From positions 1-62,980 of the forward strand of contig JAUNCQ010000006.1 in assembly GCA_030526515.1 (NCBI GenBank): DNA of 62,980 nucleotides. The letters are read 5' to 3'. A program made the translations under genes and the position numbers. The DNA comes from Coriobacteriia bacterium. Lineage in GTDB: Bacteria; Actinomycetota; Coriobacteriia; Coriobacteriales; Eggerthellaceae. How positions within the stretch are numbered: the stretch's first letter is position 1; each line of letters starts with the position of its first letter. Below are positions 1 to 62,980 of the stretch, in pieces. Below the pieces are notes generated by a model. That model did not search any database and was not told where the DNA came from. It worked only from the letters and a program-made list of their open reading frames with translations.

Positions 1-1326
1 GGGAAGGAACGGCGAGGCCAGAAGAATTTACACACTAATCGGGACTTGACTGGCGTGCTGGCTTTCGCCCTGCTGAGGGCCCGCAGGGCCCAGACCCGGG
101 CCCGAGCCGCCAACGAGCAGCTGGCCGTGGTGAACCAGGACCTGGCCCGCGCCCTGGAGCTTGCCGAGTCCGCCAGCCAGGCCAAGACCCGCTTCCTGAA
201 CAGCATGTCCCATGACATCCGCACGCCCATGAACGCGGTAATGGGCTATGCGACCATTGCTCGGAAGCGCAACCAGGACGCCGGGGTGGGGGACTGCCTT
301 GACAAGATCAGCAGCAGCTCCGAGCATCTGCTGACCCTGATCAACGACGTGCTGGACACCAGCCGCATCGAAAGCGGCAAGGTGGTCATAAGCCCCGAGC
401 CCGTTGACTTGGGCAACGTCACCCAGACGGTGGCCGACATTGCCCGTGGCTTCATTGCCGGCCGTGACCTGGACTTCCAGGTCAACGCGGCCGCTGCGGA
501 AAGCACCTGGGCGCTGGCGGATGCGGCCCGCATTCGCGACGTGCTGGTGAACATCCTGGGCAATGCCGTCAAGTTCACCCCCGACGGCGGCACCGTTCGG
601 TTCGACTTCGAGCTGCTTCCAGGTGCGGACGAAAGCCACGTGCTGGCCCGCTACCGCGTTGCGGACACCGGCGTGGGCATGAGCCCGGAGTTCCTGGAGC
701 ACCTGTTCGACGAGTTCTCCCAGGAAGAGCAGGGCGCCCGCACTTCCTACAAGGGCACGGGGCTGGGCATGGCGATCGTCAAGCGCTACGTCGACATGAT
801 GGGCGGCACGGTGGCCGTTGAGAGCACCAAGGGCGCAGGCAGCACCTTTACGGTGGAGCTGCCCCTGGAGCGGTGCCGCCAGGAGGACCTGGAGGAGCCG
901 GCCCAGCCCGCGACCGCCGTCAGCCTGGAGGGCGTGCGCGTCCTGATGGCCGAGGACAACGACCTGAATGCGGAGATCGCCACCATCCAGCTGGAGGAGG
1001 CGGGCATGGCGGTGACCCGCGCCCGCGACGGCCAGGAGGCCCTGGAGCTGTTCTGCAACAGCCAGGAGGGAAGCTTCGACGCGATCCTGATGGACGTCAT
1101 GATGCCCCGCATGGACGGTCATGAGGCTACCCGCGCCATCCGCAGCTTGTCCCGCTCCGATGCGAGCCTGCCCATTGTGGCCATGACGGCAAACGCCTTC
1201 GCCGAAGATGCCCGGGCTTGCCGGGAGGCTGGCATGGACGACCATCTTGCAAAGCCCATGGCCATGGATCAGGTCCTGGAAGTTTTGGGTTCCTGTCTGG
1301 GAAAACGTGGTCATCGTATGCCCTAG
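1..1326 (+). CDS. Hybrid sensor histidine kinase, 5'-truncated by window edge
   Basis: The frame is open from base 1, so the gene starts outside the window; 441 residues are visible. After the end of a membrane helix and a short basic coiled coil come a HisKA dimerisation domain with the phospho-acceptor His near visible codon 71 (MSHDIRTPMNA), a HATPase domain with the N box (NILGNAVKF) and G boxes (DTGVGM, GTGLGMAI), and a C-terminal receiver domain with the acidic pair AEDND, phospho-acceptor Asp near codon 365 (LMDVMMP) and conserved Lys (AKP). It should autophosphorylate and pass phosphate to its own receiver. No output domain or HPt domain is visible. It is a close paralogue of the next gene, 53 bases downstream. 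The first 15 codons are strikingly hydrophilic where a membrane helix would be expected. Confidence 0.9.
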   Translation, partial: GKERRGQKNLHTNRDLTGVLAFALLRARRAQTRARAANEQLAVVNQDLARALELAESASQAKTRFLNSMSHDIRTPMNAVMGYATIARKRNQDAGVGDCLDKISSSSEHLLTLINDVLDTSRIESGKVVISPEPVDLGNVTQTVADIARGFIAGRDLDFQVNAAAAESTWALADAARIRDVLVNILGNAVKFTPDGGTVRFDFELLPGADESHVLARYRVADTGVGMSPEFLEHLFDEFSQEEQGARTSYKGTGLGMAIVKRYVDMMGGTVAVESTKGAGSTFTVELPLERCRQEDLEEPAQPATAVSLEGVRVLMAEDNDLNAEIATIQLEEAGMAVTRARDGQEALELFCNSQEGSFDAILMDVMMPRMDGHEATRAIRSLSRSDASLPIVAMTANAFAEDARACREAGMDDHLAKPMAMDQVLEVLGSCLGKRGHRMP

Positions 1327-1379
1327 GACTGCTTATAATAGGGCGTGACTATGCTCGTTATTCGCGAAAGGTTGTGCGC

Positions 1380-4145
1380 ATGTGGCTTACGAATCGCTCG
1401 AAGGCGCTCCTGTCCTTCGTCCTTTCCGTGGTATTTGCCCTGTCATGCCTTCCTGCTGCCGCCTTTGCGGACCAGGCTCCCCAGAAGAAGGTCGTGCGCG
1501 TCGGCTACGTGAACGCCTTGAACTACGAGGAGGGCGGCCCGGGCGAGCATAAGCGCGGCTCCGGCTACGAGTACCTGCAGAAGATATCCTACCTGACGGG
1601 TTGGGAGTACGAGTACGTCTACGGATCCTTCAGCGACTGCTACGACATGCTGACGAAGGGCGAAATCGACCTGTTCGGCAACGTGTCCTACCTGCCCGAG
1701 CGTGCAGAGGTCATCAGCTTTTCGTCCCTTCCCCAGGGCAAGGACACCTACTGGCTCCATACTGGCAAGGACCGCGTGGACCTGGCCTCCGGCGACCTTG
1801 ATGCGCTGAAGGGCTGCACCATAGGCGTGACCGCCGGCAGCTACCAGGAGGGCCTGCTGAACGACTGGCTGGCCCAGAAGAAGATCAAGGCCACGGTGGT
1901 GCCCTGCGACGGCTTTGACGACATGATGGCCCGACTGGACGCCAAGGAGCTGGACGCCATGTGCGCGCCGGACCTTTCGGCCCGCTATGAGTACAGCGCC
2001 ATCTGCAATATAGGCTTTAGCGACTACTTCTTTGGCGTGTCCAAGCAGCGTCCCGACCTGCTGAAGGAGCTGGACGCGGCCATGAACGAGCTCCAGAACT
2101 CCGAGGCTGACTTCAACAGCAAGCTGGCGTCCAAGTACTACTACAAGACCAACGGCGGCCTGCCCTTCAACCAGGAGGAGCGAGATTGGCTGGCTCAGCA
2201 CAATGCCACCCTGCGGATCGGCTATCTGGAGGACTATCTGCCCTTCTCCAGCCGCGAGGGGAACGCCATGGGCGGTCTCATGGGCACCGTGGCGGAGACC
2301 TTGGAAACCCAGTACGGCGTTGCGGTCGAGACCCGCGCATACCCTGACGTGACCCAGCTGAAGGATGCGGTCAAGAAGGGCGAAATAGACGTTGCCGGTC
2401 CCGTTGACTGCGACTTCTACCTGGCAGAGGTGGAGGGCGTGGTGCTGACCGAGCCCATTGCCGAAACCACTGCGGTGGTCATCTACAGCGGGTCGGACTA
2501 TCAGAGCGCTATGCAGAGCATTGCCGCCACGGACAAGTCCGTCTTCGACCGCAACGTGGCCGGGGTCTTCTTCCCGGATGCCCAGATCACCGAGTACGGC
2601 AGCTTTGACAAGTGCCTGAGCGCCATCAATTCAGGCAAGGCCGGCGGCATGGTGGTGCCTTCTGCCCGCTACAACATCCTGCAGAGCCAGGGCGACATCG
2701 AGCACCTGGGCGTGGCTGAGCTGTCCCAGAAGGTGGAGATATCGCTGTTCGCCCTGAAGGACCAGCGCCGCGCCGCTACCATCATGAACAAGGCCATCGC
2801 CCAGTCCTCCGACGCCCTGAAGGGCATCGTGCTGGCCCAGGGCTCCGCTAGCGAAGGGGTCAGCCTGCAGCGTGCCCTGAAGGAGGCCGCTCCGGTGCTG
2901 ATCGTGGTTGCCCTGGCCGTTATCCTGCTGCTGGTCCTGATGACCCACCGCCTGTACACGTCCCGCAGGAAGCTGGCGGTTGCCTTGGACGAGGCCGAGG
3001 CCGCCAGCGTTGCCAAGACCCGCTTCCTGAACAACATGAGCCACGACATCCGCACGCCCATGAACGCCATCATCGGCTACACGGACATTGCCCTGAGCCG
3101 TGACCCGCAGCCCCAGGTGGAAAGCTGCCTGGGCAAGATCAAGCAAAGCTCCGAGCATCTGCTGTCCCTGATCAACGACGTGCTGGATATCAGCCGCATC
3201 GAAAGCGGCAAGACCGAGGTGCACCTGGTACCCAGTGACCTGGGCGCTCTTACGGATACCGTGCTCAGCATCGCCCAGGGCTTCACGGCCGGCAGGGACC
3301 TGAACCTGCTGGTGGAGCGCGACCAGGTGAGCCACGGCCTGCATGTGCTGGCCGACGGCCAGCGTGTCCGCGACGTGCTGGTGAACATCGTCAGCAACGC
3401 CGTGAAGTTCACTCCCGACGGCGGCACGGTCACCTTCTCCGTGGCGTATCGTGATCTGGGCGAAAACAAGGTCATGGCCCGCTTCCGCATTGCCGACACG
3501 GGCATTGGCATGACCCCCGAGTTCCTGGAGCACGTGTTCGACGAGTTCGCCCAGGAAAGCGACGGAGCCCGCACCAACTACACCGGCACCGGCCTGGGCA
3601 TGGCCATTGCCAAGCGCTACGTGGACATGATGGGCGGTTCCATTGCCGTGGAGAGCGCCAAGGACGTAGGCACCACCTTCACCGTGGAGCTGCCCTTCGA
3701 GCGATGCTCTGAGGACCTGATGCCTGGCGGCCCCGTTCATGTGGATGCCTCTGGCCTTGCCGGCGTTCACGTGCTGCTGGCGGAGGACAACGACCTGAAT
3801 GCAGAGATCGCCACCATCCAGTTGGAGGAGGCGGGCCTGAAGGTGACCCGCGCCGTGGACGGCGACCGAGTGGTGGAGCTGTTCTGCCAGGAGCCCGCGG
3901 GTACCTACGACGTGGTGCTGATGGATGTGATGATGCCGGGCCAAAACGGCTACGATGCCGCTCGTGCCATCCGTGCGCTGGCCGGTCGCCCTGACGGTGC
4001 GCAGGTGCCGATCATTGCCATGACGGCCAACGCCTTCGCCGAGGACGTGCAGGCGTCCTATGAAGCCGGCATGAACGGCCACCTGTCCAAGCCCATTGTG
4101 ATGGACGAGGTCCTGCAAGCCCTGGCAAAGAGCCTGGGTCGCTAA
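1380..4145 (+). CDS. Hybrid sensor histidine kinase with two periplasmic solute-binding sensor domains
   Basis: A 921-residue membrane kinase. The ATG at 1380 is chosen because it follows a GAAAGG ribosome site and opens a typical signal sequence ending AAAFA; the frame extends further upstream without a better start. Two extracytoplasmic SBP_bac_3-like (amino-acid-binding type) domains fill roughly residues 35-270 and 280-490, so it probably senses a small extracellular ligand. A membrane helix (about 503-525) leads to HisKA (His555 in NNMSHDIRTPM), HATPase (DTGIGM, GTGLGMAI) and a receiver domain (Asp849 in LMDVMMP; Lys in SKP). The kinase half is highly similar to the upstream truncated gene, pointing to tandem duplication. 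A strong hairpin follows the stop. Confidence 0.9.
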   Translation: MWLTNRSKALLSFVLSVVFALSCLPAAAFADQAPQKKVVRVGYVNALNYEEGGPGEHKRGSGYEYLQKISYLTGWEYEYVYGSFSDCYDMLTKGEIDLFGNVSYLPERAEVISFSSLPQGKDTYWLHTGKDRVDLASGDLDALKGCTIGVTAGSYQEGLLNDWLAQKKIKATVVPCDGFDDMMARLDAKELDAMCAPDLSARYEYSAICNIGFSDYFFGVSKQRPDLLKELDAAMNELQNSEADFNSKLASKYYYKTNGGLPFNQEERDWLAQHNATLRIGYLEDYLPFSSREGNAMGGLMGTVAETLETQYGVAVETRAYPDVTQLKDAVKKGEIDVAGPVDCDFYLAEVEGVVLTEPIAETTAVVIYSGSDYQSAMQSIAATDKSVFDRNVAGVFFPDAQITEYGSFDKCLSAINSGKAGGMVVPSARYNILQSQGDIEHLGVAELSQKVEISLFALKDQRRAATIMNKAIAQSSDALKGIVLAQGSASEGVSLQRALKEAAPVLIVVALAVILLLVLMTHRLYTSRRKLAVALDEAEAASVAKTRFLNNMSHDIRTPMNAIIGYTDIALSRDPQPQVESCLGKIKQSSEHLLSLINDVLDISRIESGKTEVHLVPSDLGALTDTVLSIAQGFTAGRDLNLLVERDQVSHGLHVLADGQRVRDVLVNIVSNAVKFTPDGGTVTFSVAYRDLGENKVMARFRIADTGIGMTPEFLEHVFDEFAQESDGARTNYTGTGLGMAIAKRYVDMMGGSIAVESAKDVGTTFTVELPFERCSEDLMPGGPVHVDASGLAGVHVLLAEDNDLNAEIATIQLEEAGLKVTRAVDGDRVVELFCQEPAGTYDVVLMDVMMPGQNGYDAARAIRALAGRPDGAQVPIIAMTANAFAEDVQASYEAGMNGHLSKPIVMDEVLQALAKSLGR

Positions 4146-4163
4146 GGAACCGACGCGAATACG

Positions 4164-4204
4164 ACGACGGCCCGCTGGGCATCTCCCGCGGGCCGTCGTG
4201 CGTT
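4164..4204 (+). terminator. Rho-independent terminator after the kinase pair
   Basis: A 12-bp perfect GC-rich stem (4164-4175 with 4188-4199) is followed by a short T-containing tail. It can end transcription of the kinase genes and lies between convergent genes. Confidence 0.7.
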
Positions 4205-4231
4205 TAACGTTGTCTAATGGGTTGGGGGTGC

Positions 4232-4741
4232 CTACTGGCGAAGCGCGTGGGTCACGAACACGTGGTTGGTAGCCGCCAGCACCATGGCGCGTACCAGCAC
4301 GGTCTGCTCGGTGAGACGGGTTTCCACGGTGGGCAGGGGCTGTCCGGTGAAGGCGAACGCCTCATGCAGGGCGTTTTCATACTCCGCGCACAGGAAGTCG
4401 TAGGCCACCTGCAGCGGATAGGTGCTCTGCTGCACCGCGTACAGGCCGGCTACCTGGTCCACGGTGAACACGGACTTCATCAGCGCCATGGCAATGGCGT
4501 AGCACAGGTGGTCCCGGTAGTAGCGCTTCTTCACCGGAGCCGGCACCACGCCCTTCTTGACGTAGTTGCTCATCATGGGCTTGGTCAGCGGCTCGGCCAG
4601 CACGGGCTCCAGGGCCCGGTTGATCACCTCCAGGGTCTGCTCCAGGTACAGGCCCATGTCGGGCAGCTCCGCAAAGCGGGGGCAGCGGAACTCCAGCAGG
4701 TTCTGAAGGTCCTGTGAAGGGGCGAAGGTTTTTTTCGTCAT
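4232..4741 (-). CDS. DUF1836 family DNA-binding regulator
   Basis: 169 residues from ATG at 4741, preceded by AGGAG at a 5-base spacing; a GTG two codons upstream is possible but overlaps the ribosome site. The central segment (LTKPMMSNYVKKGVV, then KKRYYRDHLCYAIAM) matches the DUF1836 helix-turn-helix region, in which members bind DNA; some DUF1836 proteins of Firmicutes are repressors. It is divergently transcribed from the Fe-S/hypA/hypB operon, with tandem palindromes in the shared intergenic region, so it is the obvious candidate regulator of that operon and of itself. Regulation is inference from context. Confidence 0.65.
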   Translation of the reverse strand: MTKKTFAPSQDLQNLLEFRCPRFAELPDMGLYLEQTLEVINRALEPVLAEPLTKPMMSNYVKKGVVPAPVKKRYYRDHLCYAIAMALMKSVFTVDQVAGLYAVQQSTYPLQVAYDFLCAEYENALHEAFAFTGQPLPTVETRLTEQTVLVRAMVLAATNHVFVTHALRQ

Positions 4742-4851
4742 GGGCACTCCTTTCCGCTGTCACGGGATTCCCGTTGTGGTCTGGGGATATTATGACTCAT
4801 TTTCTGGGCGGGCGAAATAGGCCAATCTAAGGGGCGAAATTGCCTCATCGA

Positions 4852-4898
4852 ATGTCGAACATCTTATGTTAGGATACCGCAGACCGAATGTTAAACAT
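4852..4898. promoter_or_regulatory. Tandem palindromic operator, two ATGT-N3-ACAT sites
   Basis: ATGT-CGA-ACAT lies at 4852-4862 and ATGT-TAA-ACAT at 4888-4898, both preceded by GA, exactly 36 bases apart, with a further overlapping ACAT-N3-ATGT at 4859-4869. They sit in the control region between the divergent DUF1836 gene and the Fe-S protein gene, as expected for a dimeric repressor or activator. Confidence 0.5.
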
Positions 4899-4941
4899 GC
4901 GATGCTGCAATGCTGCACCTGCTGAGCGAAAGGAACGCCGA

Positions 4942-6117
4942 ATGGCTCTGGACAAGAAGAAGGTCAAGCGACTGATCGGAATGATGAACCAGATGACGGC
5001 CGTGGAGATTCCTCCCATGGGTCCGATCATCCGCTGCTTCGAGCTGGGCATGGACGAGGACATCCTGAACTACCTGCTGCGCGTGGGTACCACCGGCCAT
5101 ACCAAGCAGAACCTGGAGGAGCTGTACCAGACCATGCGCGCCACGGGTGAGATCAGCACCAAGCGCACCTGGGACGAGCTGTGGGACGAGATCATGATCA
5201 TGAGCTTCATGGTTCCGTGCGAGCGCAGCAACGATACCTACGAGCTGGCTTCCATCTTCCCCGGTTGGATCGAGCTGTGCACCTCCGGCCCGCGCACGGA
5301 AAAGCGCGTCGCCATCATGGAGAGCTTCATGGACTTCTGGAAGCTGCTGAAGACCCTGAACGTGGGCCCCATCCGCAAGAAGTTCGATAAGGAGGGTCTG
5401 GAGATCAAGGCCGCCGGCGCTTCCCGCATGGGTTCACTGACCTCTATCACCCCGGCTCGCAGGTCCAAGAAGGCCATTGCCGTGGACGAGCCGCTGACCA
5501 GCGAGCAGACCGTGCTCCCCAAGGGCACCGCCTTTGAGATCCTTGACCGCAACAAGGACAAGATCGCGGTCATGAACTGCATCTGCCGCAACCACAAGGA
5601 GGTCAACGGCGACGGCAACTGCGACGTGGACATCCCGCTGCAGAGCTGCATGCCCGTGGGCAACATCGCCACCCAGCTGATCAACTCCGGCGTTGCAGAC
5701 GCCATCTCCTACGAAGACGCCGTGGAGCTCATGAAGGAGTTCGAGCGCAAGGGCTGCATCCACACCACCTTCCACTATGCCGGCAACGCCGACCATGACG
5801 AGCTGTGCATCTGCAACTGCTGCAAGGACTGCTGCCTGCTGTACGGCGGCTATCAGGAGGGCTATCTGTCCAAGGTCCAGGTGAAGGCCTACAACGTGCC
5901 CGAGATCGTGGACATGGACGCCTGCACCGGCTGCGGCAAGTGCAGCGAGTTCTGCCCCGCCGACGCCATCAGCTACAACAAGGCCACCAAGAAGCTGGAC
6001 TTCACCTTCGACCAGTGCGTGGGCTGCGGCCAGTGCGTGGTCCAGTGCGCCTTCGGCGTGCAGCGCATGGTGCCCAACGAGCGCCACGTGTACGCCATGA
6101 CCAAGAAGAAGCGCTAA
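4942..6117 (+). CDS. 4Fe-4S dicluster ferredoxin-type protein, hyp-linked
   Basis: 391 residues from ATG 4942 with a GAAAGG ribosome site; the upstream in-frame ATGs lie inside the operator region and lack one. The C-terminal 80 residues hold two classic 4Fe-4S motifs, CTGCGKCSEFCP and CVGCGQCVVQCAF, and a Cys-rich stretch (CICNCCKDCC) precedes them. A further Cys group (NCICRNH, then GNCDVD and QSC) lies near residues 210-240. The N-terminal 100 residues are helical and look like a small DNA- or protein-binding fold. The protein is cytoplasmic, with no signal or membrane helix. It is the first gene of an operon with hypA and hypB, suggesting electron supply or metal handling around nickel-enzyme maturation; the exact role is unknown. 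Confidence 0.75.
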   Translation: MALDKKKVKRLIGMMNQMTAVEIPPMGPIIRCFELGMDEDILNYLLRVGTTGHTKQNLEELYQTMRATGEISTKRTWDELWDEIMIMSFMVPCERSNDTYELASIFPGWIELCTSGPRTEKRVAIMESFMDFWKLLKTLNVGPIRKKFDKEGLEIKAAGASRMGSLTSITPARRSKKAIAVDEPLTSEQTVLPKGTAFEILDRNKDKIAVMNCICRNHKEVNGDGNCDVDIPLQSCMPVGNIATQLINSGVADAISYEDAVELMKEFERKGCIHTTFHYAGNADHDELCICNCCKDCCLLYGGYQEGYLSKVQVKAYNVPEIVDMDACTGCGKCSEFCPADAISYNKATKKLDFTFDQCVGCGQCVVQCAFGVQRMVPNERHVYAMTKKKR

Positions 6118-6120
6118 GCC

Positions 6121-6375
6121 ATGCATGAAGGAGCTGTTTGCCGGGAGGTCATGGACATTGCCCTGCGCGTTGCGGAGCAGAACGAGCTGACCCGCATCGA
6201 GCGCATCGTGGTGGCCGCGGGTCCCCATTCCTGCCTGAACGAGCAGGAGCTGAACTTCTACTTCCACGTGGCCCAGGAAGGCACCTGCATGGAGGGCGCC
6301 TGGATTTCCGTGGAACGGGACGAAACCCTGACCGGCGTGTCTCAGATGTACGTGCGCACCATAGAGGGGGAGTAG
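6121..6375 (+). CDS. hypA: HypA-like nickel metallochaperone lacking the zinc domain
   Basis: 84 residues, starting 3 bases after the Fe-S gene. It opens with the MHE nickel-binding signature and aligns with HypA to about residue 65 ([25 protein letters not shown]; the EGAWISVE strand), then jumps to the terminal strand (MYVRTIEGE). Canonical HypA is about 113 residues and carries a CxxC...CxxC zinc-binding loop between those strands. Here the loop is absent, with no frameshift or stop, so this is a clean deletion and not decay. HypA normally passes Ni(II) to hydrogenase large subunits with HypB, and the zinc domain helps docking. A specialised or altered partner is likely. Confidence 0.7.
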
Positions 6376-6376
6376 C

Positions 6377-7015
6377 GTGAAGTCCATCGACGTGAACGTG
6401 AGCGTGCTGGACCGCAACAACCGCATTGCGGCTGAGGTTCAGGCGGGCCTGACGGAGCGCGGAATCCGCATGGTGAACCTGCTGGGGTCTCCGGGCTCCG
6501 GCAAGACCACCCTCATGGAGGCCCTGGTCAACGGCGGGCACTTCGCTCCCAGCGAGCTGGCGGTGATCGAAGGCGATCTGTACACGGCCCAGGATGCCCT
6601 GCGCATGAAGGCGCTGGGAGTCCAGTCGGTGCAGATCAACACCCAGGGCGCCTGCCATCTGGAGGCCGACGCCGTGCGCAAGGCCCTGGACGCCCTTGAC
6701 CTGACGGGCGTGAAGACCGTGGTGATCGACAACGTGGGCAACCTGGTGTGCACCTCCGAGTTCCTGCTGGGCGAGCACCTGCGGGTGGGCGTGAGCTCCG
6801 TGACCGAGGGCAACGACAAGCCCACCAAGTACCCGCTCATGTTCCAGACCGCTGACGTGGTGGTGCTGAACAAGGTCGACCTGGCGCCCTATACCAACTT
6901 CAGCGTGGAGCAGTTCTGCGCTGACGTGGAAGGTCTGAACCCGGGCGTGCCGGTGGTTGCCTGCTCGGCGCTGAAGGGCCAGGGCGTGGAGGAGCTGGCG
7001 GCGCTGCTGAAGTAG
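6377..7015 (+). CDS. hypB: Hydrogenase nickel incorporation GTPase HypB
   Basis: 212 residues from GTG 6377, one base after the hypA stop and preceded by GAGGGGGAG. SIMIBI-class GTPase: Walker A GSPGSGKT (37-44), the EGDLYT switch segment, the metal-site Cys in [18 protein letters not shown] (usually ENVGNLVCP) and the guanine motif NKVD. The His-rich or CxxCGC N-terminus of some HypB proteins is absent. It hydrolyses GTP to drive nickel delivery with HypA. The genes hypC-F and the hydrogenase are not in this window. The next feature downstream is a strong hairpin. Confidence 0.85.
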
Positions 7016-7039
7016 CCGCGTCTGCGCATATATATAAGC

Positions 7040-7078
7040 AATGGGGCGAAAGGGAGCTGCTTCCCTTTCGCCCCATTT
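7040..7078. terminator. Bidirectional terminator built from an inverted GGGCGAAA pair
   Basis: A 16-bp perfect stem (7040-7055 with 7062-7077) and a 6-base loop separate the convergent hypB and udk genes. Each arm contains one copy of the window-wide 8-mer GGGCGAAA. Confidence 0.85.
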
Positions 7079-7081
7079 GAT

Positions 7082-7696
7082 TTAACGGGCGTTTGCGATG
7101 ATGCCGGTGACCAGCAGGTTCAACGTGGCTTCCTTGAAAACGTTCGGGATGATCAGGTCCGACGTGGCCTTGTGAGGCTCCACGTAGCGGTCGTGGGCTT
7201 CTCGGGCGGTGTTCAGGTACAGGGCCGCGGCGGACTGGGGCGTGTGGCCGCGCTCCTCGATGTCCCGCACGAAGCGGCGCAGGGAGCGTACGTCGGCGGG
7301 GGCGTCCACGTACAGGGAAAGGTCCAGGGCCTGCCGTACCTCGGGGACTGCGTAGATCAGGATGCCCTCCACCAGGATAACGTCCGCGGGATCCACGCGC
7401 AGCGGTTCGGGGCGGCGGGTCTGGGTGGAGAAGTCGTACTCCGGGACGAAGGCCGGCTGGCCGTCCTTGAGCAGGAGCAGGTCGCGGGCCAGCAGGTGCC
7501 CGTCCAGGGCGGCGGGCTCGTCGAAGTTGTAGGCGGCCCGTTGCTCGGGGGTCATGCCGGGGGTGTGCTTGTAGTAGTTGTCGAAGCTGATCAGGCTGGC
7601 GGTGGTGCCAGCTGCCCTCAGGCGCTCCAGGAGCAGCTCGGACAGGGTGGTCTTGCCGGAACCGGATCCGCCGCAGATGCCGACTATGTAGCTCAT
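7082..7696 (-). CDS. udk: Uridine kinase
   Basis: 204 residues, the usual family length. The P-loop GGSGSGKTT (9-17) is followed by the uridine-kinase pattern SFDNYYK, then FDEPAALD and VEGILIY, and the RDIEERG lid region. It phosphorylates uridine and cytidine to UMP and CMP with ATP or GTP in pyrimidine salvage. The start ATG at 7696 has an AAGGAG ribosome site. It is a single-gene unit, ending against the bidirectional hairpin shared with hypB. Confidence 0.85.
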   Translation of the reverse strand: MSYIVGICGGSGSGKTTLSELLLERLRAAGTTASLISFDNYYKHTPGMTPEQRAAYNFDEPAALDGHLLARDLLLLKDGQPAFVPEYDFSTQTRRPEPLRVDPADVILVEGILIYAVPEVRQALDLSLYVDAPADVRSLRRFVRDIEERGHTPQSAAALYLNTAREAHDRYVEPHKATSDLIIPNVFKEATLNLLVTGIIANAR

Positions 7697-7847
7697 GAAG
7701 ACTCCTTGCTGGGTAGCCGGGCGGTGCCCGGAGGGAATTTTCGTCCCCTGATTATAACGCCTGCCGCTGGGCGGAGCCTTTCAGGTGGATTTCAGGAACG
7801 GGCCCTATGATGTGATTGTGAGAATAATCGGCTTGATGGGAGCTGCT

Positions 7848-8774
7848 ATGGATAAGAAGACGATGCGCCTGGTCCTTGACGTGGTGCTGACGGTTCTGCT
7901 GGTGGTGGAGATGCTCTATTCGCTGACCGGTAACGCCCTCCACGAGGTGCTGGGCCTGGTGTTCTGCCTGTGCATTGCCGGGCATCTGGCGCTTTCGGCC
8001 ACCTGGATTCGCAGCATGGCCCAGAGCCTGTCCAAGCGGCAGGTGGTTCGACGTAACGTGATGCTGGGTACCATGGCGGCAGTGCTGGCGGTGGTGACCG
8101 TGCTGCTGGTTTTGAGCTCGGTGGCTATCAGCCGCCTGCTGGGCGGGCTGAACGATGGCCTGACCAGTCTGCTGACGTATCCGACCTGGTACACCATGCA
8201 CGTGGTCACCTCCTACGGCCTGAGCGCTCTGGTACTGGTGCATCTGGTCATGCACTGGCAGGTGCTGGCAAAGTGGCTCCACGTGCCGTACAACCCGGAG
8301 CGGCGTACGGTCATCTCCAATTGCGCCAATGCGGCGGCGGGCCTGGGTGCCGTGGCGTTGTGCGTTACCTGCTTCGGGGTGCTGAACTCGGTGGGTCCTG
8401 GGAAGGGCCGGGGCAAGGGCGGCTTTTTCGGCCAGGACAGGGGCGGTTCTCAGGGCGAAAGCCAGGGCATGCCTCCCTTCGGCGGGCCCGAGGGCTCCAG
8501 CGACCAGGGTCAGGGCGAATCCGACCGTGGGCCGGGTGGTCGTGGCTGGAGGGACCAGGGTGAGCGTCCCGAGTGGGGAGAGGACGGCCAGCGGCGTGAC
8601 CCTGGCGACGGCCGCGGCGGCCAGGGGAGCCAGGGCGGCAGGGAAGCTGGAGGCGGCTGGTCCGGTGCGGACGGCCAGCAGGACGGCGACATCTGCTATC
8701 TGTGCCGCAAGCGCTGCCCGCTGAGCGCGCCCAAGTGCGACCTGCCCTATGAGCAGGGGCTGATCGAGCGCTAG
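7848..8774 (+). CDS. DUF4405-like membrane cytochrome protein with Gly-rich linker and Cys tail
   Basis: 308 residues from ATG 7848, placed after GGGAG. Five membrane helices fill about residues 5-175. His residues sit at helix faces (NALHEVLG, CIAGHLAL, TMHVVTSYGL, VHLVMHW), as in the four-helix DUF4405 (flavinylation-associated cytochrome) family, which binds haem. Then follow about 110 residues rich in Gly, Asp, Arg, Gln and Ser, a flexible linker, and a C-terminal Cys group CYLCRKRC...C that could bind a metal or an Fe-S cluster. Linker plus Cys tail is not a usual family feature. It may move electrons across the membrane. The stop overlaps the stop of the convergent gene within CTAG. Confidence 0.55.
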   Translation: MDKKTMRLVLDVVLTVLLVVEMLYSLTGNALHEVLGLVFCLCIAGHLALSATWIRSMAQSLSKRQVVRRNVMLGTMAAVLAVVTVLLVLSSVAISRLLGGLNDGLTSLLTYPTWYTMHVVTSYGLSALVLVHLVMHWQVLAKWLHVPYNPERRTVISNCANAAAGLGAVALCVTCFGVLNSVGPGKGRGKGGFFGQDRGGSQGESQGMPPFGGPEGSSDQGQGESDRGPGGRGWRDQGERPEWGEDGQRRDPGDGRGGQGSQGGREAGGGWSGADGQQDGDICYLCRKRCPLSAPKCDLPYEQGLIER

Positions 8775-9391
8775 TCCCCGAAGAAGGCGGCCACCACGCG
8801 CAGGTTCTTCTCTATGGCCAGCAGCAGGTTGATGCCTTGGGCTGACGTGATCACCTGCGCGTGCAGCAGCTTGACGGCGGGTCCCACCACCAGCAGGTTC
8901 ACCAGGCATGCCACCGCGAAGCTGATGGGCACGGCGGTCGCGTACTGCAGGAGGAAGCCGTCGGGGCCGTTCAGCAGAAAGGTGACTATGCCGCACATGA
9001 TCGGGCACATGGCCGTCACGTTCAGCACCGTCATGGCCAGGTTCTTGGGAAAGCCCGTGATCCGCCCGTCGATGAGGCGCGGGGCGATGGCGCCGACTAT
9101 GGCGTCACCCACCTTCATGCGGACCAGTAGGCCAATTGCCATGATCACCGGGTACATCCACAGGTTGTGGGTCAGGAACCACAGCAGGTTCCAGTCGGCA
9201 TGGCGCAGGCCGTTGAAGGTCACCATGAACGTGACCATGCCGCCCACCATCAGGAAGGTGAAGAGCATCTTGCCCGGCGCGCCCGGTGCAGGCGGCTTGA
9301 CGCGACCCTGCAGGCAGTCGGCGTAGGTGTATCGGGGCGGCTGAGGCTGCTCGGTCGGCTCGGGTTCAGTATGTGCGTTTCTTTCGTCCAT
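8771..9391 (-). CDS. DUF2798-type integral membrane protein (two repeats)
   Basis: 206 residues from the ATG at 9391 (ribosome site weak, so the start is uncertain; the frame continues about 45 codons upstream). After a Pro/Glu-rich cytoplasmic N-terminus there are two similar hydrophobic hairpins, FTFLMVGGMVTFMVTFNG and VLNVTAMCPIMCGIVTFLLN, matching the duplicated DUF2798 arrangement of four helices. Members are small membrane proteins of unknown function, sometimes next to transport genes. Nothing in the neighbourhood suggests a substrate. Confidence 0.5.
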   Translation of the reverse strand: MDERNAHTEPEPTEQPQPPRYTYADCLQGRVKPPAPGAPGKMLFTFLMVGGMVTFMVTFNGLRHADWNLLWFLTHNLWMYPVIMAIGLLVRMKVGDAIVGAIAPRLIDGRITGFPKNLAMTVLNVTAMCPIMCGIVTFLLNGPDGFLLQYATAVPISFAVACLVNLLVVGPAVKLLHAQVITSAQGINLLLAIEKNLRVVAAFFGD

Positions 9392-9480
9392 GACCCCAAC
9401 ATACGCGTGATGGACGGCGTTGTGAATAGGGGAGTTCCCTGGGAGGCGGGAATCCATGGGGTCGTCACATTGGGCGATTG

Positions 9481-9927
9481 CTAGGCCCGGCTTCCGTCCC
9501 AGGGCGCATCCCAGCTGCTGCCCCATGCTTCGATTGCGGGCGAAAGGGGAAGCAGCTCCTTGTCGTTGCCGCCGGGCGACTTGAAGAACAGCACCCGGGT
9601 GCCCGGCAGGTTCTTGGACAGATGGCGGACGCCGGGGTCGTAGCTGAACAGGTCGCCGGGCTTGAACATGTGCTCTTGGCCGGTTTCCAGGTTCACCACC
9701 TTCACGGCACCCTCCAGGACATAGTTGAACTCCTGGTTCGCCGCGTGGACGTGGGGAGCCTCGAAGGTGAACTGCGGGTAGGAGCCCATGCCCAGTTCGA
9801 AGGGACCGGGGTGGCAGGCGAACTGCTCCTGGGGCTTGGCAAGGTTCCCGAAGAAGTAGGTGTGCTGGTGGGTGGCGCAGGCCTGGTCGAACTGCTCCTT
9901 GGTGACGGTTCGGATCGTAGGCTCCAT
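9481..9927 (-). CDS. Cupin-domain protein
   Basis: 148 residues from the ATG at 9927, which has an AGGAGG site 5 bases upstream; an in-frame start 13 codons earlier lacks one. The single cupin fold carries a metal-binding pattern PHVHAANQEFNYVLEG and a second motif PGDLFSYDPGVRH, which supply the usual His/His/Glu and His ligands. Small cupins act as dioxygenases, isomerases or sugar- or ligand-binding sensors, so the substrate cannot be told. It is monocistronic and overlaps nothing. One GGGCGAAA lies in its last codons. Confidence 0.7.
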   Translation of the reverse strand: MEPTIRTVTKEQFDQACATHQHTYFFGNLAKPQEQFACHPGPFELGMGSYPQFTFEAPHVHAANQEFNYVLEGAVKVVNLETGQEHMFKPGDLFSYDPGVRHLSKNLPGTRVLFFKSPGGNDKELLPLSPAIEAWGSSWDAPWDGSRA

Positions 9928-10070
9928 GGGTCCTCCTGTTGGGTCGGGTTGGGGAAACTCTAGCATGTTTCGTCCTGATGCGCCGTATCCGAGCAGGCCG
10001 GGACCCTCATACGCATAAGACTAGAGGCAGGTGCATTTCCGCCTCTGAACGGCGGATTTTGCACATGGTG

Positions 10071-10148
10071 TTGACGCATTCGATACATGTTTGGCAAATT
10101 TGCGCTACAATGCAGTAGTACCCCTAGTACTACTCATGTACATGTACA
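10071..10148 (+). promoter_or_regulatory. Palindrome-dense promoter region of the 82-residue protein gene
   Basis: A TTGACG -35-like box at 10071-10076 has a CAAATT -10-like box 18 bases on; TACAAT at 10106-10111 is an alternative -10. Three palindromes overlap or follow: GCAAATTTGC (10094-10103), AGTAGTAC-N5-GTACTACT (10114-10134) and TGTACATGTACA (10137-10148). This spacing suggests several regulator sites. Confidence 0.5.
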
Positions 10149-10190
10149 CCAAATAGCGACTTAGGGGGAGTCGCAAGGAAAGAGGTTCCC

Positions 10191-10439
10191 ATGGACAACT
10201 CTGTAAGCTACAACGAGGCCAATCCGTTCGGCGAGGGCACCCAGGCTGAGGCTATCAACGCTTCTACTGGCGCTGCCGTGAAGGACATGGTGGCTATTGC
10301 CGCTCACACCGCTAAGGGCTATGGCACTGCTCCGCGTCGCATGAACAACGGCGCTCGTCGCAGCACCATCCTGCAGTCCTCCAGCATCACGCTGGGCATG
10401 CCGCTGGGCATGAAGGGCGCTCGCACCGCTCATCCCTAG
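10191..10439 (+). CDS. Small orphan protein, 82 residues, unknown function
   Basis: ATG at 10191 follows a purine-rich site (GGAAAGAGG). The protein has no Cys, no signal and no membrane helix. The C-terminal third (APRRMNNGARRSTIL, then LGMPLGMKGAR) is basic with Gly/Met repeats. Codon use (GCT, CGT) matches highly expressed genes, and it sits behind an unusually palindrome-rich promoter, so it is probably a real, regulated and abundant protein. A peptide-precursor role is possible in principle, but no modifying enzyme is nearby. I do not recognise the family. Confidence 0.6.
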   Translation: MDNSVSYNEANPFGEGTQAEAINASTGAAVKDMVAIAAHTAKGYGTAPRRMNNGARRSTILQSSSITLGMPLGMKGARTAHP

Positions 10440-10484
10440 GACGTAGCTGTCCGTAGGAGAGGCAGCTGTCCGCAAGGAACAATG

Positions 10485-10524
10485 AGCCCCTGGTCCGATT
10501 GAGTGAGCGGGCCGGGGACTTTCT
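10485..10524 (+). terminator. Putative terminator of the 82-residue protein gene
   Basis: An imperfect GC-rich stem (10485-10497 with 10508-10520, one bulge and G-T pairs) is followed by TTTCTG. The stretch between stop and hairpin contains a 9-base direct repeat, AGCTGTCCG, at 10445 and 10464. Confidence 0.5.
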
Positions 10525-10542
10525 GCGTCTTGGGGCGAATCA

Positions 10543-10586
10543 AGCAGGGGGCGAAAGATGCGCGAGCGGGTCTTTCGCCCCCTGCT
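10543..10586. terminator. Hairpin formed by an inverted GGGCGAAA pair
   Basis: A 16-bp perfect stem (10543-10558 with 10571-10586) with a 12-base loop, containing the 8-mer in both arms, lies directly downstream of the minus-strand 95-residue gene and probably ends its transcript. Confidence 0.7.
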
Positions 10587-10591
10587 GCTTG

Positions 10592-10879
10592 CTAGTTGTG
10601 GTAGCGGCCTATGTAGCGCTCCGTCATGTCCGCGCCGAACTCGGTCATGGCGTAGTGGATGCGCAGCTGGCCTTGGGTACCCAGGTCGCAGTGGACCTCC
10701 TCCAGCAGGCCGTTTTCCCGGGCAGTTGCCAGGGCCTCGTCAACGTCCTTGGGGTTCAGCAGCTTGTAGGAGCCGTACTGGGGCTCCAGGGCCGCAATGA
10801 CGCCGTCGGCGCAGTCCCGGTCAACGGTCTGGAAGTGCTTGATGATGGCGTAGTACAGGGGCATCAGGTCGTTTGCCAT
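10592..10879 (-). CDS. Small soluble protein, possible winged-helix
   Basis: 95 residues; the ATG at 10879 lies one base after the stop of the upstream DMT permease gene, so the two are translationally coupled. The sequence alternates helices (PLYYAIIKHF, DVDEALATARENGLLEEV) with a strand-rich C-terminus (LRIHYAMTEFG), the spacing of a small winged-helix domain, but no family is certain. It has no membrane helix. It might assist or regulate the permease. It ends at the inverted-repeat hairpin. Confidence 0.5.
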   Translation of the reverse strand: MANDLMPLYYAIIKHFQTVDRDCADGVIAALEPQYGSYKLLNPKDVDEALATARENGLLEEVHCDLGTQGQLRIHYAMTEFGADMTERYIGRYHN

Positions 10880-10880
10880 G

Positions 10881-12005
10881 CTATTCGCCCTCCTTCACGG
10901 GCTGGTCGGAGCCGCGCTTGAGCAGCTGGGCGGGGTCCATTGCGATGCAGAAGATGCCTGCCACCATGATCAGCGTACCTATCCACTGGGCTGAGGTCAG
11001 GGGCGGGTAGTCGGCTGCCATGCCGCCTATGTTCAGGACGCCCAGGATGATCCAGATGAAGAACGGGCCCCAGAAGGCGTACATGCCGTTGCAGGCCATG
11101 CCCAGGGCGGCGCCGCACATGGAGTTGCCCTTGTACCAGAATGAATAGGCGGGCATGGCGAAGAATCCGGATACCAGGAAGATCAGCAGCGCCGGGCTGC
11201 CCAGGGCCGCGCCGGTGATGGCGCCCAGGGTGCTGGCGCCGCCGCCGACCACCACCAGCAGGGGGAACATGACCAGCAGCTCCAGCAGGCCCGCGGTGAC
11301 CTGGCGGATGGCAATGCCAATGCGGTAGTCAATCAGGCAGGTGCCGAAGCCCGCCACGCAGCCCTCGAAGCCCCAGCCGAAGGCCGCCAGGAACGCGAAC
11401 AGGCAGCCCAGCAGCGCCTCGGGGCCGATGGCGGCAAAGCTGGTGCCGCCGATCAGGGCGCCGGCCAGCAGGCAGATGACAATGCCCGCCACCATATGGG
11501 GCCGCAGGTGCTGCTTGAAGAGCACGCTGCCCAGGATGGCGCCTATAGCGCAGTTCAGCGCGGCAATGGGTACGATCACGCCGGGGTTGCCCGCCGCGGT
11601 GGCCGCGTTCAGACCCACGATATAGGCGATGGTGGCGAACGGCCCGCCGATGGCCGCGCACAGCATCATGATGCGGCCCGGCTTGGTCTTCATGGTCTTC
11701 CACAGGTCTCCCAGCTGGCGGTTCTTGGCGCAAACAGCCAGGGACCAGATGCCGCTGAAGACGTCGTTGATGCCTGCGGCCAGCGCAGCCAGGGCAAAGG
11801 TCACCAGGAACGCGTCAAGGGCGGCGTTTCCTTCGCCCCAGGGTTCCCCGGCAAACCACTGGCCCCACACGCCCTGGGTTTCCGCCAGGGTCAGGAAGCC
11901 GGTGTAGAGTCCGTAGCAGATGCCCGAGGCCACGGCAAAGGCCACTCCTCGGATGAAGAACTTGCGGCGCCGCTCTTCTCGCAGCGCGTGTACTTTCGGG
12001 TCCAT
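10881..12005 (-). CDS. DMT-superfamily permease, candidate choline uptake (LicB-like role)
   Basis: 374 residues with about ten hydrophobic helices and the EamA-type internal duplication (AATAAGNPGVIVPIAALNC in the first half). DMT permeases carry amines, sugars and metabolites; LicB of phosphocholine systems belongs to this superfamily. Functional hint: its promoter carries the same TGTTCA-N7-TGAAC operator, plus a CGTTCAGAT element, as the choline kinase/cytidylyltransferase gene 3.7 kb away. I therefore propose choline or a related amino-alcohol as substrate. That is inference; the sequence alone only supports a DMT permease. It is coupled to the downstream 95-residue gene. Confidence 0.65.
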   Translation of the reverse strand: MDPKVHALREERRRKFFIRGVAFAVASGICYGLYTGFLTLAETQGVWGQWFAGEPWGEGNAALDAFLVTFALAALAAGINDVFSGIWSLAVCAKNRQLGDLWKTMKTKPGRIMMLCAAIGGPFATIAYIVGLNAATAAGNPGVIVPIAALNCAIGAILGSVLFKQHLRPHMVAGIVICLLAGALIGGTSFAAIGPEALLGCLFAFLAAFGWGFEGCVAGFGTCLIDYRIGIAIRQVTAGLLELLVMFPLLVVVGGGASTLGAITGAALGSPALLIFLVSGFFAMPAYSFWYKGNSMCGAALGMACNGMYAFWGPFFIWIILGVLNIGGMAADYPPLTSAQWIGTLIMVAGIFCIAMDPAQLLKRGSDQPVKEGE

Positions 12006-12016
12006 GACGCCTCCAG

Positions 12017-12060
12017 CGTTCAGATTGCCAACAATGTTCAGAACTGTTGAACAGTATAGC
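12017..12060 (-). promoter_or_regulatory. Operator and promoter of the DMT permease gene
   Basis: The inverted repeat TGTTCA-N7-TGAACA occupies 12035-12053, just downstream of a TATACT -10-like box on the minus strand, with an extra CGTTCAGAT half-site at 12017-12025. The same arrangement recurs at 15672-15707. Confidence 0.6.
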
Positions 12061-12096
12061 TAACTTGAACGTAAGTATCTCTGAACGGGGCGAAAA

Positions 12097-13485
12097 CTAC
12101 CGTTGTTTCCTCACGCCGAACACGGCCAGGGCCAGGGAGGCTGCCGCCAGGACGAAGTTGAAGGCGAAGGCGGCCATGGCGCCGGCCAGCACCACCTGGG
12201 CGGCATTGCCGCTGCCGCACAGGGCGCTGCCGACGGTCATGATGGTTACCGCCAAGGCGGTTCCCAGGGACGATGCCACCTGGCGCAGGGTGGAGCCCAC
12301 CGCATTGCCGTGGCTGATCAGGTCGTTGGGCAGGGCGTTGATGGCGTAGGTGTTCATGGGGACGTTGGTGGCCATGCAGCCCATGCCCACCAGGGCTGCC
12401 AGGAGGCTGGTGACCAGCAGGGGAGTGTCCAGGTTCACGAACAGCATGGCGGCGGTTGCGCCCGCCATGAGCACGGTGCCCGCCAGGGCGGAAACCCGCG
12501 CGCCGAACACGTCGAACAGCCGGCCTGCTACCACGCTGACGATCGCTGCGCCGGCGGCGATGGGCGCCACGGCCAGGCCGCTTTCCGTGGGCGTGGCACC
12601 GCAGGCGTTCTGCAGGAACAGGGGCAGTACCACGGTGATGGCTGTGAGCACCGCGTTCGCCAGGGCGCCCAGGGCGGTGCCCACGGCGTACCGATGCACG
12701 CCAAGCACGCGCACGTCCAGGTAGGGGACCTCCATGCGCAGCTGCTTGCCCACGAACAGCGCCAACCCGCCAATGCCCACGACCACCAGGGCGGCCACCA
12801 GCGCCAGGTTGCCGCTGCTGATGCTGCTGAAGCCGTACAGCAGGCACAGCAGGGGAACGGCGGACAGCACCACGCTGGCCGTGTCCAGGGTGCAGGGCTT
12901 GCCGGAGGTGCTACGGTCCAGCAGCAGGCTTCCGGCCGCCAGCAGCACCAGGGCCAGGCCGGCGGTGATGGCGAAGACCATGCGCCAGCCAATGGTGTCG
13001 GCGAACATGCCCACCAGCACGGGGCCCACCGCGGGGGAAACCGATACTGCCAGCAGGTACACGCCCATGACCGTGCCGCGCTTTTCCGGCGGGAACAGCA
13101 GCATGAGCACGGTGATGATCAACGGCATGAGGATGCCCGAGCTGACCGCCTGCACCGCGCGGCCCGCCAGCAGCGTCCCGAAGCCGGGGGACCACAGGCA
13201 CACCAGGCTGCCGGCCGCCAGGATCACCATGGACGCACCGAACAGCGTGCGCACGTCGAAGCGACCCATCACGTAGGCGGTCACGGGCACCACCACGGCG
13301 TTGACCAGCATGAACAGCGACGCCAGCCACTGCACGGTGGTGGCGGACACCTCCATTTCCGCCATGATGACCGGCAAGATGGGCGTCAGGATAGTCGAGT
13401 TCAGTACGGCCAGCGTGCCTCCGGCCACCAGCGTGACGGCGGTTATGATGTTCTTTCCCATGGAATCCCTTGGTAGATGACGCAT
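12097..13485 (-). CDS. DHA2-family multidrug MFS transporter
   Basis: 462 residues from the ATG at 13485, preceded by AGGAG; the ATG eight codons later (MGKNI) has a weaker site. It has 12 to 14 membrane helices, the N-terminal LNSTILTPILPVI pattern, motif A (GRFDVRTLFG) and antiporter motif C (SVSPAVGPVLVG) followed by GWRMVF, all typical of EmrB/QacA-type proton-driven exporters. The substrate is unknown. It is a single-gene unit; the divergent small Cys protein begins about 110 bases away. Confidence 0.8.
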   Translation of the reverse strand: MRHLPRDSMGKNIITAVTLVAGGTLAVLNSTILTPILPVIMAEMEVSATTVQWLASLFMLVNAVVVPVTAYVMGRFDVRTLFGASMVILAAGSLVCLWSPGFGTLLAGRAVQAVSSGILMPLIITVLMLLFPPEKRGTVMGVYLLAVSVSPAVGPVLVGMFADTIGWRMVFAITAGLALVLLAAGSLLLDRSTSGKPCTLDTASVVLSAVPLLCLLYGFSSISSGNLALVAALVVVGIGGLALFVGKQLRMEVPYLDVRVLGVHRYAVGTALGALANAVLTAITVVLPLFLQNACGATPTESGLAVAPIAAGAAIVSVVAGRLFDVFGARVSALAGTVLMAGATAAMLFVNLDTPLLVTSLLAALVGMGCMATNVPMNTYAINALPNDLISHGNAVGSTLRQVASSLGTALAVTIMTVGSALCGSGNAAQVVLAGAMAAFAFNFVLAAASLALAVFGVRKQR

Positions 13486-13598
13486 TCCGATTCTCCTGCA
13501 CCATAGCACGGGCCGCTGCCGCACGGCAATTCGCCGGCTATCCCTTCGCCCAACATTGGTATGCTGGAGGACGAAAGAAACGACCGATAGGAGTACCC

Positions 13599-13877
13599 AT
13601 GGCCTCAGATTCCGGCCTTCCCGTGCTGACCGACGCCGACTTGGGCGACGTGCCCTTCACCACCGTAGCCTGCCATAACTGCAAGCCTTCCTGCAGCAAG
13701 GAAAGCCCCGTCATGTACAAGGGCGAAAAGGTCGTCCTGTGCGCCGAGCGCTTCATGACCCAGGTCCTGGACCAGCAGAAGCCCCAGCGAAAGGGTCCTC
13801 CCATCTTTGTGATCATTCCCTTTGCCGCGGCCGTGGTGTTCGTCATTGCGGCGCTGGTGCTCACCAAGGTGCTCTAG
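13599..13877 (+). CDS. Small tail-anchored Cys protein
   Basis: 92 residues from ATG 13599 with AGGAG 5 bases upstream. The N-terminal part carries a possible metal-binding group, CHNCKPSC, and another Cys near residue 48; the C-terminal 25 residues (PIFVIIPFAAAVVFVIAALVLT) form a single membrane helix, so it is probably tail-anchored with the Cys group in the cytoplasm. No family recognised. It ends 11 bases from the end of the convergent lic-type gene. Confidence 0.6.
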   Translation: MASDSGLPVLTDADLGDVPFTTVACHNCKPSCSKESPVMYKGEKVVLCAERFMTQVLDQQKPQRKGPPIFVIIPFAAAVVFVIAALVLTKVL

Positions 13878-13888
13878 GCTACGGAGGC

Positions 13889-15655
13889 TTAGTCCTCATA
13901 CTCTGCCAGCGCCAGGGCCAGGTACTGCTTGGCGTAGCGGTAGTAGGTGTACATCCAGTCGCCCACGTAGTCGCCCTCGGACTCCTTCTGCAGGGCCCAC
14001 ACGTACCAGCACCAGCCGGCCAGGGCCACGTGGGCCATGTTGTGGCGATGCTCCTGGGGCGTGGGCGTGCGATCGAAGTAGCAGGTCAGGGCGTGCTCGG
14101 CCTCCTGGGGCTCCAGCATGCAGGTGACCACGAAGGTGCCGAAGTCGCTGGCGTAGTCGGACATGCCGGCGTACTCCCAGTCGATCAGGTTCAGCACGTC
14201 GTCCTGGTCGATGAGCAGGTTCAGGTTGAAGAAATCGTTGTGGGTCAGGCAGACGCGGGCATCGTCGGCCTTCACGTGGGCGTCCAAGCGGGCGGCCTGG
14301 GCGGCCATGCTGGCGTAGTCGGGAACCTCGATCTGGCCCTTCTCCCGCAGCAGCGCCTCGTACTTCTTGCTTTCTTGGAAGTAGTCGAAGGTGCGGTCCA
14401 GCACCAGGTCCTGGTCGTGCAGCTTGCGCGCCAGCTTCATGGCGCGGTCCAGCTGGGCCGGGTCGTGGGGGTCGAGCTCGCGGGCGCCTTTCAGGAACAG
14501 GCTGATCTTCCAGCCTTTCTGGGGATCGCCGTAGATGAAGGTGTTGTCTATGCCGGTTTTCTTGGCCAGGGCCAGGGCGGCCATCTCGGCGGAGCGGTCG
14601 ATCATCTTGTCGGTGCCAATTCCCGGGTGGCGGTACACGTACTCGCCGTCGTTGGTGGCAAAGTGGCAGCTCAGGTTGGTCAGGCCCTTCTTCAGCGGAT
14701 ACACGTCGTGGATTTCGTCCTTCGAGCAGCCCAGAACCTGGACCATGTTGTCGAAGATGTCCGAATCAAGGTTCTGCAGGAACAGCGGGTCGAACTCCCG
14801 CAGCTCGTCCAGGGTGTCGAACTCGTAGATGACGCCGGGCTCGTAGCGGCGGATCTCCATGTCCAGGCGGTCGACGTGGTCCAGGTAGATTTCCTCCCAC
14901 AGCTTGCCCTCCGTGCGGGGGTCGTCGTACACGTCCACCAGGATCTGGGCGAAAGCTTGGCTGAACTGGCGGTCGAAGTAGGCGTGGCCGGTCATGAACC
15001 AGGCGTCGGAGCCGCCGATGGTCACGGACTCGATGCGATCACGGCGGCCTGTGGAAATGCACCACTCCTTGGTGTAGCCCTCCGAGTACTCGGCGGAGTA
15101 GTAGGCCTGCCACACGTAGGGCTCGAAGGGGTTCGTGGTGAAGTAGTCGTCCGACGAGCAGATGTAGGTGTTGCCCAGCATCTCCCGGACCATCATCAGG
15201 GTGGAGTTGTTGTTGCGGCTGGCGAACTGGTGGTTCACCACGATCTGCACGCCGAACTTTTCCTCCAGGTAGAAGAACTGTTCCTTCTTGTAACCCACGA
15301 CCACCATGATCTCAGGTACGCCGGCTTCCTGCAGCTGGCGAATCTGGCGCTCGATCAGCACTTCGCCGCGCACGGTCAGCAGGCCCTTGGGGCGCTCGTA
15401 GGAAACCGGGGCGAAGCGGCTGGAAAGGCCGGCCGCCATGATCACCGCGTTGTCCACCTGGTAGGGCTTCAGCTCGGCCATGCCCTTGGCGGTGATGCGG
15501 CCTTCCTCCAACAGTCCCTTGACCTGCAGGTCCTTGACCAGGCCGTTGACGGTGCCCAGGGAAAGCCCGGATTCCGCGGCAAGTTGGCGCTGGGTGGCCG
15601 CCGGGCGGCGCTTGGCGGCCAGCAGCAGGGTGAATTCGTTACGGTTGATAGACAT
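13889..15655 (-). CDS. HTH / NTP-transferase / choline-kinase fusion (LicC-LicA type)
   Basis: 588 residues in three parts. Residues 1-62 form a winged helix-turn-helix (TQRQLAAESGLSLGTVNGLV). Residues 66-290 form a nucleotidyltransferase with MAAGLSSRFAP and ERPKGLL, as in LicC phosphocholine cytidylyltransferase. Residues 300-588 are a choline/ethanolamine-kinase-type domain with the catalytic loop THNDFFNLNLL and the metal motif LIDWEYAGM. One chain could thus phosphorylate choline and activate it as CDP-choline for decorating surface glycans. The N-terminal DNA-binding domain suggests it may regulate its own operator, which is shared with the DMT permease gene. Substrate identity is inferred from the family. 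Confidence 0.8.
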   Translation of the reverse strand: MSINRNEFTLLLAAKRRPAATQRQLAAESGLSLGTVNGLVKDLQVKGLLEEGRITAKGMAELKPYQVDNAVIMAAGLSSRFAPVSYERPKGLLTVRGEVLIERQIRQLQEAGVPEIMVVVGYKKEQFFYLEEKFGVQIVVNHQFASRNNNSTLMMVREMLGNTYICSSDDYFTTNPFEPYVWQAYYSAEYSEGYTKEWCISTGRRDRIESVTIGGSDAWFMTGHAYFDRQFSQAFAQILVDVYDDPRTEGKLWEEIYLDHVDRLDMEIRRYEPGVIYEFDTLDELREFDPLFLQNLDSDIFDNMVQVLGCSKDEIHDVYPLKKGLTNLSCHFATNDGEYVYRHPGIGTDKMIDRSAEMAALALAKKTGIDNTFIYGDPQKGWKISLFLKGARELDPHDPAQLDRAMKLARKLHDQDLVLDRTFDYFQESKKYEALLREKGQIEVPDYASMAAQAARLDAHVKADDARVCLTHNDFFNLNLLIDQDDVLNLIDWEYAGMSDYASDFGTFVVTCMLEPQEAEHALTCYFDRTPTPQEHRHNMAHVALAGWCWYVWALQKESEGDYVGDWMYTYYRYAKQYLALALAEYED

Positions 15656-15671
15656 AGCGGTCCCTTCGTTT

Positions 15672-15707
15672 CGTTCAGATGAATTATATGTTCAACTGGA
15701 TTGAACG
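15672..15707 (-). promoter_or_regulatory. Operator of the lic-type fusion gene
   Basis: TGTTCA-N7-TGAACG (15689-15707) with an accessory CGTTCAGAT (15672-15680), in the 50 bases before the start codon. Order and spacing copy the site upstream of the DMT permease gene at 12017-12053. Confidence 0.6.
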
Positions 15708-15795
15708 CAAGGTGCAACCTGAACAAATTCCCTGCATATGCGGCACCTTCGCCCCTTCTGCTACCATGTTCGGCAGGACGAAAGGAAGGTCAAGC

Positions 15796-16497
15796 ATGTC
15801 AAACGCGCAGACGTTCATAGCCGCCTACAAGAAGCTCGAGGCGGCGGTGCGGGAATCCTACGGGCTGGAAAACGGCGATTCGGTGTCCCATTTCCTGTGC
15901 ACTCAGCAGCGGTTCAAGAAGCACGTGGACTCCATCCGGTGCGCCCAGAACGTGCGCAACCTGCTGCAGCATGACGCCATGGTGGGCGGCGCTCCTGCCG
16001 TGGAGCCCTCCGGCCAGCTGGTGTCCTTCGTAACGGAGCTGACCAACGTGGTCCTGAGCCGCCCACGGGTGGCGGACGTGTGCGTGAAGCGGGCCGATGT
16101 GTTCGCCGCGACCCTGCAGACCCCGGTGCGGGAGGTGGTGTCGGTCATGCATGAGCGGGGATTTTCCACCGTGCCGGTGCTTGACGGCAACGACGTGGTC
16201 CAGGGCGTGTTCACCGAAGGCTTTCTGTTCGACTACCTGGCGCGCAGGGGTTCCCTGGACTTGAGCCAGGACCTGCTGGTATCTGATGTGGCCGAGGATC
16301 TTGCCCTTGACGGGCGGGAAGGGGAGCGGGTGCTGTTCGTGAAGCGCACCATGCTGGTTGACGACCTGATCGACCGCGCCGAGTCAGCCTTCCGCAAGGC
16401 CGATCGCCTGAGCGTTGCCCTGGTGACCAGCACCGGCAAGGCCACCGAGCCGCTGCAGGGCCTGGTGACGCCGTGGGATCTGCTCTCGGTCCTCTAG
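15796..16497 (+). CDS. CBS-domain-pair protein
   Basis: 233 residues from ATG 15796 with a GGAAGG site. The C-terminal half has two CBS motifs (about 105-165 and 175-233): TPVREVVSVMHERGFSTVPV then VVQGVFTE, and a second ending LQGLVTPWDLL. CBS pairs bind adenosine nucleotides and act as energy sensors. The N-terminal 100 residues are helical with no recognised domain, so the output is unknown. It is divergent from the lic-type gene and convergent with the hydrolase gene. Confidence 0.75.
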   Translation: MSNAQTFIAAYKKLEAAVRESYGLENGDSVSHFLCTQQRFKKHVDSIRCAQNVRNLLQHDAMVGGAPAVEPSGQLVSFVTELTNVVLSRPRVADVCVKRADVFAATLQTPVREVVSVMHERGFSTVPVLDGNDVVQGVFTEGFLFDYLARRGSLDLSQDLLVSDVAEDLALDGREGERVLFVKRTMLVDDLIDRAESAFRKADRLSVALVTSTGKATEPLQGLVTPWDLLSVL

Positions 16498-16546
16498 CCT
16501 CCCTCGTCAGGCTCTTTCGGTCCCCGTCGGCTCCCTGCCTGGCGGG

Positions 16547-17542
16547 TTAGTCGGCCAGCACGTCGTTCAGCCACTCCAGGACGAAGGCGTATACGGCGCG
16601 ATTCTCCCGCTCGTTCAGGATCTCGTGGCGCATGTACGGGAATATGCGCAGGTCGCAGCGGCCCTGTTTCGCCCCGCTGATCAGCTTGTGCGCTGCCTTG
16701 ACCTGGTCGGCCTTGGTGCCGCCGACGGGATCGTCTTCGCCGCTGATCAGCAGCATGGGCAGGTCGGTGGGGTAGCGGCGCGCCGTTGCAGGCTGGGCCG
16801 CCCGCGCCGTCAGCTCCGTCAGGGCTGCGTATCCGCCTACGCTGAACATGAAGCCGCAGTCGGGGTCCTCCACGTAGGCGTCCACGTTGGCGGCGTAGTA
16901 GCTCAGCCAGTCGAAGGGCGTGCGCGGCGTGGCGATTGACTTGTTGTAGCCCCCAGTCGCCAGGGAGTCCACCAGCTTGGAGCGGTGGGTTTCGCCCCGG
17001 AGAGCACCTAGAAGCTTGCACAGCAGGTTGCCTCCCTTGCTAGCGGCCAGCGGGGGATTGCCGGTGCCGCTCAGGATAACCGCCGCAAGGTCGTCGCCGT
17101 GTTCCGCCGCGTAGCAACGCGCCGTGAAGCTGCCCATGGAATGCCCCAGCAGCACCAGGGGAGCATGGTTGAATTCCCGCTGGGCGAAATCCCCGACCCG
17201 CTTTACGTCCTCCAGCAGCAGATTCACGCCGTTGGCCAGGGTCAGGTGTCCCTTCTGCTGGCCCTCCGCACAGGAGCGGCCGTGGCCTAGCTGGTCGTGG
17301 CCAACCACGGCGTACCCGTTGCAGGCCAGGCAGCTGGCGAAGTCTGCGTAGCGCGCTATGTGCTCCGCCATGCCGTGGACCAGCTGCACCACGGCCCGGG
17401 GCTGATCGAGCGGCCTCCAGACCATGACGTGGAGCTGGTCCTTGCCGTTGGCGCTGGGAACCCATATGCTCTGGGGCTCGACCTGCTTATAGTCGGCCAG
17501 GTTCTGCGCTGCTTCATGCTGGAGGTCGTACGCGTAGTCCAT
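16547..17542 (-). CDS. Alpha/beta hydrolase (serine aminopeptidase S33 / monoacylglycerol-lipase type)
   Basis: 331 residues from the ATG at 17542. The frame is open for another 118 codons, but that part has no family similarity and the ATG follows GAAAGG. Hallmarks: oxyanion region VHGMAEH, nucleophile elbow GHSMGS, an acidic residue in LLISGEDDPVGG and His near the C-terminus (YMRHEIL), giving a complete Ser-Asp-His triad. Probably a cytoplasmic carboxylic-ester or monoglyceride hydrolase. A GGGCGAAA lies in its ribosome-site region. Confidence 0.75.
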   Translation of the reverse strand: MDYAYDLQHEAAQNLADYKQVEPQSIWVPSANGKDQLHVMVWRPLDQPRAVVQLVHGMAEHIARYADFASCLACNGYAVVGHDQLGHGRSCAEGQQKGHLTLANGVNLLLEDVKRVGDFAQREFNHAPLVLLGHSMGSFTARCYAAEHGDDLAAVILSGTGNPPLAASKGGNLLCKLLGALRGETHRSKLVDSLATGGYNKSIATPRTPFDWLSYYAANVDAYVEDPDCGFMFSVGGYAALTELTARAAQPATARRYPTDLPMLLISGEDDPVGGTKADQVKAAHKLISGAKQGRCDLRIFPYMRHEILNERENRAVYAFVLEWLNDVLAD

Positions 17543-17705
17543 GGGTTTCCTTTCGCCCTGCTGTTCTTGGTCCCATGGTAGCGCAATGCGTGCAAAACCC
17601 GCGGTAAACCGCAGATTGCCGCGTGTTCGGCCCGGTCTTTTGGGTATGCTGTTCAGCGCGTCTAAAACCCGACGCACCGAACGGCCCGTCACGGAGGAAG
17701 CCCTC

Positions 17706-18434
17706 ATGATTGAAATCGACCACACCATTCTGACCAACGCGGAGGTGCAGGCCTTCGCCCGCATGCGCTCCTTCAACCCGCGGCAGCTGTTCGGCACGGG
17801 CCTGCTCATAGGCGTGATGCTCTTCGCGGGCATCATCGTCCTGAGCAACATGGGGCTCATGCCCCCGACCATCGCCGACCTGCGCACGGCCAACAACGAC
17901 TTCTACCTTATGGGCGCCTATGCCATCTCCTTGGCTATCGGCTTCACGGTGGCCTACTTCATGACCCGTCCCGCCAGCGATGCCCAGATTCAGAAGGAGC
18001 TCGACCGACTCCACTACAAGGACCGCCTTGCCGACCGAGCTCGCGTTCAGGGCGAAACCGCCGATATGCAGGCTGCCAAGTGGAAGGACCAGATTGCCGC
18101 GTGGATCCTGCAGGAGTACCCCGGCGTCAAGATGGTGCGCGCCGACCACAGCTTGGCCCAGTCCCGCTGGTGCGCCCTGAGCCTGCCCATCGACTTCGTG
18201 TTCCCGGAGCTGGGCTTGGCCGTCCAGGCAAACGCCGAGGCGTGGAACGATCGCCAGGCCTATGAGGAGGACGAGGAGTTCGAAACCTATAACTCCAACA
18301 GCCTGCACCTTTCCCGTTGTTGCGCCAAGCATGGCATCACGCTGATACACGTATGGGACTCCATGCCCATGGCTCAGATTCAGGCCGCGATTGCCGAAGC
18401 CATGGAAGAGTGCGAAGGCCACATGGTCGAATAA
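17706..18434 (+). CDS. Membrane protein with a degenerate PD-(D/E)XK nuclease-like domain
   Basis: 242 residues from ATG 17706 with GGAGGA upstream. Two membrane helices (about 36-56 and 75-95) lead into a charged helix and a soluble C-terminal domain. There, IDFVFPELGLAVQANAEAW followed by HLSRCCAKHGITLIHVWD strongly resembles the core of Vsr/DUF559-type nucleases, whose members read roughly DIYIPELKLAIEYNG...H...C...GI.LIHIWED. The catalytic Glu position is Gln here, so cleavage activity is doubtful. A membrane-tethered DNA-binding or decayed nuclease role is possible. The assignment rests on pattern recognition only. Confidence 0.5.
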   Translation: MIEIDHTILTNAEVQAFARMRSFNPRQLFGTGLLIGVMLFAGIIVLSNMGLMPPTIADLRTANNDFYLMGAYAISLAIGFTVAYFMTRPASDAQIQKELDRLHYKDRLADRARVQGETADMQAAKWKDQIAAWILQEYPGVKMVRADHSLAQSRWCALSLPIDFVFPELGLAVQANAEAWNDRQAYEEDEEFETYNSNSLHLSRCCAKHGITLIHVWDSMPMAQIQAAIAEAMEECEGHMVE

Positions 18435-18546
18435 CCTCGTAATCCCTTGAATAATGCGCTTTAACGCCGCTTTTGGTACTCTATGGGGTACGCGCCGTTT
18501 GGGCGGCTGCGTTACAATCTAACGGCACAACATGCTATATGGCAGA

Positions 18547-18564
18547 GGCTCCCGCGCGGGAGCC
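18547..18564. promoter_or_regulatory. Perfect 18-base GC palindrome in the trigger-factor leader
   Basis: GGCTCCCGC followed by its exact complement lies about 30 bases upstream of the trigger-factor start and downstream of a TACAAT -10-like box (18513-18518). In RNA it would form a compact hairpin in the 5' leader. Confidence 0.4.
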
Positions 18565-18595
18565 GCGTTCTGTCTGTGCTTATGAGGAGGATTAC

Positions 18596-19909
18596 ATGGA
18601 AATCACGAAGACTAATTTCGAGGACGACGGTCAGGCGCGTGAGATCGACCTGACGCTGGTTGCGTCCGCAGAAGAGGTCGACGAGTACATCAAGCTTTAC
18701 CTGAAGGACCTGTCCAACCTGGAGGTCCCGGGCTTCCGCAAGGGCAAGGCGCCCCGCAAGGTCATCGAGCAGGGCGTGGGCGGCCATGAGGCATTCATGG
18801 GCGGCGCAGCAGAGAAGCTGATCAACTCCCTGGCATTCAAGTGCATCGACGACGCCGACATCCTGTTCATCGAGGAGCCGGAGTTCAACGTGAGCACCGT
18901 CATGGAGGACGGCAAGCCCTTCAGCTTCTCCGTTTCCGGCAAGGTTCCGCCGGTCATGGAGCTCACCGATTACGAGCCGGTCTCCATTGAAATGCCGCCC
19001 GATGAGGCCACTGAGGCCGAGATCAACCGTCACATCGACAACCTGCGTGACTACTATCACACCTTCGAGGACATCACTGACGAGTCCCACGCAGCTGAGA
19101 TGGGCGACTACGCCATGCTGAACGTGACCATCACCACCGCCGAGGGCGGCCGCATCTCCGGCCTGACCGAGGTTGATCGTCTGGTTGGTCTGGGCAAGGG
19201 CACCATGCCGGCCAGCTTCGATGAGCACATCATCGGCGCTACCAAGGGCATGACCCTGTCCTTCGACTTCAAGGTTGAGGGCGAAATGAACCGTCCCGAG
19301 TTCGGTGATGGCAATCTGCATGCCAACGTGGAGGTCATGAGCTTCCGCAAGTGCATCGTTCCGGAGCTTGACGATGCTTTCGCCCAGAAGCTGGGTGCTG
19401 AGGACGTTCATGCGCTGACCGAGCAGGTTAAGAACGCCCTGAACAACGACAAGAACCGTTACCTGCCGCAGCTCATGGAGGAGCGCGTGGTCGATGCCCT
19501 CATCAAGCGCATCGATGGTCCGGTTCCGGAGTACTACGTCGACTTCATCCGCCAGGACGTGGGTCGTGAAATGGTCGCTAACCTGGACAAGGAAGGCACC
19601 AGCCTGCAGGATTGGATCCTCCGCAACGACGTGCAGCGTGAGGAGCTGAAGGAAAACATCCAGGCTGAGGCCCTGAACCGCGCCGTGCGCGACTGTGCTC
19701 TGGAGGCTATGTTCAAGCATCAGGGCTGGGAGGTCACTGACAAGGACGTCGAGGACCTGCTGCAGGGTACCGACAACCCCGAGGAGACCCTGAAGAGCTG
19801 GCAGGAGTCCAACCACGTTTCCGAGCTGCGCAAGATGTGCCGCCAGAACATGGTCATCCGCTGGCTGGTCAAGACCGCTGAGGTCACCGTTGTGGAGGAG
19901 GCCGAATAG
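18596..19909 (+). CDS. tig: Trigger factor
   Basis: 437 residues from ATG 18596 with GAGGAGG upstream. The N-terminal ribosome-binding domain carries the signature PGFRKGKAP (45-53); a central FKBP-like domain (about 160-245) is divergent, and the C-terminal helical chaperone domain runs to about 430. It binds nascent chains at the ribosome exit tunnel. It is relevant to the downstream island, where the FKBP and C-terminal parts of this architecture reappear as separate genes. The small membrane-protein gene follows 3 bases after the stop. Confidence 0.9.
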   Translation: MEITKTNFEDDGQAREIDLTLVASAEEVDEYIKLYLKDLSNLEVPGFRKGKAPRKVIEQGVGGHEAFMGGAAEKLINSLAFKCIDDADILFIEEPEFNVSTVMEDGKPFSFSVSGKVPPVMELTDYEPVSIEMPPDEATEAEINRHIDNLRDYYHTFEDITDESHAAEMGDYAMLNVTITTAEGGRISGLTEVDRLVGLGKGTMPASFDEHIIGATKGMTLSFDFKVEGEMNRPEFGDGNLHANVEVMSFRKCIVPELDDAFAQKLGAEDVHALTEQVKNALNNDKNRYLPQLMEERVVDALIKRIDGPVPEYYVDFIRQDVGREMVANLDKEGTSLQDWILRNDVQREELKENIQAEALNRAVRDCALEAMFKHQGWEVTDKDVEDLLQGTDNPEETLKSWQESNHVSELRKMCRQNMVIRWLVKTAEVTVVEEAE

Positions 19910-19912
19910 CCC

Positions 19913-20242
19913 ATGGCTAAGAAGCAGAAGCAGAAGCAGGCATCGCTGAAACACATCCGTCTTGCCGCCGAATACAAGCAGGAGGAGCGCAAGGGACTGA
20001 TCAAGCTTTTGCTGGCTGTTCTGGGCGGCGTGGTCATGTGGGCGCTGTTCTCGTTCACTCCGCTGAACGACCACAGCTGGCTGGGCAGCATGCTCATCTT
20101 CATCATCGTTCTGATCGTGGTGTTCCTGATTGGCGAGGTAGGCGTCAAGTTCTCCCGTTCCATGACGGAATACAACAAGATCAAGAACGAGTACGGCGTG
20201 ACCGACGAAATGGTCAAGGACTACATGAGTAAGAACAAGTAG
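19913..20242 (+). CDS. Small two-helix membrane protein
   Basis: 109 residues, starting 3 bases after tig and so co-transcribed. A lysine/glutamine-rich cytoplasmic N-terminus (KKQKQKQ) is followed by two membrane helices (about 29-48 and 58-80) and a basic C-terminal tail. No family recognised. The basic tails could contact ribosomes or nucleic acid, but nothing proves it. A strong terminator follows. Confidence 0.65.
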   Translation: MAKKQKQKQASLKHIRLAAEYKQEERKGLIKLLLAVLGGVVMWALFSFTPLNDHSWLGSMLIFIIVLIVVFLIGEVGVKFSRSMTEYNKIKNEYGVTDEMVKDYMSKNK

Positions 20243-20266
20243 TCCGGTTCCTGCGTATATAGGACG

Positions 20267-20296
20267 AAAGGGAAGGTCTTCGGACCTTCCCTTTTT
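20267..20296 (+). terminator. Rho-independent terminator after tig operon
   Basis: A 12-bp stem (20267-20278 with 20283-20294) capped by a TTCG tetraloop and ending in a T-run. Confidence 0.9.
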
Positions 20297-20317
20297 ATGT
20301 GGTGACTTGACGTAGGA

Positions 20318-20349
20318 AAGCCCCTCTGCAGGTGCGTACAGAGGGGCTT
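20318..20349 (-). terminator. Terminator of the LuxR-type regulator gene
   Basis: An 11-bp stem (20318-20328 with 20339-20349). On the minus strand it is followed by a T-rich tail, directly downstream of the regulator stop codon. Confidence 0.75.
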
Positions 20350-20369
20350 ATAAGCTATGTACGGCTGCT

Positions 20370-22022
20370 TTACTTGGATCCGTTCATGCTTTTCTGGATG
20401 GCGTCCTCGACAATGTCCAGGACCTCTTGGATAGAATGGACTTCCAGCTTCCGGTAGATATTCGCAATATGCGTCTTCACGGTGTGGATGGAGATGTAGA
20501 GCTCCTGCTGGATGAAAGCGGCGTTTCGACCGCGAGCTAGGTACGTGAACACCTCGCGCTCGCGTTTGGACAAGCTGTGCTTCAAGGCCAACTCATCTAC
20601 GGCTAGCTGCCAGTAGTCAACGGGTTCCTCGTCCTCTTCGGGCTGTTCCTCGGTCACATCGACCACGGGATATTCCGGCTCAATGGAAGAGCCATCTAGC
20701 TCACCGACGGAGTCGTTAGGCCACATGTCGTAGGGGACGATGTCAGTAACAAAGGGCATCAGGTAGATCATGAGCGCCAGAACGATGATGGCGGAGGAGA
20801 TCAGGTACAAAGCAACTCCAGCGCCAATGAAGTGCTTTAGCGCCACTCCAGCCAGCAGACCAAGCGCCATGCCGCCATACAGCATGCCGCGGTTCATGCC
20901 GATGAAGGGAATGAGGTTGCTTCCGAACTTCGTGGCCCACGCGAAGGCGAACACCATGAAGCCGAACTCGAATACGTTGAAGCCGGCAAAGGTAAGGGCG
21001 CGTGCTCCGTTTTCGCCGATCCAAGCCTGCTCCGGAAGCATGTCGATGGTGTTCAACGAGAAGAACATGGTCACGAACACGCCGATGGACATAATGATGA
21101 CGCTTGCCTGCTGGATAGTCATCAGGCCGTAGCGCTCAAGATACTTCTTAGGTAGCAGCATCAGGACAACCGCCGATAGCGTAGCGCCCAGGATTGGCCA
21201 AGTTCCAGCGAGAATCCAATAGGTTTCGCCCGAAGCTTCCTGAGAGAAGCTGCCCTGGCTGAAGCCGAAGACGATGCTGTACAGGAAGAAGAACATGCAC
21301 GGACCGACCATGTCGCTGATCTTGAGCTCCTGGCTTCCGGTTATCTCCTCGGTCCAGGGGTCGTACTTGCGACCGTACTTTTCTTCCTTGCGCTGATGAA
21401 CCAGGTACAGAAGGGTGGAGATGGCGGGAAGCAAAGCGAGAGCCACGTAGCGGAACGGGCGGGGGAGTAGAGCTATTGCTAGCGCAATGACGCTGCCAAG
21501 CCCCATGTTGAACGCCATATTTTTAAATACGCTCAGACCGTTGGCGCTATCCAGCGGGCTGGTGAGCCACGGATAGATCATGATTGCAGTTACAAAACCG
21601 AGGATGACGTATCCAAGAAGCGCTGCTTCGTCGGACACCGGCGGTTTGAATGCCGCGGTGCCAAAGCCCAGCACGCCAAGAACCAAGAACAGCGCGAGGG
21701 TAATGTAGATGCCCTTCTTGGACTCGCCCATGAACCAGCGGCGATACAGCGGTCCACACGAGCCAATGAGAAGATATGAGATAGCTAGGGAGACGTACAT
21801 GGCAATCTGGGGTGAGAAGCTCCTACCCAGATCCGTTTGAGCCGAAGGGTCGAAGATCGCTCCGAACACAACCAGGAAATGCCATGCGGCAACAAGGCAG
21901 AAACCACTGATGGAGAATCCGCTGAAAGAGCTGCTCCCGGAAGTGGTTCCGCCAGGCTTAAGATCGGCGGTTTCATTGACCTTGCTGGCTACGATTGAAC
22001 TATTCAAAACACTCACTCGCAA
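20370..22022 (-). CDS. Membrane-integrated LuxR-type transcriptional regulator
   Basis: 550 residues. About twelve membrane helices (roughly 35-430) are joined by an acidic linker (EEQPEEDEEP) to a C-terminal LuxR helix-turn-helix (LSKREREVFTYLARGR, then SIHTVKTHIANIYRKL). This architecture is characteristic of, and expanded in, Eggerthellaceae, where related regulators control neighbouring catechol-dehydroxylase genes. It is the natural candidate to sense the substrate of the adjacent island at the membrane and switch it on. The start is uncertain: TTG 22022, GTG 22016 and a later TTG are in frame and none has a clear ribosome site. A TATACT -10-like box lies at 22056-22061 on the minus strand. 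Confidence 0.85.
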   Translation of the reverse strand: MRVSVLNSSIVASKVNETADLKPGGTTSGSSSFSGFSISGFCLVAAWHFLVVFGAIFDPSAQTDLGRSFSPQIAMYVSLAISYLLIGSCGPLYRRWFMGESKKGIYITLALFLVLGVLGFGTAAFKPPVSDEAALLGYVILGFVTAIMIYPWLTSPLDSANGLSVFKNMAFNMGLGSVIALAIALLPRPFRYVALALLPAISTLLYLVHQRKEEKYGRKYDPWTEEITGSQELKISDMVGPCMFFFLYSIVFGFSQGSFSQEASGETYWILAGTWPILGATLSAVVLMLLPKKYLERYGLMTIQQASVIIMSIGVFVTMFFSLNTIDMLPEQAWIGENGARALTFAGFNVFEFGFMVFAFAWATKFGSNLIPFIGMNRGMLYGGMALGLLAGVALKHFIGAGVALYLISSAIIVLALMIYLMPFVTDIVPYDMWPNDSVGELDGSSIEPEYPVVDVTEEQPEEDEEPVDYWQLAVDELALKHSLSKREREVFTYLARGRNAAFIQQELYISIHTVKTHIANIYRKLEVHSIQEVLDIVEDAIQKSMNGSK

Positions 22023-22579
22023 TCAATATCGCTAATACGTCCAATTTATCTCAGCAGTATACTCCATAGGGTAGTAAGTTGTGACGTAGAAGCGGGTATT
22101 TCAAGCCCGGACAAGTTCGATTCAATGCTGGAATCGAAATAGCTCTTTGGTAATCCATTTGGGCCGCTTCCTGCGGATTTTCGGCGACTCTTAAGGGTAT
22201 TAGCCACTGAACTGGGATTATGTTGAACTCTAATACTCGTAGTACCAAGGAATTGTTGCGAAAAAAGACCGAATATCACCCAAATTAGTAACAACTGGTC
22301 GATGGTCTTTCTTCGGTAAACGGCTTATAGTTGTCCACAGTTAAGCTGATCAAGCAACTTGAGATCAGTGGTGCCGGCGAAGCGGCCGACGCATCGGACC
22401 TAGTTAATAGGTTCGTGTCTGGGATCGCGGAAGCCAGCGGAGCACGGCATCGAAGACAAGGCCTCGTGCAATGCGGGGCTAGTTGTGTGCTCGGATTTCC
22501 GGGCATATCTGAAGAGCAGGTTCGGCTTACTGATATATGTGCCTCGCAACGGTGAGGTAAGACCAAGAAGGAGTAAATT
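22023..22579. other. Long divergent control region with unusual AT-rich composition
   Basis: This 557-base gap separates the LuxR gene from the first island gene and contains no convincing gene. It is AT-richer than the flanks and carries a minus-strand TATACT box, widely spaced complementary arms AAAGACC (22264-22270) and GGTCTTT (22304-22310), and a GC-rich, foldable stretch at 22370-22500. A long structured 5' leader for the island transcript is plausible; no known riboswitch was recognised. Confidence 0.4.
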
Positions 22580-22810
22580 ATGTGTTTTAGGCCCGCTGGC
22601 GTTGAGACGCCCGTTTATTGCCCGCATTGCGAAAAGAAGCTGCCGATCGTTGGCAACACCATCCTGAAGAAGTGCCCGTTCTGCAAGACTCCGTTCTCTG
22701 ACGAGGACATGGAGAACCTGAAGGCTCAGTTCGCAGGTGACGGTGCTGGCGCAGCTGCAGCTCCTGCTGCTCCCGCAGCTCCTGGTGCTCCGAAGCCGCC
22801 CGCTGCTTAA
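22580..22810 (+). CDS. Small zinc-ribbon protein with Ala/Pro tail
   Basis: 76 residues from ATG 22580, with AGGAG at good spacing. A two-knuckle metal site CPHC...CPFC (about residues 14-34) forms a rubredoxin/zinc-ribbon-type centre and is followed by a short helix (DEDMENLKAQF) and a flexible Ala/Pro/Gly tail. Soluble. It opens the island transcript just ahead of a second tiny Cys protein. It could be a metal carrier, a protein-interaction module or a regulator. Codon choice matches high expression. Confidence 0.65.
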   Translation: MCFRPAGVETPVYCPHCEKKLPIVGNTILKKCPFCKTPFSDEDMENLKAQFAGDGAGAAAAPAAPAAPGAPKPPAA

Positions 22811-22868
22811 TTTACTTCTAGCAAGTAGCTAACGATCTCCTGAGATTAGACAACCGGAAGATTTAGAT

Positions 22869-23066
22869 ATGGCCGCCAAGATTGATATTAAGAATCTGCA
22901 GCTCACCCCAGGGGATTTAGGGGGTCTGGATCTTGCGGACATTACCTGCAGGGCTTGTAGTGGATACGGAAACTGTGGTTACCGCATGTACCGCTTGAAC
23001 GAGGGTAAGCCTGTTCTGATCTGCCAGCAGATGAAGGAAAAGCTGCTGGAGGAGAAGGAAAAATAA
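22869..23066 (+). CDS. Tiny Cys-containing protein, unknown function
   Basis: 65 residues from ATG 22869, with a weak GGAAG site. Four Cys are arranged CRACSGYGNC...C (spacing C-x2-C-x5-C-x14-C), followed by a charged C-terminal helix (MKEKLLEEKEK). It could hold one metal ion or a small Fe-S centre. It does not match a ferredoxin. It lies between the zinc-ribbon gene and the transporter gene, presumably in one transcript. No family recognised. Confidence 0.55.
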   Translation: MAAKIDIKNLQLTPGDLGGLDLADITCRACSGYGNCGYRMYRLNEGKPVLICQQMKEKLLEEKEK

Positions 23067-23190
23067 AACTCGTTGGTACTGCGTGGTCGTATAACCATGT
23101 GGTGCCAACGTGTTTATTTAGCTACTTCTCACTTGCGCTTGGCACGCAAGGTAATTCGCTCACAATGGACTAATTCCAATAGGAGGGAAA

Positions 23191-24906
23191 ATGAGCGATC
23201 GTAAAGAATTCTCGATTTCGGAGGTTATTGACTCCTTCGGAATCAACGGTCACACCTGGATGATGTTTATTCTCCTGGGCCTGGCCAACATCTTCGACGG
23301 CTATGACTTCATGGTCGTTAACTCCACCAATACGTTCCTGGCTGCCTCTTTCGGCATGGTCACTGCTGACCCCACTGCTCCCACGGGTTACGTTGTTAAC
23401 TCCGCTGCAATGGGCTCCCTGACCACCTGGGGCCTGCTGGGCATGGTTCTTGGCGGTGCTTGCGGCGGCATCATGTCTGACAAGATGGGCCGTAAGAAGA
23501 TGCTGATCATCGCATGCCTGTTCTACGGTATCTTTACCCTGCCGCAGGCATTTGCTCAGGACCTGGGCTTCTTCGCAGCCTTCCGTCTGATCGCAGGCTT
23601 CGGCGTTGGCTCCTGCATTCCGGTCGTTACCACCTGCTTCTCTGAGATCATGCCTTCCAAGAACCGTGGCGTCTTCGTCACCTTCGGCATGGCCTTCATG
23701 GTTGCTGGCTGGGTTCTGGCTGGTCTGATCGCTAACCCGATCTGCAACACTCCCGGCAGCATCATGGGCGACTTCACCGGTGCTCAGATCACTCTGGCTT
23801 CCGGTGCTACCGCCAATGAGAACTGGCGTGTTTGCTACCTGATCGGCGCTCTGCCCGTTATCTACGGCATTGCTCTGATCTTCCTGATGCATGAGACTCC
23901 GCACTGGTACGCTAACAACGGCCAGAAGGAGAAGGCTATCGAGGCTCTGGCTCAGATCGAGAAGGCCACCACTGGTCACGTCACCGAGCGTTCCGCCGAT
24001 TGCCTGGTCGTTCCGCCCCGTCCGGCTAAGACCTCCGTCAACGTTCTGTTCTCCAAGAAGTACATCGTTGCTACCGCTGCTATTTGGACCACCTACTTCG
24101 TCGGCCAGTTCTGCGTTTATGGTATGAACGCATGGATTCCGACCTGGATGGGCCCGAATGGTGTGGGTTGGACCCAGCAGGACGCAGTTAATCTGCAGAC
24201 CTTCAACAACTTCGCAGCTATCCTGTCTAACGTCACCGTTGGTTTCGTTTCCGACAAGATTGGCCGTAAGAAGAACCTGTGTGCATCCTGGATCCTGTGC
24301 GCTGTCGCCATCATCCTGTGCTCCATGTTCGTCAGCCACAACAGCCTGATCCTGTGCTACGTGCTGATGCTTCTGTTCGGCTTCGCTCTGAACTACGCAA
24401 TCACCGCTGTTCAGCCGCTGATGCCCGAGTCCTATCCGACCGCTCTGCGTAACACCGGTACTGCATGGTGCCAGGCATTCGCTCGCTTCGGCGGCTCCGC
24501 CTCCTCCATCGTTCTGGGCGCTATCGCTTCCATGGCTATGTTCCATGCTGGCGGCGACCCGGCTGGTGCTACCAACTGGTCCATGGTTGTTCTGGTTCTG
24601 CTGATTCCGTTCGCTCTGGCAGAAGTTTGCTCCATTCTCTTCGTCGTCGAGACCGGCGGCAAGACCATGGACCAGCTCGCTGCTGAGGCCGCAGCTGACG
24701 ACCCGAACGACACTGGTATGGTGCCCTTCATCGTTATGATGTGCATCGCAGCCTTCCTGGCAGTTCTCTGCATCGTGTGCCCGCTTGTTATCCAGGGTTG
24801 GTCCAAGATGCCCATCGCTCTGCCGCTGATGGCTACCGGTCTGCTGCTGCCCTTCCTGTTCTTCTTCGTCTTCGCTGGCCCGCAGGCTCTGAAGAACCGC
24901 AAGTAA
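23191..24906 (+). CDS. MFS transporter, aromatic-acid:H+ symporter type
   Basis: 571 residues from ATG 23191, with AGGAGG upstream. The first helix carries LANIFDGYDFMVV, the DG(Y/F)D motif of the aromatic-acid symporter group, and motif A appears twice (GIMSDKMGRKK and FVSDKIGRKKN). Two extra helices at the C-terminus (about 510-565) raise the count to roughly 14. Expected role: proton-driven import of an aromatic acid or other organic anion, or substrate/product exchange for the molybdoenzyme downstream. Codon choice (GCT, GTT, CGT) is that of a very highly expressed gene. It is flanked by small Cys proteins upstream and a terminator downstream. The exact substrate cannot be read from the sequence. 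Confidence 0.8.
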   Translation: MSDRKEFSISEVIDSFGINGHTWMMFILLGLANIFDGYDFMVVNSTNTFLAASFGMVTADPTAPTGYVVNSAAMGSLTTWGLLGMVLGGACGGIMSDKMGRKKMLIIACLFYGIFTLPQAFAQDLGFFAAFRLIAGFGVGSCIPVVTTCFSEIMPSKNRGVFVTFGMAFMVAGWVLAGLIANPICNTPGSIMGDFTGAQITLASGATANENWRVCYLIGALPVIYGIALIFLMHETPHWYANNGQKEKAIEALAQIEKATTGHVTERSADCLVVPPRPAKTSVNVLFSKKYIVATAAIWTTYFVGQFCVYGMNAWIPTWMGPNGVGWTQQDAVNLQTFNNFAAILSNVTVGFVSDKIGRKKNLCASWILCAVAIILCSMFVSHNSLILCYVLMLLFGFALNYAITAVQPLMPESYPTALRNTGTAWCQAFARFGGSASSIVLGAIASMAMFHAGGDPAGATNWSMVVLVLLIPFALAEVCSILFVVETGGKTMDQLAAEAAADDPNDTGMVPFIVMMCIAAFLAVLCIVCPLVIQGWSKMPIALPLMATGLLLPFLFFFVFAGPQALKNRK

Positions 24907-24952
24907 GAACATACTTGGGTAGTTTGATTAGGCATACAGCTTAATTGACCTG

Positions 24953-24983
24953 AGGCCCCGCTCTTTTGAGCGGGGCCTTTCTG
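24953..24983 (+). terminator. Terminator of the transporter transcript
   Basis: An 11-bp stem (24953-24963 with 24968-24978), a TTTT loop and a following T-run. Confidence 0.9.
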
Positions 24984-25007
24984 TGTCTATGCGAATCTGT
25001 TGCGTGG

Positions 25008-25049
25008 ATGCAAAAAGCCCCTCGAATTACTCCGAGGGGCTTTTTGCAT
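25008..25049. terminator. Bidirectional terminator
   Basis: A 17-bp perfect stem (25008-25024 with 25033-25049) with A-run and T-run flanks. It can act in both directions and serves the minus-strand LURP-like gene. Confidence 0.9.
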
Positions 25050-25070
25050 TATGCTGTGGGTTGGCTCCCG

Positions 25071-25661
25071 CTACTTTGTTGCATCGGGGTCTTTTTGAAG
25101 CTCTTCGTAGGTTACGCCGACCTCGAGGAAGTTTCGCTTGAACTTCTTGATGAAGCTCGCCTTGGGGTCGTTTTCTCCGGTGCTCAAGCCCTTGTGGTGC
25201 TCCTTAATCATCATTCCGAGCACGACGGAAACAGCGGAACGAAGCTTTGACAGATCCTTTACCTTTACTTCGTAGCAAGGGCCATGATGGCGGAAGCTAT
25301 CTACGGTGCGGATGAGGCAGTCCTTCTTGCCGTTGTCCTCATTGACGAAGCTTGCGTTTCCATTGCTGATGCTGCCGTACATTTGCCATTTCATGCCCTC
25401 GAAGAAGTAGTGCTTGAAGATGGTGTGGGTAATCAGGCGATAGGTGTACTCGTCGACGCGGATTGCGTACTCAAGCGCCTTGTGATCGGGCTTGATGCGA
25501 GCGATAAGGCCGCCCGAACGCCCGATGATGTTGACGATGGACTTCTCTGATGCCCAGTCGCTTTCTGCTGTTGCAAACAGGGCTCCGTCTTCGTACCACA
25601 TCTCAAAATTCTGCTTGCCCTCAAGGGCATTGATAGGGATGTAGACCTTTTTGAATATCAT
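25071..25661 (-). CDS. LURP-one/Tubby-like domain protein
   Basis: 196 residues from ATG 25661 with AGGAG upstream. The beta-rich pattern of paired strands (FEMWYEDGALFATAESD, IARIKPDHKALEYAIRV, YEVKVKDLS) and the terminal hydrophobic helix (VSVVLGMMIKEHH) resemble the LURP-one-related/DUF567 twelve-strand barrel. Bacterial members have no settled function; related folds bind membrane lipids. It is transcribed against the island genes and does not share their extreme codon bias, so it may be a bystander. Confidence 0.5.
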   Translation of the reverse strand: MIFKKVYIPINALEGKQNFEMWYEDGALFATAESDWASEKSIVNIIGRSGGLIARIKPDHKALEYAIRVDEYTYRLITHTIFKHYFFEGMKWQMYGSISNGNASFVNEDNGKKDCLIRTVDSFRHHGPCYEVKVKDLSKLRSAVSVVLGMMIKEHHKGLSTGENDPKASFIKKFKRNFLEVGVTYEELQKDPDATK

Positions 25662-25779
25662 GTAGGCACTCCTGAATTGGGTCTTTTTCGGTACAATGAG
25701 TATAGTCTACGCACGTTATGATGCCGTAGTGCTCGAAGTATGAAATCACTTTATTTATAAGTTACGAGCTCATCCTATG

Positions 25780-25808
25780 TTGAAGTTTGCCTTCGGCATG
25801 GGTACTGT
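25780..25808 (+). promoter_or_regulatory. Promoter of the prolyl-isomerase/chaperone pair
   Basis: TTGAAG (25780-25785) and TACTGT (25803-25808) are 17 bases apart, about 45 bases before the FKBP gene start. An independent promoter fits the terminators upstream. Confidence 0.55.
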
Positions 25809-25853
25809 GTTCTATGCACAATAGTAGCTTCGGCTTAGAAAGGGAGAAGCACG

Positions 25854-26378
25854 ATGAAGCTTGGTTCCACCGTTACCCTTACTTATACGGGTACGCTCGA
25901 GGACGGCACTGTTTTTGGTGTTGGTACTCCGGAGCAGCCCATGGTTTTCCAGACGGGTATGGACATGGTTATTGCTGGCCTGGAAAAGGAAATCCTGGAA
26001 ATGAACGAAGTGGGCGAGAAGCGCTCCTTCAAGGTTGGTATGTATGATGCATACGGTGAGTATCTGGAGGGCTGCCTGTCCCGTGTTCCCCGCGAGGCTA
26101 TGACCATTGACGCTAAGGTCGGCCGCCGCGTATGGCTCGCGGGCGATGGCGATGAGCGCGTTCCTACCACCGTGGTCGAGGTCACCAACAACGAGGTCGT
26201 TCTGGACCTGAACCATCCTCTGGCAGGCAAGGACCTGTTCTTTGAGGTCGAGATCCTTGCTATCGAAGAGCCGCCCGAGAACTTCGTTCCCGCTGAGGTT
26301 CGTAAGAAGGAGCAGGAGCGCCTTCAGCGCATGCTCGGCGCCGGTGGTGCTGAGGCTCCGCAGACCATGATGCTGTAA
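25854..26378 (+). CDS. FKBP-type prolyl isomerase, SlyD-like
   Basis: 174 residues from ATG 25854 (GGGAG site). FKBP fold: LTYTGTLEDGTVFGVG at the N-terminus, an inserted chaperone flap (roughly 70-125), and the SlyD-like closing strand LDLNHPLAGKDLFFEVEI. The His-rich nickel-binding tail of E. coli SlyD is absent; the tail ends with a charged helix instead. It should isomerise Xaa-Pro bonds and hold folding intermediates. It is followed 39 bases later by a trigger-factor C-domain gene, so the pair together supplies two of trigger factor's three modules, next to a molybdoenzyme gene. High-expression codon pattern. Confidence 0.8.
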   Translation: MKLGSTVTLTYTGTLEDGTVFGVGTPEQPMVFQTGMDMVIAGLEKEILEMNEVGEKRSFKVGMYDAYGEYLEGCLSRVPREAMTIDAKVGRRVWLAGDGDERVPTTVVEVTNNEVVLDLNHPLAGKDLFFEVEILAIEEPPENFVPAEVRKKEQERLQRMLGAGGAEAPQTMML

Positions 26379-26417
26379 ATGTCTTTTCTTTCGTAGGAAA
26401 TTGAGGGGGAAATAACT

Positions 26418-27197
26418 ATGGCAAAGATGCGTTACACGCTGTCTTCCTATGAGCCTGTGTACGCCATTGCTCCGGAAGTTAAGATTCCGGAGTCCGAGGT
26501 GCAGGCGATGGCTATTCGTTGGTTGAAGCTCAACTACTGCAAGGATGGCCAGGAGCCCAAGCTGAATGACGTTTGGATCAAGAATAACGTCAAGGAGCTC
26601 AAGTCCGTCGATGAGCTGATGATCTTCATCCGCTACAACATGTACAAGGAGAACCGTGAGGTTCAGGAGCTCGCAGACCAGAATGTGGTTTGCGCTGAGC
26701 TGGCAAAGCGCCTGAACGAGGAGCTGCCCCAGGATCTGGTTGAGGAGAGCATCTACGCTGCTCGTCTGCGCCTGGACGAGATGCTTCGTCGCAATGTGAT
26801 GACGCCCGCTACCTTCTGCGAGCAGCGTGGTATCACCGAGGAGCAGCTTTATGCCGATATCGAGGCCAAGGCGATTCAGGGCCTGCGTGAGGACAGCGCT
26901 CTTGCAGCTTATGCCGACTACCGTGGTTACACCCTTGAGGCAGAGGACTTCTACGCTGTCATCCCGGGTAACACTATCGAGGAGAAGGCTTACAAGCGTC
27001 GTCAGATTGAGGCAGATGGCCGCCTGGCTGGCATGGAGGAGTATGCTCTTAAGACCAAGGCTCTGAAGGAGATCATGGAGAACGCGATGATCAAGCGCGT
27101 TGATGATCCGAGCATCGAATACGTCCGCTATGGAGACGTGAGCAAGGACGTGCTTAACGCAAACAAGCAGTTCCCTGACAGCTTCGTTTCTCTGTAA
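26418..27197 (+). CDS. Stand-alone trigger-factor C-domain-like chaperone
   Basis: 259 residues from ATG 26418 with GAGGGGG upstream. Residues about 100-230 follow the helical trigger-factor/SurA substrate-binding pattern: LPQDLVEESIYAARLRLDEM, then a short TPATFCEQRGITEEQLYADI turn and ALKTKALKEIMENAM. There is no ribosome-binding signature and no FKBP domain; the latter is encoded by the preceding gene. The N-terminal 95 residues are unrecognised. Inference: a dedicated holdase for the large molybdenum subunit encoded 460 bases downstream, comparable in role to TorD/NarJ chaperones but of a different family. Confidence 0.65.
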   Translation: MAKMRYTLSSYEPVYAIAPEVKIPESEVQAMAIRWLKLNYCKDGQEPKLNDVWIKNNVKELKSVDELMIFIRYNMYKENREVQELADQNVVCAELAKRLNEELPQDLVEESIYAARLRLDEMLRRNVMTPATFCEQRGITEEQLYADIEAKAIQGLREDSALAAYADYRGYTLEAEDFYAVIPGNTIEEKAYKRRQIEADGRLAGMEEYALKTKALKEIMENAMIKRVDDPSIEYVRYGDVSKDVLNANKQFPDSFVSL

Positions 27198-27220
27198 TTG
27201 CGCTGATAAAATATCAAGCT

Positions 27221-27259
27221 GAAATTGGCCCGGAGCATTGCTTCGGGCCAATTTCTTTC
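27221..27259 (+). terminator. Terminator between chaperone pair and molybdoenzyme genes
   Basis: A 12-bp stem (27221-27232 with 27244-27255) followed by a T-rich tail. Confidence 0.85.
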
Positions 27260-27658
27260 ATCACCCAAAATGGGCCAGCGGATCCGTGTTTTCTATACTG
27301 AAAAATACCAAATGAATATTGAGATTCTTGCAGGTTGAAGGGTAGGGAAGTGATATAGTTACCTTGTCAGATTCAATGACGTTTCGTTGCCCCAGACACC
27401 TTCGGAATTTCAGAGAAACTGATGATTCAATTTAGTTAGGTGAAAGGTGAATGTTTATCCAAAGGGAAGCATTCTTCAGCTGACTCCCGCTGAAACGAGA
27501 AAGAGCACAGGCTCATTTCGCTAGGTCGGGTAAGTTTGATCATCAGTGGTTGGTGTGGGGCTTTTCTTATGTCTAAGACAAAGTCCAACACGAAGAATAC
27601 CAACTGAGGTTAAGCGGATACCTTTCTCCGAGAGATTGAGAGATAAGGAAGTACCACT
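27260..27658 (+). other. 400-base leader of the molybdoenzyme gene
   Basis: No gene of normal size is present. The region is AT-rich, lacks an obvious consensus promoter, and holds two very short reading frames with possible ribosome sites: 27451-27483 (ten codons after GAAAGGTGA) and 27569-27607 (twelve codons, Lys/Asn/Thr-rich). A regulated leader or a small structured RNA is likely. I recognise no Moco or other riboswitch. Confidence 0.35.
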
Positions 27659-29986
27659 ATGGCATATGGTAAGCAGTGGCGTACCGAGCTCGAAGACGGC
27701 ACGGTTGTTACTCGTTCCAACACCTGGTCCCCCCCGGGATCTCATCCGGTTGGATATGGTGTTAAGGTCGTTACCAAGGATGGCGAGCTCATCCGCATCG
27801 AGGGCGACGACGACAACCCCATTACCACTGGTCGTGTGAACGCAATGAACCTTGCTCTGCGCGAGTACACCTATGCACCGGATCGCGTTATCTACCCGAT
27901 GAAGCGTGCATATGAGGATCGCGGCAAGGATAAGTGGGAGCGCACCACTTGGGACGAGGCTCTCGACACCATCTGCGAGAAGGTTCGCTACTATCAGAAC
28001 ACCTACGGCCCCGAGTCCATCGTCTGCTTCGGTGGCACCGGTCGTGAGGCTTGCATTTACTACTATGCACTGACCTTCTCCGTTCTGCAGTCCCCCAACT
28101 GCTGCTACACGCAGTCTGGTTGGTCCTGCTACGGCCCGCGTTGCTCCATCGCTGACTACGTCCTCGGCGCTGGTTATCCGGAGCTTGACTACGCTGGTCA
28201 CCTGCCTGGTTCTTACCAGGACCCCGCATACACCCTCTCCAAGTGGGTTGTTGTTTGGGGTAAGGAGCCCCTGCCCTCCAACGGCGACGGCTTCTTCGGT
28301 CACTGCCTGGTCGACATGATGAAGCTTGGTACCAAGATCATCTCCATCGACCCCCGCATCACCTGGGTTGGCGCTCATGACGGCAATATCAACCTGCAGG
28401 TTCGCCCGCAGACCGACGCTGCTCTGGCTCTGGGCCTGATCAACCTGATGTTCCAGAACGACGAGTACGATCACGAGTTCGTCGAGAACTGGATCTACGG
28501 CGTTGACGAGCTCAAGGAGCGCGCTGCCGAGTACCCGGTCGAGAAGGTTGCTGAGATCACCACCGTTCCGGCCGAGAAGATCGAGCAGGTTGCTCACATC
28601 ATCGGTACCGAGCGTCCGATCGGTTGGGCATGGGGTCTGGCATTCGACCAGAACAAGAACGGCGTTCAGCTGTCTCAGGCCATGATCATCCTGGCCGCCA
28701 TGGCTGGCTCCATCGACCGTCCCGGCGGTCTGACCCTGGGTCCCCCGTCTGCTCTGCTCGGCAAGTGGCGTATGGAGCAGCGTGGCGCTATGACCGACGA
28801 GGTTTGGTCCAAGCGTATCGGTGCTGAGGCATGGCCGGGCCTGTCCACGGGTATGTCCACCACCCAGCCTGACGAGACCCTGAACACCATGGAGACCCAC
28901 CAGCCGTACCAGCTGCGCATGGCTTGGTTCAACTCCTCCAACTTCCTGGCTCCGACCTGCTCCGCTCAGCCGAAGCGTTGGCATGACGCTCTGTGCGAGT
29001 CCATCGAGTTCTGCGTCGTCCAGGACATCATGCAGACCCCGACTTCCATGGCTGTGGGCGACTACTTCCTGCCCATCTCCACCTGGGCTGAGCATGACGG
29101 CATCGTCCTGACTCACTACGGTCGTAACACCGTGTTCATGGGCCCCATGAACAAGGCTCTGACCGTCGGCGAGGCTAAGTCCGACATCGAGATCTGCCTC
29201 ATGTTCGGTGCTCGCCTGAACCCCGAGTGGTGGCCGTGGTACAAGGAAGGCGAGGGCGGCAAGCTCGACCTTGACAACCTTGCTGAGGCTGTTGTCCAGT
29301 TCTTCTCCGATCAGACCGCTGAGCTCGGCTTCGACTTCAACGAGTTCCGTGAGATGGGTCTGTATCAGCCGGGCGCTCATGGCTTCGAGTACGAGAAGTA
29401 CGAGAAGGGCCTGCTGCGCTTCGACGGCGAGCCGGGCTTCAACACCATTACTGGTCAGATCGAGGCCTACTCCATCCTGTACGAATCCTGGGGCGAGGAT
29501 CCGCTGCCGTACTACTACGAGCCGGACTACAGCCCGTATCGTCCGAACATGATCGAGAATGGTGCTGCACGTCAGTTCCCGCTGATCTCCACCTCTGGTT
29601 CTCGTCGTTACAGCTCCTTCCACTCCGAGCATCGTCATGTTCCGTCCCTGCGTCAGATCGATCCGTGGCCGTGGGTCCAGATGAACCCCGCAACCGCAGA
29701 GAAGTACGGCGTCACCGACGGCGACTGGTGCGAGGTCTACAACATGTTCGGTCAGGCTCGCTTCAAGGCCGAGATCACCCCGGTCCTGAAGGACGGCATC
29801 ATCAACTGCGCTCATGGTTGGTGGTTCCCTGAGCAGGACGGCGAGGAGCCCAACCTGTTCGGCGTCTTCAAGTCCAACTTCAACCAGCTGGTTCCCCATA
29901 TGGACATCGGCAAGCTGGGCTTCGGCGCTCCGTACAAGGGTGTTATGTGCAACATCCGCCGCGTTCGTTCCCTCGACAACGACTAA
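27659..29986 (+). CDS. DMSO-reductase-family molybdoenzyme without Fe-S cluster
   Basis: 775 residues from ATG 27659 (AAGGAAG site). Bis-MGD oxidoreductase family: YAPDRVIYPMKR, RTTWDEALDTI, the active-site stretch QSGWSCYGPR (152-161, probable Mo ligand Ser or Cys), and a C-terminal dinucleotide-binding domain (VQMNPATAEKYGVTDGDWCEV). The N-terminus, where the family has CxxC-x3-C and a later Cys, reads SNTWSPPGSHPVGYGV...GRVNAMN, so no [4Fe-4S] centre can form. There is no Tat signal, so it is cytoplasmic. Relatives without this cluster include pyrogallol-phloroglucinol transhydroxylase, whose partner subunit still carries clusters. Here the partner encoded next door also lacks them. Very strong expression-type codon bias. 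The substrate is unknown; an aromatic compound is likely from the adjacent transporter. Confidence 0.85.
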   Translation: MAYGKQWRTELEDGTVVTRSNTWSPPGSHPVGYGVKVVTKDGELIRIEGDDDNPITTGRVNAMNLALREYTYAPDRVIYPMKRAYEDRGKDKWERTTWDEALDTICEKVRYYQNTYGPESIVCFGGTGREACIYYYALTFSVLQSPNCCYTQSGWSCYGPRCSIADYVLGAGYPELDYAGHLPGSYQDPAYTLSKWVVVWGKEPLPSNGDGFFGHCLVDMMKLGTKIISIDPRITWVGAHDGNINLQVRPQTDAALALGLINLMFQNDEYDHEFVENWIYGVDELKERAAEYPVEKVAEITTVPAEKIEQVAHIIGTERPIGWAWGLAFDQNKNGVQLSQAMIILAAMAGSIDRPGGLTLGPPSALLGKWRMEQRGAMTDEVWSKRIGAEAWPGLSTGMSTTQPDETLNTMETHQPYQLRMAWFNSSNFLAPTCSAQPKRWHDALCESIEFCVVQDIMQTPTSMAVGDYFLPISTWAEHDGIVLTHYGRNTVFMGPMNKALTVGEAKSDIEICLMFGARLNPEWWPWYKEGEGGKLDLDNLAEAVVQFFSDQTAELGFDFNEFREMGLYQPGAHGFEYEKYEKGLLRFDGEPGFNTITGQIEAYSILYESWGEDPLPYYYEPDYSPYRPNMIENGAARQFPLISTSGSRRYSSFHSEHRHVPSLRQIDPWPWVQMNPATAEKYGVTDGDWCEVYNMFGQARFKAEITPVLKDGIINCAHGWWFPEQDGEEPNLFGVFKSNFNQLVPHMDIGKLGFGAPYKGVMCNIRRVRSLDND

Positions 29987-30005
29987 TCGAAAGGAAGTGA
30001 CATAA

Positions 30006-30365
30006 ATGGCAGATCAGAAGTACGCTCTTCTGTGCGACTACACTTACTTCTCTGGCAACCATGCAGCTGAAATCGCATGCAAGGAGGAGTTCCAGCTTCC
30101 CATCGATCAGTGGGGTATCAAGGAAGTAGAGATCGGCCCCTTCAAGAAGGGTGAGGGCTGTGACGGCGACGCTTGGGAGTGGAGCTACATTCCCGTGCCG
30201 ACTTCCATCTTCTCCGAGTGGTATGGCACCAACGGCAAGAAGGCCGGTCAGCGTCCGCTGGCTTGCCAGGTCGAGGAGTCTGCTTCTCTGTACTACGGTA
30301 CCCTGGAGGAAATGCAGGCCAAGATGGCTGAATTCGATCGCCCGATGGTTCTGTTCCAGCTCTAA
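30006..30365 (+). CDS. Ferredoxin-like small subunit that lost its cluster cysteines
   Basis: 119 residues, starting 19 bases after the molybdoenzyme gene. The scaffold matches the soluble two-cluster partner subunits of DMSO-reductase-family enzymes: KYALLCDYTYFSGNHAAEIACKEE where relatives have CTGCHxCEVAC, then LPIDQWGIKEVEIGP, IPVPT and YGTLEEM...VLFQL. Of the first CxxCxxCxxxC set only the last Cys (25) remains; the others are Phe15, Asn18 and Ala21. The second set (CDLC...PxCxxxC) is gone except possibly Cys87. The frame is intact, with strong codon bias and a good ribosome site, so it is a retained structural subunit and not a pseudogene. Confidence 0.8.
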   Translation: MADQKYALLCDYTYFSGNHAAEIACKEEFQLPIDQWGIKEVEIGPFKKGEGCDGDAWEWSYIPVPTSIFSEWYGTNGKKAGQRPLACQVEESASLYYGTLEEMQAKMAEFDRPMVLFQL

Positions 30366-30381
30366 GCTATAATTTCTAGCG

Positions 30382-30407
30382 GGGTAGCCGTCTTCGGGCG
30401 GCTACCC
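30382..30407 (+). promoter_or_regulatory. Intercistronic hairpin
   Basis: A 9-bp stem (30382-30390 with 30399-30407) without a following T-run lies between the small-subunit gene and the 91-residue gene. It probably stabilises the upstream message or lowers read-through. Confidence 0.55.
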
Positions 30408-30438
30408 TCCAGCAAACTCTACTTTGGGAGGTACGAAA

Positions 30439-30714
30439 ATGACTCGTGACGAGATCATGGACATGGAAGCCAAGGACATCGCTGCTCTTCTGAACGAGAA
30501 GGTCGCTGAGGGTGCTGACAAGGCTGGCGCCCTGGAGGCTCTCGGTCTGACCCAGGCTGACATCATGAAGGCTCAGGTCTTCTGGGTTAAGGGTGAGTTC
30601 AAGGCTCGCGCTTGGGCTGGTTACACCTCCACCAAGCGTTCCGGCAACGAGCTGGGCGACTCCGCTCAGGGCGTTGGCGGTTCCGACCCGTCCAAGGGCT
30701 ACGCTGGCGTCTAA
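30439..30714 (+). CDS. Small acidic protein of the molybdoenzyme operon
   Basis: 91 residues from ATG 30439, with GGGAGG upstream. The N-terminal half is helical (EAKDIAALLNEKVAEGADKAGALEALG); the C-terminal half is Gly/Ser-rich and flexible. There is no Cys, signal or membrane helix. Same extreme codon bias and same transcript as the enzyme subunits, ending at a strong terminator, so it probably belongs to the enzyme or its maturation. No family recognised. Confidence 0.6.
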   Translation: MTRDEIMDMEAKDIAALLNEKVAEGADKAGALEALGLTQADIMKAQVFWVKGEFKARAWAGYTSTKRSGNELGDSAQGVGGSDPSKGYAGV

Positions 30715-30738
30715 TCGCCAATTAGGCTCTTACTTCCG

Positions 30739-30773
30739 GGGCCTGCTGCTTGATTGCAGCAGGCCCTTTTTTT
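30739..30773 (+). terminator. Terminator of the molybdoenzyme operon
   Basis: An 11-bp stem (30739-30749 with 30756-30766) followed by seven T. Confidence 0.95.
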
Positions 30774-30803
30774 AACAGTCATCAACCTGCATTGAATATG
30801 CGA

Positions 30804-30858
30804 TTCATGAACTGCATTTGTGGCTGCTACCGTAGCAGTTAGAAGTGCGCTTCATGAA
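30804..30858. promoter_or_regulatory. Twin TTCATGAA palindromes
   Basis: TTCATGAA occurs at 30804-30811 and 30851-30858, 47 bases apart, upstream of the 111-residue gene; both are followed by C. A related half-site (GTTCAT) lies near 30892. Candidate paired operator. Confidence 0.4.
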
Positions 30859-30926
30859 CGAGTTTTCAAGGCGCTAATTTGGCAATACAGTTCATTGCAT
30901 GACTATGAGCTATAGGAGGAATAACA

Positions 30927-31262
30927 ATGGCTACTGAGGAAGAGATCCTTGCTGAGGTTGCTGAGCTGGGTCGCCTGAGCGAGCGCGCTGAGGATGTTAT
31001 GTACAACATCACGCTGCGTCAGGACGAGCTGGGTCGCGAGCCTTCCAACATGCTTCTGTCCAAGATGAAGGCCGATCCGATCTATCAGGAGATGATTGAT
31101 CGCGAGTACATGACCTATGAGGTCTTCGGCTCTTCTGCAATGAAGGACAACGTGGTAAGCCTGTACGTTACGTTGAAGGGCATGCGCTATTGCATCCTGT
31201 TCGGTGATGAGATTCATGCTCGTCGCAAGGTTGACCCTGCAGGTCGCGTAAAGCAGCAGTAA
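30927..31262 (+). CDS. Small soluble protein at the island's end, unknown function
   Basis: 111 residues from ATG 30927 with AGGAGG upstream. The N-terminal 50 residues form a helical, possibly coiled-coil segment (EEEILAEVAELGRLSERAEDVMYNI), followed by a strand-rich part (VSLYVTLKGMRYCILFGDEIHAR). One Cys, no membrane helix. Codon bias resembles the molybdoenzyme operon, and the gene has its own palindrome-rich control region and terminator. It might act as a chaperone or sensor for the island; no family recognised. Confidence 0.6.
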   Translation: MATEEEILAEVAELGRLSERAEDVMYNITLRQDELGREPSNMLLSKMKADPIYQEMIDREYMTYEVFGSSAMKDNVVSLYVTLKGMRYCILFGDEIHARRKVDPAGRVKQQ

Positions 31263-31288
31263 TATACTCACAACAGTATTATGATTTT

Positions 31289-31328
31289 GAGCGCCGGGGG
31301 CAAATTGCTTCCGGCGCTCGTCCATTTT
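31289..31328 (+). terminator. Terminator after the 111-residue gene
   Basis: A 9-bp GC-rich stem (31289-31297 with 31311-31319) and a partly T-rich tail. Confidence 0.7.
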
Positions 31329-31345
31329 GCTATTCGAGGTGGTTC

Positions 31346-33757
31346 ATGAGTCCTGTAGGCGGCTTTGATGGTCATGACTCTCTCGTGGGTGCCCCGCGCT
31401 TTGTCTCGGGAGAGGGCGAGGGTAACTTCATCGGGAGCAAAGAGTACTATGAGCAGCTCAGAGCCTCTTCGCCTATTCGCGAGGAGCGATCTGGTTCTGC
31501 GGTTGGCTCCATTCCCGGTGGTACACTAGGCGAAGTGTCGTTGGTGTTTGGAGGTTTTGCGCCTATGGCGTTGAGCGATCCGGTTGCATCTGCTGAGCAG
31601 ATAAAGAAGTCCCAGGAAACCATTGCGCGTTTTAGGGACGCGCGCATCCGTGCCGCCGAACTAGAGGCTGCACGGTCTTCGTCGGCCAAGACGTACGTAG
31701 ATTTGCGTGGCAATACTTGGCATTACGTTGTTTTGGGCGAGGCCTCTATTCGCCTTGACGGCTGCGATATTGTATCCGAGACCGTCGAGGTGCCTGATTC
31801 GATTGAGGGAAAGCCTGTAGAGGTGCTTTCTTCTGACGCATGCTCTGCTAGCAAGGTAGTTCGTGAGATCGTCTGTCCCGATACGGTTACCTTGGTTAAG
31901 CCCTATGCGTTTAGGGGAAACAGGCGGCTTAAGAGGCTCGTTCTTCCTGCCGGCGTCACGCACTTTGATTTTACCTGGATTCATTGCTGCGATTCTCTTG
32001 AGGAGCTGCACCTTCCTGGTGCTTTGGAGAAGCTCACGTCCGCGGTGTTCGATGGTCCTGAGCTTAAGAGGCTGTACATTGGCGCCTCTCTCAAAGACGT
32101 GGTTCCCGGTGCGTTTACTCATAGCAAACTTGAGCAAGTCTTCATTGATGGCTCGAATCCTTTTCTCAAAACCGATGGTAACGCCATCTACTCTCATGAT
32201 GGTGATTGGCTGGTAGCTTTGGCCACTCCGGTGGAAGAATACGCAGTTCAGCCTGGGTGCAAAGGTTTGGCGAAAAAGGCGTTCGGTACGTTTTCCGCCG
32301 TCCGCAGGGTCAGCCTCCCCGAAGGGCTGCTGGTGCTTGACGAGTTCGCATTAGCTCGTACCGGCATTGAGGAGTTCGTTGCGCCGGGATCTTTGCTGCG
32401 CATTGCTGATAAGGCGTTCTACAGGTGCAAGAAACTCGAGAGGGTTGACCTGGGCCAGGCCCTGGTCGACCTGGGCTCTGAGGCGTTTACGGGCACCGCC
32501 ATCAATGAGCTGCGCATTCCCAAGAGCATCCGCACCCTGGGAAAAGATCCTGCGGCCGAGTCGAAGCTGACCTACTCTGGTCCCGATGCTACTTTCAGCA
32601 TTGAGGAAGGTTCCGATTATCTGTCTTTGGATTGTCAGGGCTGTCTGTATTCGCAGTCTGAGGATGGCGTGCATTTCGCCCGCATGATGGATCCCTTTGC
32701 CAAGGATGTTCGCATTGCCGAAGGCGTGAAATACGTGGATGAGGGCGCGTTCTACAAGCATCGGAACATCAAAAGCGTGTACCTGCCGAAGGGTGTTGTC
32801 TGCGTAGGGAAGGGCGCGTTCAAGGACTGCTTCGCCCTTCAAGAGGTTACCGTGCCCAGCACGCTCGAGCGACTTGAGGACGAAGCGTTTTTGGATTCCG
32901 GCCTTCTGTCCTTTAGGATTCCTTCGAGTCTGAAGCATATTGGCGAGCATGCTCTGGTAACCCATGGTGCTCATCATGGGGAGGTTGCGCCTTCGTTGAG
33001 ATCTGTTGACGTTGCTCCCGACCATGACGTCTTCTATATGAACCGAGGAATGCTTCTTGAGCGTCGCGCTCATGGAGGCATTCGCGTGCTGCTGTGCATG
33101 AGCGGCCAGGAGGTGCTGCGAATTCCTGACGAGGCGACGGCCATTGCCGCCTATGCGTTGAACGGGCAGCGTGGCGTTCGTGAGCTGTACTTGCATGACG
33201 GCGTGCGTACCGTTGGCGTATGCGGCCTGGGCGTTGATTCTGCCCTTGAACTGGTGCATATTCGCCTGGCTGAACCTTTGCAGGGCCATAATGAGTTCGC
33301 CATTCGCTTCCCCATGACGCAGCGCGGCAAGCAGCAGGTGTGTCTTGTTCTGGGCATGCTTGATCGCATTGACGTTGCTAAGATACTGCGCCACTACGAT
33401 ACCGCCATCGCCAATGCCATGAACTACAACGGCAAGGATAGCGTAGGCATGTCGAAGTACGAGCAGGCTACGCGCATTTTGGCTCGCCTTGGCGACCCGG
33501 TGTTCATGGAGCCGTCCAACAGGCAGCTTATGCGGCAGATCATCGAGTCGGACCTGGTTGAGATCTGCGTGGACATTGCCCGTCACGACGACCGCGGCGC
33601 CTTCGAGGGGCTTTTCGCCCAAGGGTTCTTGGACGCTGACAACCTGGACGCAGTCATTGATCGCGTTGCCATGGTGCAGGATGCATCTGTGACGGGGTAT
33701 CTGCTCGAGGCCAAGCGACAGCGGTTCGGCGTTCCCGCCTTCGACTTTGACCTGTAG
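31346..33757 (+). CDS. Cytoplasmic BspA-type leucine-rich-repeat protein
   Basis: 803 residues from ATG 31346 (GAGGTGG site). From about residue 130 to 640 it carries LRR_5/BspA-type repeats with the recurring pattern I...AF..C..L..V.LP..L..I...AF (examples: ALARTGIEEFVAPGSLLRIA, AFYKHRNIKSVYLPKG, AFKDCFALQEVTVPSTLERL). BspA proteins are usually exported, but this one has no signal peptide or anchor. The C-terminal 150 residues are helical (KYEQATRILARLGDP). It heads an operon with VWA and MoxR genes, the next ribosome site overlapping its stop, so it is probably an adaptor or scaffold of that system. Confidence 0.75.
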   Translation: MSPVGGFDGHDSLVGAPRFVSGEGEGNFIGSKEYYEQLRASSPIREERSGSAVGSIPGGTLGEVSLVFGGFAPMALSDPVASAEQIKKSQETIARFRDARIRAAELEAARSSSAKTYVDLRGNTWHYVVLGEASIRLDGCDIVSETVEVPDSIEGKPVEVLSSDACSASKVVREIVCPDTVTLVKPYAFRGNRRLKRLVLPAGVTHFDFTWIHCCDSLEELHLPGALEKLTSAVFDGPELKRLYIGASLKDVVPGAFTHSKLEQVFIDGSNPFLKTDGNAIYSHDGDWLVALATPVEEYAVQPGCKGLAKKAFGTFSAVRRVSLPEGLLVLDEFALARTGIEEFVAPGSLLRIADKAFYRCKKLERVDLGQALVDLGSEAFTGTAINELRIPKSIRTLGKDPAAESKLTYSGPDATFSIEEGSDYLSLDCQGCLYSQSEDGVHFARMMDPFAKDVRIAEGVKYVDEGAFYKHRNIKSVYLPKGVVCVGKGAFKDCFALQEVTVPSTLERLEDEAFLDSGLLSFRIPSSLKHIGEHALVTHGAHHGEVAPSLRSVDVAPDHDVFYMNRGMLLERRAHGGIRVLLCMSGQEVLRIPDEATAIAAYALNGQRGVRELYLHDGVRTVGVCGLGVDSALELVHIRLAEPLQGHNEFAIRFPMTQRGKQQVCLVLGMLDRIDVAKILRHYDTAIANAMNYNGKDSVGMSKYEQATRILARLGDPVFMEPSNRQLMRQIIESDLVEICVDIARHDDRGAFEGLFAQGFLDADNLDAVIDRVAMVQDASVTGYLLEAKRQRFGVPAFDFDL

Positions 33758-33766
33758 GAGGTTTCC

Positions 33767-35413
33767 ATGGCATTGCCGATGAACCCACGGATCAAAGATG
33801 CCAAGCTTGAGCGCAGGCGCAAGGAGGAGGAGCTGGCGAAGGACCTGATCGAAGAGGCCCGCGTTCAGCTCATGCTGAAGTTCCGGTTCCTGGACCTGGC
33901 GCTGTGGCGTATGGGGTTAGAGCCGCTGCGTGCGAGCATGCGGTACCCCGTGGCCACTGACGCCAAGCAGGTGTTCTTCGACCCGCCGCGTATTCTTGCG
34001 CGCTTTATGGCGTCCTTCGACGAGGTGGTGCGTGATTATCTGCATATGGTGATGCATTGCGTGTTCAGGCATCCGTTCATCAAGGACTTCAAGAACAAGG
34101 AGGCCTGGTGGCTGACCTGTGACGTCATTGCCGAGAGCGTGATCTTGGACATGTGCGGCGGCCGCTTTGCCTGCGAGGATGACGCTGCGTGCCAGCAGGC
34201 AATCGACGAGATCAAGCTCATGGTGGGAACCATGACGCCCGCGAAGGTGTATACGTTCTTGCGAGACGTGGTTACGGCGCCTGAGGGAACGGCGTACCGT
34301 GGCATCGACCAGAGCCGTATTGCGGAATGGCATGACCTGTTCGAGCGGGACAACCACGAGGCCTGGCCTGCCAGCATGACCGAGCAGGAGCAGCAGCAGC
34401 GTGACGAAGCCGTGGAAACGGACGAAGACGAGCCTGAGCAGAACGACTCCATGCAGCTGAATCCGTCCTCCGACGATCGGGAACAGCCTGAGCAGGAGCC
34501 CGAGGACATGCAGCTGCTGCCCACCGACCAGGAGGACGACAGCTCCGAGGATGACGGCACGGACACCGCCGAAGACAACGGCCAGGACGAGGCTGACGTA
34601 GACGGCAGCAACGCTGACCAGGGCGAAAGCGAAAACGACAGCGACTCTCAGGAACAGAAGGACTGGGAGGAGATTGCCAAGCAGATCGAGATGAACCTGG
34701 AGACCTTCTCCAAGGAGTGGGGCGAAGAGGCAAGCAGCCTGGTGCAGAACCTGCATCTGGCCAACCGCAAGGTCTACGACTACTCCACGTTCCTGCGGCG
34801 CTTCATGTGCATCAACGAGCAGATGAAGATCAACGACGACGAGTTCGACTACATCTACTACACCTTCGGCATGGACATGTACGGCAACACGCCGCTGATC
34901 GAGCCGCTGGAGTACAAGGACGTCAAACGCATCAGGGACTTCGTGATTGCCATTGACACCTCCGAATCCGTCAACGGCGAGCTGGTCCGACGGTTCATCG
35001 AGCACACCTTCAGCATCTTGAAGGAATCCGAGGACTTTTCCACCAAGGTCAACATCCACGTGGTGCAGTGCGACTCCAAGATCCAGTCGGACCACAAGAT
35101 CACCGACCTGAGGGATGTCGACCGGCTCATGGACAACTTCGTCATCCGTGGTTTCGGCGGAACTGATTTTCGTCCCGTGTTTGACTATGTTGAGACCCTC
35201 AGGAAGCGGGGAGACCTCACCGACCTGAAGGGTCTGCTGTACTTCACGGACGGCTTGGGAGATTTCCCCGAGCGGCCGCCGGATTATGACACCGCCTTCG
35301 TGTTCATGGATTCGGGCGAAAGGGATCTGCCGCCCGTTCCGCCTTGGGCCATGAAGGTGGTCGTTGATGAGCTGGGAATCAACAAGCTCAAGAGCCGCGT
35401 GCGGCATTCTTAG
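33767..35413 (+). CDS. VWA protein with degenerate metallopeptidase domain
   Basis: 548 residues from ATG 33767, whose TAGGAGG site overlaps the upstream stop. N-terminal DUF2201-like domain: the protease motif HExxH...H is HMVMHCVFRH (93-102), keeping the His residues but with Met in place of the catalytic Glu. A Glu/Asp/Gln-rich linker (about 205-300) leads to a C-terminal VWA domain with an intact MIDAS: DTSES (397-401), Thr466 (GGTDF) and Asp495 (FTDG). VWA partners of MoxR ATPases (ViaA, CoxE) recruit substrates. Here the MoxR ATPase is encoded directly downstream. Confidence 0.75.
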   Translation: MALPMNPRIKDAKLERRRKEEELAKDLIEEARVQLMLKFRFLDLALWRMGLEPLRASMRYPVATDAKQVFFDPPRILARFMASFDEVVRDYLHMVMHCVFRHPFIKDFKNKEAWWLTCDVIAESVILDMCGGRFACEDDAACQQAIDEIKLMVGTMTPAKVYTFLRDVVTAPEGTAYRGIDQSRIAEWHDLFERDNHEAWPASMTEQEQQQRDEAVETDEDEPEQNDSMQLNPSSDDREQPEQEPEDMQLLPTDQEDDSSEDDGTDTAEDNGQDEADVDGSNADQGESENDSDSQEQKDWEEIAKQIEMNLETFSKEWGEEASSLVQNLHLANRKVYDYSTFLRRFMCINEQMKINDDEFDYIYYTFGMDMYGNTPLIEPLEYKDVKRIRDFVIAIDTSESVNGELVRRFIEHTFSILKESEDFSTKVNIHVVQCDSKIQSDHKITDLRDVDRLMDNFVIRGFGGTDFRPVFDYVETLRKRGDLTDLKGLLYFTDGLGDFPERPPDYDTAFVFMDSGERDLPPVPPWAMKVVVDELGINKLKSRVRHS

Positions 35414-35443
35414 CAATAGCAAGTCGTAGGAAGGACTTGAGAC

Positions 35444-37753
35444 ATGAACATCGCATCCGCCAAGAGGCAGATCAAGGACACGGTCGAGGCGTACCTGCAG
35501 CGCGACGATGCGGGCATGCACGTGATCGAGCCGGTGCACCAGCGCCCCATCTTCCTGCTGGGCGCTCCGGGCATTGGCAAGACCGCCATCATGGAGCAAG
35601 TTGCGCAGGAGCTTGGCATTGGCATTGTGTCCTACTCCATGACGCACCACACCCGCCAGAGCGCCCTGGGCCTGCCGCGCATCGAGCATCGTGAGTTCGA
35701 GGGCTACGAGTACGAGTCCTCCGAGTACACCATGTCCGAGATCGTGGGCTCGGTGTACGACTACATGAAGCGCTCCGGTACCCGCAAGGGCATTCTGTTC
35801 CTGGACGAAATCAACTGCGTGTCCGAGACGCTCTACCCGAGCATGCTGCAGTTCCTGCAGTTCAAGACCTTCGGCAAGCATCGCGTGCCGGAGGATTGGG
35901 TGGTCGTGTGCGCCGGCAATCCGCCGGAGTACAACCGCTCGGTGCATGAGTTCGACATTGTGACCATGGACCGCCTGCGTGAGATCCAGGTGGAGCCCGA
36001 GTACGGCGCTTGGAAGACGTATGCCCACGCCAAGGGCGTGCATCCTGCCGTCACGTCGTTCCTGGAGGCCAAGCAGGACTGCTTCTACAAGGTGGAGTCC
36101 CGCCCCGGTGGCGGCAAGTCCTTCGTGACGGCCCGTGGCTGGGAAGACCTTGCCGAGGTCATTGCGCTGTACGAGAGCCTGGACAAGCCGGTCAACCGCG
36201 ACCTCTTCGTCCAGTTCCTGCGTGATGATGAAATCGCCGACGCGTTTTCCGTGTACTACACGCTGTTCCAGAAGTATCGCTCCGACTACCAGGTGGCCAA
36301 CATCCTGGCGGGCGATGCGACCCTGAGCATCAAGAATCGCGCCCGCGACGCTGAGTTCGACGAGCGCATTGCCCTGATGGGCCTGCTGCTTGACGCCCTG
36401 GCCGCCAGCTGCAACGCCGCCCTTGACCAGGAGGGCATTGTGACCGAGCTGCGCGACCTGCTGCGCCTGGCCAAGCCCGAGCTGCTGGCTGGAGCGACCG
36501 TGGAGGACGCGGTGGTCGCGCGTATGACCGAGCGGGAGCGCACCTTGGCCCGCAAGATCGATGCTGGCGTGATTCCCAAGTCGAAGATTCGCAAGGAACG
36601 CCTGGTGCTGGGCATTTTGCGTGACATGGTGGCCCTGTGCGGCACGAACCGCACCCCTGAGGGCGAAATGGCCTTCTTCACCATTGAGACCGCCTACAAG
36701 GAGCAGGTCGCCAAGATCAAGGAGCTGGTGGCGGAGGCCAACGCGAAGCTGGACAACGCCTTTGACTTCGTGGAGGAGTGCTTCGGCAACCGTGAGATGC
36801 TGGTGTTCGTGGCCGAGCTGACCACGCGCCAGGCCACCACTACCTTCGTTTCCCATTACGGCAATCAGAAGTATTTCGCCCACAACGAGGGCCTGAAGGT
36901 GGACGCCACCATCTCCGGACTGACCGAGCGCGTGAAGAACCTGGGCGTGAGCGATCATCCCCAGCAGTTCGACGCCAGCGGAGCGGCTGGGTCCACGGGA
37001 GACGCCATCAGGATGGGCTCCGCGATCTCTGCTAACTGGAAGGTGAGCGAGCAGCAGGAGTACGAGCAGGGCATGGAGCGCTACTATTGCGGCAAGGCGT
37101 TCGAGTGGGGCTTTGCCAGCATGAGCAAGATGACCTTGCCTGACGGCGAGCTGCGGGGCAAGCGCGTGCTTGACGTGTGCTGCCGTCGCGGCAAGGGCGT
37201 GTACAAGCTCAGCGCCAAGGTGGGAGCCCAGGGCTGGGTCACCGGCGTTGACTGGCAGCCCACGTACATCGAGGATGCCCAGGCGGGCCAGGACCGCGCG
37301 TGGCATGACAACGGCCTGAAGGCCAGCAACATGGAGTTCCGCGTGGCGTATCCGGAGGATCTGATCCATGCGGGCATTGGCACGGAAACCCAGGACGTGG
37401 TGTACATCAACAACGTCATGACGCTGCTGTACGACCAGCCTCAGGCCCTGCGCGAGTTCCATAGGGTGCTGAAGCCGGGCGGCCTGCTGATCATGGAGAC
37501 CACCTTTGCCGACCGCGAGCGCGATCCCAAGGTGGTGGAAGGTGCCCGAGAGATCGGCAACAGCATCCAGGCGGCCCTGACCAAGGAGCAGAACCTGATA
37601 TGGCTGCGTGAGGCGGGCTTCCAGGATCCTGAGGTAAAATCTGCGTATGCTGTGGGTGCTGCCCGCGGATTCCAGGCGGGCACCGAGGTGGGTACCGTCG
37701 AGGACGTCGAGGACGTTCAGTATCAGGCCGTGGCCCTGTACGTGAGGAAGTAG
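35444..37753 (+). CDS. MoxR-type AAA+ ATPase fused to a methyltransferase-like domain
   Basis: 769 residues from ATG 35444, with AGGAAGG upstream. Residues 30-250 are an AAA_5/MoxR ATPase: Walker A GAPGIGKT (40-47), Walker B ILFLDEIN (118-125), sensor I CAGNPPEYN. A helical middle follows. From about 540 to 769 comes a class I SAM-methyltransferase fold: motif I VLDVCCRRGKG (glycines partly replaced), acidic GVDWQP, and FHRVLKPGGLLIMET, closest in style to UbiE/ArsM enzymes. MoxR ATPases with VWA partners remodel or insert cofactors into enzymes. The methyltransferase fusion is unusual, and its weakened SAM loop makes catalysis uncertain. Confidence 0.75.
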   Translation: MNIASAKRQIKDTVEAYLQRDDAGMHVIEPVHQRPIFLLGAPGIGKTAIMEQVAQELGIGIVSYSMTHHTRQSALGLPRIEHREFEGYEYESSEYTMSEIVGSVYDYMKRSGTRKGILFLDEINCVSETLYPSMLQFLQFKTFGKHRVPEDWVVVCAGNPPEYNRSVHEFDIVTMDRLREIQVEPEYGAWKTYAHAKGVHPAVTSFLEAKQDCFYKVESRPGGGKSFVTARGWEDLAEVIALYESLDKPVNRDLFVQFLRDDEIADAFSVYYTLFQKYRSDYQVANILAGDATLSIKNRARDAEFDERIALMGLLLDALAASCNAALDQEGIVTELRDLLRLAKPELLAGATVEDAVVARMTERERTLARKIDAGVIPKSKIRKERLVLGILRDMVALCGTNRTPEGEMAFFTIETAYKEQVAKIKELVAEANAKLDNAFDFVEECFGNREMLVFVAELTTRQATTTFVSHYGNQKYFAHNEGLKVDATISGLTERVKNLGVSDHPQQFDASGAAGSTGDAIRMGSAISANWKVSEQQEYEQGMERYYCGKAFEWGFASMSKMTLPDGELRGKRVLDVCCRRGKGVYKLSAKVGAQGWVTGVDWQPTYIEDAQAGQDRAWHDNGLKASNMEFRVAYPEDLIHAGIGTETQDVVYINNVMTLLYDQPQALREFHRVLKPGGLLIMETTFADRERDPKVVEGAREIGNSIQAALTKEQNLIWLREAGFQDPEVKSAYAVGAARGFQAGTEVGTVEDVEDVQYQAVALYVRK

Positions 37754-37762
37754 GGGATTGCT

Positions 37763-38563
37763 GTGGAGCAGATGAATCTTGATGACGAGCAGTGGGGATT
37801 TTCCGACGAAGCCCGCGATGAGCTGGAGGCCGACCCCCTGACCGCGAGCATGTCTGTTGCCGAGGCTCATAAGAAGCGCGCTGACCGCGAGGAATGGGCG
37901 GATTATGTCATGGAGGACATGGGTCAGCTCGGAGATGGAACGCTGAACGTGCGCTTTCGCCGTTGGCTCATCGAAGCTGACCGGTCGCTTCAGGAGGACA
38001 TGCTCACCCTGATCGACCGCGACCGTCGCGGAATGTTCGTGTTCTTCGACAGCGTGATTCAGCTTGTAGATGGGCGAATCTCCCAGCTGTGGGGACCTGG
38101 ACCCGGAGGCATCAACCTGCATACCCTGGGTGCTTTCGCCCAGGCGCTGGGCCTGTACCTGCTGACGGCATCTGACGAGCCCACCGTGGTGCTTGCGGCG
38201 GAGCGCGGCGCCCGCGACCTGCCCTCGTGCAGGGTGGTCGCCGAGGTTCTGGCCTCCCAGGGCGTGGTGACGTACCTTTCGCCCGAAGGATTGGGCGTTG
38301 ACGCAGTGACGGAGCTGGTGGGCGAAAAGCGTGTCGACTTGGGCGTGTGCCTATCCGAGGCCGAAAACGGGATGCGAGGTCCCGTGGTGGTGGTCGACTG
38401 CGAGGGCGAGCCCTTGTGCCAGAGCGCCTGCGACTGCGTGAACCGTGCGCTGCAGGAGATCGACGTGTTCGATGATGTGCGTCGGTTCGACCTTCGCAAG
38501 GCGCTGCGCGAGGAGCTGGTGATTCCGCTGGGCGGCGTTGCAAAGGCGGAAAACGGTCAATAA
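37763..38563 (+). CDS. Fourth protein of the MoxR operon, phosphohexomutase-like fragment
   Basis: 266 residues from GTG 37763, 9 bases after the ATPase gene; ATG 37772 is an alternative start. The N-terminal 110 residues are acidic and helical. Residues about 125-220 (VVLAAERGARDLPSCRVVAEVLASQGVVTYL, here split for brevity as two strands around RVVAEVLASQG) resemble the first Rossmann-like domain of phosphoglucomutases. The catalytic TASHNP loop is missing, reading SEAENG instead, so mutase activity is not expected. It may bind a phosphosugar or nucleotide, or serve structurally in the complex. The call is tentative. Confidence 0.45.
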   Translation: MEQMNLDDEQWGFSDEARDELEADPLTASMSVAEAHKKRADREEWADYVMEDMGQLGDGTLNVRFRRWLIEADRSLQEDMLTLIDRDRRGMFVFFDSVIQLVDGRISQLWGPGPGGINLHTLGAFAQALGLYLLTASDEPTVVLAAERGARDLPSCRVVAEVLASQGVVTYLSPEGLGVDAVTELVGEKRVDLGVCLSEAENGMRGPVVVVDCEGEPLCQSACDCVNRALQEIDVFDDVRRFDLRKALREELVIPLGGVAKAENGQ

Positions 38564-38586
38564 TTTATCCATATCACGCGTAGTCT

Positions 38587-38710
38587 TTGGTATACTCACG
38601 CTAACGGTATTTTGAACGGCCCAAAAAGCTGTTCCGCCGCTCACATGCGGTGAAAAAGTATCAATAAAGCCTATCCCGAACGGGCCTCGGGATAGGCTTT
38701 GCTTTTTCTT
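38587..38710 (+). ncRNA. Candidate small RNA between MoxR operon and rfbA
   Basis: An extended -10 element TGGTATACT (38588-38596) would start a transcript near 38603 that ends at the strong terminator at 38666-38700, giving roughly 100 bases with an internal CCGC...GCGG stem and no reading frame. It may equally be just the tail of the upstream operon. Confidence 0.3.
38666..38708 (+). terminator. Terminator after the MoxR operon
   Basis: A 14-bp perfect stem (38666-38679 with 38687-38700) followed by GCTTTTTCTTTT. Confidence 0.9.
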
Positions 38711-38773
38711 TTGGCCCCTTTGCTCCGTATTCGCTGCGGGCGGCTGTGCCGGGTCGGTGCGGGATGTTCGCGG

Positions 38774-38779
38774 TATAAT
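38774..38779 (+). promoter_or_regulatory. -10 box of rfbA
   Basis: TATAAT about 60 bases before the rfbA start. No good -35 box is visible at 16-18 bases upstream. Confidence 0.5.
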
Positions 38780-38838
38780 GGACAACGTATATGTGCATGC
38801 CCCTGGTATCAGGGGATGACCTGCGGAAAGGATTGCTC

Positions 38839-39729
38839 ATGAAGGGTATTATTCTTGCCGGCGGCTCGGGTACGCGCCTGTATCCGCTGACCACGGTGAC
38901 CAGCAAGCAGCTGCTGCCCGTGTACGACAAGCCCATGATCTACTATCCCCTGAGCATCCTGATGCTGGCGGGCATCCGTGAGATCCTGGTCATCTCCACG
39001 CCCCAGGACCTGCCCAACTTCGAGCGTCTGCTCGGTGACGGCAGCCAGTTCGGCATCACCCTGCAGTATGCCGTGCAGCCGAGCCCGGATGGCCTGGCCC
39101 AGGCGCTGATCATTGGCGAGGAGTTCATCGGCGACGATCGCGTAGCCCTGACCCTGGGTGACAACATCTTCTACGGCGGCGGCTTCACCGATCGCCTGAA
39201 GGAGGCGGCTGCCCGCGAGCAGGGCGCCACGGTGTTCGGCTACTACGTTAGCGACCCCGAGCGCTTCGGCGTAGTGGAGTTCGACGACCAGGGCAACGCC
39301 ATCTCCCTGGAGGAAAAGCCCGCCAATCCCAAGAGCAACTACGCGGTGACCGGCCTGTACTTCTACGACAACCGTGCCGTGGAGTGGGCCAAGCAGGTCA
39401 AGCCCAGCGCCCGTGGCGAGTTGGAGATCACCGACTTGAACCGCATGTACCTGGAGGACGGCTCCCTTGGCGTGCAGCTGCTGCGCCGCGGCAGCGCCTG
39501 GTTCGACACCGGCACCATCGAGAGCCTGTTCAGCGCCACGGAGTACGTGCGCGTGGTTGAGCAGAACCAGGGCATCCAGATTGCCAGCCTGGAGGAGATT
39601 GCCTTCAACAACGGCTGGATCGACCTGGAGACCCTGCAGGCCGCGGCTGAGCGCTATGGCAAGTCCTCCTACGGCAAGTACCTGAAGAACGTGGCCGCCG
39701 GCCGCGTGCAGAACCGCTCCAACATCTAG
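38839..39729 (+). CDS. rfbA: Glucose-1-phosphate thymidylyltransferase
   Basis: 296 residues, the family length, from ATG 38839 with AAAGGA upstream (the longer upstream frame has no site). Nucleotide-binding signature [14 protein letters not shown], then [23 protein letters not shown] and the sugar-binding [20 protein letters not shown]. It joins dTTP and glucose-1-phosphate to give dTDP-glucose, the first step of dTDP-rhamnose and related deoxysugars for surface polysaccharide. The rfbB gene follows 18 bases later; rfbC and rfbD are not in the window. Confidence 0.95.
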
Positions 39730-40770
<1,041 letters not shown>

Positions 40771-40803
40771 GCAAGCACGACTGAAAGGAAGCGGGGGAGC
40801 GTT

Positions 40804-43119
40804 ATGGACCCGCATAACCATAGTGGCCAGGACCAGGTGGGCAGCAGGCCGCTGAAGACCGCGAAGCGCAGCGCCTCCGCGCTGCGAGTGGCGATTCCCC
40901 TGGTGCTGGCCTTGTGCATCCTGGTGGTTCTGGGAGTGCACGCATCGCTGCAGCGGCAGACCGTGGTGGAGCAGGCGGAGTACGTGGTCGGCCAGATGGC
41001 GCAGACCTCCGCCTCCCAGATCGAGTCCACCTGCGGCTATGCCCAGGCGAGTATCCGCAGTTTTTCGGCGTCTATTTCGTCCACCATGACCTCAGATACG
41101 CTTGAGGATCCTGCCGCCGCCGTGGCTCCATATGTGGAGCACAGTCCCTTCGGCGCCGTGGAGTACATCCGCGCTGACGGCATGAACGTCATGAACCCCG
41201 GCGAGCCCTTCGACGCCAGAGATCGCGAGTACTACGTCCAGGGCATCAAGGGCAACACCGGTATGTGGAACAACTACCACCCCAAGGTTTCCCATGAGAC
41301 CCTGATCAACTTCTACACGCCCCTGATGTACCAGGGGCGCCCGTGCGGCGTCATCACCGGCTACCTGGAGGCGACCCGGCAGGTAGCTCCGCTGCTGGAG
41401 TCCGAGTTCTTCGGGCAGACCGTTGACGGCATCCTGCTTGACCGAAACGGCATGGTCATCTGTTCCACCCTGGATGTGCCCTTTGAGCCGGATATGACGG
41501 TTGAGCGCCTGTTCGGAACTTTGGATCTGTCGCCGGAGCTCAAGAGTCGGTTCGTCGATCTTCTTCAGGACGAAACCAACGGTTCCGTTGCCTTCCAGGG
41601 CGTTTCCGGCGAAGGGCGGCTGTGCGTCAGCGCCGTGCCGGACACCGACTGGCTGGTGGCCGTGATCATTCCGTCGAGCTCCTATGAGGCGGTCATGGGT
41701 GCGACCATGCGTAATACGCTCGTTACTTTCGCCCTGCTCATGCTGTTGGTGGCGGGCTACTTTGCCTTTGTCCTGACCGGTGCCTCCCGCGAGCGCAAGC
41801 GCGTTGCCGCGGAAAACGCCCAGCTGGAGGAGGAAAACAACCGATTCAACGAGCAGAACCGCCGTGCTTTCCGACAGCTGCAGGAGGCTAACGCTCGGCT
41901 TGAGGAGCAGCATGTGCTGCTGGAGGAGGCCCGCGATCAGGCAGATGCGGCCAATCGGGCTAAGACGGCCTTCCTGTTCGGCATGAGCCACGATATCCGC
42001 ACGCCTATGAACGCTATATTGGGCTTTGCCGGATTGATGCGTCGCAGCCTGGACGATCCGAAGAAGGCTTCCGAGTACCTGGACAAGATCCAGCTGGCCG
42101 GCGACTATCTGCTGTCCCTGATCAACAACGTACTGGAGGTGGCCCGCATCGACAGTGGCCGCGTTGAGCTGGATGAGCGATGCGTGGACATGCTGGATCC
42201 CGGCTGGTCCGTGGTACCTATGCTGGAGGGCCAGATGCAGGCGAAGAACCTGACCTTCACCTGTGATATGGACATCGAGCACCGCTTCGTGTACGCGGAC
42301 ATGCACAAGATCAAGGAAATCAACATGAACATCATGTCCAACGCGGTGAAGTACACCCCGGAGGGCGGGTTCATCCACATGCACTTCGAGGAGCTGCCCT
42401 GCGATCGCCCCGGCTATGCTCGGTATGTGAACAGCATCACGGACACCGGCATTGGCATGAGCCTTGAGTTCCAGCAGCAGATCTTCGAGTCCTTCACCCG
42501 CGAGCATGACACCACGGAAAGCCGCGTGGCTGGCACAGGCTTGGGCATGGCTATTGTCAAGAAGCTGGTGGACGCCATGGGTGGCAGCATCGAGGTGAAG
42601 AGCGAACTGGGCAAGGGCAGCTGCTTCAGCCTGTACCTGGAGCATCGTATTGCCGATGAGTCCGAGTACACGGGCGAAGACGTTCCCGTTGCGGTTTCCG
42701 AAGGACCCATGGAGAGCTTGGAGGGCCATAGGATTCTGCTGGCGGAGGACAACGACCTGAACGCCGAGATCGCCCAGACCATTCTCGAGGACGCTGGCGC
42801 TCAGGTCGAGCGCGTTGCCGACGGCGCCCAGTGCGTCCAGGCGGTGGAGGCGCATCCCGCGGGCTACTACGACGTGGTGCTCATGGACATCCAGATGCCG
42901 GTCATGGACGGGTATGAGGCGGCGGACCGCATTCGTGCCCTGGCTGATCCTGCCAAGGCCCAGACGCCGATTGTGGCCGCAACGGCCAACGCATTCGACG
43001 AGGATCGTCGCAATGCCTTCGCCCATGGCATGAATGGCCATGTGGGCAAGCCCATCCGGGTTCCGGAGCTGCTGGCGGTTCTGTCCGGCCTGCTTTCCGA
43101 GGAGGAAGGTTCGCGCTAG
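40804..43119 (+). CDS. Hybrid sensor histidine kinase with Cache sensor
   Basis: 771 residues from ATG 40804. N-terminal helix (about 24-44), an extracellular dCache-type sensor (about 50-285; ARDREYYVQGIKGNTG, then VITGYLEATRQV), a second helix (about 298-320), a coiled coil, HisKA with His396 (GMSHDIRTPMNAIL), HATPase (NIMSNAVKYTP, GTGLGMAIVKK) and a receiver domain with Asp695 (VVLMDIQMP). It likely senses a small extracellular organic molecule. It lacks an HPt or output domain, like its two paralogues at the left end, so the phosphate target must be encoded elsewhere. Confidence 0.9.
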   Translation: MDPHNHSGQDQVGSRPLKTAKRSASALRVAIPLVLALCILVVLGVHASLQRQTVVEQAEYVVGQMAQTSASQIESTCGYAQASIRSFSASISSTMTSDTLEDPAAAVAPYVEHSPFGAVEYIRADGMNVMNPGEPFDARDREYYVQGIKGNTGMWNNYHPKVSHETLINFYTPLMYQGRPCGVITGYLEATRQVAPLLESEFFGQTVDGILLDRNGMVICSTLDVPFEPDMTVERLFGTLDLSPELKSRFVDLLQDETNGSVAFQGVSGEGRLCVSAVPDTDWLVAVIIPSSSYEAVMGATMRNTLVTFALLMLLVAGYFAFVLTGASRERKRVAAENAQLEEENNRFNEQNRRAFRQLQEANARLEEQHVLLEEARDQADAANRAKTAFLFGMSHDIRTPMNAILGFAGLMRRSLDDPKKASEYLDKIQLAGDYLLSLINNVLEVARIDSGRVELDERCVDMLDPGWSVVPMLEGQMQAKNLTFTCDMDIEHRFVYADMHKIKEINMNIMSNAVKYTPEGGFIHMHFEELPCDRPGYARYVNSITDTGIGMSLEFQQQIFESFTREHDTTESRVAGTGLGMAIVKKLVDAMGGSIEVKSELGKGSCFSLYLEHRIADESEYTGEDVPVAVSEGPMESLEGHRILLAEDNDLNAEIAQTILEDAGAQVERVADGAQCVQAVEAHPAGYYDVVLMDIQMPVMDGYEAADRIRALADPAKAQTPIVAATANAFDEDRRNAFAHGMNGHVGKPIRVPELLAVLSGLLSEEEGSR

Positions 43120-43157
43120 GGGGAGTGGAACGGGGCTTTCGCCCTGATAAATCAATC

Positions 43158-43200
43158 AAAAGTAACGGATTATCTGTGGATTTGTTACGAAAAGTAACGG
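43158..43200. promoter_or_regulatory. Paired AAAAGTAACGG repeats with GTTAC-N5-GTAAC
   Basis: The 11-base direct repeat occurs at 43158-43168 and 43190-43200, 32 bases or three helical turns apart; the second overlaps an inverted repeat (43184-43198). The spacing suggests binding of a dimeric regulator, but a terminator lies between it and the surface-protein gene, so its target is unclear. Confidence 0.4.
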
Positions 43201-43207
43201 GATATCA

Positions 43208-43239
43208 ACGGCCGCGTCACCAAGGCGCGGCCGTTTTTT
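43208..43239 (+). terminator. Terminator upstream of the surface-protein gene
   Basis: A 9-bp GC stem (43208-43216 with 43226-43234) followed by six T. Confidence 0.9.
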
Positions 43240-43458
43240 GCGTCTTGGTAGATTACGAGTAGGTTATTCGGTCTAGCTATGCGTTACCCCAAGGAAGACC
43301 GCGGCCTGCGATTGATTGGAGGAAATATGATGAAAAAGAAGAAAGGGGTTATCGGGCGTTTCCTTGGCGCCGTGTTCGCCGCTACGTTGGCGATGTCGGT
43401 AGTCCCTGCGGCGTATGCATTCGCCGGCACCCTGGAAGACGAGGTGTAGAACATCACC

Positions 43459-44240
43459 GTGGAGCTCTACATGGGTCAGACCGCATCCTGCGGTCAGGCT
43501 CTGGCGAACTCCGGCATCCAGCACGTGAGCTCCTGCGTCCAGAGCTGGGGCCCGTCCTTCGGCGTTCCCGATGACGACACCATTGCCAAGGGCAGCGGCG
43601 GCAACATCCTGGGCGTGGGCGTGGGCGAGACCACCATTCCCGTGAACGTGGGCACCAACGGCTGCGCCGTGTGGAACACCTGCGCCTACTACAACGTCCC
43701 CATGAAGGTCAAGGTCAAGTCTGCTGTTGCCTTTGGCGCTGATTCCAACGGCGTCACCGATCAGCAGATGTACCTGGACAGCTTCACCGGCACCATCCCG
43801 AATCCTGGTTGGACCAAGAACGGTCAGCCGCTGAAGGGCTTCTACACTGAGCCCAACGAGGGCGGCGACTTCTATGCAGTCGGCGATCCCTATGACTTCA
43901 CCGACAAGGCCGCCGAGGGCATCCGCCTGTACGCTTCCTATGTCACCTTGGAGGACCGTGTCAAGGAGATCGTCGTCGAGCTGTACATGGGTCAGACCGC
44001 ATCCTGCGGCCAGGCTCTGGCCAACTCCGGCATCGAGCACGTGAGCTCCTGCGTCCAGAGCTGGGGCCCGTCCTTCGGCACTCCCGATGACGACACCATT
44101 GCCAAGGGCAGCGGCGGCAACATCCTGGGCGTGGGCGTGGGCGAGACCACCATTCCCGTGAACGTCGGCACCAACGGCTGCGGCGTGTGGGCTACCTGCG
44201 CTTACTACAACGTCCCCATGAAGGTCAAGGTCAAGCCGGC
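43459..44240 (+). repeat. Tandem direct repeat inside the surface-protein gene
   Basis: About 260 bases starting at 43459 recur from 43975 (offset 516) with only a few percent substitutions, encoding the segment beginning with GQTASCGQALANSG. Such recent duplication offers a substrate for recombination that could delete or restore copies. Confidence 0.85.
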
Positions 44241-46859
44241 AGTGGCCCTGGGCGCTGACACCAGCTCGGTCACCGAGAAGCAGATGTACCTGGACAGCTT
44301 CAAGGGCACCATGCCGAATCCCGGCTGGACCAACAACGAGGGCGTTGCCATCTCCGGCTTCTCCACCGAGCCTGACGGAAAGGGCACCTTCTATCCCATC
44401 GGCTCTCAGTATGACTTCTCCGACAAGGCCACCGAGGGCATCCGCCTGTACGCCGTCTACAAGATCGACCCGACCTTCGCTGACTTCAGCTACGTCGGTC
44501 CCGCCGATCTGACCTACAGCGGCACCCCGAAGGCTGCCACCGTGGGCTATGCCACCGGCATCACCCAGGCTGACATGGGCGCCTTCACCGTGTACTACGT
44601 GGGCACCACCCGCACCACCGGCAAGACCTATGGTCCGAGCACCACTGCTCCCACCGAGGCCGGCACCTACTCCGTGTACGTGACCCCCGTCGGCGGCAAC
44701 CGCTACTTCGGCGCCGCTCACAACGCCAACAACCCTGTGCTGAGCAACGGCATCAGCGCTATCCTGCTGGGCGGCTACACCATCAACCCGGCAGAGGTTG
44801 CCATCGTTGATCCCGTCGACACCATTGCTGACGCAACTGTTGTTGACACCCACAACACCTACACCACCGTTGACGGCGTCAACGGCGAGAAGTTCACCGT
44901 CAAGTACGACTATGCTGACGCTGCAAATGCTGGCAAGAACGCTGACGTTGACACTCCGAACGTCCTGGGCCTGACCTGGAACGCAACCATTCCGGATCCG
45001 AAGGACAACAACAACTACGTCCTGAACCCGCTGACCGGCACCAACGGTCACCTGATCTACCACGTGGACGGCGTTGACACCAACAACGAGTATGACGTCG
45101 CTCCCACCATCAACGTCTCCGACACGGCTGTGTACGGTGACTCCTTCGACGTGACCCCCTCCACCGACCTGGGCGCTGAGTTCGGCAAGCTGGTCGACAC
45201 CGAGTGGACCATCACCGTTAATGACGAGAACGGCGCTCTTGAGACCGTTACCGTTGATTCCGACGCCAAGGCCACCGTGCCTGGCACCATCCCTGCTGGC
45301 GAGTACACCGTTGAGGCAAGCTACGTCAAGAACTACCTGGGCTCCGAGGACGAGCCGCTGGTCGTGAGGGGCACCATCTCTCAGAAGATCACCGTTACCA
45401 AGCGTCCGCTGACCGTCAACGCCGCTGCTGTGGTGGTCGACAAGACCTATGACCTGTCCAAGGTCGTGTACCAGGACGCTGCTGCACCGTCCAAGACCCT
45501 GCAGTTCGGCAACGAGGTCCTGCAGAACGTCGTCAAGGGCGACACCGTCGCCTTCACCGCTGAGGGCACCTATGACTCCGAGGCAGTGGGCGCTCGTACC
45601 ATTACCCTGACCGGCATCGAGCTGGACGCTGACTCTGCCAAGAACTACACCCTGGCTGAGACTGCTCAGGGCAACGGCACCATCAGCAAGGCTCCGGCAA
45701 CCGTGGTCACTGCTGAGTACGGCTACATCTACATCAACGACACCATGGCAAACCATGGCCCCAGCCATCCGTCCATCGCTGACGTGGCAAACGTGACCGC
45801 CAAGGCAATGGCTCTGAACGAGGAGACCATGACCTTCGAAGAGGTCGACGTTGACGTGGCCCCGGTCTTCGCCCTGAAGAACACCGTTCACAAGCCTGCT
45901 GGCCTGGAGATCAATGCTCAGGGTCAGATCACCAAGGCTGCTACCGTGACCACCAACCAGAACGTTGAGAAGCGCTACGAGCTGTGGCCCGTCTTCACCG
46001 TCACGGTCAACAACAACAACTTCCTGATCAACAACAACGGCACCAGCACCGACTCCGTGGAGATCCCCTTCGCGGTCCTGGGCAAGGGTGAGTACACCAT
46101 CAACCTGAACCTGAACAACGACGATGCTGCTCTGACCGACGCTGATTGGGAGGCAACCTACCTGAAGCGCGACGGCAAGGAACTGCCTACGGCTGAGGCC
46201 GAGGGCTACACCTTCGTGGGCTGGTTCGCCAACGCTGACCTGTCCGGCGAGGCTGTGACCGAGGTTCCCGCTGGCTCCGAGGGCGCAAAGACCTTCTACG
46301 CCAAGTGGATGAAGAACATCACCAACGCTGACGTCAAGGTCGTTGCTGGCGACGGCGCATACGGCACTCCCGACTTCACCGTTGCCGTGAAGGACGGCTC
46401 CACCGTTCTGACCGAGGGCACCGATTACTCCGTCGAGTACGCAACCCAGACCGAGGACGGCGTCACCACCGTGACCGTCACCGTGACCGGCCTGGAGGCA
46501 GAGTCCACCGCTGACGGCGTGTACGCCGGCGGTTACGACGGCGCTCGCACCGAGACCTTCACCTTCCAGAACCTCGAGTTCACCTTCGAGTCCCTGACCC
46601 CGTCCGAGCTGGTGCTGAACCTGAACACCACGCTTGGCGACGACGTTGAGTTCACCAACGACGAGCTGTCCGTGATCGTCAACGGTCAGCCCCTTGATCC
46701 TTCCGACTACACCATCGTCACCGACGGTGAGAACGGCAAGGTCACCATCCAGTTCAAGAACGACATCGCTTCCGACGCTGTGGTCGAGATCGCTGTCAAC
46801 AAGGAAGGCTTCAAGGTCAACGAAGGCACTTCCTTCGAGGCTCCCACCTACGACGAGGT

Positions 46860-47650
46860 CATGTCCGACGAGGCCAAGGACCTGATCGGCGCCATTGGCG
46901 ACATCAAGTACAACGACTCCACCAAGGACAAGATCGAGGCTGCCCGCGATGCATACGACGCCCTGACCGATGACCAGAAGGCCATGGTCCCGGCTGACCA
47001 GCTGCAGGCTCTGATTGAGGCCGAGGCTGCATACCAGAAGCTCGACACCGACCACAAGGCCGCTGACGCTGCCAACAACGCCATCCTGGAGATCGGCACC
47101 ATTGAGCCCACCGACGACGTGAAGGCAAAGATCGAGGCTGCCCGCGAGGCATACGACGCCCTGACCGACGACCAGAAGGCCCTGCTGCCCGGTGACCGCG
47201 TGGCTGCGCTGGAGTTCGCCGAGAAGAAGTACGTCGAGGTCAAGGACCAGGCTGCTGCCGATGAGGTGGCATCTGAGGTCGGCAGCATCGGTAACGTTGA
47301 GCTGACCGATGAGTTCAAGGCCCAGCTGGACGCCGCTCGCGAGGCTTATGACAAGCTGACCGATGAGCAGAAGGCCGTCTTCCCGGCTGAGAAGCTGGAG
47401 GCTCTGGAAGCTGCCGAGCAGCAGTACGCTAAGCTGGCTGGCGACAAGGCCCTGGTCGACAACACCGTTGCCAAGATCGATAAGATCGAGAAGGTCGAGT
47501 TCACCAAGACCTGCAAGGCCGAGATCGAGGCTGCACGCAAGGCCTACGACGCCCTGTCCGACGAGCTGAAGGCCGTTGTTCCTGCTGAGCAGGTCAAGGC
47601 TCTGGTCGCTGCCGAGAAGGCATTCGAGAAGCTGCAGATCGCTGACAACA
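46860..47650 (+). repeat. Four helical protein repeats of about 65 residues
   Basis: Four consecutive units share the pattern KxxIEAAREAYDALTDDQKA(hydrophobic)P...L..LE.AE..Y. They begin near 46860, 47053, 47248 and 47446. They probably form an extended helical stalk holding the binding domains away from the cell surface. Confidence 0.8.
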
Positions 47651-48280
47651 AGATCAAGATGGACGCCAAGCTGAAGGTCTCCGCCAAGGGCAACACCGTG
47701 ACCGTTGCCTGGGGCAAGGTCGCCGGCGCCAAGGGCTACCTGGTCTACGCCAACTACTGCGGCAAGAAGATCACCAAGCCGGTGAAGACCATCAAGGACC
47801 CGAACACCGTGTCCTACACCATCACCAAGCTCAACGGCAAGAAGCTCGACCAGAAGAAGAACTTCAAGCTGTACGTGACCGCCTACAAGCTGGTCAAGGG
47901 CAAGAAGGTCGCCTATGGCAAGACCATCACCGCGCACTTCGTGGGCGCAAAGAACACGAACTATTCCAACGCCAAGGCCGTGAAGCTGATCACCAGCAAC
48001 AAGGTCACCCTGAAGAAGGGCAAGACCTCCAAGGTCAAGGCCAAGGTCGAACTGGTGAACAGCAAGAAGAAGCCGCTGTCCGCCAACCATGCAAAGACCC
48101 TGCGCTTCGCCTCCTCCAACAAGAAGGTCGCCACGGTGGATGCCTCCGGCAAGATCACCGCTAAGGCAAAGGGCACCTGCTCCGTGTACGTGTACGCCAA
48201 GAACGGCTACGCAAAGAAGGTCACCGTGACCGTCAAGTAATGCACGGCGCACACATAACCTTGGGGTAAACGCATCCTGC

Positions 48281-48318
48281 GAAGGGGCCATCAGCTTCGG
48301 TTGATGGCCCCTTCTACG
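48281..48318 (+). terminator. Terminator of the surface-protein gene
   Basis: A 13-bp stem (48281-48293 with 48302-48314). Confidence 0.8.
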
Positions 48319-48412
48319 TATGGCACTATATGTAAGTTATGTATTCGCGCGGTTGAAGGGCTATTTCGTCCGCTGGAAAGCCCTTTTGCCAGCTAGCATG
48401 GGAGAAGCGACG

Positions 48413-48877
48413 ATGGTACGTATACTGTTCGTATGCCACGGCAACATCTGCCGTTCCACCATGGCCCAGTTCGTCATGGAGCACCTGGTGGAGCATGAGG
48501 GAGTGGCGGATTGCTTCGTGATCGACTCCGCTGCCACCAGCAGGGAGGAAATCGGCAACGACGTTCATCCCGGTACCCAGCGTGTCCTGGCCCAGCAGGG
48601 GATCGCCTGCGGGAGCCATCGCGCCCGGCAGATCCGAGTGGCGGAAGCGGACGACTGGGACCTGATCGTTGGCATGGACCAGCGGAACATGTCCAACCTG
48701 CGCCGCATGCTGCCGGCCAGCATCCATGGCAAGCTGTACAAGCTCATGGAGTTCGCCGACAGCGATCAGGACGTGGCGGATCCCTGGTACACCGGGGACT
48801 TCCAGACCACGTTCGACGACGTATGGGCCGGCTGCTCCGGCCTGTTGGCACGCCTTCAGCGCCAGGGCATGGCGTAG
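48413..48877 (+). CDS. Low-molecular-weight protein-tyrosine phosphatase
   Basis: 154 residues from ATG 48413, with GGGAGAA upstream; the longer upstream frame lacks family similarity. The catalytic loop CHGNICRS (Cys-x5-Arg-Ser) stands at the N-terminus and the general-acid motif DPWYTGDF near residue 125, both intact. It dephosphorylates tyrosine-phosphorylated proteins; in many bacteria the family controls capsule or exopolysaccharide assembly. Downstream it has one GGGCGAAA between its stop and the lipoprotein gene. Confidence 0.9.
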   Translation: MVRILFVCHGNICRSTMAQFVMEHLVEHEGVADCFVIDSAATSREEIGNDVHPGTQRVLAQQGIACGSHRARQIRVAEADDWDLIVGMDQRNMSNLRRMLPASIHGKLYKLMEFADSDQDVADPWYTGDFQTTFDDVWAGCSGLLARLQRQGMA

Positions 48878-48931
48878 GCGGGCGAAAGATACGATGACGC
48901 GGCCCTGCGTGCGGGGCAAGGAGGTCTATCG

Positions 48932-49954
48932 ATGAAGAAGAAGTTCGGGCTGGTACCGGCCCTTCAGAAGTCGGGTCTGCTCATGGCAGCCCTGTGCCTG
49001 AGCGCAGCTGCGCTGCTGGGCGCTTCCGGCTGCACCAGCCAGCCGACTGACCAGCCCAAGGACGAGCCCAAGGCCGAGCAGCAGGATCCGGCCAAGGAGG
49101 ACAAGGGCGCTGACGTGAACGCTCCTTCCGAAGACGACGGCTCCGCCGCTGCCAAGGGCGACGCCAAGTCCTTCGTCAAGGAGCTGACCCTTGACCACAC
49201 CTACAAGAAGTACGACGTCACCGGCGACGGCCATCCCGACCGCCTGCTGTTGGAGTCTGACGGCACCGACGAGGCCTTCACCAGTCTGAAGGTCCTGGTG
49301 AACGACAAGGTGGTCCTGGTCAAGAAGGCCCAGAAGGACGATCCGTGGTACAGCGTCATCGCCAACCTGGTCATGACCTCCAACGGCAAGGCCCTGCTGG
49401 ACCTGGAGTGCGTCAACGGCTTTGACATTGACGTGGTCAACGCCCTGTACCTGCTGGGCGAAAACGAGCTCAAGCCCGCCATCGACTACACCAAGCTCTT
49501 CGACCCCTCCTGCGGCATGCGTCCTTTCGCCAACGTGCATTCCGTCAAGGGCAACGAGCTGACGGTCCGTGCCAACCTGGCCAGCTTCCTGCTGGGCAGC
49601 GGCTTCTCCTGCGAGTTCACCTACGTGGTGAACGATGACGGCAGCGTGAGCCAGGCCAACCAGACCGCCACCAACATCCAGTACTCCACCATTCCCGAGT
49701 TCGAGATGCCGGCCGACGGCTTCCTGAAGACCACCGAGGAGCTGCAGGGCACCCGCGAGCTGGGCGGCGCCAAGGTCGTGCGCATCGCCGCCGGCCACCT
49801 GCTGAAGCCCGTTGCTGCTCAGGTGCTGAACGGCGTGCTGTACGTGGAGTTCCAAATGGAGGACGGCACCAGCTTCTGGATCAGCAAGACCGGCAGCGCC
49901 TCCACCCCGGAGGAGCTTGCCGAGGTCACCCTGCCCTTCGAGGGGCTGATGTAG
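48932..49954 (+). CDS. Lipoprotein, unknown function
   Basis: 340 residues from ATG 48932 with AGGAGG upstream. The signal peptide ends in the lipobox LGASGC (Cys about residue 34), so it is lipidated and held on the outer face of the membrane. A charged Pro/Lys/Glu/Asp linker (about 35-75) precedes a globular beta-rich domain; YDVTGDGHPDRLLLES recalls an FG-GAP/calcium-binding loop. No enzyme motif. The DUF5662 gene follows 3 bases later. Confidence 0.75.
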   Translation: MKKKFGLVPALQKSGLLMAALCLSAAALLGASGCTSQPTDQPKDEPKAEQQDPAKEDKGADVNAPSEDDGSAAAKGDAKSFVKELTLDHTYKKYDVTGDGHPDRLLLESDGTDEAFTSLKVLVNDKVVLVKKAQKDDPWYSVIANLVMTSNGKALLDLECVNGFDIDVVNALYLLGENELKPAIDYTKLFDPSCGMRPFANVHSVKGNELTVRANLASFLLGSGFSCEFTYVVNDDGSVSQANQTATNIQYSTIPEFEMPADGFLKTTEELQGTRELGGAKVVRIAAGHLLKPVAAQVLNGVLYVEFQMEDGTSFWISKTGSASTPEELAEVTLPFEGLM

Positions 49955-49957
49955 GGC

Positions 49958-50578
49958 ATGGCCCAGCAGCGCTTTTCCGACGAGTCCTCCGACCTGGCCG
50001 ACTATCCGCCCACGCTGGCCAAGGCGTGGGGGCATTTCCGTACCATCACCAAGCACAAGCTGCTGGTTATGAGGCATTGCTTCCGGGTGGGCCTGTACAA
50101 GCAGGGCCTGCTGCATGACCTGTCCAAGTACGCACCCGTGGAGTTCACGACCGGCGCCCGTTTCTACACGGGCGTGAAGAGCCCCAACGCCGTGGAGCGT
50201 CGGGTACGGGGGCTTTCCGAGGCCTGGTGCCACCACAAGGGTCGCAACCGCCATCACTTCGAGTACTGGATCGATCTGGCGGGCCCGGGCGACCATCGCC
50301 TGGTAGGCAAGCCCATGCCCACCCGTTACGTGGTGGAGATGTTCTGCGACCGCGTGGCGGCCTGCAAGGTGTACGAGGGGGATGACTACACGGACGCCAG
50401 CGCCCTGCGCTACTTCCAGTCCGGCCCCGACACCGACTTCATGCACCCGGACAGCGTGGCGCTGCTGGTGCGCATGCTGAGCCTGCTGGCGGAGCAGGGG
50501 GAGGATGTGGCCTTCCGCACCATCCGCAGGGACATCGTGAAGACCCGCTACGCGGCGGGCGAAAGCGCCCGCTGGTAG
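49958..50578 (+). CDS. DUF5662 family protein
   Basis: 206 residues from ATG 49958, immediately after the lipoprotein stop and so co-transcribed. His-rich helical protein with HDLSKYAPVEF, WCHHKGRNRHHFEYW and YVVEMFCDRVAACKVY, the pattern of DUF5662. The clustered His/Asp residues look like an HD-type metal site, but no function is established. The last codons hold one GGGCGAAA, whose inverse copy follows the stop. Confidence 0.65.
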   Translation: MAQQRFSDESSDLADYPPTLAKAWGHFRTITKHKLLVMRHCFRVGLYKQGLLHDLSKYAPVEFTTGARFYTGVKSPNAVERRVRGLSEAWCHHKGRNRHHFEYWIDLAGPGDHRLVGKPMPTRYVVEMFCDRVAACKVYEGDDYTDASALRYFQSGPDTDFMHPDSVALLVRMLSLLAEQGEDVAFRTIRRDIVKTRYAAGESARW

Positions 50579-50601
50579 ACGGGCGAACGGGGCTTTCGCC
50601 C
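50557..50601. terminator. Hairpin from an inverted GGGCGAAA pair at the end of the DUF5662 gene
   Basis: GGGCGAAAGC (50557-50566) pairs with GCTTTCGCCC (50592-50601); the left arm is inside the coding region and the right arm outside. A smaller GGGC...GCCC hairpin follows at about 50603-50615. Confidence 0.5.
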
Positions 50602-50675
50602 TAGGGCTCCGCCCTGTTGGGGTGGGGTATGATATTCGAATCAAGGCAAGCTGTTCACGACCGGAGGGAATAGTC

Positions 50676-52391
50676 ATGGGCATTCAGGAAACGTACGACT
50701 ACTGGCGCGCCAACGTGCGGCAGGATCAGGTGGCCGAGCTGGAGCGGCTGGCCACGAACCCGGACGAGCTTGCCGACGCCTTCCGCAAGGAGCTGGAGTT
50801 CGGCACCGCCGGTCTGCGCGGCATCCTGGGCCTGGGTCCCAACCGCATGAACGAGTACACCGTGGGCAAGGCGACCCAGGGCCTGGCGGACTACCTGAAC
50901 GCCACCTGCGAGGAGCCGTCCGTGGCCATTGCCCGTGACAGCCGTCTGCGGGGCGAAGAGTTCGTCCGCGTGTGCGCCCGCGTCCTGGCGGCGAACGGCG
51001 TGAAGGCGTACCTGTATCCGCGCATCGAGCCCACGCCGGCCCTGTCCTTTGCCGTGCGCTACCTGGGTTGCAGCGCCGGCGTGAACATGACCGCCAGCCA
51101 CAACCCCTCCGCCTACAACGGCTACAAGGCCTACGGTCCCGATGGCTGCCAGATCACCACCCAGGCTGCCAAGGCTATCCAAGACGCCATCAACCGCACC
51201 GATCCCTTTGCCCAGGTGAAGACCGTTGACTTTGACCAGGCAGTGGCCGATGGCATGATCCAGTGGATGGGGGAGGACGTGATCGACGCCTTCGTGGATG
51301 CCGTGGCCGCCGTGGACCTGGAGCCCGCCGACGCGCCCGCTGCCGATCTGGACCTGGTCTACACGCCGCTTAACGGCACCGGCCTGGAGTGCGTCAGCGC
51401 CATCTTGAAGCGGGTGGGCATCGCCGACCTGGACGTAGTGCCCGAGCAGAGCATGCCCGACGGCAACTTCCCCACGTGCCCGTACCCCAACCCGGAGATC
51501 CGCGAGGCCCTGGAGCTGGGCCTGGCCCGTTGTGCCCAGGTGCGCCCGTACCTGCTGCTGGCCACCGACCCCGATGCCGACCGTGTGGGCATTGCCGCCC
51601 GCCACGGGGACGAGTACGTGCTGGTCTCCGGCAACGAGATGGGCGCCCTGCTCCTTGACTACCTGTGCGCACGTCGTCGTGAGCTGGGCCTGCCGCTGGA
51701 TGAGTCCGTGGCAATCACCACCATCGTGTCCAGCGCCATGATCGACGCCATGGCCGAAGACTACGGCTTCCAGCTGCGCCGCACCCTCACCGGCTTCAAG
51801 TACATTGGCGAGCAGATCGGCCTGATGGAGGCCGCCGGCCGCGCCGACCGCTTCCTGTTCGGCTTCGAGGAAAGCTACGGCTACCTGGCCGGCACCCACG
51901 TGCGCGACAAGGACGCCGTGGTGGCCAGCATGCTGATCGTGCAGATGGCCCGCTGGCACCAGGCCCAGGGCCGCGACCTGATCGAGGCCGTGGACGGGCT
52001 GTACCAGCGCTACGGCTACTATCGCAACAAGACGCTGTCCTTCAGCTACCCGGGTGCCGCCGGCGCCGAGCGCATGGATCAGATCATGGGCATGCTGCAC
52101 CAGGAGCCGCCCTCGACCTTGGCCGGCCTGGCCGTGGAGCGCGTGGTGGACTATGCTCAGGGGGCCGAAATGCCCGTGGTGGGCGCGCTGCTGCCCGAAG
52201 ACCAGCCCCAGCAGCTGCCGGCCGCCAACGTGGTGGAGTTCCAGCTGGAAGGCGGCAACAAGATCATCGTGCGTCCCAGCGGCACCGAGCCCAAGATCAA
52301 GGCCTACCTGTTCGCCAAGCAGGCCGATGCCGCCCAGGCGGACCAGCTGCTGGCGGACTTCGAGGCCGCAGCCCGCGACCTGCTGGCGTAG
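50676..52391 (+). CDS. Phosphoglucomutase/phosphomannomutase
   Basis: 571 residues from ATG 50676 with GGAGGG upstream. All alpha-D-phosphohexomutase landmarks are present: AGLRGILGLG at the start, phosphoserine loop TASHNPSAYNGYK (catalytic Ser about residue 147), metal loop DPDADRVG, sugar loop GFEESYGY and phosphate-binding RPSGTEPKIKAY. It interconverts hexose-1- and hexose-6-phosphates, feeding glycogen, glycolysis or the dTDP-sugar route that starts at rfbA. Substrate preference (glucose, mannose or pentose) cannot be fixed from motifs. The uvrC start lies 6 bases downstream. Confidence 0.9.
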   Translation: MGIQETYDYWRANVRQDQVAELERLATNPDELADAFRKELEFGTAGLRGILGLGPNRMNEYTVGKATQGLADYLNATCEEPSVAIARDSRLRGEEFVRVCARVLAANGVKAYLYPRIEPTPALSFAVRYLGCSAGVNMTASHNPSAYNGYKAYGPDGCQITTQAAKAIQDAINRTDPFAQVKTVDFDQAVADGMIQWMGEDVIDAFVDAVAAVDLEPADAPAADLDLVYTPLNGTGLECVSAILKRVGIADLDVVPEQSMPDGNFPTCPYPNPEIREALELGLARCAQVRPYLLLATDPDADRVGIAARHGDEYVLVSGNEMGALLLDYLCARRRELGLPLDESVAITTIVSSAMIDAMAEDYGFQLRRTLTGFKYIGEQIGLMEAAGRADRFLFGFEESYGYLAGTHVRDKDAVVASMLIVQMARWHQAQGRDLIEAVDGLYQRYGYYRNKTLSFSYPGAAGAERMDQIMGMLHQEPPSTLAGLAVERVVDYAQGAEMPVVGALLPEDQPQQLPAANVVEFQLEGGNKIIVRPSGTEPKIKAYLFAKQADAAQADQLLADFEAAARDLLA

Positions 52392-52397
52392 CCTGCC

Positions 52398-54557
52398 ATG
52401 TGCGCTCAGGACCAGGACCTTCGGGGCAACGGGGGGCTTGCGGACGTAGATTTCGCCCAGGACGAAATTGCCGACGGCAACGGCTGCGGTGACGAGCTTG
52501 ACGGCGACTTCGAGGACTTCGACGACCTTGCGGACGAAATTGCCGGCGAGCTCGATCACGCCGAGGGCTTCGACGACTACGACGACTACGAAGCCGTCGA
52601 CGAGCCGTCCGGCTCCGGCGAGCCCCTGGAGGAAAAGATCGCGCGGCTGAAGCGCGAGCTCAACAACGTGCCCGTCCTTCCCGGCGTCTACCTGTGGAAG
52701 GACGCCCAGGGCACCGTCATATACGTGGGCAAGGCCAAGCAGCTGCGGGCCCGCATGCGCCAGTACGTCAACTTCCAGGACGAGCGCGCCAAGATCCCAC
52801 TGCTGGTGGACCAGATCGACTCCTTCGACTACCTGGTGGTCAGCAACGAGCACGAGGCCCTGGTGCTGGAGCGCAACCTGATCGAGCAGCACGCGCCGTA
52901 CTTCAACGCGGACTTCAAGGACGACAAGTCGTATCCGTTCATTGCGCTGACCAAGGGCGATGCGTTCCCGGCCATCAAGTACACCCGTGAGAAGCGCAAG
53001 CCCGGCACCAAGTACTTCGGTCCCTACACCAACACCCGGGCGGCCCGTGACATGGTGGACATAGTCCGCAAGATCGTGCCCATCTGCTCCGCCAGCTGCG
53101 CGGACTGGCGACAGCTGACCCGCAAGATCGAAAACGGCGACGCGCTGCCATGGCTTTCGTCCGACGGAATGGTCCGCCCCTGCTTCGACTCCCACGTGGG
53201 ACTGGGTCCCGGTGCCTGCTGCGGCGCCTGCACGCCCCAGGAGTACGCCCGCAACGTGCGTCGGGTGGAGCGCTTCCTGGCCGGCAACCACCGGGAGTTC
53301 GTGGACGAGCTCACGGCCGAGATGCAGGAGGCCGCCGCGGAGCTCGACTTCGAGCGGGCCGGCCGCATCAAGGGCCGCATAGACACCATCAACTCCCTGG
53401 CCAGCAAGCAGCACGTGGTCAGCTCCCGCAACCTGTGCGCCGACGTCGTTGGCCTGCACCGGGACGCGGGCATTGCCGGCGTGCACGTGTTCATGGTCCG
53501 AGAGGGACGCATCATCAACTCCAACGAGTTCGTCCTGAACCGCGGCTCTGACGTGCCCGACGACGACCTGCTGCACATGTTCCTGCTTCGCTACTACCAG
53601 ACCACCACCAGCATCCCCCATGAGGTGATCCTGCGTACGCTGCCGGAGGACCAGGAGGCCATGGAGTCGTGGCTCACCGAGCGCCTGGCCAGCCCCCACG
53701 GCGCCAAGGTTCGCCTGACGGCCCCGAAGAAGGGCGAAAAGGCCGAGCTCGTGACCATGGCGGAAACCAACGCCCGCCATACCCTCATGCGCTACAAGGT
53801 TCGCACCAACTACGACGACAAGCGCACCAACCAGGCCCTGCTGCAGCTGGAAAGCGCCCTGGCCATGGACCGGCCGCCCCTGCGCATAGAATGCTTCGAC
53901 ATCTCCACCATCCACGGCAGCTACACCGTTGCCTCCATGGTGGTGTTCACCAACGGCAAGCCGGACAAGAACCAGTACCGTCGCTTCAAGATCAAGACCC
54001 CGCTGGACGAAGCCAACGACTTCCTGTCCATGCAGGAGGTCATGAGCCGCCGCTACGCCCCCGAGCGGATGGCGGACGAAAGGTTCGGCAGCAAGCCCGA
54101 CCTGATCATCCTGGACGGCGGTAAGCCCCAGCTTTCCGCGGCGCTGGAGATGTTCGCCCGGATGGGCGTGGACGACATCTGCATAGCGGGCCTGGCCAAG
54201 CGCGACGAGGAGCTTTTCGTCCCCTGGCAGGACAGCGGCCCGGTGGTGCTGCCCGGCGGCTCCGCCAGCCTGTACCTGGTGAAGCAGGTTCGCGACGAAG
54301 CCCATCGCTTCGCCATCACGTACCACCGCGAGCTGCGCGGCAAGGGCATGACCGCATCGGTGCTGGACGACGTGGCGGGGCTGGGGCCGGTCCGCAAGAA
54401 GGCCGTCATGAAGCACTTCAAGAGCTTCAAGCGCCTGCGTCAGGCGACCTTGGAGCAGATCAAGGAGGCCCGGGTCCTGCCCGACCATGTGGCCGAGGAG
54501 CTGTACTGCGTCCTGCAGCAATATAATGAGGACAGCGCGAAGAAGGAGGACCTGTGA
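52398..54557 (+). CDS. uvrC: Excinuclease ABC subunit C with acidic N-terminal extension
   Basis: 719 residues, longer than the usual 590-680. Residues 1-75 are an extra, very Asp/Glu-rich segment (for example DGDFEDFDDLADE). Then come the GIY-YIG nuclease (PGVYLWKDAQGTVIYVGKA), a Cys-rich segment (PGACCGACTP), a UVR motif (MQEAAAELDFERAGRIKGRI), the RNase-H-like second nuclease (ECFDISTIHG, LIILDGGKPQL) and C-terminal helix-hairpin-helix repeats. It makes both incisions in nucleotide excision repair with UvrA and UvrB. An in-frame start nearer residue 75 has no clear site, so the extension is probably real. The stop overlaps the rapZ start. Confidence 0.95.
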   Translation: MCAQDQDLRGNGGLADVDFAQDEIADGNGCGDELDGDFEDFDDLADEIAGELDHAEGFDDYDDYEAVDEPSGSGEPLEEKIARLKRELNNVPVLPGVYLWKDAQGTVIYVGKAKQLRARMRQYVNFQDERAKIPLLVDQIDSFDYLVVSNEHEALVLERNLIEQHAPYFNADFKDDKSYPFIALTKGDAFPAIKYTREKRKPGTKYFGPYTNTRAARDMVDIVRKIVPICSASCADWRQLTRKIENGDALPWLSSDGMVRPCFDSHVGLGPGACCGACTPQEYARNVRRVERFLAGNHREFVDELTAEMQEAAAELDFERAGRIKGRIDTINSLASKQHVVSSRNLCADVVGLHRDAGIAGVHVFMVREGRIINSNEFVLNRGSDVPDDDLLHMFLLRYYQTTTSIPHEVILRTLPEDQEAMESWLTERLASPHGAKVRLTAPKKGEKAELVTMAETNARHTLMRYKVRTNYDDKRTNQALLQLESALAMDRPPLRIECFDISTIHGSYTVASMVVFTNGKPDKNQYRRFKIKTPLDEANDFLSMQEVMSRRYAPERMADERFGSKPDLIILDGGKPQLSAALEMFARMGVDDICIAGLAKRDEELFVPWQDSGPVVLPGGSASLYLVKQVRDEAHRFAITYHRELRGKGMTASVLDDVAGLGPVRKKAVMKHFKSFKRLRQATLEQIKEARVLPDHVAEELYCVLQQYNEDSAKKEDL

Positions 54558-55492
54558 TGGAGAACGCCGCTGCCGAGCTGACCAACGAGGTCATTTCGGA
54601 GGACAAAATCAAATCCGCCCCCGAGCTGGTCATTCTGACCGGCATGAGCGGCGCCGGCCGCACCGAGGCCATGCACGTGTTCGAGGACCTGGGCTACTTC
54701 TGCATTGACAACCTGCCCGCCGGCCTGCTTGGCCAGGTCATGGACCTGAAGGGCCAGTGCGGCTCTGACAGCAAGGGCCAGCGCCTGGCGGTGGTCTGCG
54801 ATGCCCGCAACCGCGCGTTCTTCAACGGCCTGGGCGAGCAGATAGCCCAGCTGAAGGCCCGCGGCGTCAACTTCAACATCGTCTTCCTTGATGCGGCGGA
54901 CGAAAAGCTCGTGGCACGCTACAAGTCCTCCCGTCGCCGCCACCCGCTGTGCGAGAACGGCCAGACCATTGCCCAGGGCATCCGGAAGGAGCGCAGCCTG
55001 CTGTACAACCTGCGTGAGGCTGCCCACTACGTCATCGACACCACGGACATGCTGCCCCAGGCTCTGCGCACCCAGCTGCGCCAGATCTTCTACACCGGCG
55101 AGCAGCGGGAGGGCCTGGCCGTGACCGTGTACTCCTTCGGCTTCAAGCATGGTGCCGCCCTGGACGCGGACATGGTCATTGACGTGCGCTTCCTGCCCAA
55201 TCCCTACTATGACCCGGAGCTGAGGCCCCTGGCCGGCCTTGACGCCCCGGTGCGCGACTTCGTCATGTTCCGCCAGGAAACCGAGGAGTTCCTGGGCCGT
55301 TGGAAGGCGCTGCTGGACGTGCTTATGCCCGGCTACGTGAAGGAGGGCAAGCAGCAGCTGGCCATTGCCGTGGGCTGCACCGGTGGCCAGCATCGCAGCG
55401 TGGCCCTGGCCGAGGCAACCGGTGACTACCTGAAGTCCATGGGCTATCGCGTCAGCGTGGCCCATCGCGACCTGAAGCTGGCGGAAAAGTAG
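54557..55492 (+). CDS. rapZ: RNase adapter / nucleotide-binding protein RapZ
   Basis: 311 residues from ATG 54557, overlapping the uvrC stop by one base, with AAGGAGG upstream. P-loop GMSGAGRTEA followed by EDLGYFCIDNLPAGLL, then SSRRRHPL and the C-terminal GCTGGQHRSVALAE, all standard for RapZ/YvcJ. Family members bind nucleotides and, in enterobacteria, guide a small RNA to RNase E; in Gram-positives the link is to cell-envelope and competence control. Part of the conserved uvrC-rapZ-yvcK-whiA cluster. Confidence 0.9.
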   Translation: MENAAAELTNEVISEDKIKSAPELVILTGMSGAGRTEAMHVFEDLGYFCIDNLPAGLLGQVMDLKGQCGSDSKGQRLAVVCDARNRAFFNGLGEQIAQLKARGVNFNIVFLDAADEKLVARYKSSRRRHPLCENGQTIAQGIRKERSLLYNLREAAHYVIDTTDMLPQALRTQLRQIFYTGEQREGLAVTVYSFGFKHGAALDADMVIDVRFLPNPYYDPELRPLAGLDAPVRDFVMFRQETEEFLGRWKALLDVLMPGYVKEGKQQLAIAVGCTGGQHRSVALAEATGDYLKSMGYRVSVAHRDLKLAEK

Positions 55493-55496
55493 CGCC

Positions 55497-56681
55497 ATGA
55501 GCAAGAATCCCTTTTCCGGAATCAACCTGCCCTTCGTCCCGCGCAAGGGGAGCGAAGGGGTGCGCAGGCCCCACGTCAAGTCACACGTGGCGGACCGGCC
55601 CTTCGCCCTGGACCCCTCCAACACCCAGGCCTTCACGGCTCTGGGGGCCGAGGGCGCAGACGACCGCAACGCGCACTTGCGTTGCGTGGTGATCGGCGGC
55701 GGCACCGGCGCGCCCATGTCCATTCGCGCCCTGCTGAGCCTGGGCGTGACCACCAGCGCGGTGGTGGCTATGGCCGATGACGGCGGCTCCACCGGCCTGA
55801 TGCGCCAGGAGGCGCGGGTCACCCCGCCCGGCGATATCCGCAAGTGCCTTGCCGCCATGGCCGCCAACCCCGACGATCCGCTGACCCGTGCGTTCAAGAC
55901 CCGCTTCTCCTTCGCCCGCAACCATACCCTGGGCAATCTGATGCTGGCTGCGCTCGAGGACGCCTCCACCGGCTTCCCGGAGGCGGTGAGCATCTGCGAG
56001 CGGTTGCTGGACTGCCGCGGCCACGTGTACCCGTCCACCCTGGACCACGTGACCCTTTCCGCCCGCACCAAGGACGGCCACGTGCTGGACGGCCAGGCCA
56101 TTGCCTGCCATTCCCAGACGGCCCTGGAGCGGGTGTGGCTCAAGCCCGAGGAGGGCGCCCAGGACGCCATCCGTCCCTACGGGCCGGCGGTGCGCGCCAT
56201 CCTGGACGCGGACCTGGTGGTGCTGGGCCCGGGATCGCTGTTCACGTCCATCATCCCCAACCTGCTGGTGCCGGGCATGGCGGATGCCATTGCCCAGAGC
56301 AAGGCCAAGGTGCTTTTCGTCTGCGGCCTTGCCGACGTGCAGGGCGAAACCTGGGGTCTTTCCGCCAAGGAGCACCTGCAGGCCCTGTACGCCCACGGCA
56401 TGGAGGGCCTGGTGGACTACATGCTGGTCCACTGCGACCATGAGCTTCGCCCTGAAAACGACGACGCCGCGGCTCGCGCTGCTGCCGACGGGCAGCCGAC
56501 GGGGGAGCAGGTGCCGCCCGTGCGCATCAGCTACCAGGACGCCGTGGACATCCAGAAGGCCGGCCCCGTGCTGCTGGCCCGCAATCTGTGCGACCCCGGC
56601 AGCCCCACGTGGCACAGCCCGGCGGCGCTGCGGGATGCCATCCAGGAGGTGATGACGCTATGTCGTTTACCTCTGAGGTAA
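55497..56681 (+). CDS. YvcK/CofD-family gluconeogenesis factor
   Basis: 394 residues from ATG 55497, 4 bases after rapZ. Core signature VVIGGGTGAPMSIRAL then MADDGGSTGLMR, PPGDIRKCLAAM, NLMLAALED and VLGPGSLFTSIIPNLLV. YvcK proteins bind UDP-sugars and balance carbon flow to peptidoglycan and gluconeogenesis; CofD relatives transfer lactyl-phosphate, but gene order favours YvcK. An N-terminal extension of about 60 residues precedes the domain. The end overlaps the whiA start by 22 bases. Confidence 0.9.
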   Translation: MSKNPFSGINLPFVPRKGSEGVRRPHVKSHVADRPFALDPSNTQAFTALGAEGADDRNAHLRCVVIGGGTGAPMSIRALLSLGVTTSAVVAMADDGGSTGLMRQEARVTPPGDIRKCLAAMAANPDDPLTRAFKTRFSFARNHTLGNLMLAALEDASTGFPEAVSICERLLDCRGHVYPSTLDHVTLSARTKDGHVLDGQAIACHSQTALERVWLKPEEGAQDAIRPYGPAVRAILDADLVVLGPGSLFTSIIPNLLVPGMADAIAQSKAKVLFVCGLADVQGETWGLSAKEHLQALYAHGMEGLVDYMLVHCDHELRPENDDAAARAAADGQPTGEQVPPVRISYQDAVDIQKAGPVLLARNLCDPGSPTWHSPAALRDAIQEVMTLCRLPLR

Positions 56682-57592
56682 AGGACGAAATGGCCCGTTG
56701 CGAGCCCGAGTGCTCCCACTGCGCCAAGGCGACCTTGGCGGCGCTGGTCCACATCGAGGGCACCCTGCTGTTCTCCGGCAAGGGCCGCTACGGCCTGGAG
56801 ATAGCCACCGAGGTCAATCCCGCCGCTCGCCTGGCGGTGAAGCTCCTGCACGAGATCTACGACCTGAAGACCAGTGTCACCTTCCGTCGCAGCGTGCTGC
56901 ACAAGACCCCCAACTACCTGGTCAGGGTCCCCATGCAGCAGGGCCTGCCGGAGGCGCTGCTGGACCTGGGTGTGCTCAAGGAGGACGGCGGCCTGTTCAG
57001 CGGCATCAAGCCGGACCTGGTGACCAAGCACTGCTGCGCGGCGGCGTACCTGCGGGGCGCGTTCCTGGGATCGGGATTCGTTTCCGACCCCAAGGGCAAC
57101 TACCACTTCGAGATCACCGTGGAGCACGAGGAGCTGGCCCAGGGCATGGTGGGGCTCATGGCCATGAAGGACATCCACGCCCGCGTCATGCAGCGGCGCA
57201 ACTCCTACATGGTGTACCTGAAGAGCGGCGCGGACATTGCCGACTTCCTGACGTTCTGCCAGGCCCACACCAGCGCCCTGAAGATCGAGGACGCCCGCGT
57301 CATGAAGAGCGTTCGCAACGAGGTGAACCGCAGCATCAACGCCGAGGTGGCCAACCAGGCCAAGGCGTCCAACGCCGCGGTGGACCAGATCTTCGCCATG
57401 CGCGTGGTGGTGGAGGAGTACGGCATGAAGAATCTGCCTGCCGGACTGCAGGAGATCATACGCCTGCGGGTCGCCAACCCGGACATGCCCCTGAAGGAGC
57501 TGGGACAGATGGCGAACCCGCCTTTGTCCAAGTCAGCCGTTTACCATCGAATTCGACGTATCGAGCAAATGGCGCGGGAGGCACGTTCGTAA
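56660..57592 (+). CDS. whiA: DNA-binding protein WhiA
   Basis: 310 residues from ATG 56660, with the strong site AGGAGGTGA inside the yvcK coding region. The N-terminal homing-endonuclease-like domain lacks catalytic acidic residues (CCAAAYLRGAFLGSGFV), and the C-terminal helix-turn-helix reads LKELGQMANPPLSKSAVYHRIRRI. It is a sporulation/division regulator in Streptomyces and a nucleoid and division factor in Bacillus. Standard member; ends the uvrC cluster about 100 bases before gap. Confidence 0.95.
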   Translation: MSFTSEVKDEMARCEPECSHCAKATLAALVHIEGTLLFSGKGRYGLEIATEVNPAARLAVKLLHEIYDLKTSVTFRRSVLHKTPNYLVRVPMQQGLPEALLDLGVLKEDGGLFSGIKPDLVTKHCCAAAYLRGAFLGSGFVSDPKGNYHFEITVEHEELAQGMVGLMAMKDIHARVMQRRNSYMVYLKSGADIADFLTFCQAHTSALKIEDARVMKSVRNEVNRSINAEVANQAKASNAAVDQIFAMRVVVEEYGMKNLPAGLQEIIRLRVANPDMPLKELGQMANPPLSKSAVYHRIRRIEQMAREARS

Positions 57593-57637
57593 CGTGGCAC
57601 AATGTAGATGTGCGTGTGTTTCGTCCACGTTACATGA

Positions 57638-58702
<1,065 letters not shown>

Positions 58703-58782
58703 TCGATTCCATCGAACCAACAGGTAGAAATATCGGGGGTGGCTTCGCGCTGCCCCCTTTTGCGTGCAAGGAGAAGCAAGCC

Positions 58783-59970
<1,188 letters not shown>

Positions 59971-59991
59971 TCGAATAGATAGGAGCTTCCC

Positions 59992-60762
59992 ATGACCCGT
60001 AAGCCGATCATTGCCGGCAACTGGAAGATGAACAAGAACTACGGTGAGGCCGTGGTCCTGGCCCAGGCCATTAGCAACCGCCTGGAGAAGGACTGGCTGG
60101 ACCGCGTTGACGTGATTGTCTGTCCGCCGTTCATCGACCTGAAGCCGGTCAAGACCGTGTTCGAGTTCGACCGCATGAACGTTGAGCTGGGCGCCCAGAA
60201 CGTGCACTGGGAGGAGGCCGGTGCCTTTACCGGCGAGATCAGCGTGGGCATGCTCAAGAACGTGGGCTGCGCATTCTGCATCGTGGGCCACTCCGAGCGC
60301 CGTACCCTCATGGGCGAGACCAACGAGGAGGTCAACAAGAAGGCCAAGGCCCTGATCGCCGCCAACATGAAGCCCATCATCTGCGTGGGCGAAAGCCTTG
60401 CCGTCCGTGAGGCCGAAACCCATGAGGAGTTCGTGTGCGCCCAGGTGAAGGCCGCCTTCGCCGGGATCCCCGCTGCCCAGGCAAAGAGTTGCGTGGTGGC
60501 CTACGAGCCCATCTGGGCCATCGGCACCGGCCGCACCGCAACGCCGGAGCAGGCCGAGGCCATGTGCGTTGCCATTCGCCAGACCCTGGCGGAGCTCTAT
60601 GACGCCACGGTGGCCGAGGGCATGCGCATCCTGTACGGCGGTTCCATGAATCCCGGCAACGTGGAGATGCTGACTGCTCAGCCCAACATCGACGGCGGCC
60701 TGATCGGCGGCGCCTCCCTGGAGGCCGACTCCTTCGTGGACCTGATCAAGGCCTGCCTGTAG
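59992..60762 (+). CDS. tpiA: Triose-phosphate isomerase
   Basis: 256 residues from ATG 59992 with TAGGAG upstream. Lys in GNWKMNKN, catalytic His in CIVGHSERR, catalytic Glu in VVAYEPIWAIGTG (followed by the flexible loop) and the phosphate grip GGSMNPGN. Interconverts dihydroxyacetone phosphate and glyceraldehyde-3-phosphate. 21 bases after pgk. Confidence 0.97.
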   Translation: MTRKPIIAGNWKMNKNYGEAVVLAQAISNRLEKDWLDRVDVIVCPPFIDLKPVKTVFEFDRMNVELGAQNVHWEEAGAFTGEISVGMLKNVGCAFCIVGHSERRTLMGETNEEVNKKAKALIAANMKPIICVGESLAVREAETHEEFVCAQVKAAFAGIPAAQAKSCVVAYEPIWAIGTGRTATPEQAEAMCVAIRQTLAELYDATVAEGMRILYGGSMNPGNVEMLTAQPNIDGGLIGGASLEADSFVDLIKACL

Positions 60763-60778
60763 GGCGGCGGAGGATCGT

Positions 60779-62326
60779 ATGAACCGCGACGAGCTGACGC
60801 TTCCTGCAGCGCTGATCATCATGGACGGGTTCGGCCTGGCCGAGCCCGGCCCCGGCAATGCCATCAGCCTGGCCGAGACCCCGGTCCTGGACCAGGTCTT
60901 CGGCCAGTGCCCCTTCACCCGGCTGAACGCCTCCGGTGAGGCCGTGGGCCTGCCCGAGGGCCAGATGGGCAACTCCGAGGTGGGTCACCTGAACATCGGC
61001 GCCGGACGCGTCGTATACCAGGACCTGACCCGCATCAACCGCGCCTGCCGCGACGGGTCCCTGGCCCAGAATCCCGTGCTGCGTGCCGCCTTCGAGCAGG
61101 CGTGCGCCGACGGCGCGGTGCTGCACCTGATGGGCCTGCTGTCCGATGGTGGCGTGCACTCCAACAACCAGCATCTTTTCGCCCTCATGCGCATGGCTGT
61201 CCAGATGGGCGTGCCCCAGGTGCGAATCCACTGCTTCATGGACGGACGCGATGTTTCGCCCACCAGCGGAGCAGGATTCGTAGCCGAGCTCGACCAGCTG
61301 TGCCAGGAGCTTTCCTGCGAGGGCACCTGCCTGCGCATCGGCTCCATTGCCGGTCGCTACTATGCCATGGATCGCGACAACCGCTGGGAGCGCGTGCAGC
61401 GGGCCTGGGCAAGCCTGGTCTGCGGCGACGGCTTCCAGGACGTTGCGCCGGCCGCTGTGGTCGAGCGTTCGTATGAGGCGCGCGTCACCGATGAGTTCGT
61501 GGAGCCGGTTGCCCTGGACGAGCGCGGCGTCAAGGACGGCGATGCGGTGGTGTTCTTCAACTTCCGTCCCGACCGTGCGCGCCAGCTGTCCCATGCGTTC
61601 GTGGATGCTGACTTCGCCGGCTTCGAGCGCGGGCGCTGGCCGCAGGTTTTCTTCGTGTGCCTGACCGAGTACGATGCGTCCCTGGATGCCCCGGTGGCGT
61701 TCCCCAAGGAGTTCCCGGAAAACGTGCTGGCCGATGTTCTGGCCGATGCCGGCCTACGTCAGTACCACATTGCCGAGACCGAGAAGTACGCCCACGTGAC
61801 GTTCTTCTTCAACGGCGGCGTGGAGGCCCCGAAGGCGGGGGAGGAGCGCAAGCTCATCAGCAGCCCGAAGGTCGCCACCTATGACCTGCAGCCTCACATG
61901 AGCGCACCTGAGGTGGCGGATGCCCTGGCGGCGGCCATCGACGGGGACCAGGCGGACGTGTACATCGTGAACTTCGCCAACTGCGACATGGTGGGCCATA
62001 CCGGCGTGATCCCTGCTGCGGTGGCTGCGGTCGAGGCCGTGGATGCCGCCGTGGGCAAGGTGCTGGCGGCGCTGCAGCGCAAGGGCGGCGTGGCTCTGAT
62101 CACGGCGGATCACGGCAACGCGGACCGCATGGTCGCCGAGGACGGCGAGCCCTTTACGGCCCATACCACGGCGCAGGTTCCCCTGGCCCTGGTGGACTGC
62201 TCCGGCGCGGAACGCAGGCTGGCTGACGTCGAGGGTGCGCTGTGCGATCTTTCGCCCACGCTGTTGAAGCTGATAGGCCTGGATATTCCTGCAGAAATGA
62301 CAGGTTCCTGCTTGATTCAAGAATAG
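60779..62326 (+). CDS. gpmI: Phosphoglycerate mutase, 2,3-bisphosphoglycerate-independent
   Basis: 515 residues from ATG 60779 with CGGAGGA upstream. Alkaline-phosphatase-type metal sites: MDGFG at the N-terminus, catalytic Ser in GQMGNSEVGHLNIGAGR, FMDGRDVSPTSG, FFNFRPDRARQL, NFANCDMVGHTG and ITADHGNADRM. Converts 3- to 2-phosphoglycerate using two metal ions (usually Mn). 16 bases after tpiA, in the glycolytic operon. Confidence 0.96.
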   Translation: MNRDELTLPAALIIMDGFGLAEPGPGNAISLAETPVLDQVFGQCPFTRLNASGEAVGLPEGQMGNSEVGHLNIGAGRVVYQDLTRINRACRDGSLAQNPVLRAAFEQACADGAVLHLMGLLSDGGVHSNNQHLFALMRMAVQMGVPQVRIHCFMDGRDVSPTSGAGFVAELDQLCQELSCEGTCLRIGSIAGRYYAMDRDNRWERVQRAWASLVCGDGFQDVAPAAVVERSYEARVTDEFVEPVALDERGVKDGDAVVFFNFRPDRARQLSHAFVDADFAGFERGRWPQVFFVCLTEYDASLDAPVAFPKEFPENVLADVLADAGLRQYHIAETEKYAHVTFFFNGGVEAPKAGEERKLISSPKVATYDLQPHMSAPEVADALAAAIDGDQADVYIVNFANCDMVGHTGVIPAAVAAVEAVDAAVGKVLAALQRKGGVALITADHGNADRMVAEDGEPFTAHTTAQVPLALVDCSGAERRLADVEGALCDLSPTLLKLIGLDIPAEMTGSCLIQE

Positions 62327-62400
62327 TGTTCGCATATACTTTTATGCTTGCATAGGTAAACAAGGCACCCTGGGTGCTTGAAGAAGAAAAGAGAAGAACG

Positions 62401-62658
62401 TTGAGTCCTCTGCTGATTTTGATGCTTGTTCTGCTGGTCATCTCCGGTGCCGGCCTGGTCGTGTTCATTCTGCTGCACTCTGGTAAGGGCACGGGCGTGT
62501 CCGACGCTATCCAGAGCTCTGTCACGGGCTCTCAGATCGGCACGGGTCTGGTGGAGAAGAACCTGGACCGCATCACCATTATCTTTGCCGTGATCTTCCT
62601 GGTTGCGCTGCTGGTTCTGATGCTGATTTATCCGCAGGGCACCATTAACGCCCAGTAA
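62401..62658 (+). CDS. secG: Preprotein translocase subunit SecG
   Basis: 85 residues from TTG 62401, giving the standard SecG beginning (LLILMLVLLVISGAGLVVFILLHSGKG); an in-frame GTG at 62374 would add nine charged residues. Two membrane helices flank the conserved loop HSGKGTGVSDAIQSS...GTGLVEKNLDRIT. Auxiliary subunit of the SecYEG channel. Its place after the glycolytic genes is common in Gram-positive bacteria. Confidence 0.9.
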   Translation: MSPLLILMLVLLVISGAGLVVFILLHSGKGTGVSDAIQSSVTGSQIGTGLVEKNLDRITIIFAVIFLVALLVLMLIYPQGTINAQ

Positions 62659-62704
62659 TTCGGGTTTGGTTCTTCAGCTGTTCGAAGAATCTTGCATTTA
62701 CCCC

Positions 62705-62735
62705 TTGAAAGCTGACGAGGATTTGCTAATATAAT
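62705..62735 (+). promoter_or_regulatory. Promoter of tRNA-Leu
   Basis: TTGAAA (62705-62710) and TATAAT (62730-62735), 19 bases apart, end about 20 bases before the tRNA. Confidence 0.6.
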
Positions 62736-62755
62736 CCCTGTTGCTTTTCGAGTAC

Positions 62756-62844
62756 GTCGGAGTGGTGGAACGGCAGACACGCTAGCTTGAGGTGCTAGTG
62801 CCCATATCTCGGGCGTGCGGGTTCAAATCCCGCCTCCGACACCA
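62756..62844 (+). tRNA. tRNA-Leu (anticodon GAG)
   Basis: Acceptor arm GTCGGAG (62756-62762) pairs with CTCCGAC (62834-62840), and an encoded ACCA ends at 62844. The anticodon stem CTAGC/GCTAG encloses loop TTGAGGT, with anticodon GAG at 62789-62791 reading CTC/CTT. A long variable arm (TGCCC...GGGCG) confirms a class II leucine tRNA, and the T loop GTTCAAATC is standard. Confidence 0.97.
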
Positions 62845-62854
62845 ATAAGAATTG

Positions 62855-62880
62855 AGCCGCCTTCGGGCGGCTTTTTCTTT
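62855..62880 (+). terminator. Terminator after tRNA-Leu
   Basis: A 7-bp stem (62855-62861 with 62866-62872), TTCG loop and T-run. The last 100 bases of the window beyond it hold no recognisable feature. Confidence 0.9.
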
Positions 62881-62980
62881 GCCCAGATGTCTTTGTCGGG
62901 GCTGCTGGAGGCGGGGCTCGCGTGGGGGGTTATAGGACAAAAAGTGTGTCTGCGGGAATTATTCAAGCCCGCGCCATTCC

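Follow-up and report, generated by a model that had tools for sequence, protein, structure and literature searches.

The window analyzed here is a 62,980-nucleotide stretch of DNA from a Coriobacteriia bacterium of the family Eggerthellaceae (contig JAUNCQ010000006.1, positions 1 to 62,980). Two adjacent genes encode a large (catalytic) subunit of 775 aa (27659..29986, + strand), a bis-MGD enzyme of the DMSO reductase superfamily, and a small subunit of 119 aa (30006..30365, +), identified by alignment and profile search as a degenerate ferredoxin-type partner; both reading frames are intact, as the first-pass annotation had stated. A third gene on the same strand, orf3 (30439..30714), encodes an unannotated protein of 91 aa with no Cys residues and no Pfam match. 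The large–small–orf3 unit is closed by a predicted intrinsic terminator with a 12-bp stem and T-run (30738..30767, +), the strongest stem in a search of the region that returned four terminators against 3.2 expected.

An MFS transporter gene resembling aromatic acid/H+ symporters (23191..24906, +) keeps its upstream position in Gordonibacter, Paraeggerthella, Raoultibacter, and Ellagibacter; a conserved 196-aa protein is encoded on the opposite strand between it and the large subunit (25071..25661, −). On the 3′ side of the terminator, a conserved 111-aa protein (30927..31262, +) is found in nearly all syntenic loci. The 196-aa and 111-aa proteins accompany the operon across genera, and relatives preserve the gene order MFS–196-aa protein–large–small–orf3–111-aa protein. 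Genes for an FKBP-type isomerase (25854-26378, +) and a trigger-factor-C-like protein (26418-27197, +) also lie near the operon in several relatives; their association with the enzyme is unproven. The region 31346-37753 encodes a BspA-type LRR protein and proteins of 548 and 769 aa, a block syntenic 3′ of the operon in most relatives.

Cluster ligands in the two subunits

A Pfam search of the large subunit recovered the Molybdopterin (9.6e-22) and Molydop_binding (6.5e-17) domains and no N-terminal Fe4S4 domain; the subunit has no Tat signal, indicating a cytoplasmic enzyme. In alignment with relatives, the region of the N-terminal cluster motif (residues 20-64; 27716..27850, +) reads SNTWSPPGSHPVGYG...GRVNAMN, and Cys is present at none of the five columns where one relative or another carries it. 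These results bear out the earlier description of a DMSO reductase family frame devoid of its N-terminal Cys motif. Met63 replaces the basic residue that follows the last cluster Cys, which is Arg in relatives retaining cluster ligands (hereafter clustered) and Lys48 in acetylene hydratase. His29 (codon 27743-27745), beside the vacated site, is kept in all full-length Gordonibacter-type relatives and is invariant in the cluster-free clade; by spacing, we take it to occupy the place of Asp13 in the N-terminus of acetylene hydratase. The predicted Mo ligand, Cys157 (28127..28129, +), aligns with Cys141 of acetylene hydratase and is found in every sequence compared, clustered and cluster-free alike; the surrounding QSGWSCYGPRC is nearly identical in the clustered sister L079. 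Arg649, likewise invariant in the cluster-free clade, aligns with what is presumably Arg606 of acetylene hydratase in the published numbering, and the active-site segments match those of clustered dehydroxylase relatives.

At the eight ligand columns defined by clustered relatives, the small subunit reads F15 N18 A21 C25 / F69 W72 A86 E90, retaining one of eight ligands (C25). The alignment thus agrees with the first-pass annotation on the replacement of three Cys of the first set by Phe15, Asn18, and Ala21; no ligand of the second set is left. C25 is the only invariant Cys among the small-subunit orthologues aligned, and the small subunit of one locus (L072) lacks even this residue. While the small subunit itself has no Pfam match, its clustered paralogue on contig C50 of this genome, to which it is 35% identical, gives a Fer4_11 hit (4.9e-6), and a profile from the joint alignment of small subunits finds 2vpw_B and formate dehydrogenase beta chains, which are iron–sulfur partner subunits. 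Because the joint profile finds such subunits, the small chain is best described as a degenerate yet conserved member of the Fe–S partner scaffold, which had earlier been proposed to persist. No substitute four-Cys motif was seen in the large subunit, the small subunit, or orf3, the invariant Cys residues being scattered; neither subunit contains a recognizable Fe–S wire, as had been claimed. AlphaFold2 predictions from shallow alignments gave poor models for both subunits (mean pLDDT 64.8 and 41.5), and a PDB fold search with the poor small-subunit model returned no match.

Distribution and history of cluster loss

The cluster-free small subunit is common to 29 loci at 76-92% identity (from Gordonibacter, Paraeggerthella, Ellagibacter, Raoultibacter, Adlercreutzia, and Slackia, as well as MAGs), and the full-length large subunits adjoining cluster-free small subunits are 81-94% identical. 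Across 398 genomes of the class, approximately 40 loci contain a cluster-free small subunit; these form a discrete group, with at least 59% identity as compared with at most 45% for the remaining small subunits. When the search was widened to the phylum, no small subunit from beyond the class was clearly cluster-free; the single outside match had E 9e-9. Estimates of dN/dS (NG86) are ~0.1-0.2 for both subunits, indicating purifying selection. Sequence error was rejected as the origin of the missing Cys, which are lost in dozens of genomes: orthologues across the Eggerthellaceae have the same loss while evolving under purifying selection, and close homologues, which had been suggested as a means of exposing a local error, reveal none. 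A second, diverged cluster-free pair occurs in a Raoultibacter genome (L074; G156:C2:358000-374000), with a large subunit 75% identical, and an Adlercreutzia genome (G226) carries three copies of the cluster-free small subunit, on contigs C99, C79, and C3.

In gene trees, the cluster-free large subunits form a clade with 100/100 support nested inside clustered Gordonibacter-type catechol dehydroxylases. The window pair shares the features of this type (two subunits, no Tat signal, position within the clade), and the sampled clustered members carry eight Cys in the small subunit and about four in the large. As judged from these trees, the cluster-free enzyme is a descendant of an Fe–S-carrying Gordonibacter-type catechol dehydroxylase. 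The first-pass annotation had assumed that catechol dehydroxylases keep their clusters, an assumption that this family breaks. A review has described the Fe–S motif as absent from the catalytic subunits of Gordonibacter enzymes (PMC11574389), from which the sampled sequences mostly differ; most, including L078, L098, L099, L102, and L104, have four N-terminal catalytic-subunit Cys at noncanonical spacing.

Partial losses were found in two other lineages. In L073 and L076 (the latter from a Raoultibacter genome), most large-subunit motif Cys are lost and all eight small-subunit Cys are kept; the enzyme pairs lie at L076:5010-7334 and 4646-5014 (−) and at L073:2230-4617 and 4655-4996 (+), and show a transhydroxylase-like arrangement that arose within the catechol dehydroxylases. 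A single large-subunit Cys loss shared by L073/L076 and the window clade is disfavored (AU p = 0.03), a moderate value obtained on a tree from which the motif region had been left out and for a group chosen after the first tree. Within a clade from another family of the order (L109-L117), one large-subunit motif Cys has been lost: L109, L111-L114, L116, and L117 have Ala in place of the last motif Cys (GRLCIRA), with most others kept. This clade perhaps represents an early stage of cluster loss. As L073/L076 branch separately and have lost large-subunit Cys alone, the simplest reading of these sequences is that cluster loss was probably stepwise and repeated, beginning with the large subunit. 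The orf3 gene is conserved 3′ of the small subunit in the cluster-free clade and its nearest clades (L073/L076 and L109-L117); it was considered as a marker of cluster loss and rejected, given its presence with clustered L109-L117 and, weakly, L079/L122.

Probable correspondence with Gp Hcdh

The enzyme designated Unk-9 has been characterized as Gp Hcdh, with a 770-aa catalytic subunit and an "accessory subunit," and was counted by its authors among Gordonibacter-type enzymes (Bae et al., 2024; PMC11585353). Its reported hosts are Gordonibacter, P. hongkongensis RC2/2 A, E. isourolithinifaciens DSM 104140, and R. massiliensis; the LuxR-type regulator beside it is closest to E. lenta HcdR (44%), and El Hcdh is 1193 aa long (PMC11585353). 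The hosts of the cluster-free orthologues fit this list, and the orthologues in Gordonibacter, Paraeggerthella, and Raoultibacter, counted from the conserved start, have exactly 770 residues. P. hongkongensis contains only three such enzymes, of which the other two are ~788 and at most 756 aa. An E. lenta-like genome (G070) encodes a LuxR regulator of 569 aa close to a molybdoenzyme that has a Tat signal and is exactly 1193 aa long; in a comparison of six other genomes (three Gordonibacter, Paraeggerthella, Raoultibacter, and Ellagibacter), the best matches of this regulator adjoin the cluster-free operon at 44-52% identity, the next ones being far weaker, and the adjacent HcdR-type regulator is the reciprocal best match in these relatives. 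The window large subunit is ~85% identical to its Gordonibacter orthologues, above the 72% SSN threshold for isofunctional clusters (PMC11585353), and the MFS and LuxR neighbors of Gp Hcdh are found in relatives of the window locus. Taken together, the length, hosts, two-subunit makeup, and adjacent regulator lead us to infer strongly that the family is Gp Hcdh.

This identification is indirect, depending on length, hosts, and regulator, and the HcdR-like membrane LuxR that adjoins the operon in six relatives and the Gp Hcdh locus is absent beside the operon of the window organism; the family might then be a neighboring, uncharacterized cluster-free enzyme. However, the length of 770 aa, the hosts, and the reciprocal-best regulator all point the same way, and no other such enzyme occurs within ~30 kb of the HcdR-type regulator in a G. 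pamelaeae genome, leaving a distinct enzyme with a very small probability.

Identity with Gp Hcdh would connect the family to published biochemistry. Gp Hcdh, purified in air from its native host, has one Mo per protein; in assays with methyl viologen and dithionite, its kcat for the dietary compound hydrocaffeic acid is 28.3 per min and its Km 0.24 mM. Its reaction is the two-electron reductive dehydroxylation of hydrocaffeic acid to 3-(3-hydroxyphenyl)propionate, and it is needed for hydrocaffeic-acid-driven ATP formation (PMC11585353). Among catechol dehydroxylases in the human gut, it is reportedly the most highly transcribed. The absence of Fe–S clusters is unmentioned in the published text, and the word "iron" does not appear in the main text of PMC11585353. 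In the main texts of the open-access journal articles searched, no earlier statement was found that Gp Hcdh is without clusters in both subunits. Loss of several otherwise conserved residues might instead mark a pseudo-enzyme or noncatalytic scaffold whose Mo chemistry has been lost; against the invariance of Cys157, His29, and Arg649, purifying selection, and the 1:1 Mo content of Gp Hcdh, this is scarcely credible.

Reaction chemistry and electron delivery

These comparisons make it probable that the operon encodes a Gp Hcdh orthologue whose two subunits have both lost their clusters, an enzyme that would catalyze two-electron catechol dehydroxylation with a direct electron donor. As proposed, the cytoplasmic, two-subunit bis-MGD Mo enzyme would reductively remove the para-hydroxyl of a catechol, converting hydrocaffeic acid to m-hydroxyphenylpropionic acid with two electrons. 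By analogy with DorA, TorA, and BisC, a donor that diffuses or docks close to the vacated cluster site may reduce Mo directly; candidate donors include a flavoprotein, NAD(P)H, or ferredoxin. The small subunit may persist in a structural or docking role, and together with orf3 is a candidate docking or assembly part.

The first-pass annotation had instead proposed a redox-neutral reaction (hydroxyl transfer, hydration, or isomerization) with no need for external electrons. The lack of Fe–S ligands is compatible with such chemistry, and the closest solved structure, acetylene hydratase of Pelobacter acetylenicus (2e7z; 259 bits), in which the Cys metal ligand and active-site Arg align with those of the window enzyme, is redox-neutral, though its cluster is kept. 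That hydratase is a one-subunit tungsten enzyme that retains [4Fe-4S] and catalyzes hydration, whereas the window enzyme has two subunits and no N-terminal [4Fe-4S] motif. The large-subunit Cys loss also resembles pyrogallol–phloroglucinol transhydroxylase (4v4c), whose large subunit is likewise without a cluster; however, the transhydroxylase small subunit bears clusters and that of the window does not, and the relationship is remote. Transhydroxylase (AthL) was rejected as the closest relative, at 36 bits to the profile as compared with 259 for acetylene hydratase. DorA, TorA, and BisC are DMSO reductase family reductases long known to be free of Fe–S clusters, so that net redox chemistry is possible without clusters; unlike the window enzyme, these have no ferredoxin-derived small subunit, and they are remote from it (DorA, 124 bits). 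The active-site segments, moreover, are those of clustered dehydroxylases, and Gp Hcdh is a viologen/dithionite-driven reductase that supports ATP formation (PMC11585353). As the Gp Hcdh reaction is a net two-electron reduction, the redox-neutral proposal fails for the family, and we consider such chemistry quite improbable in the window enzyme.

Net reduction could alternatively be served by a separate Fe–S protein, such as a ferredoxin or paralogous dehydroxylase small subunit, permanently bound to the complex and supplying its electrons. Operon-bearing genomes do also encode clustered small subunits, and respiratory coupling needs some donor. However, the syntenic neighborhood of the operon showed no ferredoxin gene, Gp Hcdh was described with two subunits, and electrons from any such protein must still reach Mo without a large-subunit relay cluster; a permanently bound Fe–S partner is therefore unlikely. 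Within the preferred reading of direct donation to a cluster-free reductase, a more specific scheme may be advanced tentatively, with somewhat less than even confidence: the most transcribed gut catechol dehydroxylase would be a respiratory Mo reductase without any Fe–S, in which the subunit derived from a ferredoxin, alone or together with orf3, docks a soluble flavoprotein or NAD(P)H, the pterin/Mo center is reduced directly, and cluster loss was stepwise and repeated, beginning in the large subunit.

The published scheme for Gordonibacter-type enzymes passes electrons through an Fe–S small subunit. Dodh, Cldh, and Eadh1/2 have the same two cytoplasmic subunits, fold, active-site motif, and nearby MFS transporter as the window locus, but are described with an Fe–S small subunit (PMC11887054, PMC12771579), as opposed to one of eight ligands in the window. 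If the most transcribed gut catechol dehydroxylase is indeed without clusters, this scheme cannot hold for the family, and a new account is needed of how polyphenol reduction is coupled to ATP formation. Relatives that bear clusters, those with loss in the large subunit only, and those with double loss would constitute a natural series for testing the contribution of Fe–S clusters; the cluster-free enzymes may also prove easier to express and tolerant of air during purification.

In the window, the place of the relatives' HcdR-like regulator is taken by a LuxR-type regulator with an N-terminal membrane region (20370..22022, −), which resembles HcdR only in the HTH domain and is nonorthologous. 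An HcdR-like regulator (32%) is encoded on another contig of the genome (C30; L195:1232-2803), with no dehydroxylase adjoining it in the 14 kb read. Given that the HcdR-type regulator is missing beside the window operon, its inducer may not be the same, nor perhaps the precise catechol; from orthology, the substrate in this organism would be hydrocaffeic acid or a close catechol. The genome also contains moaA.
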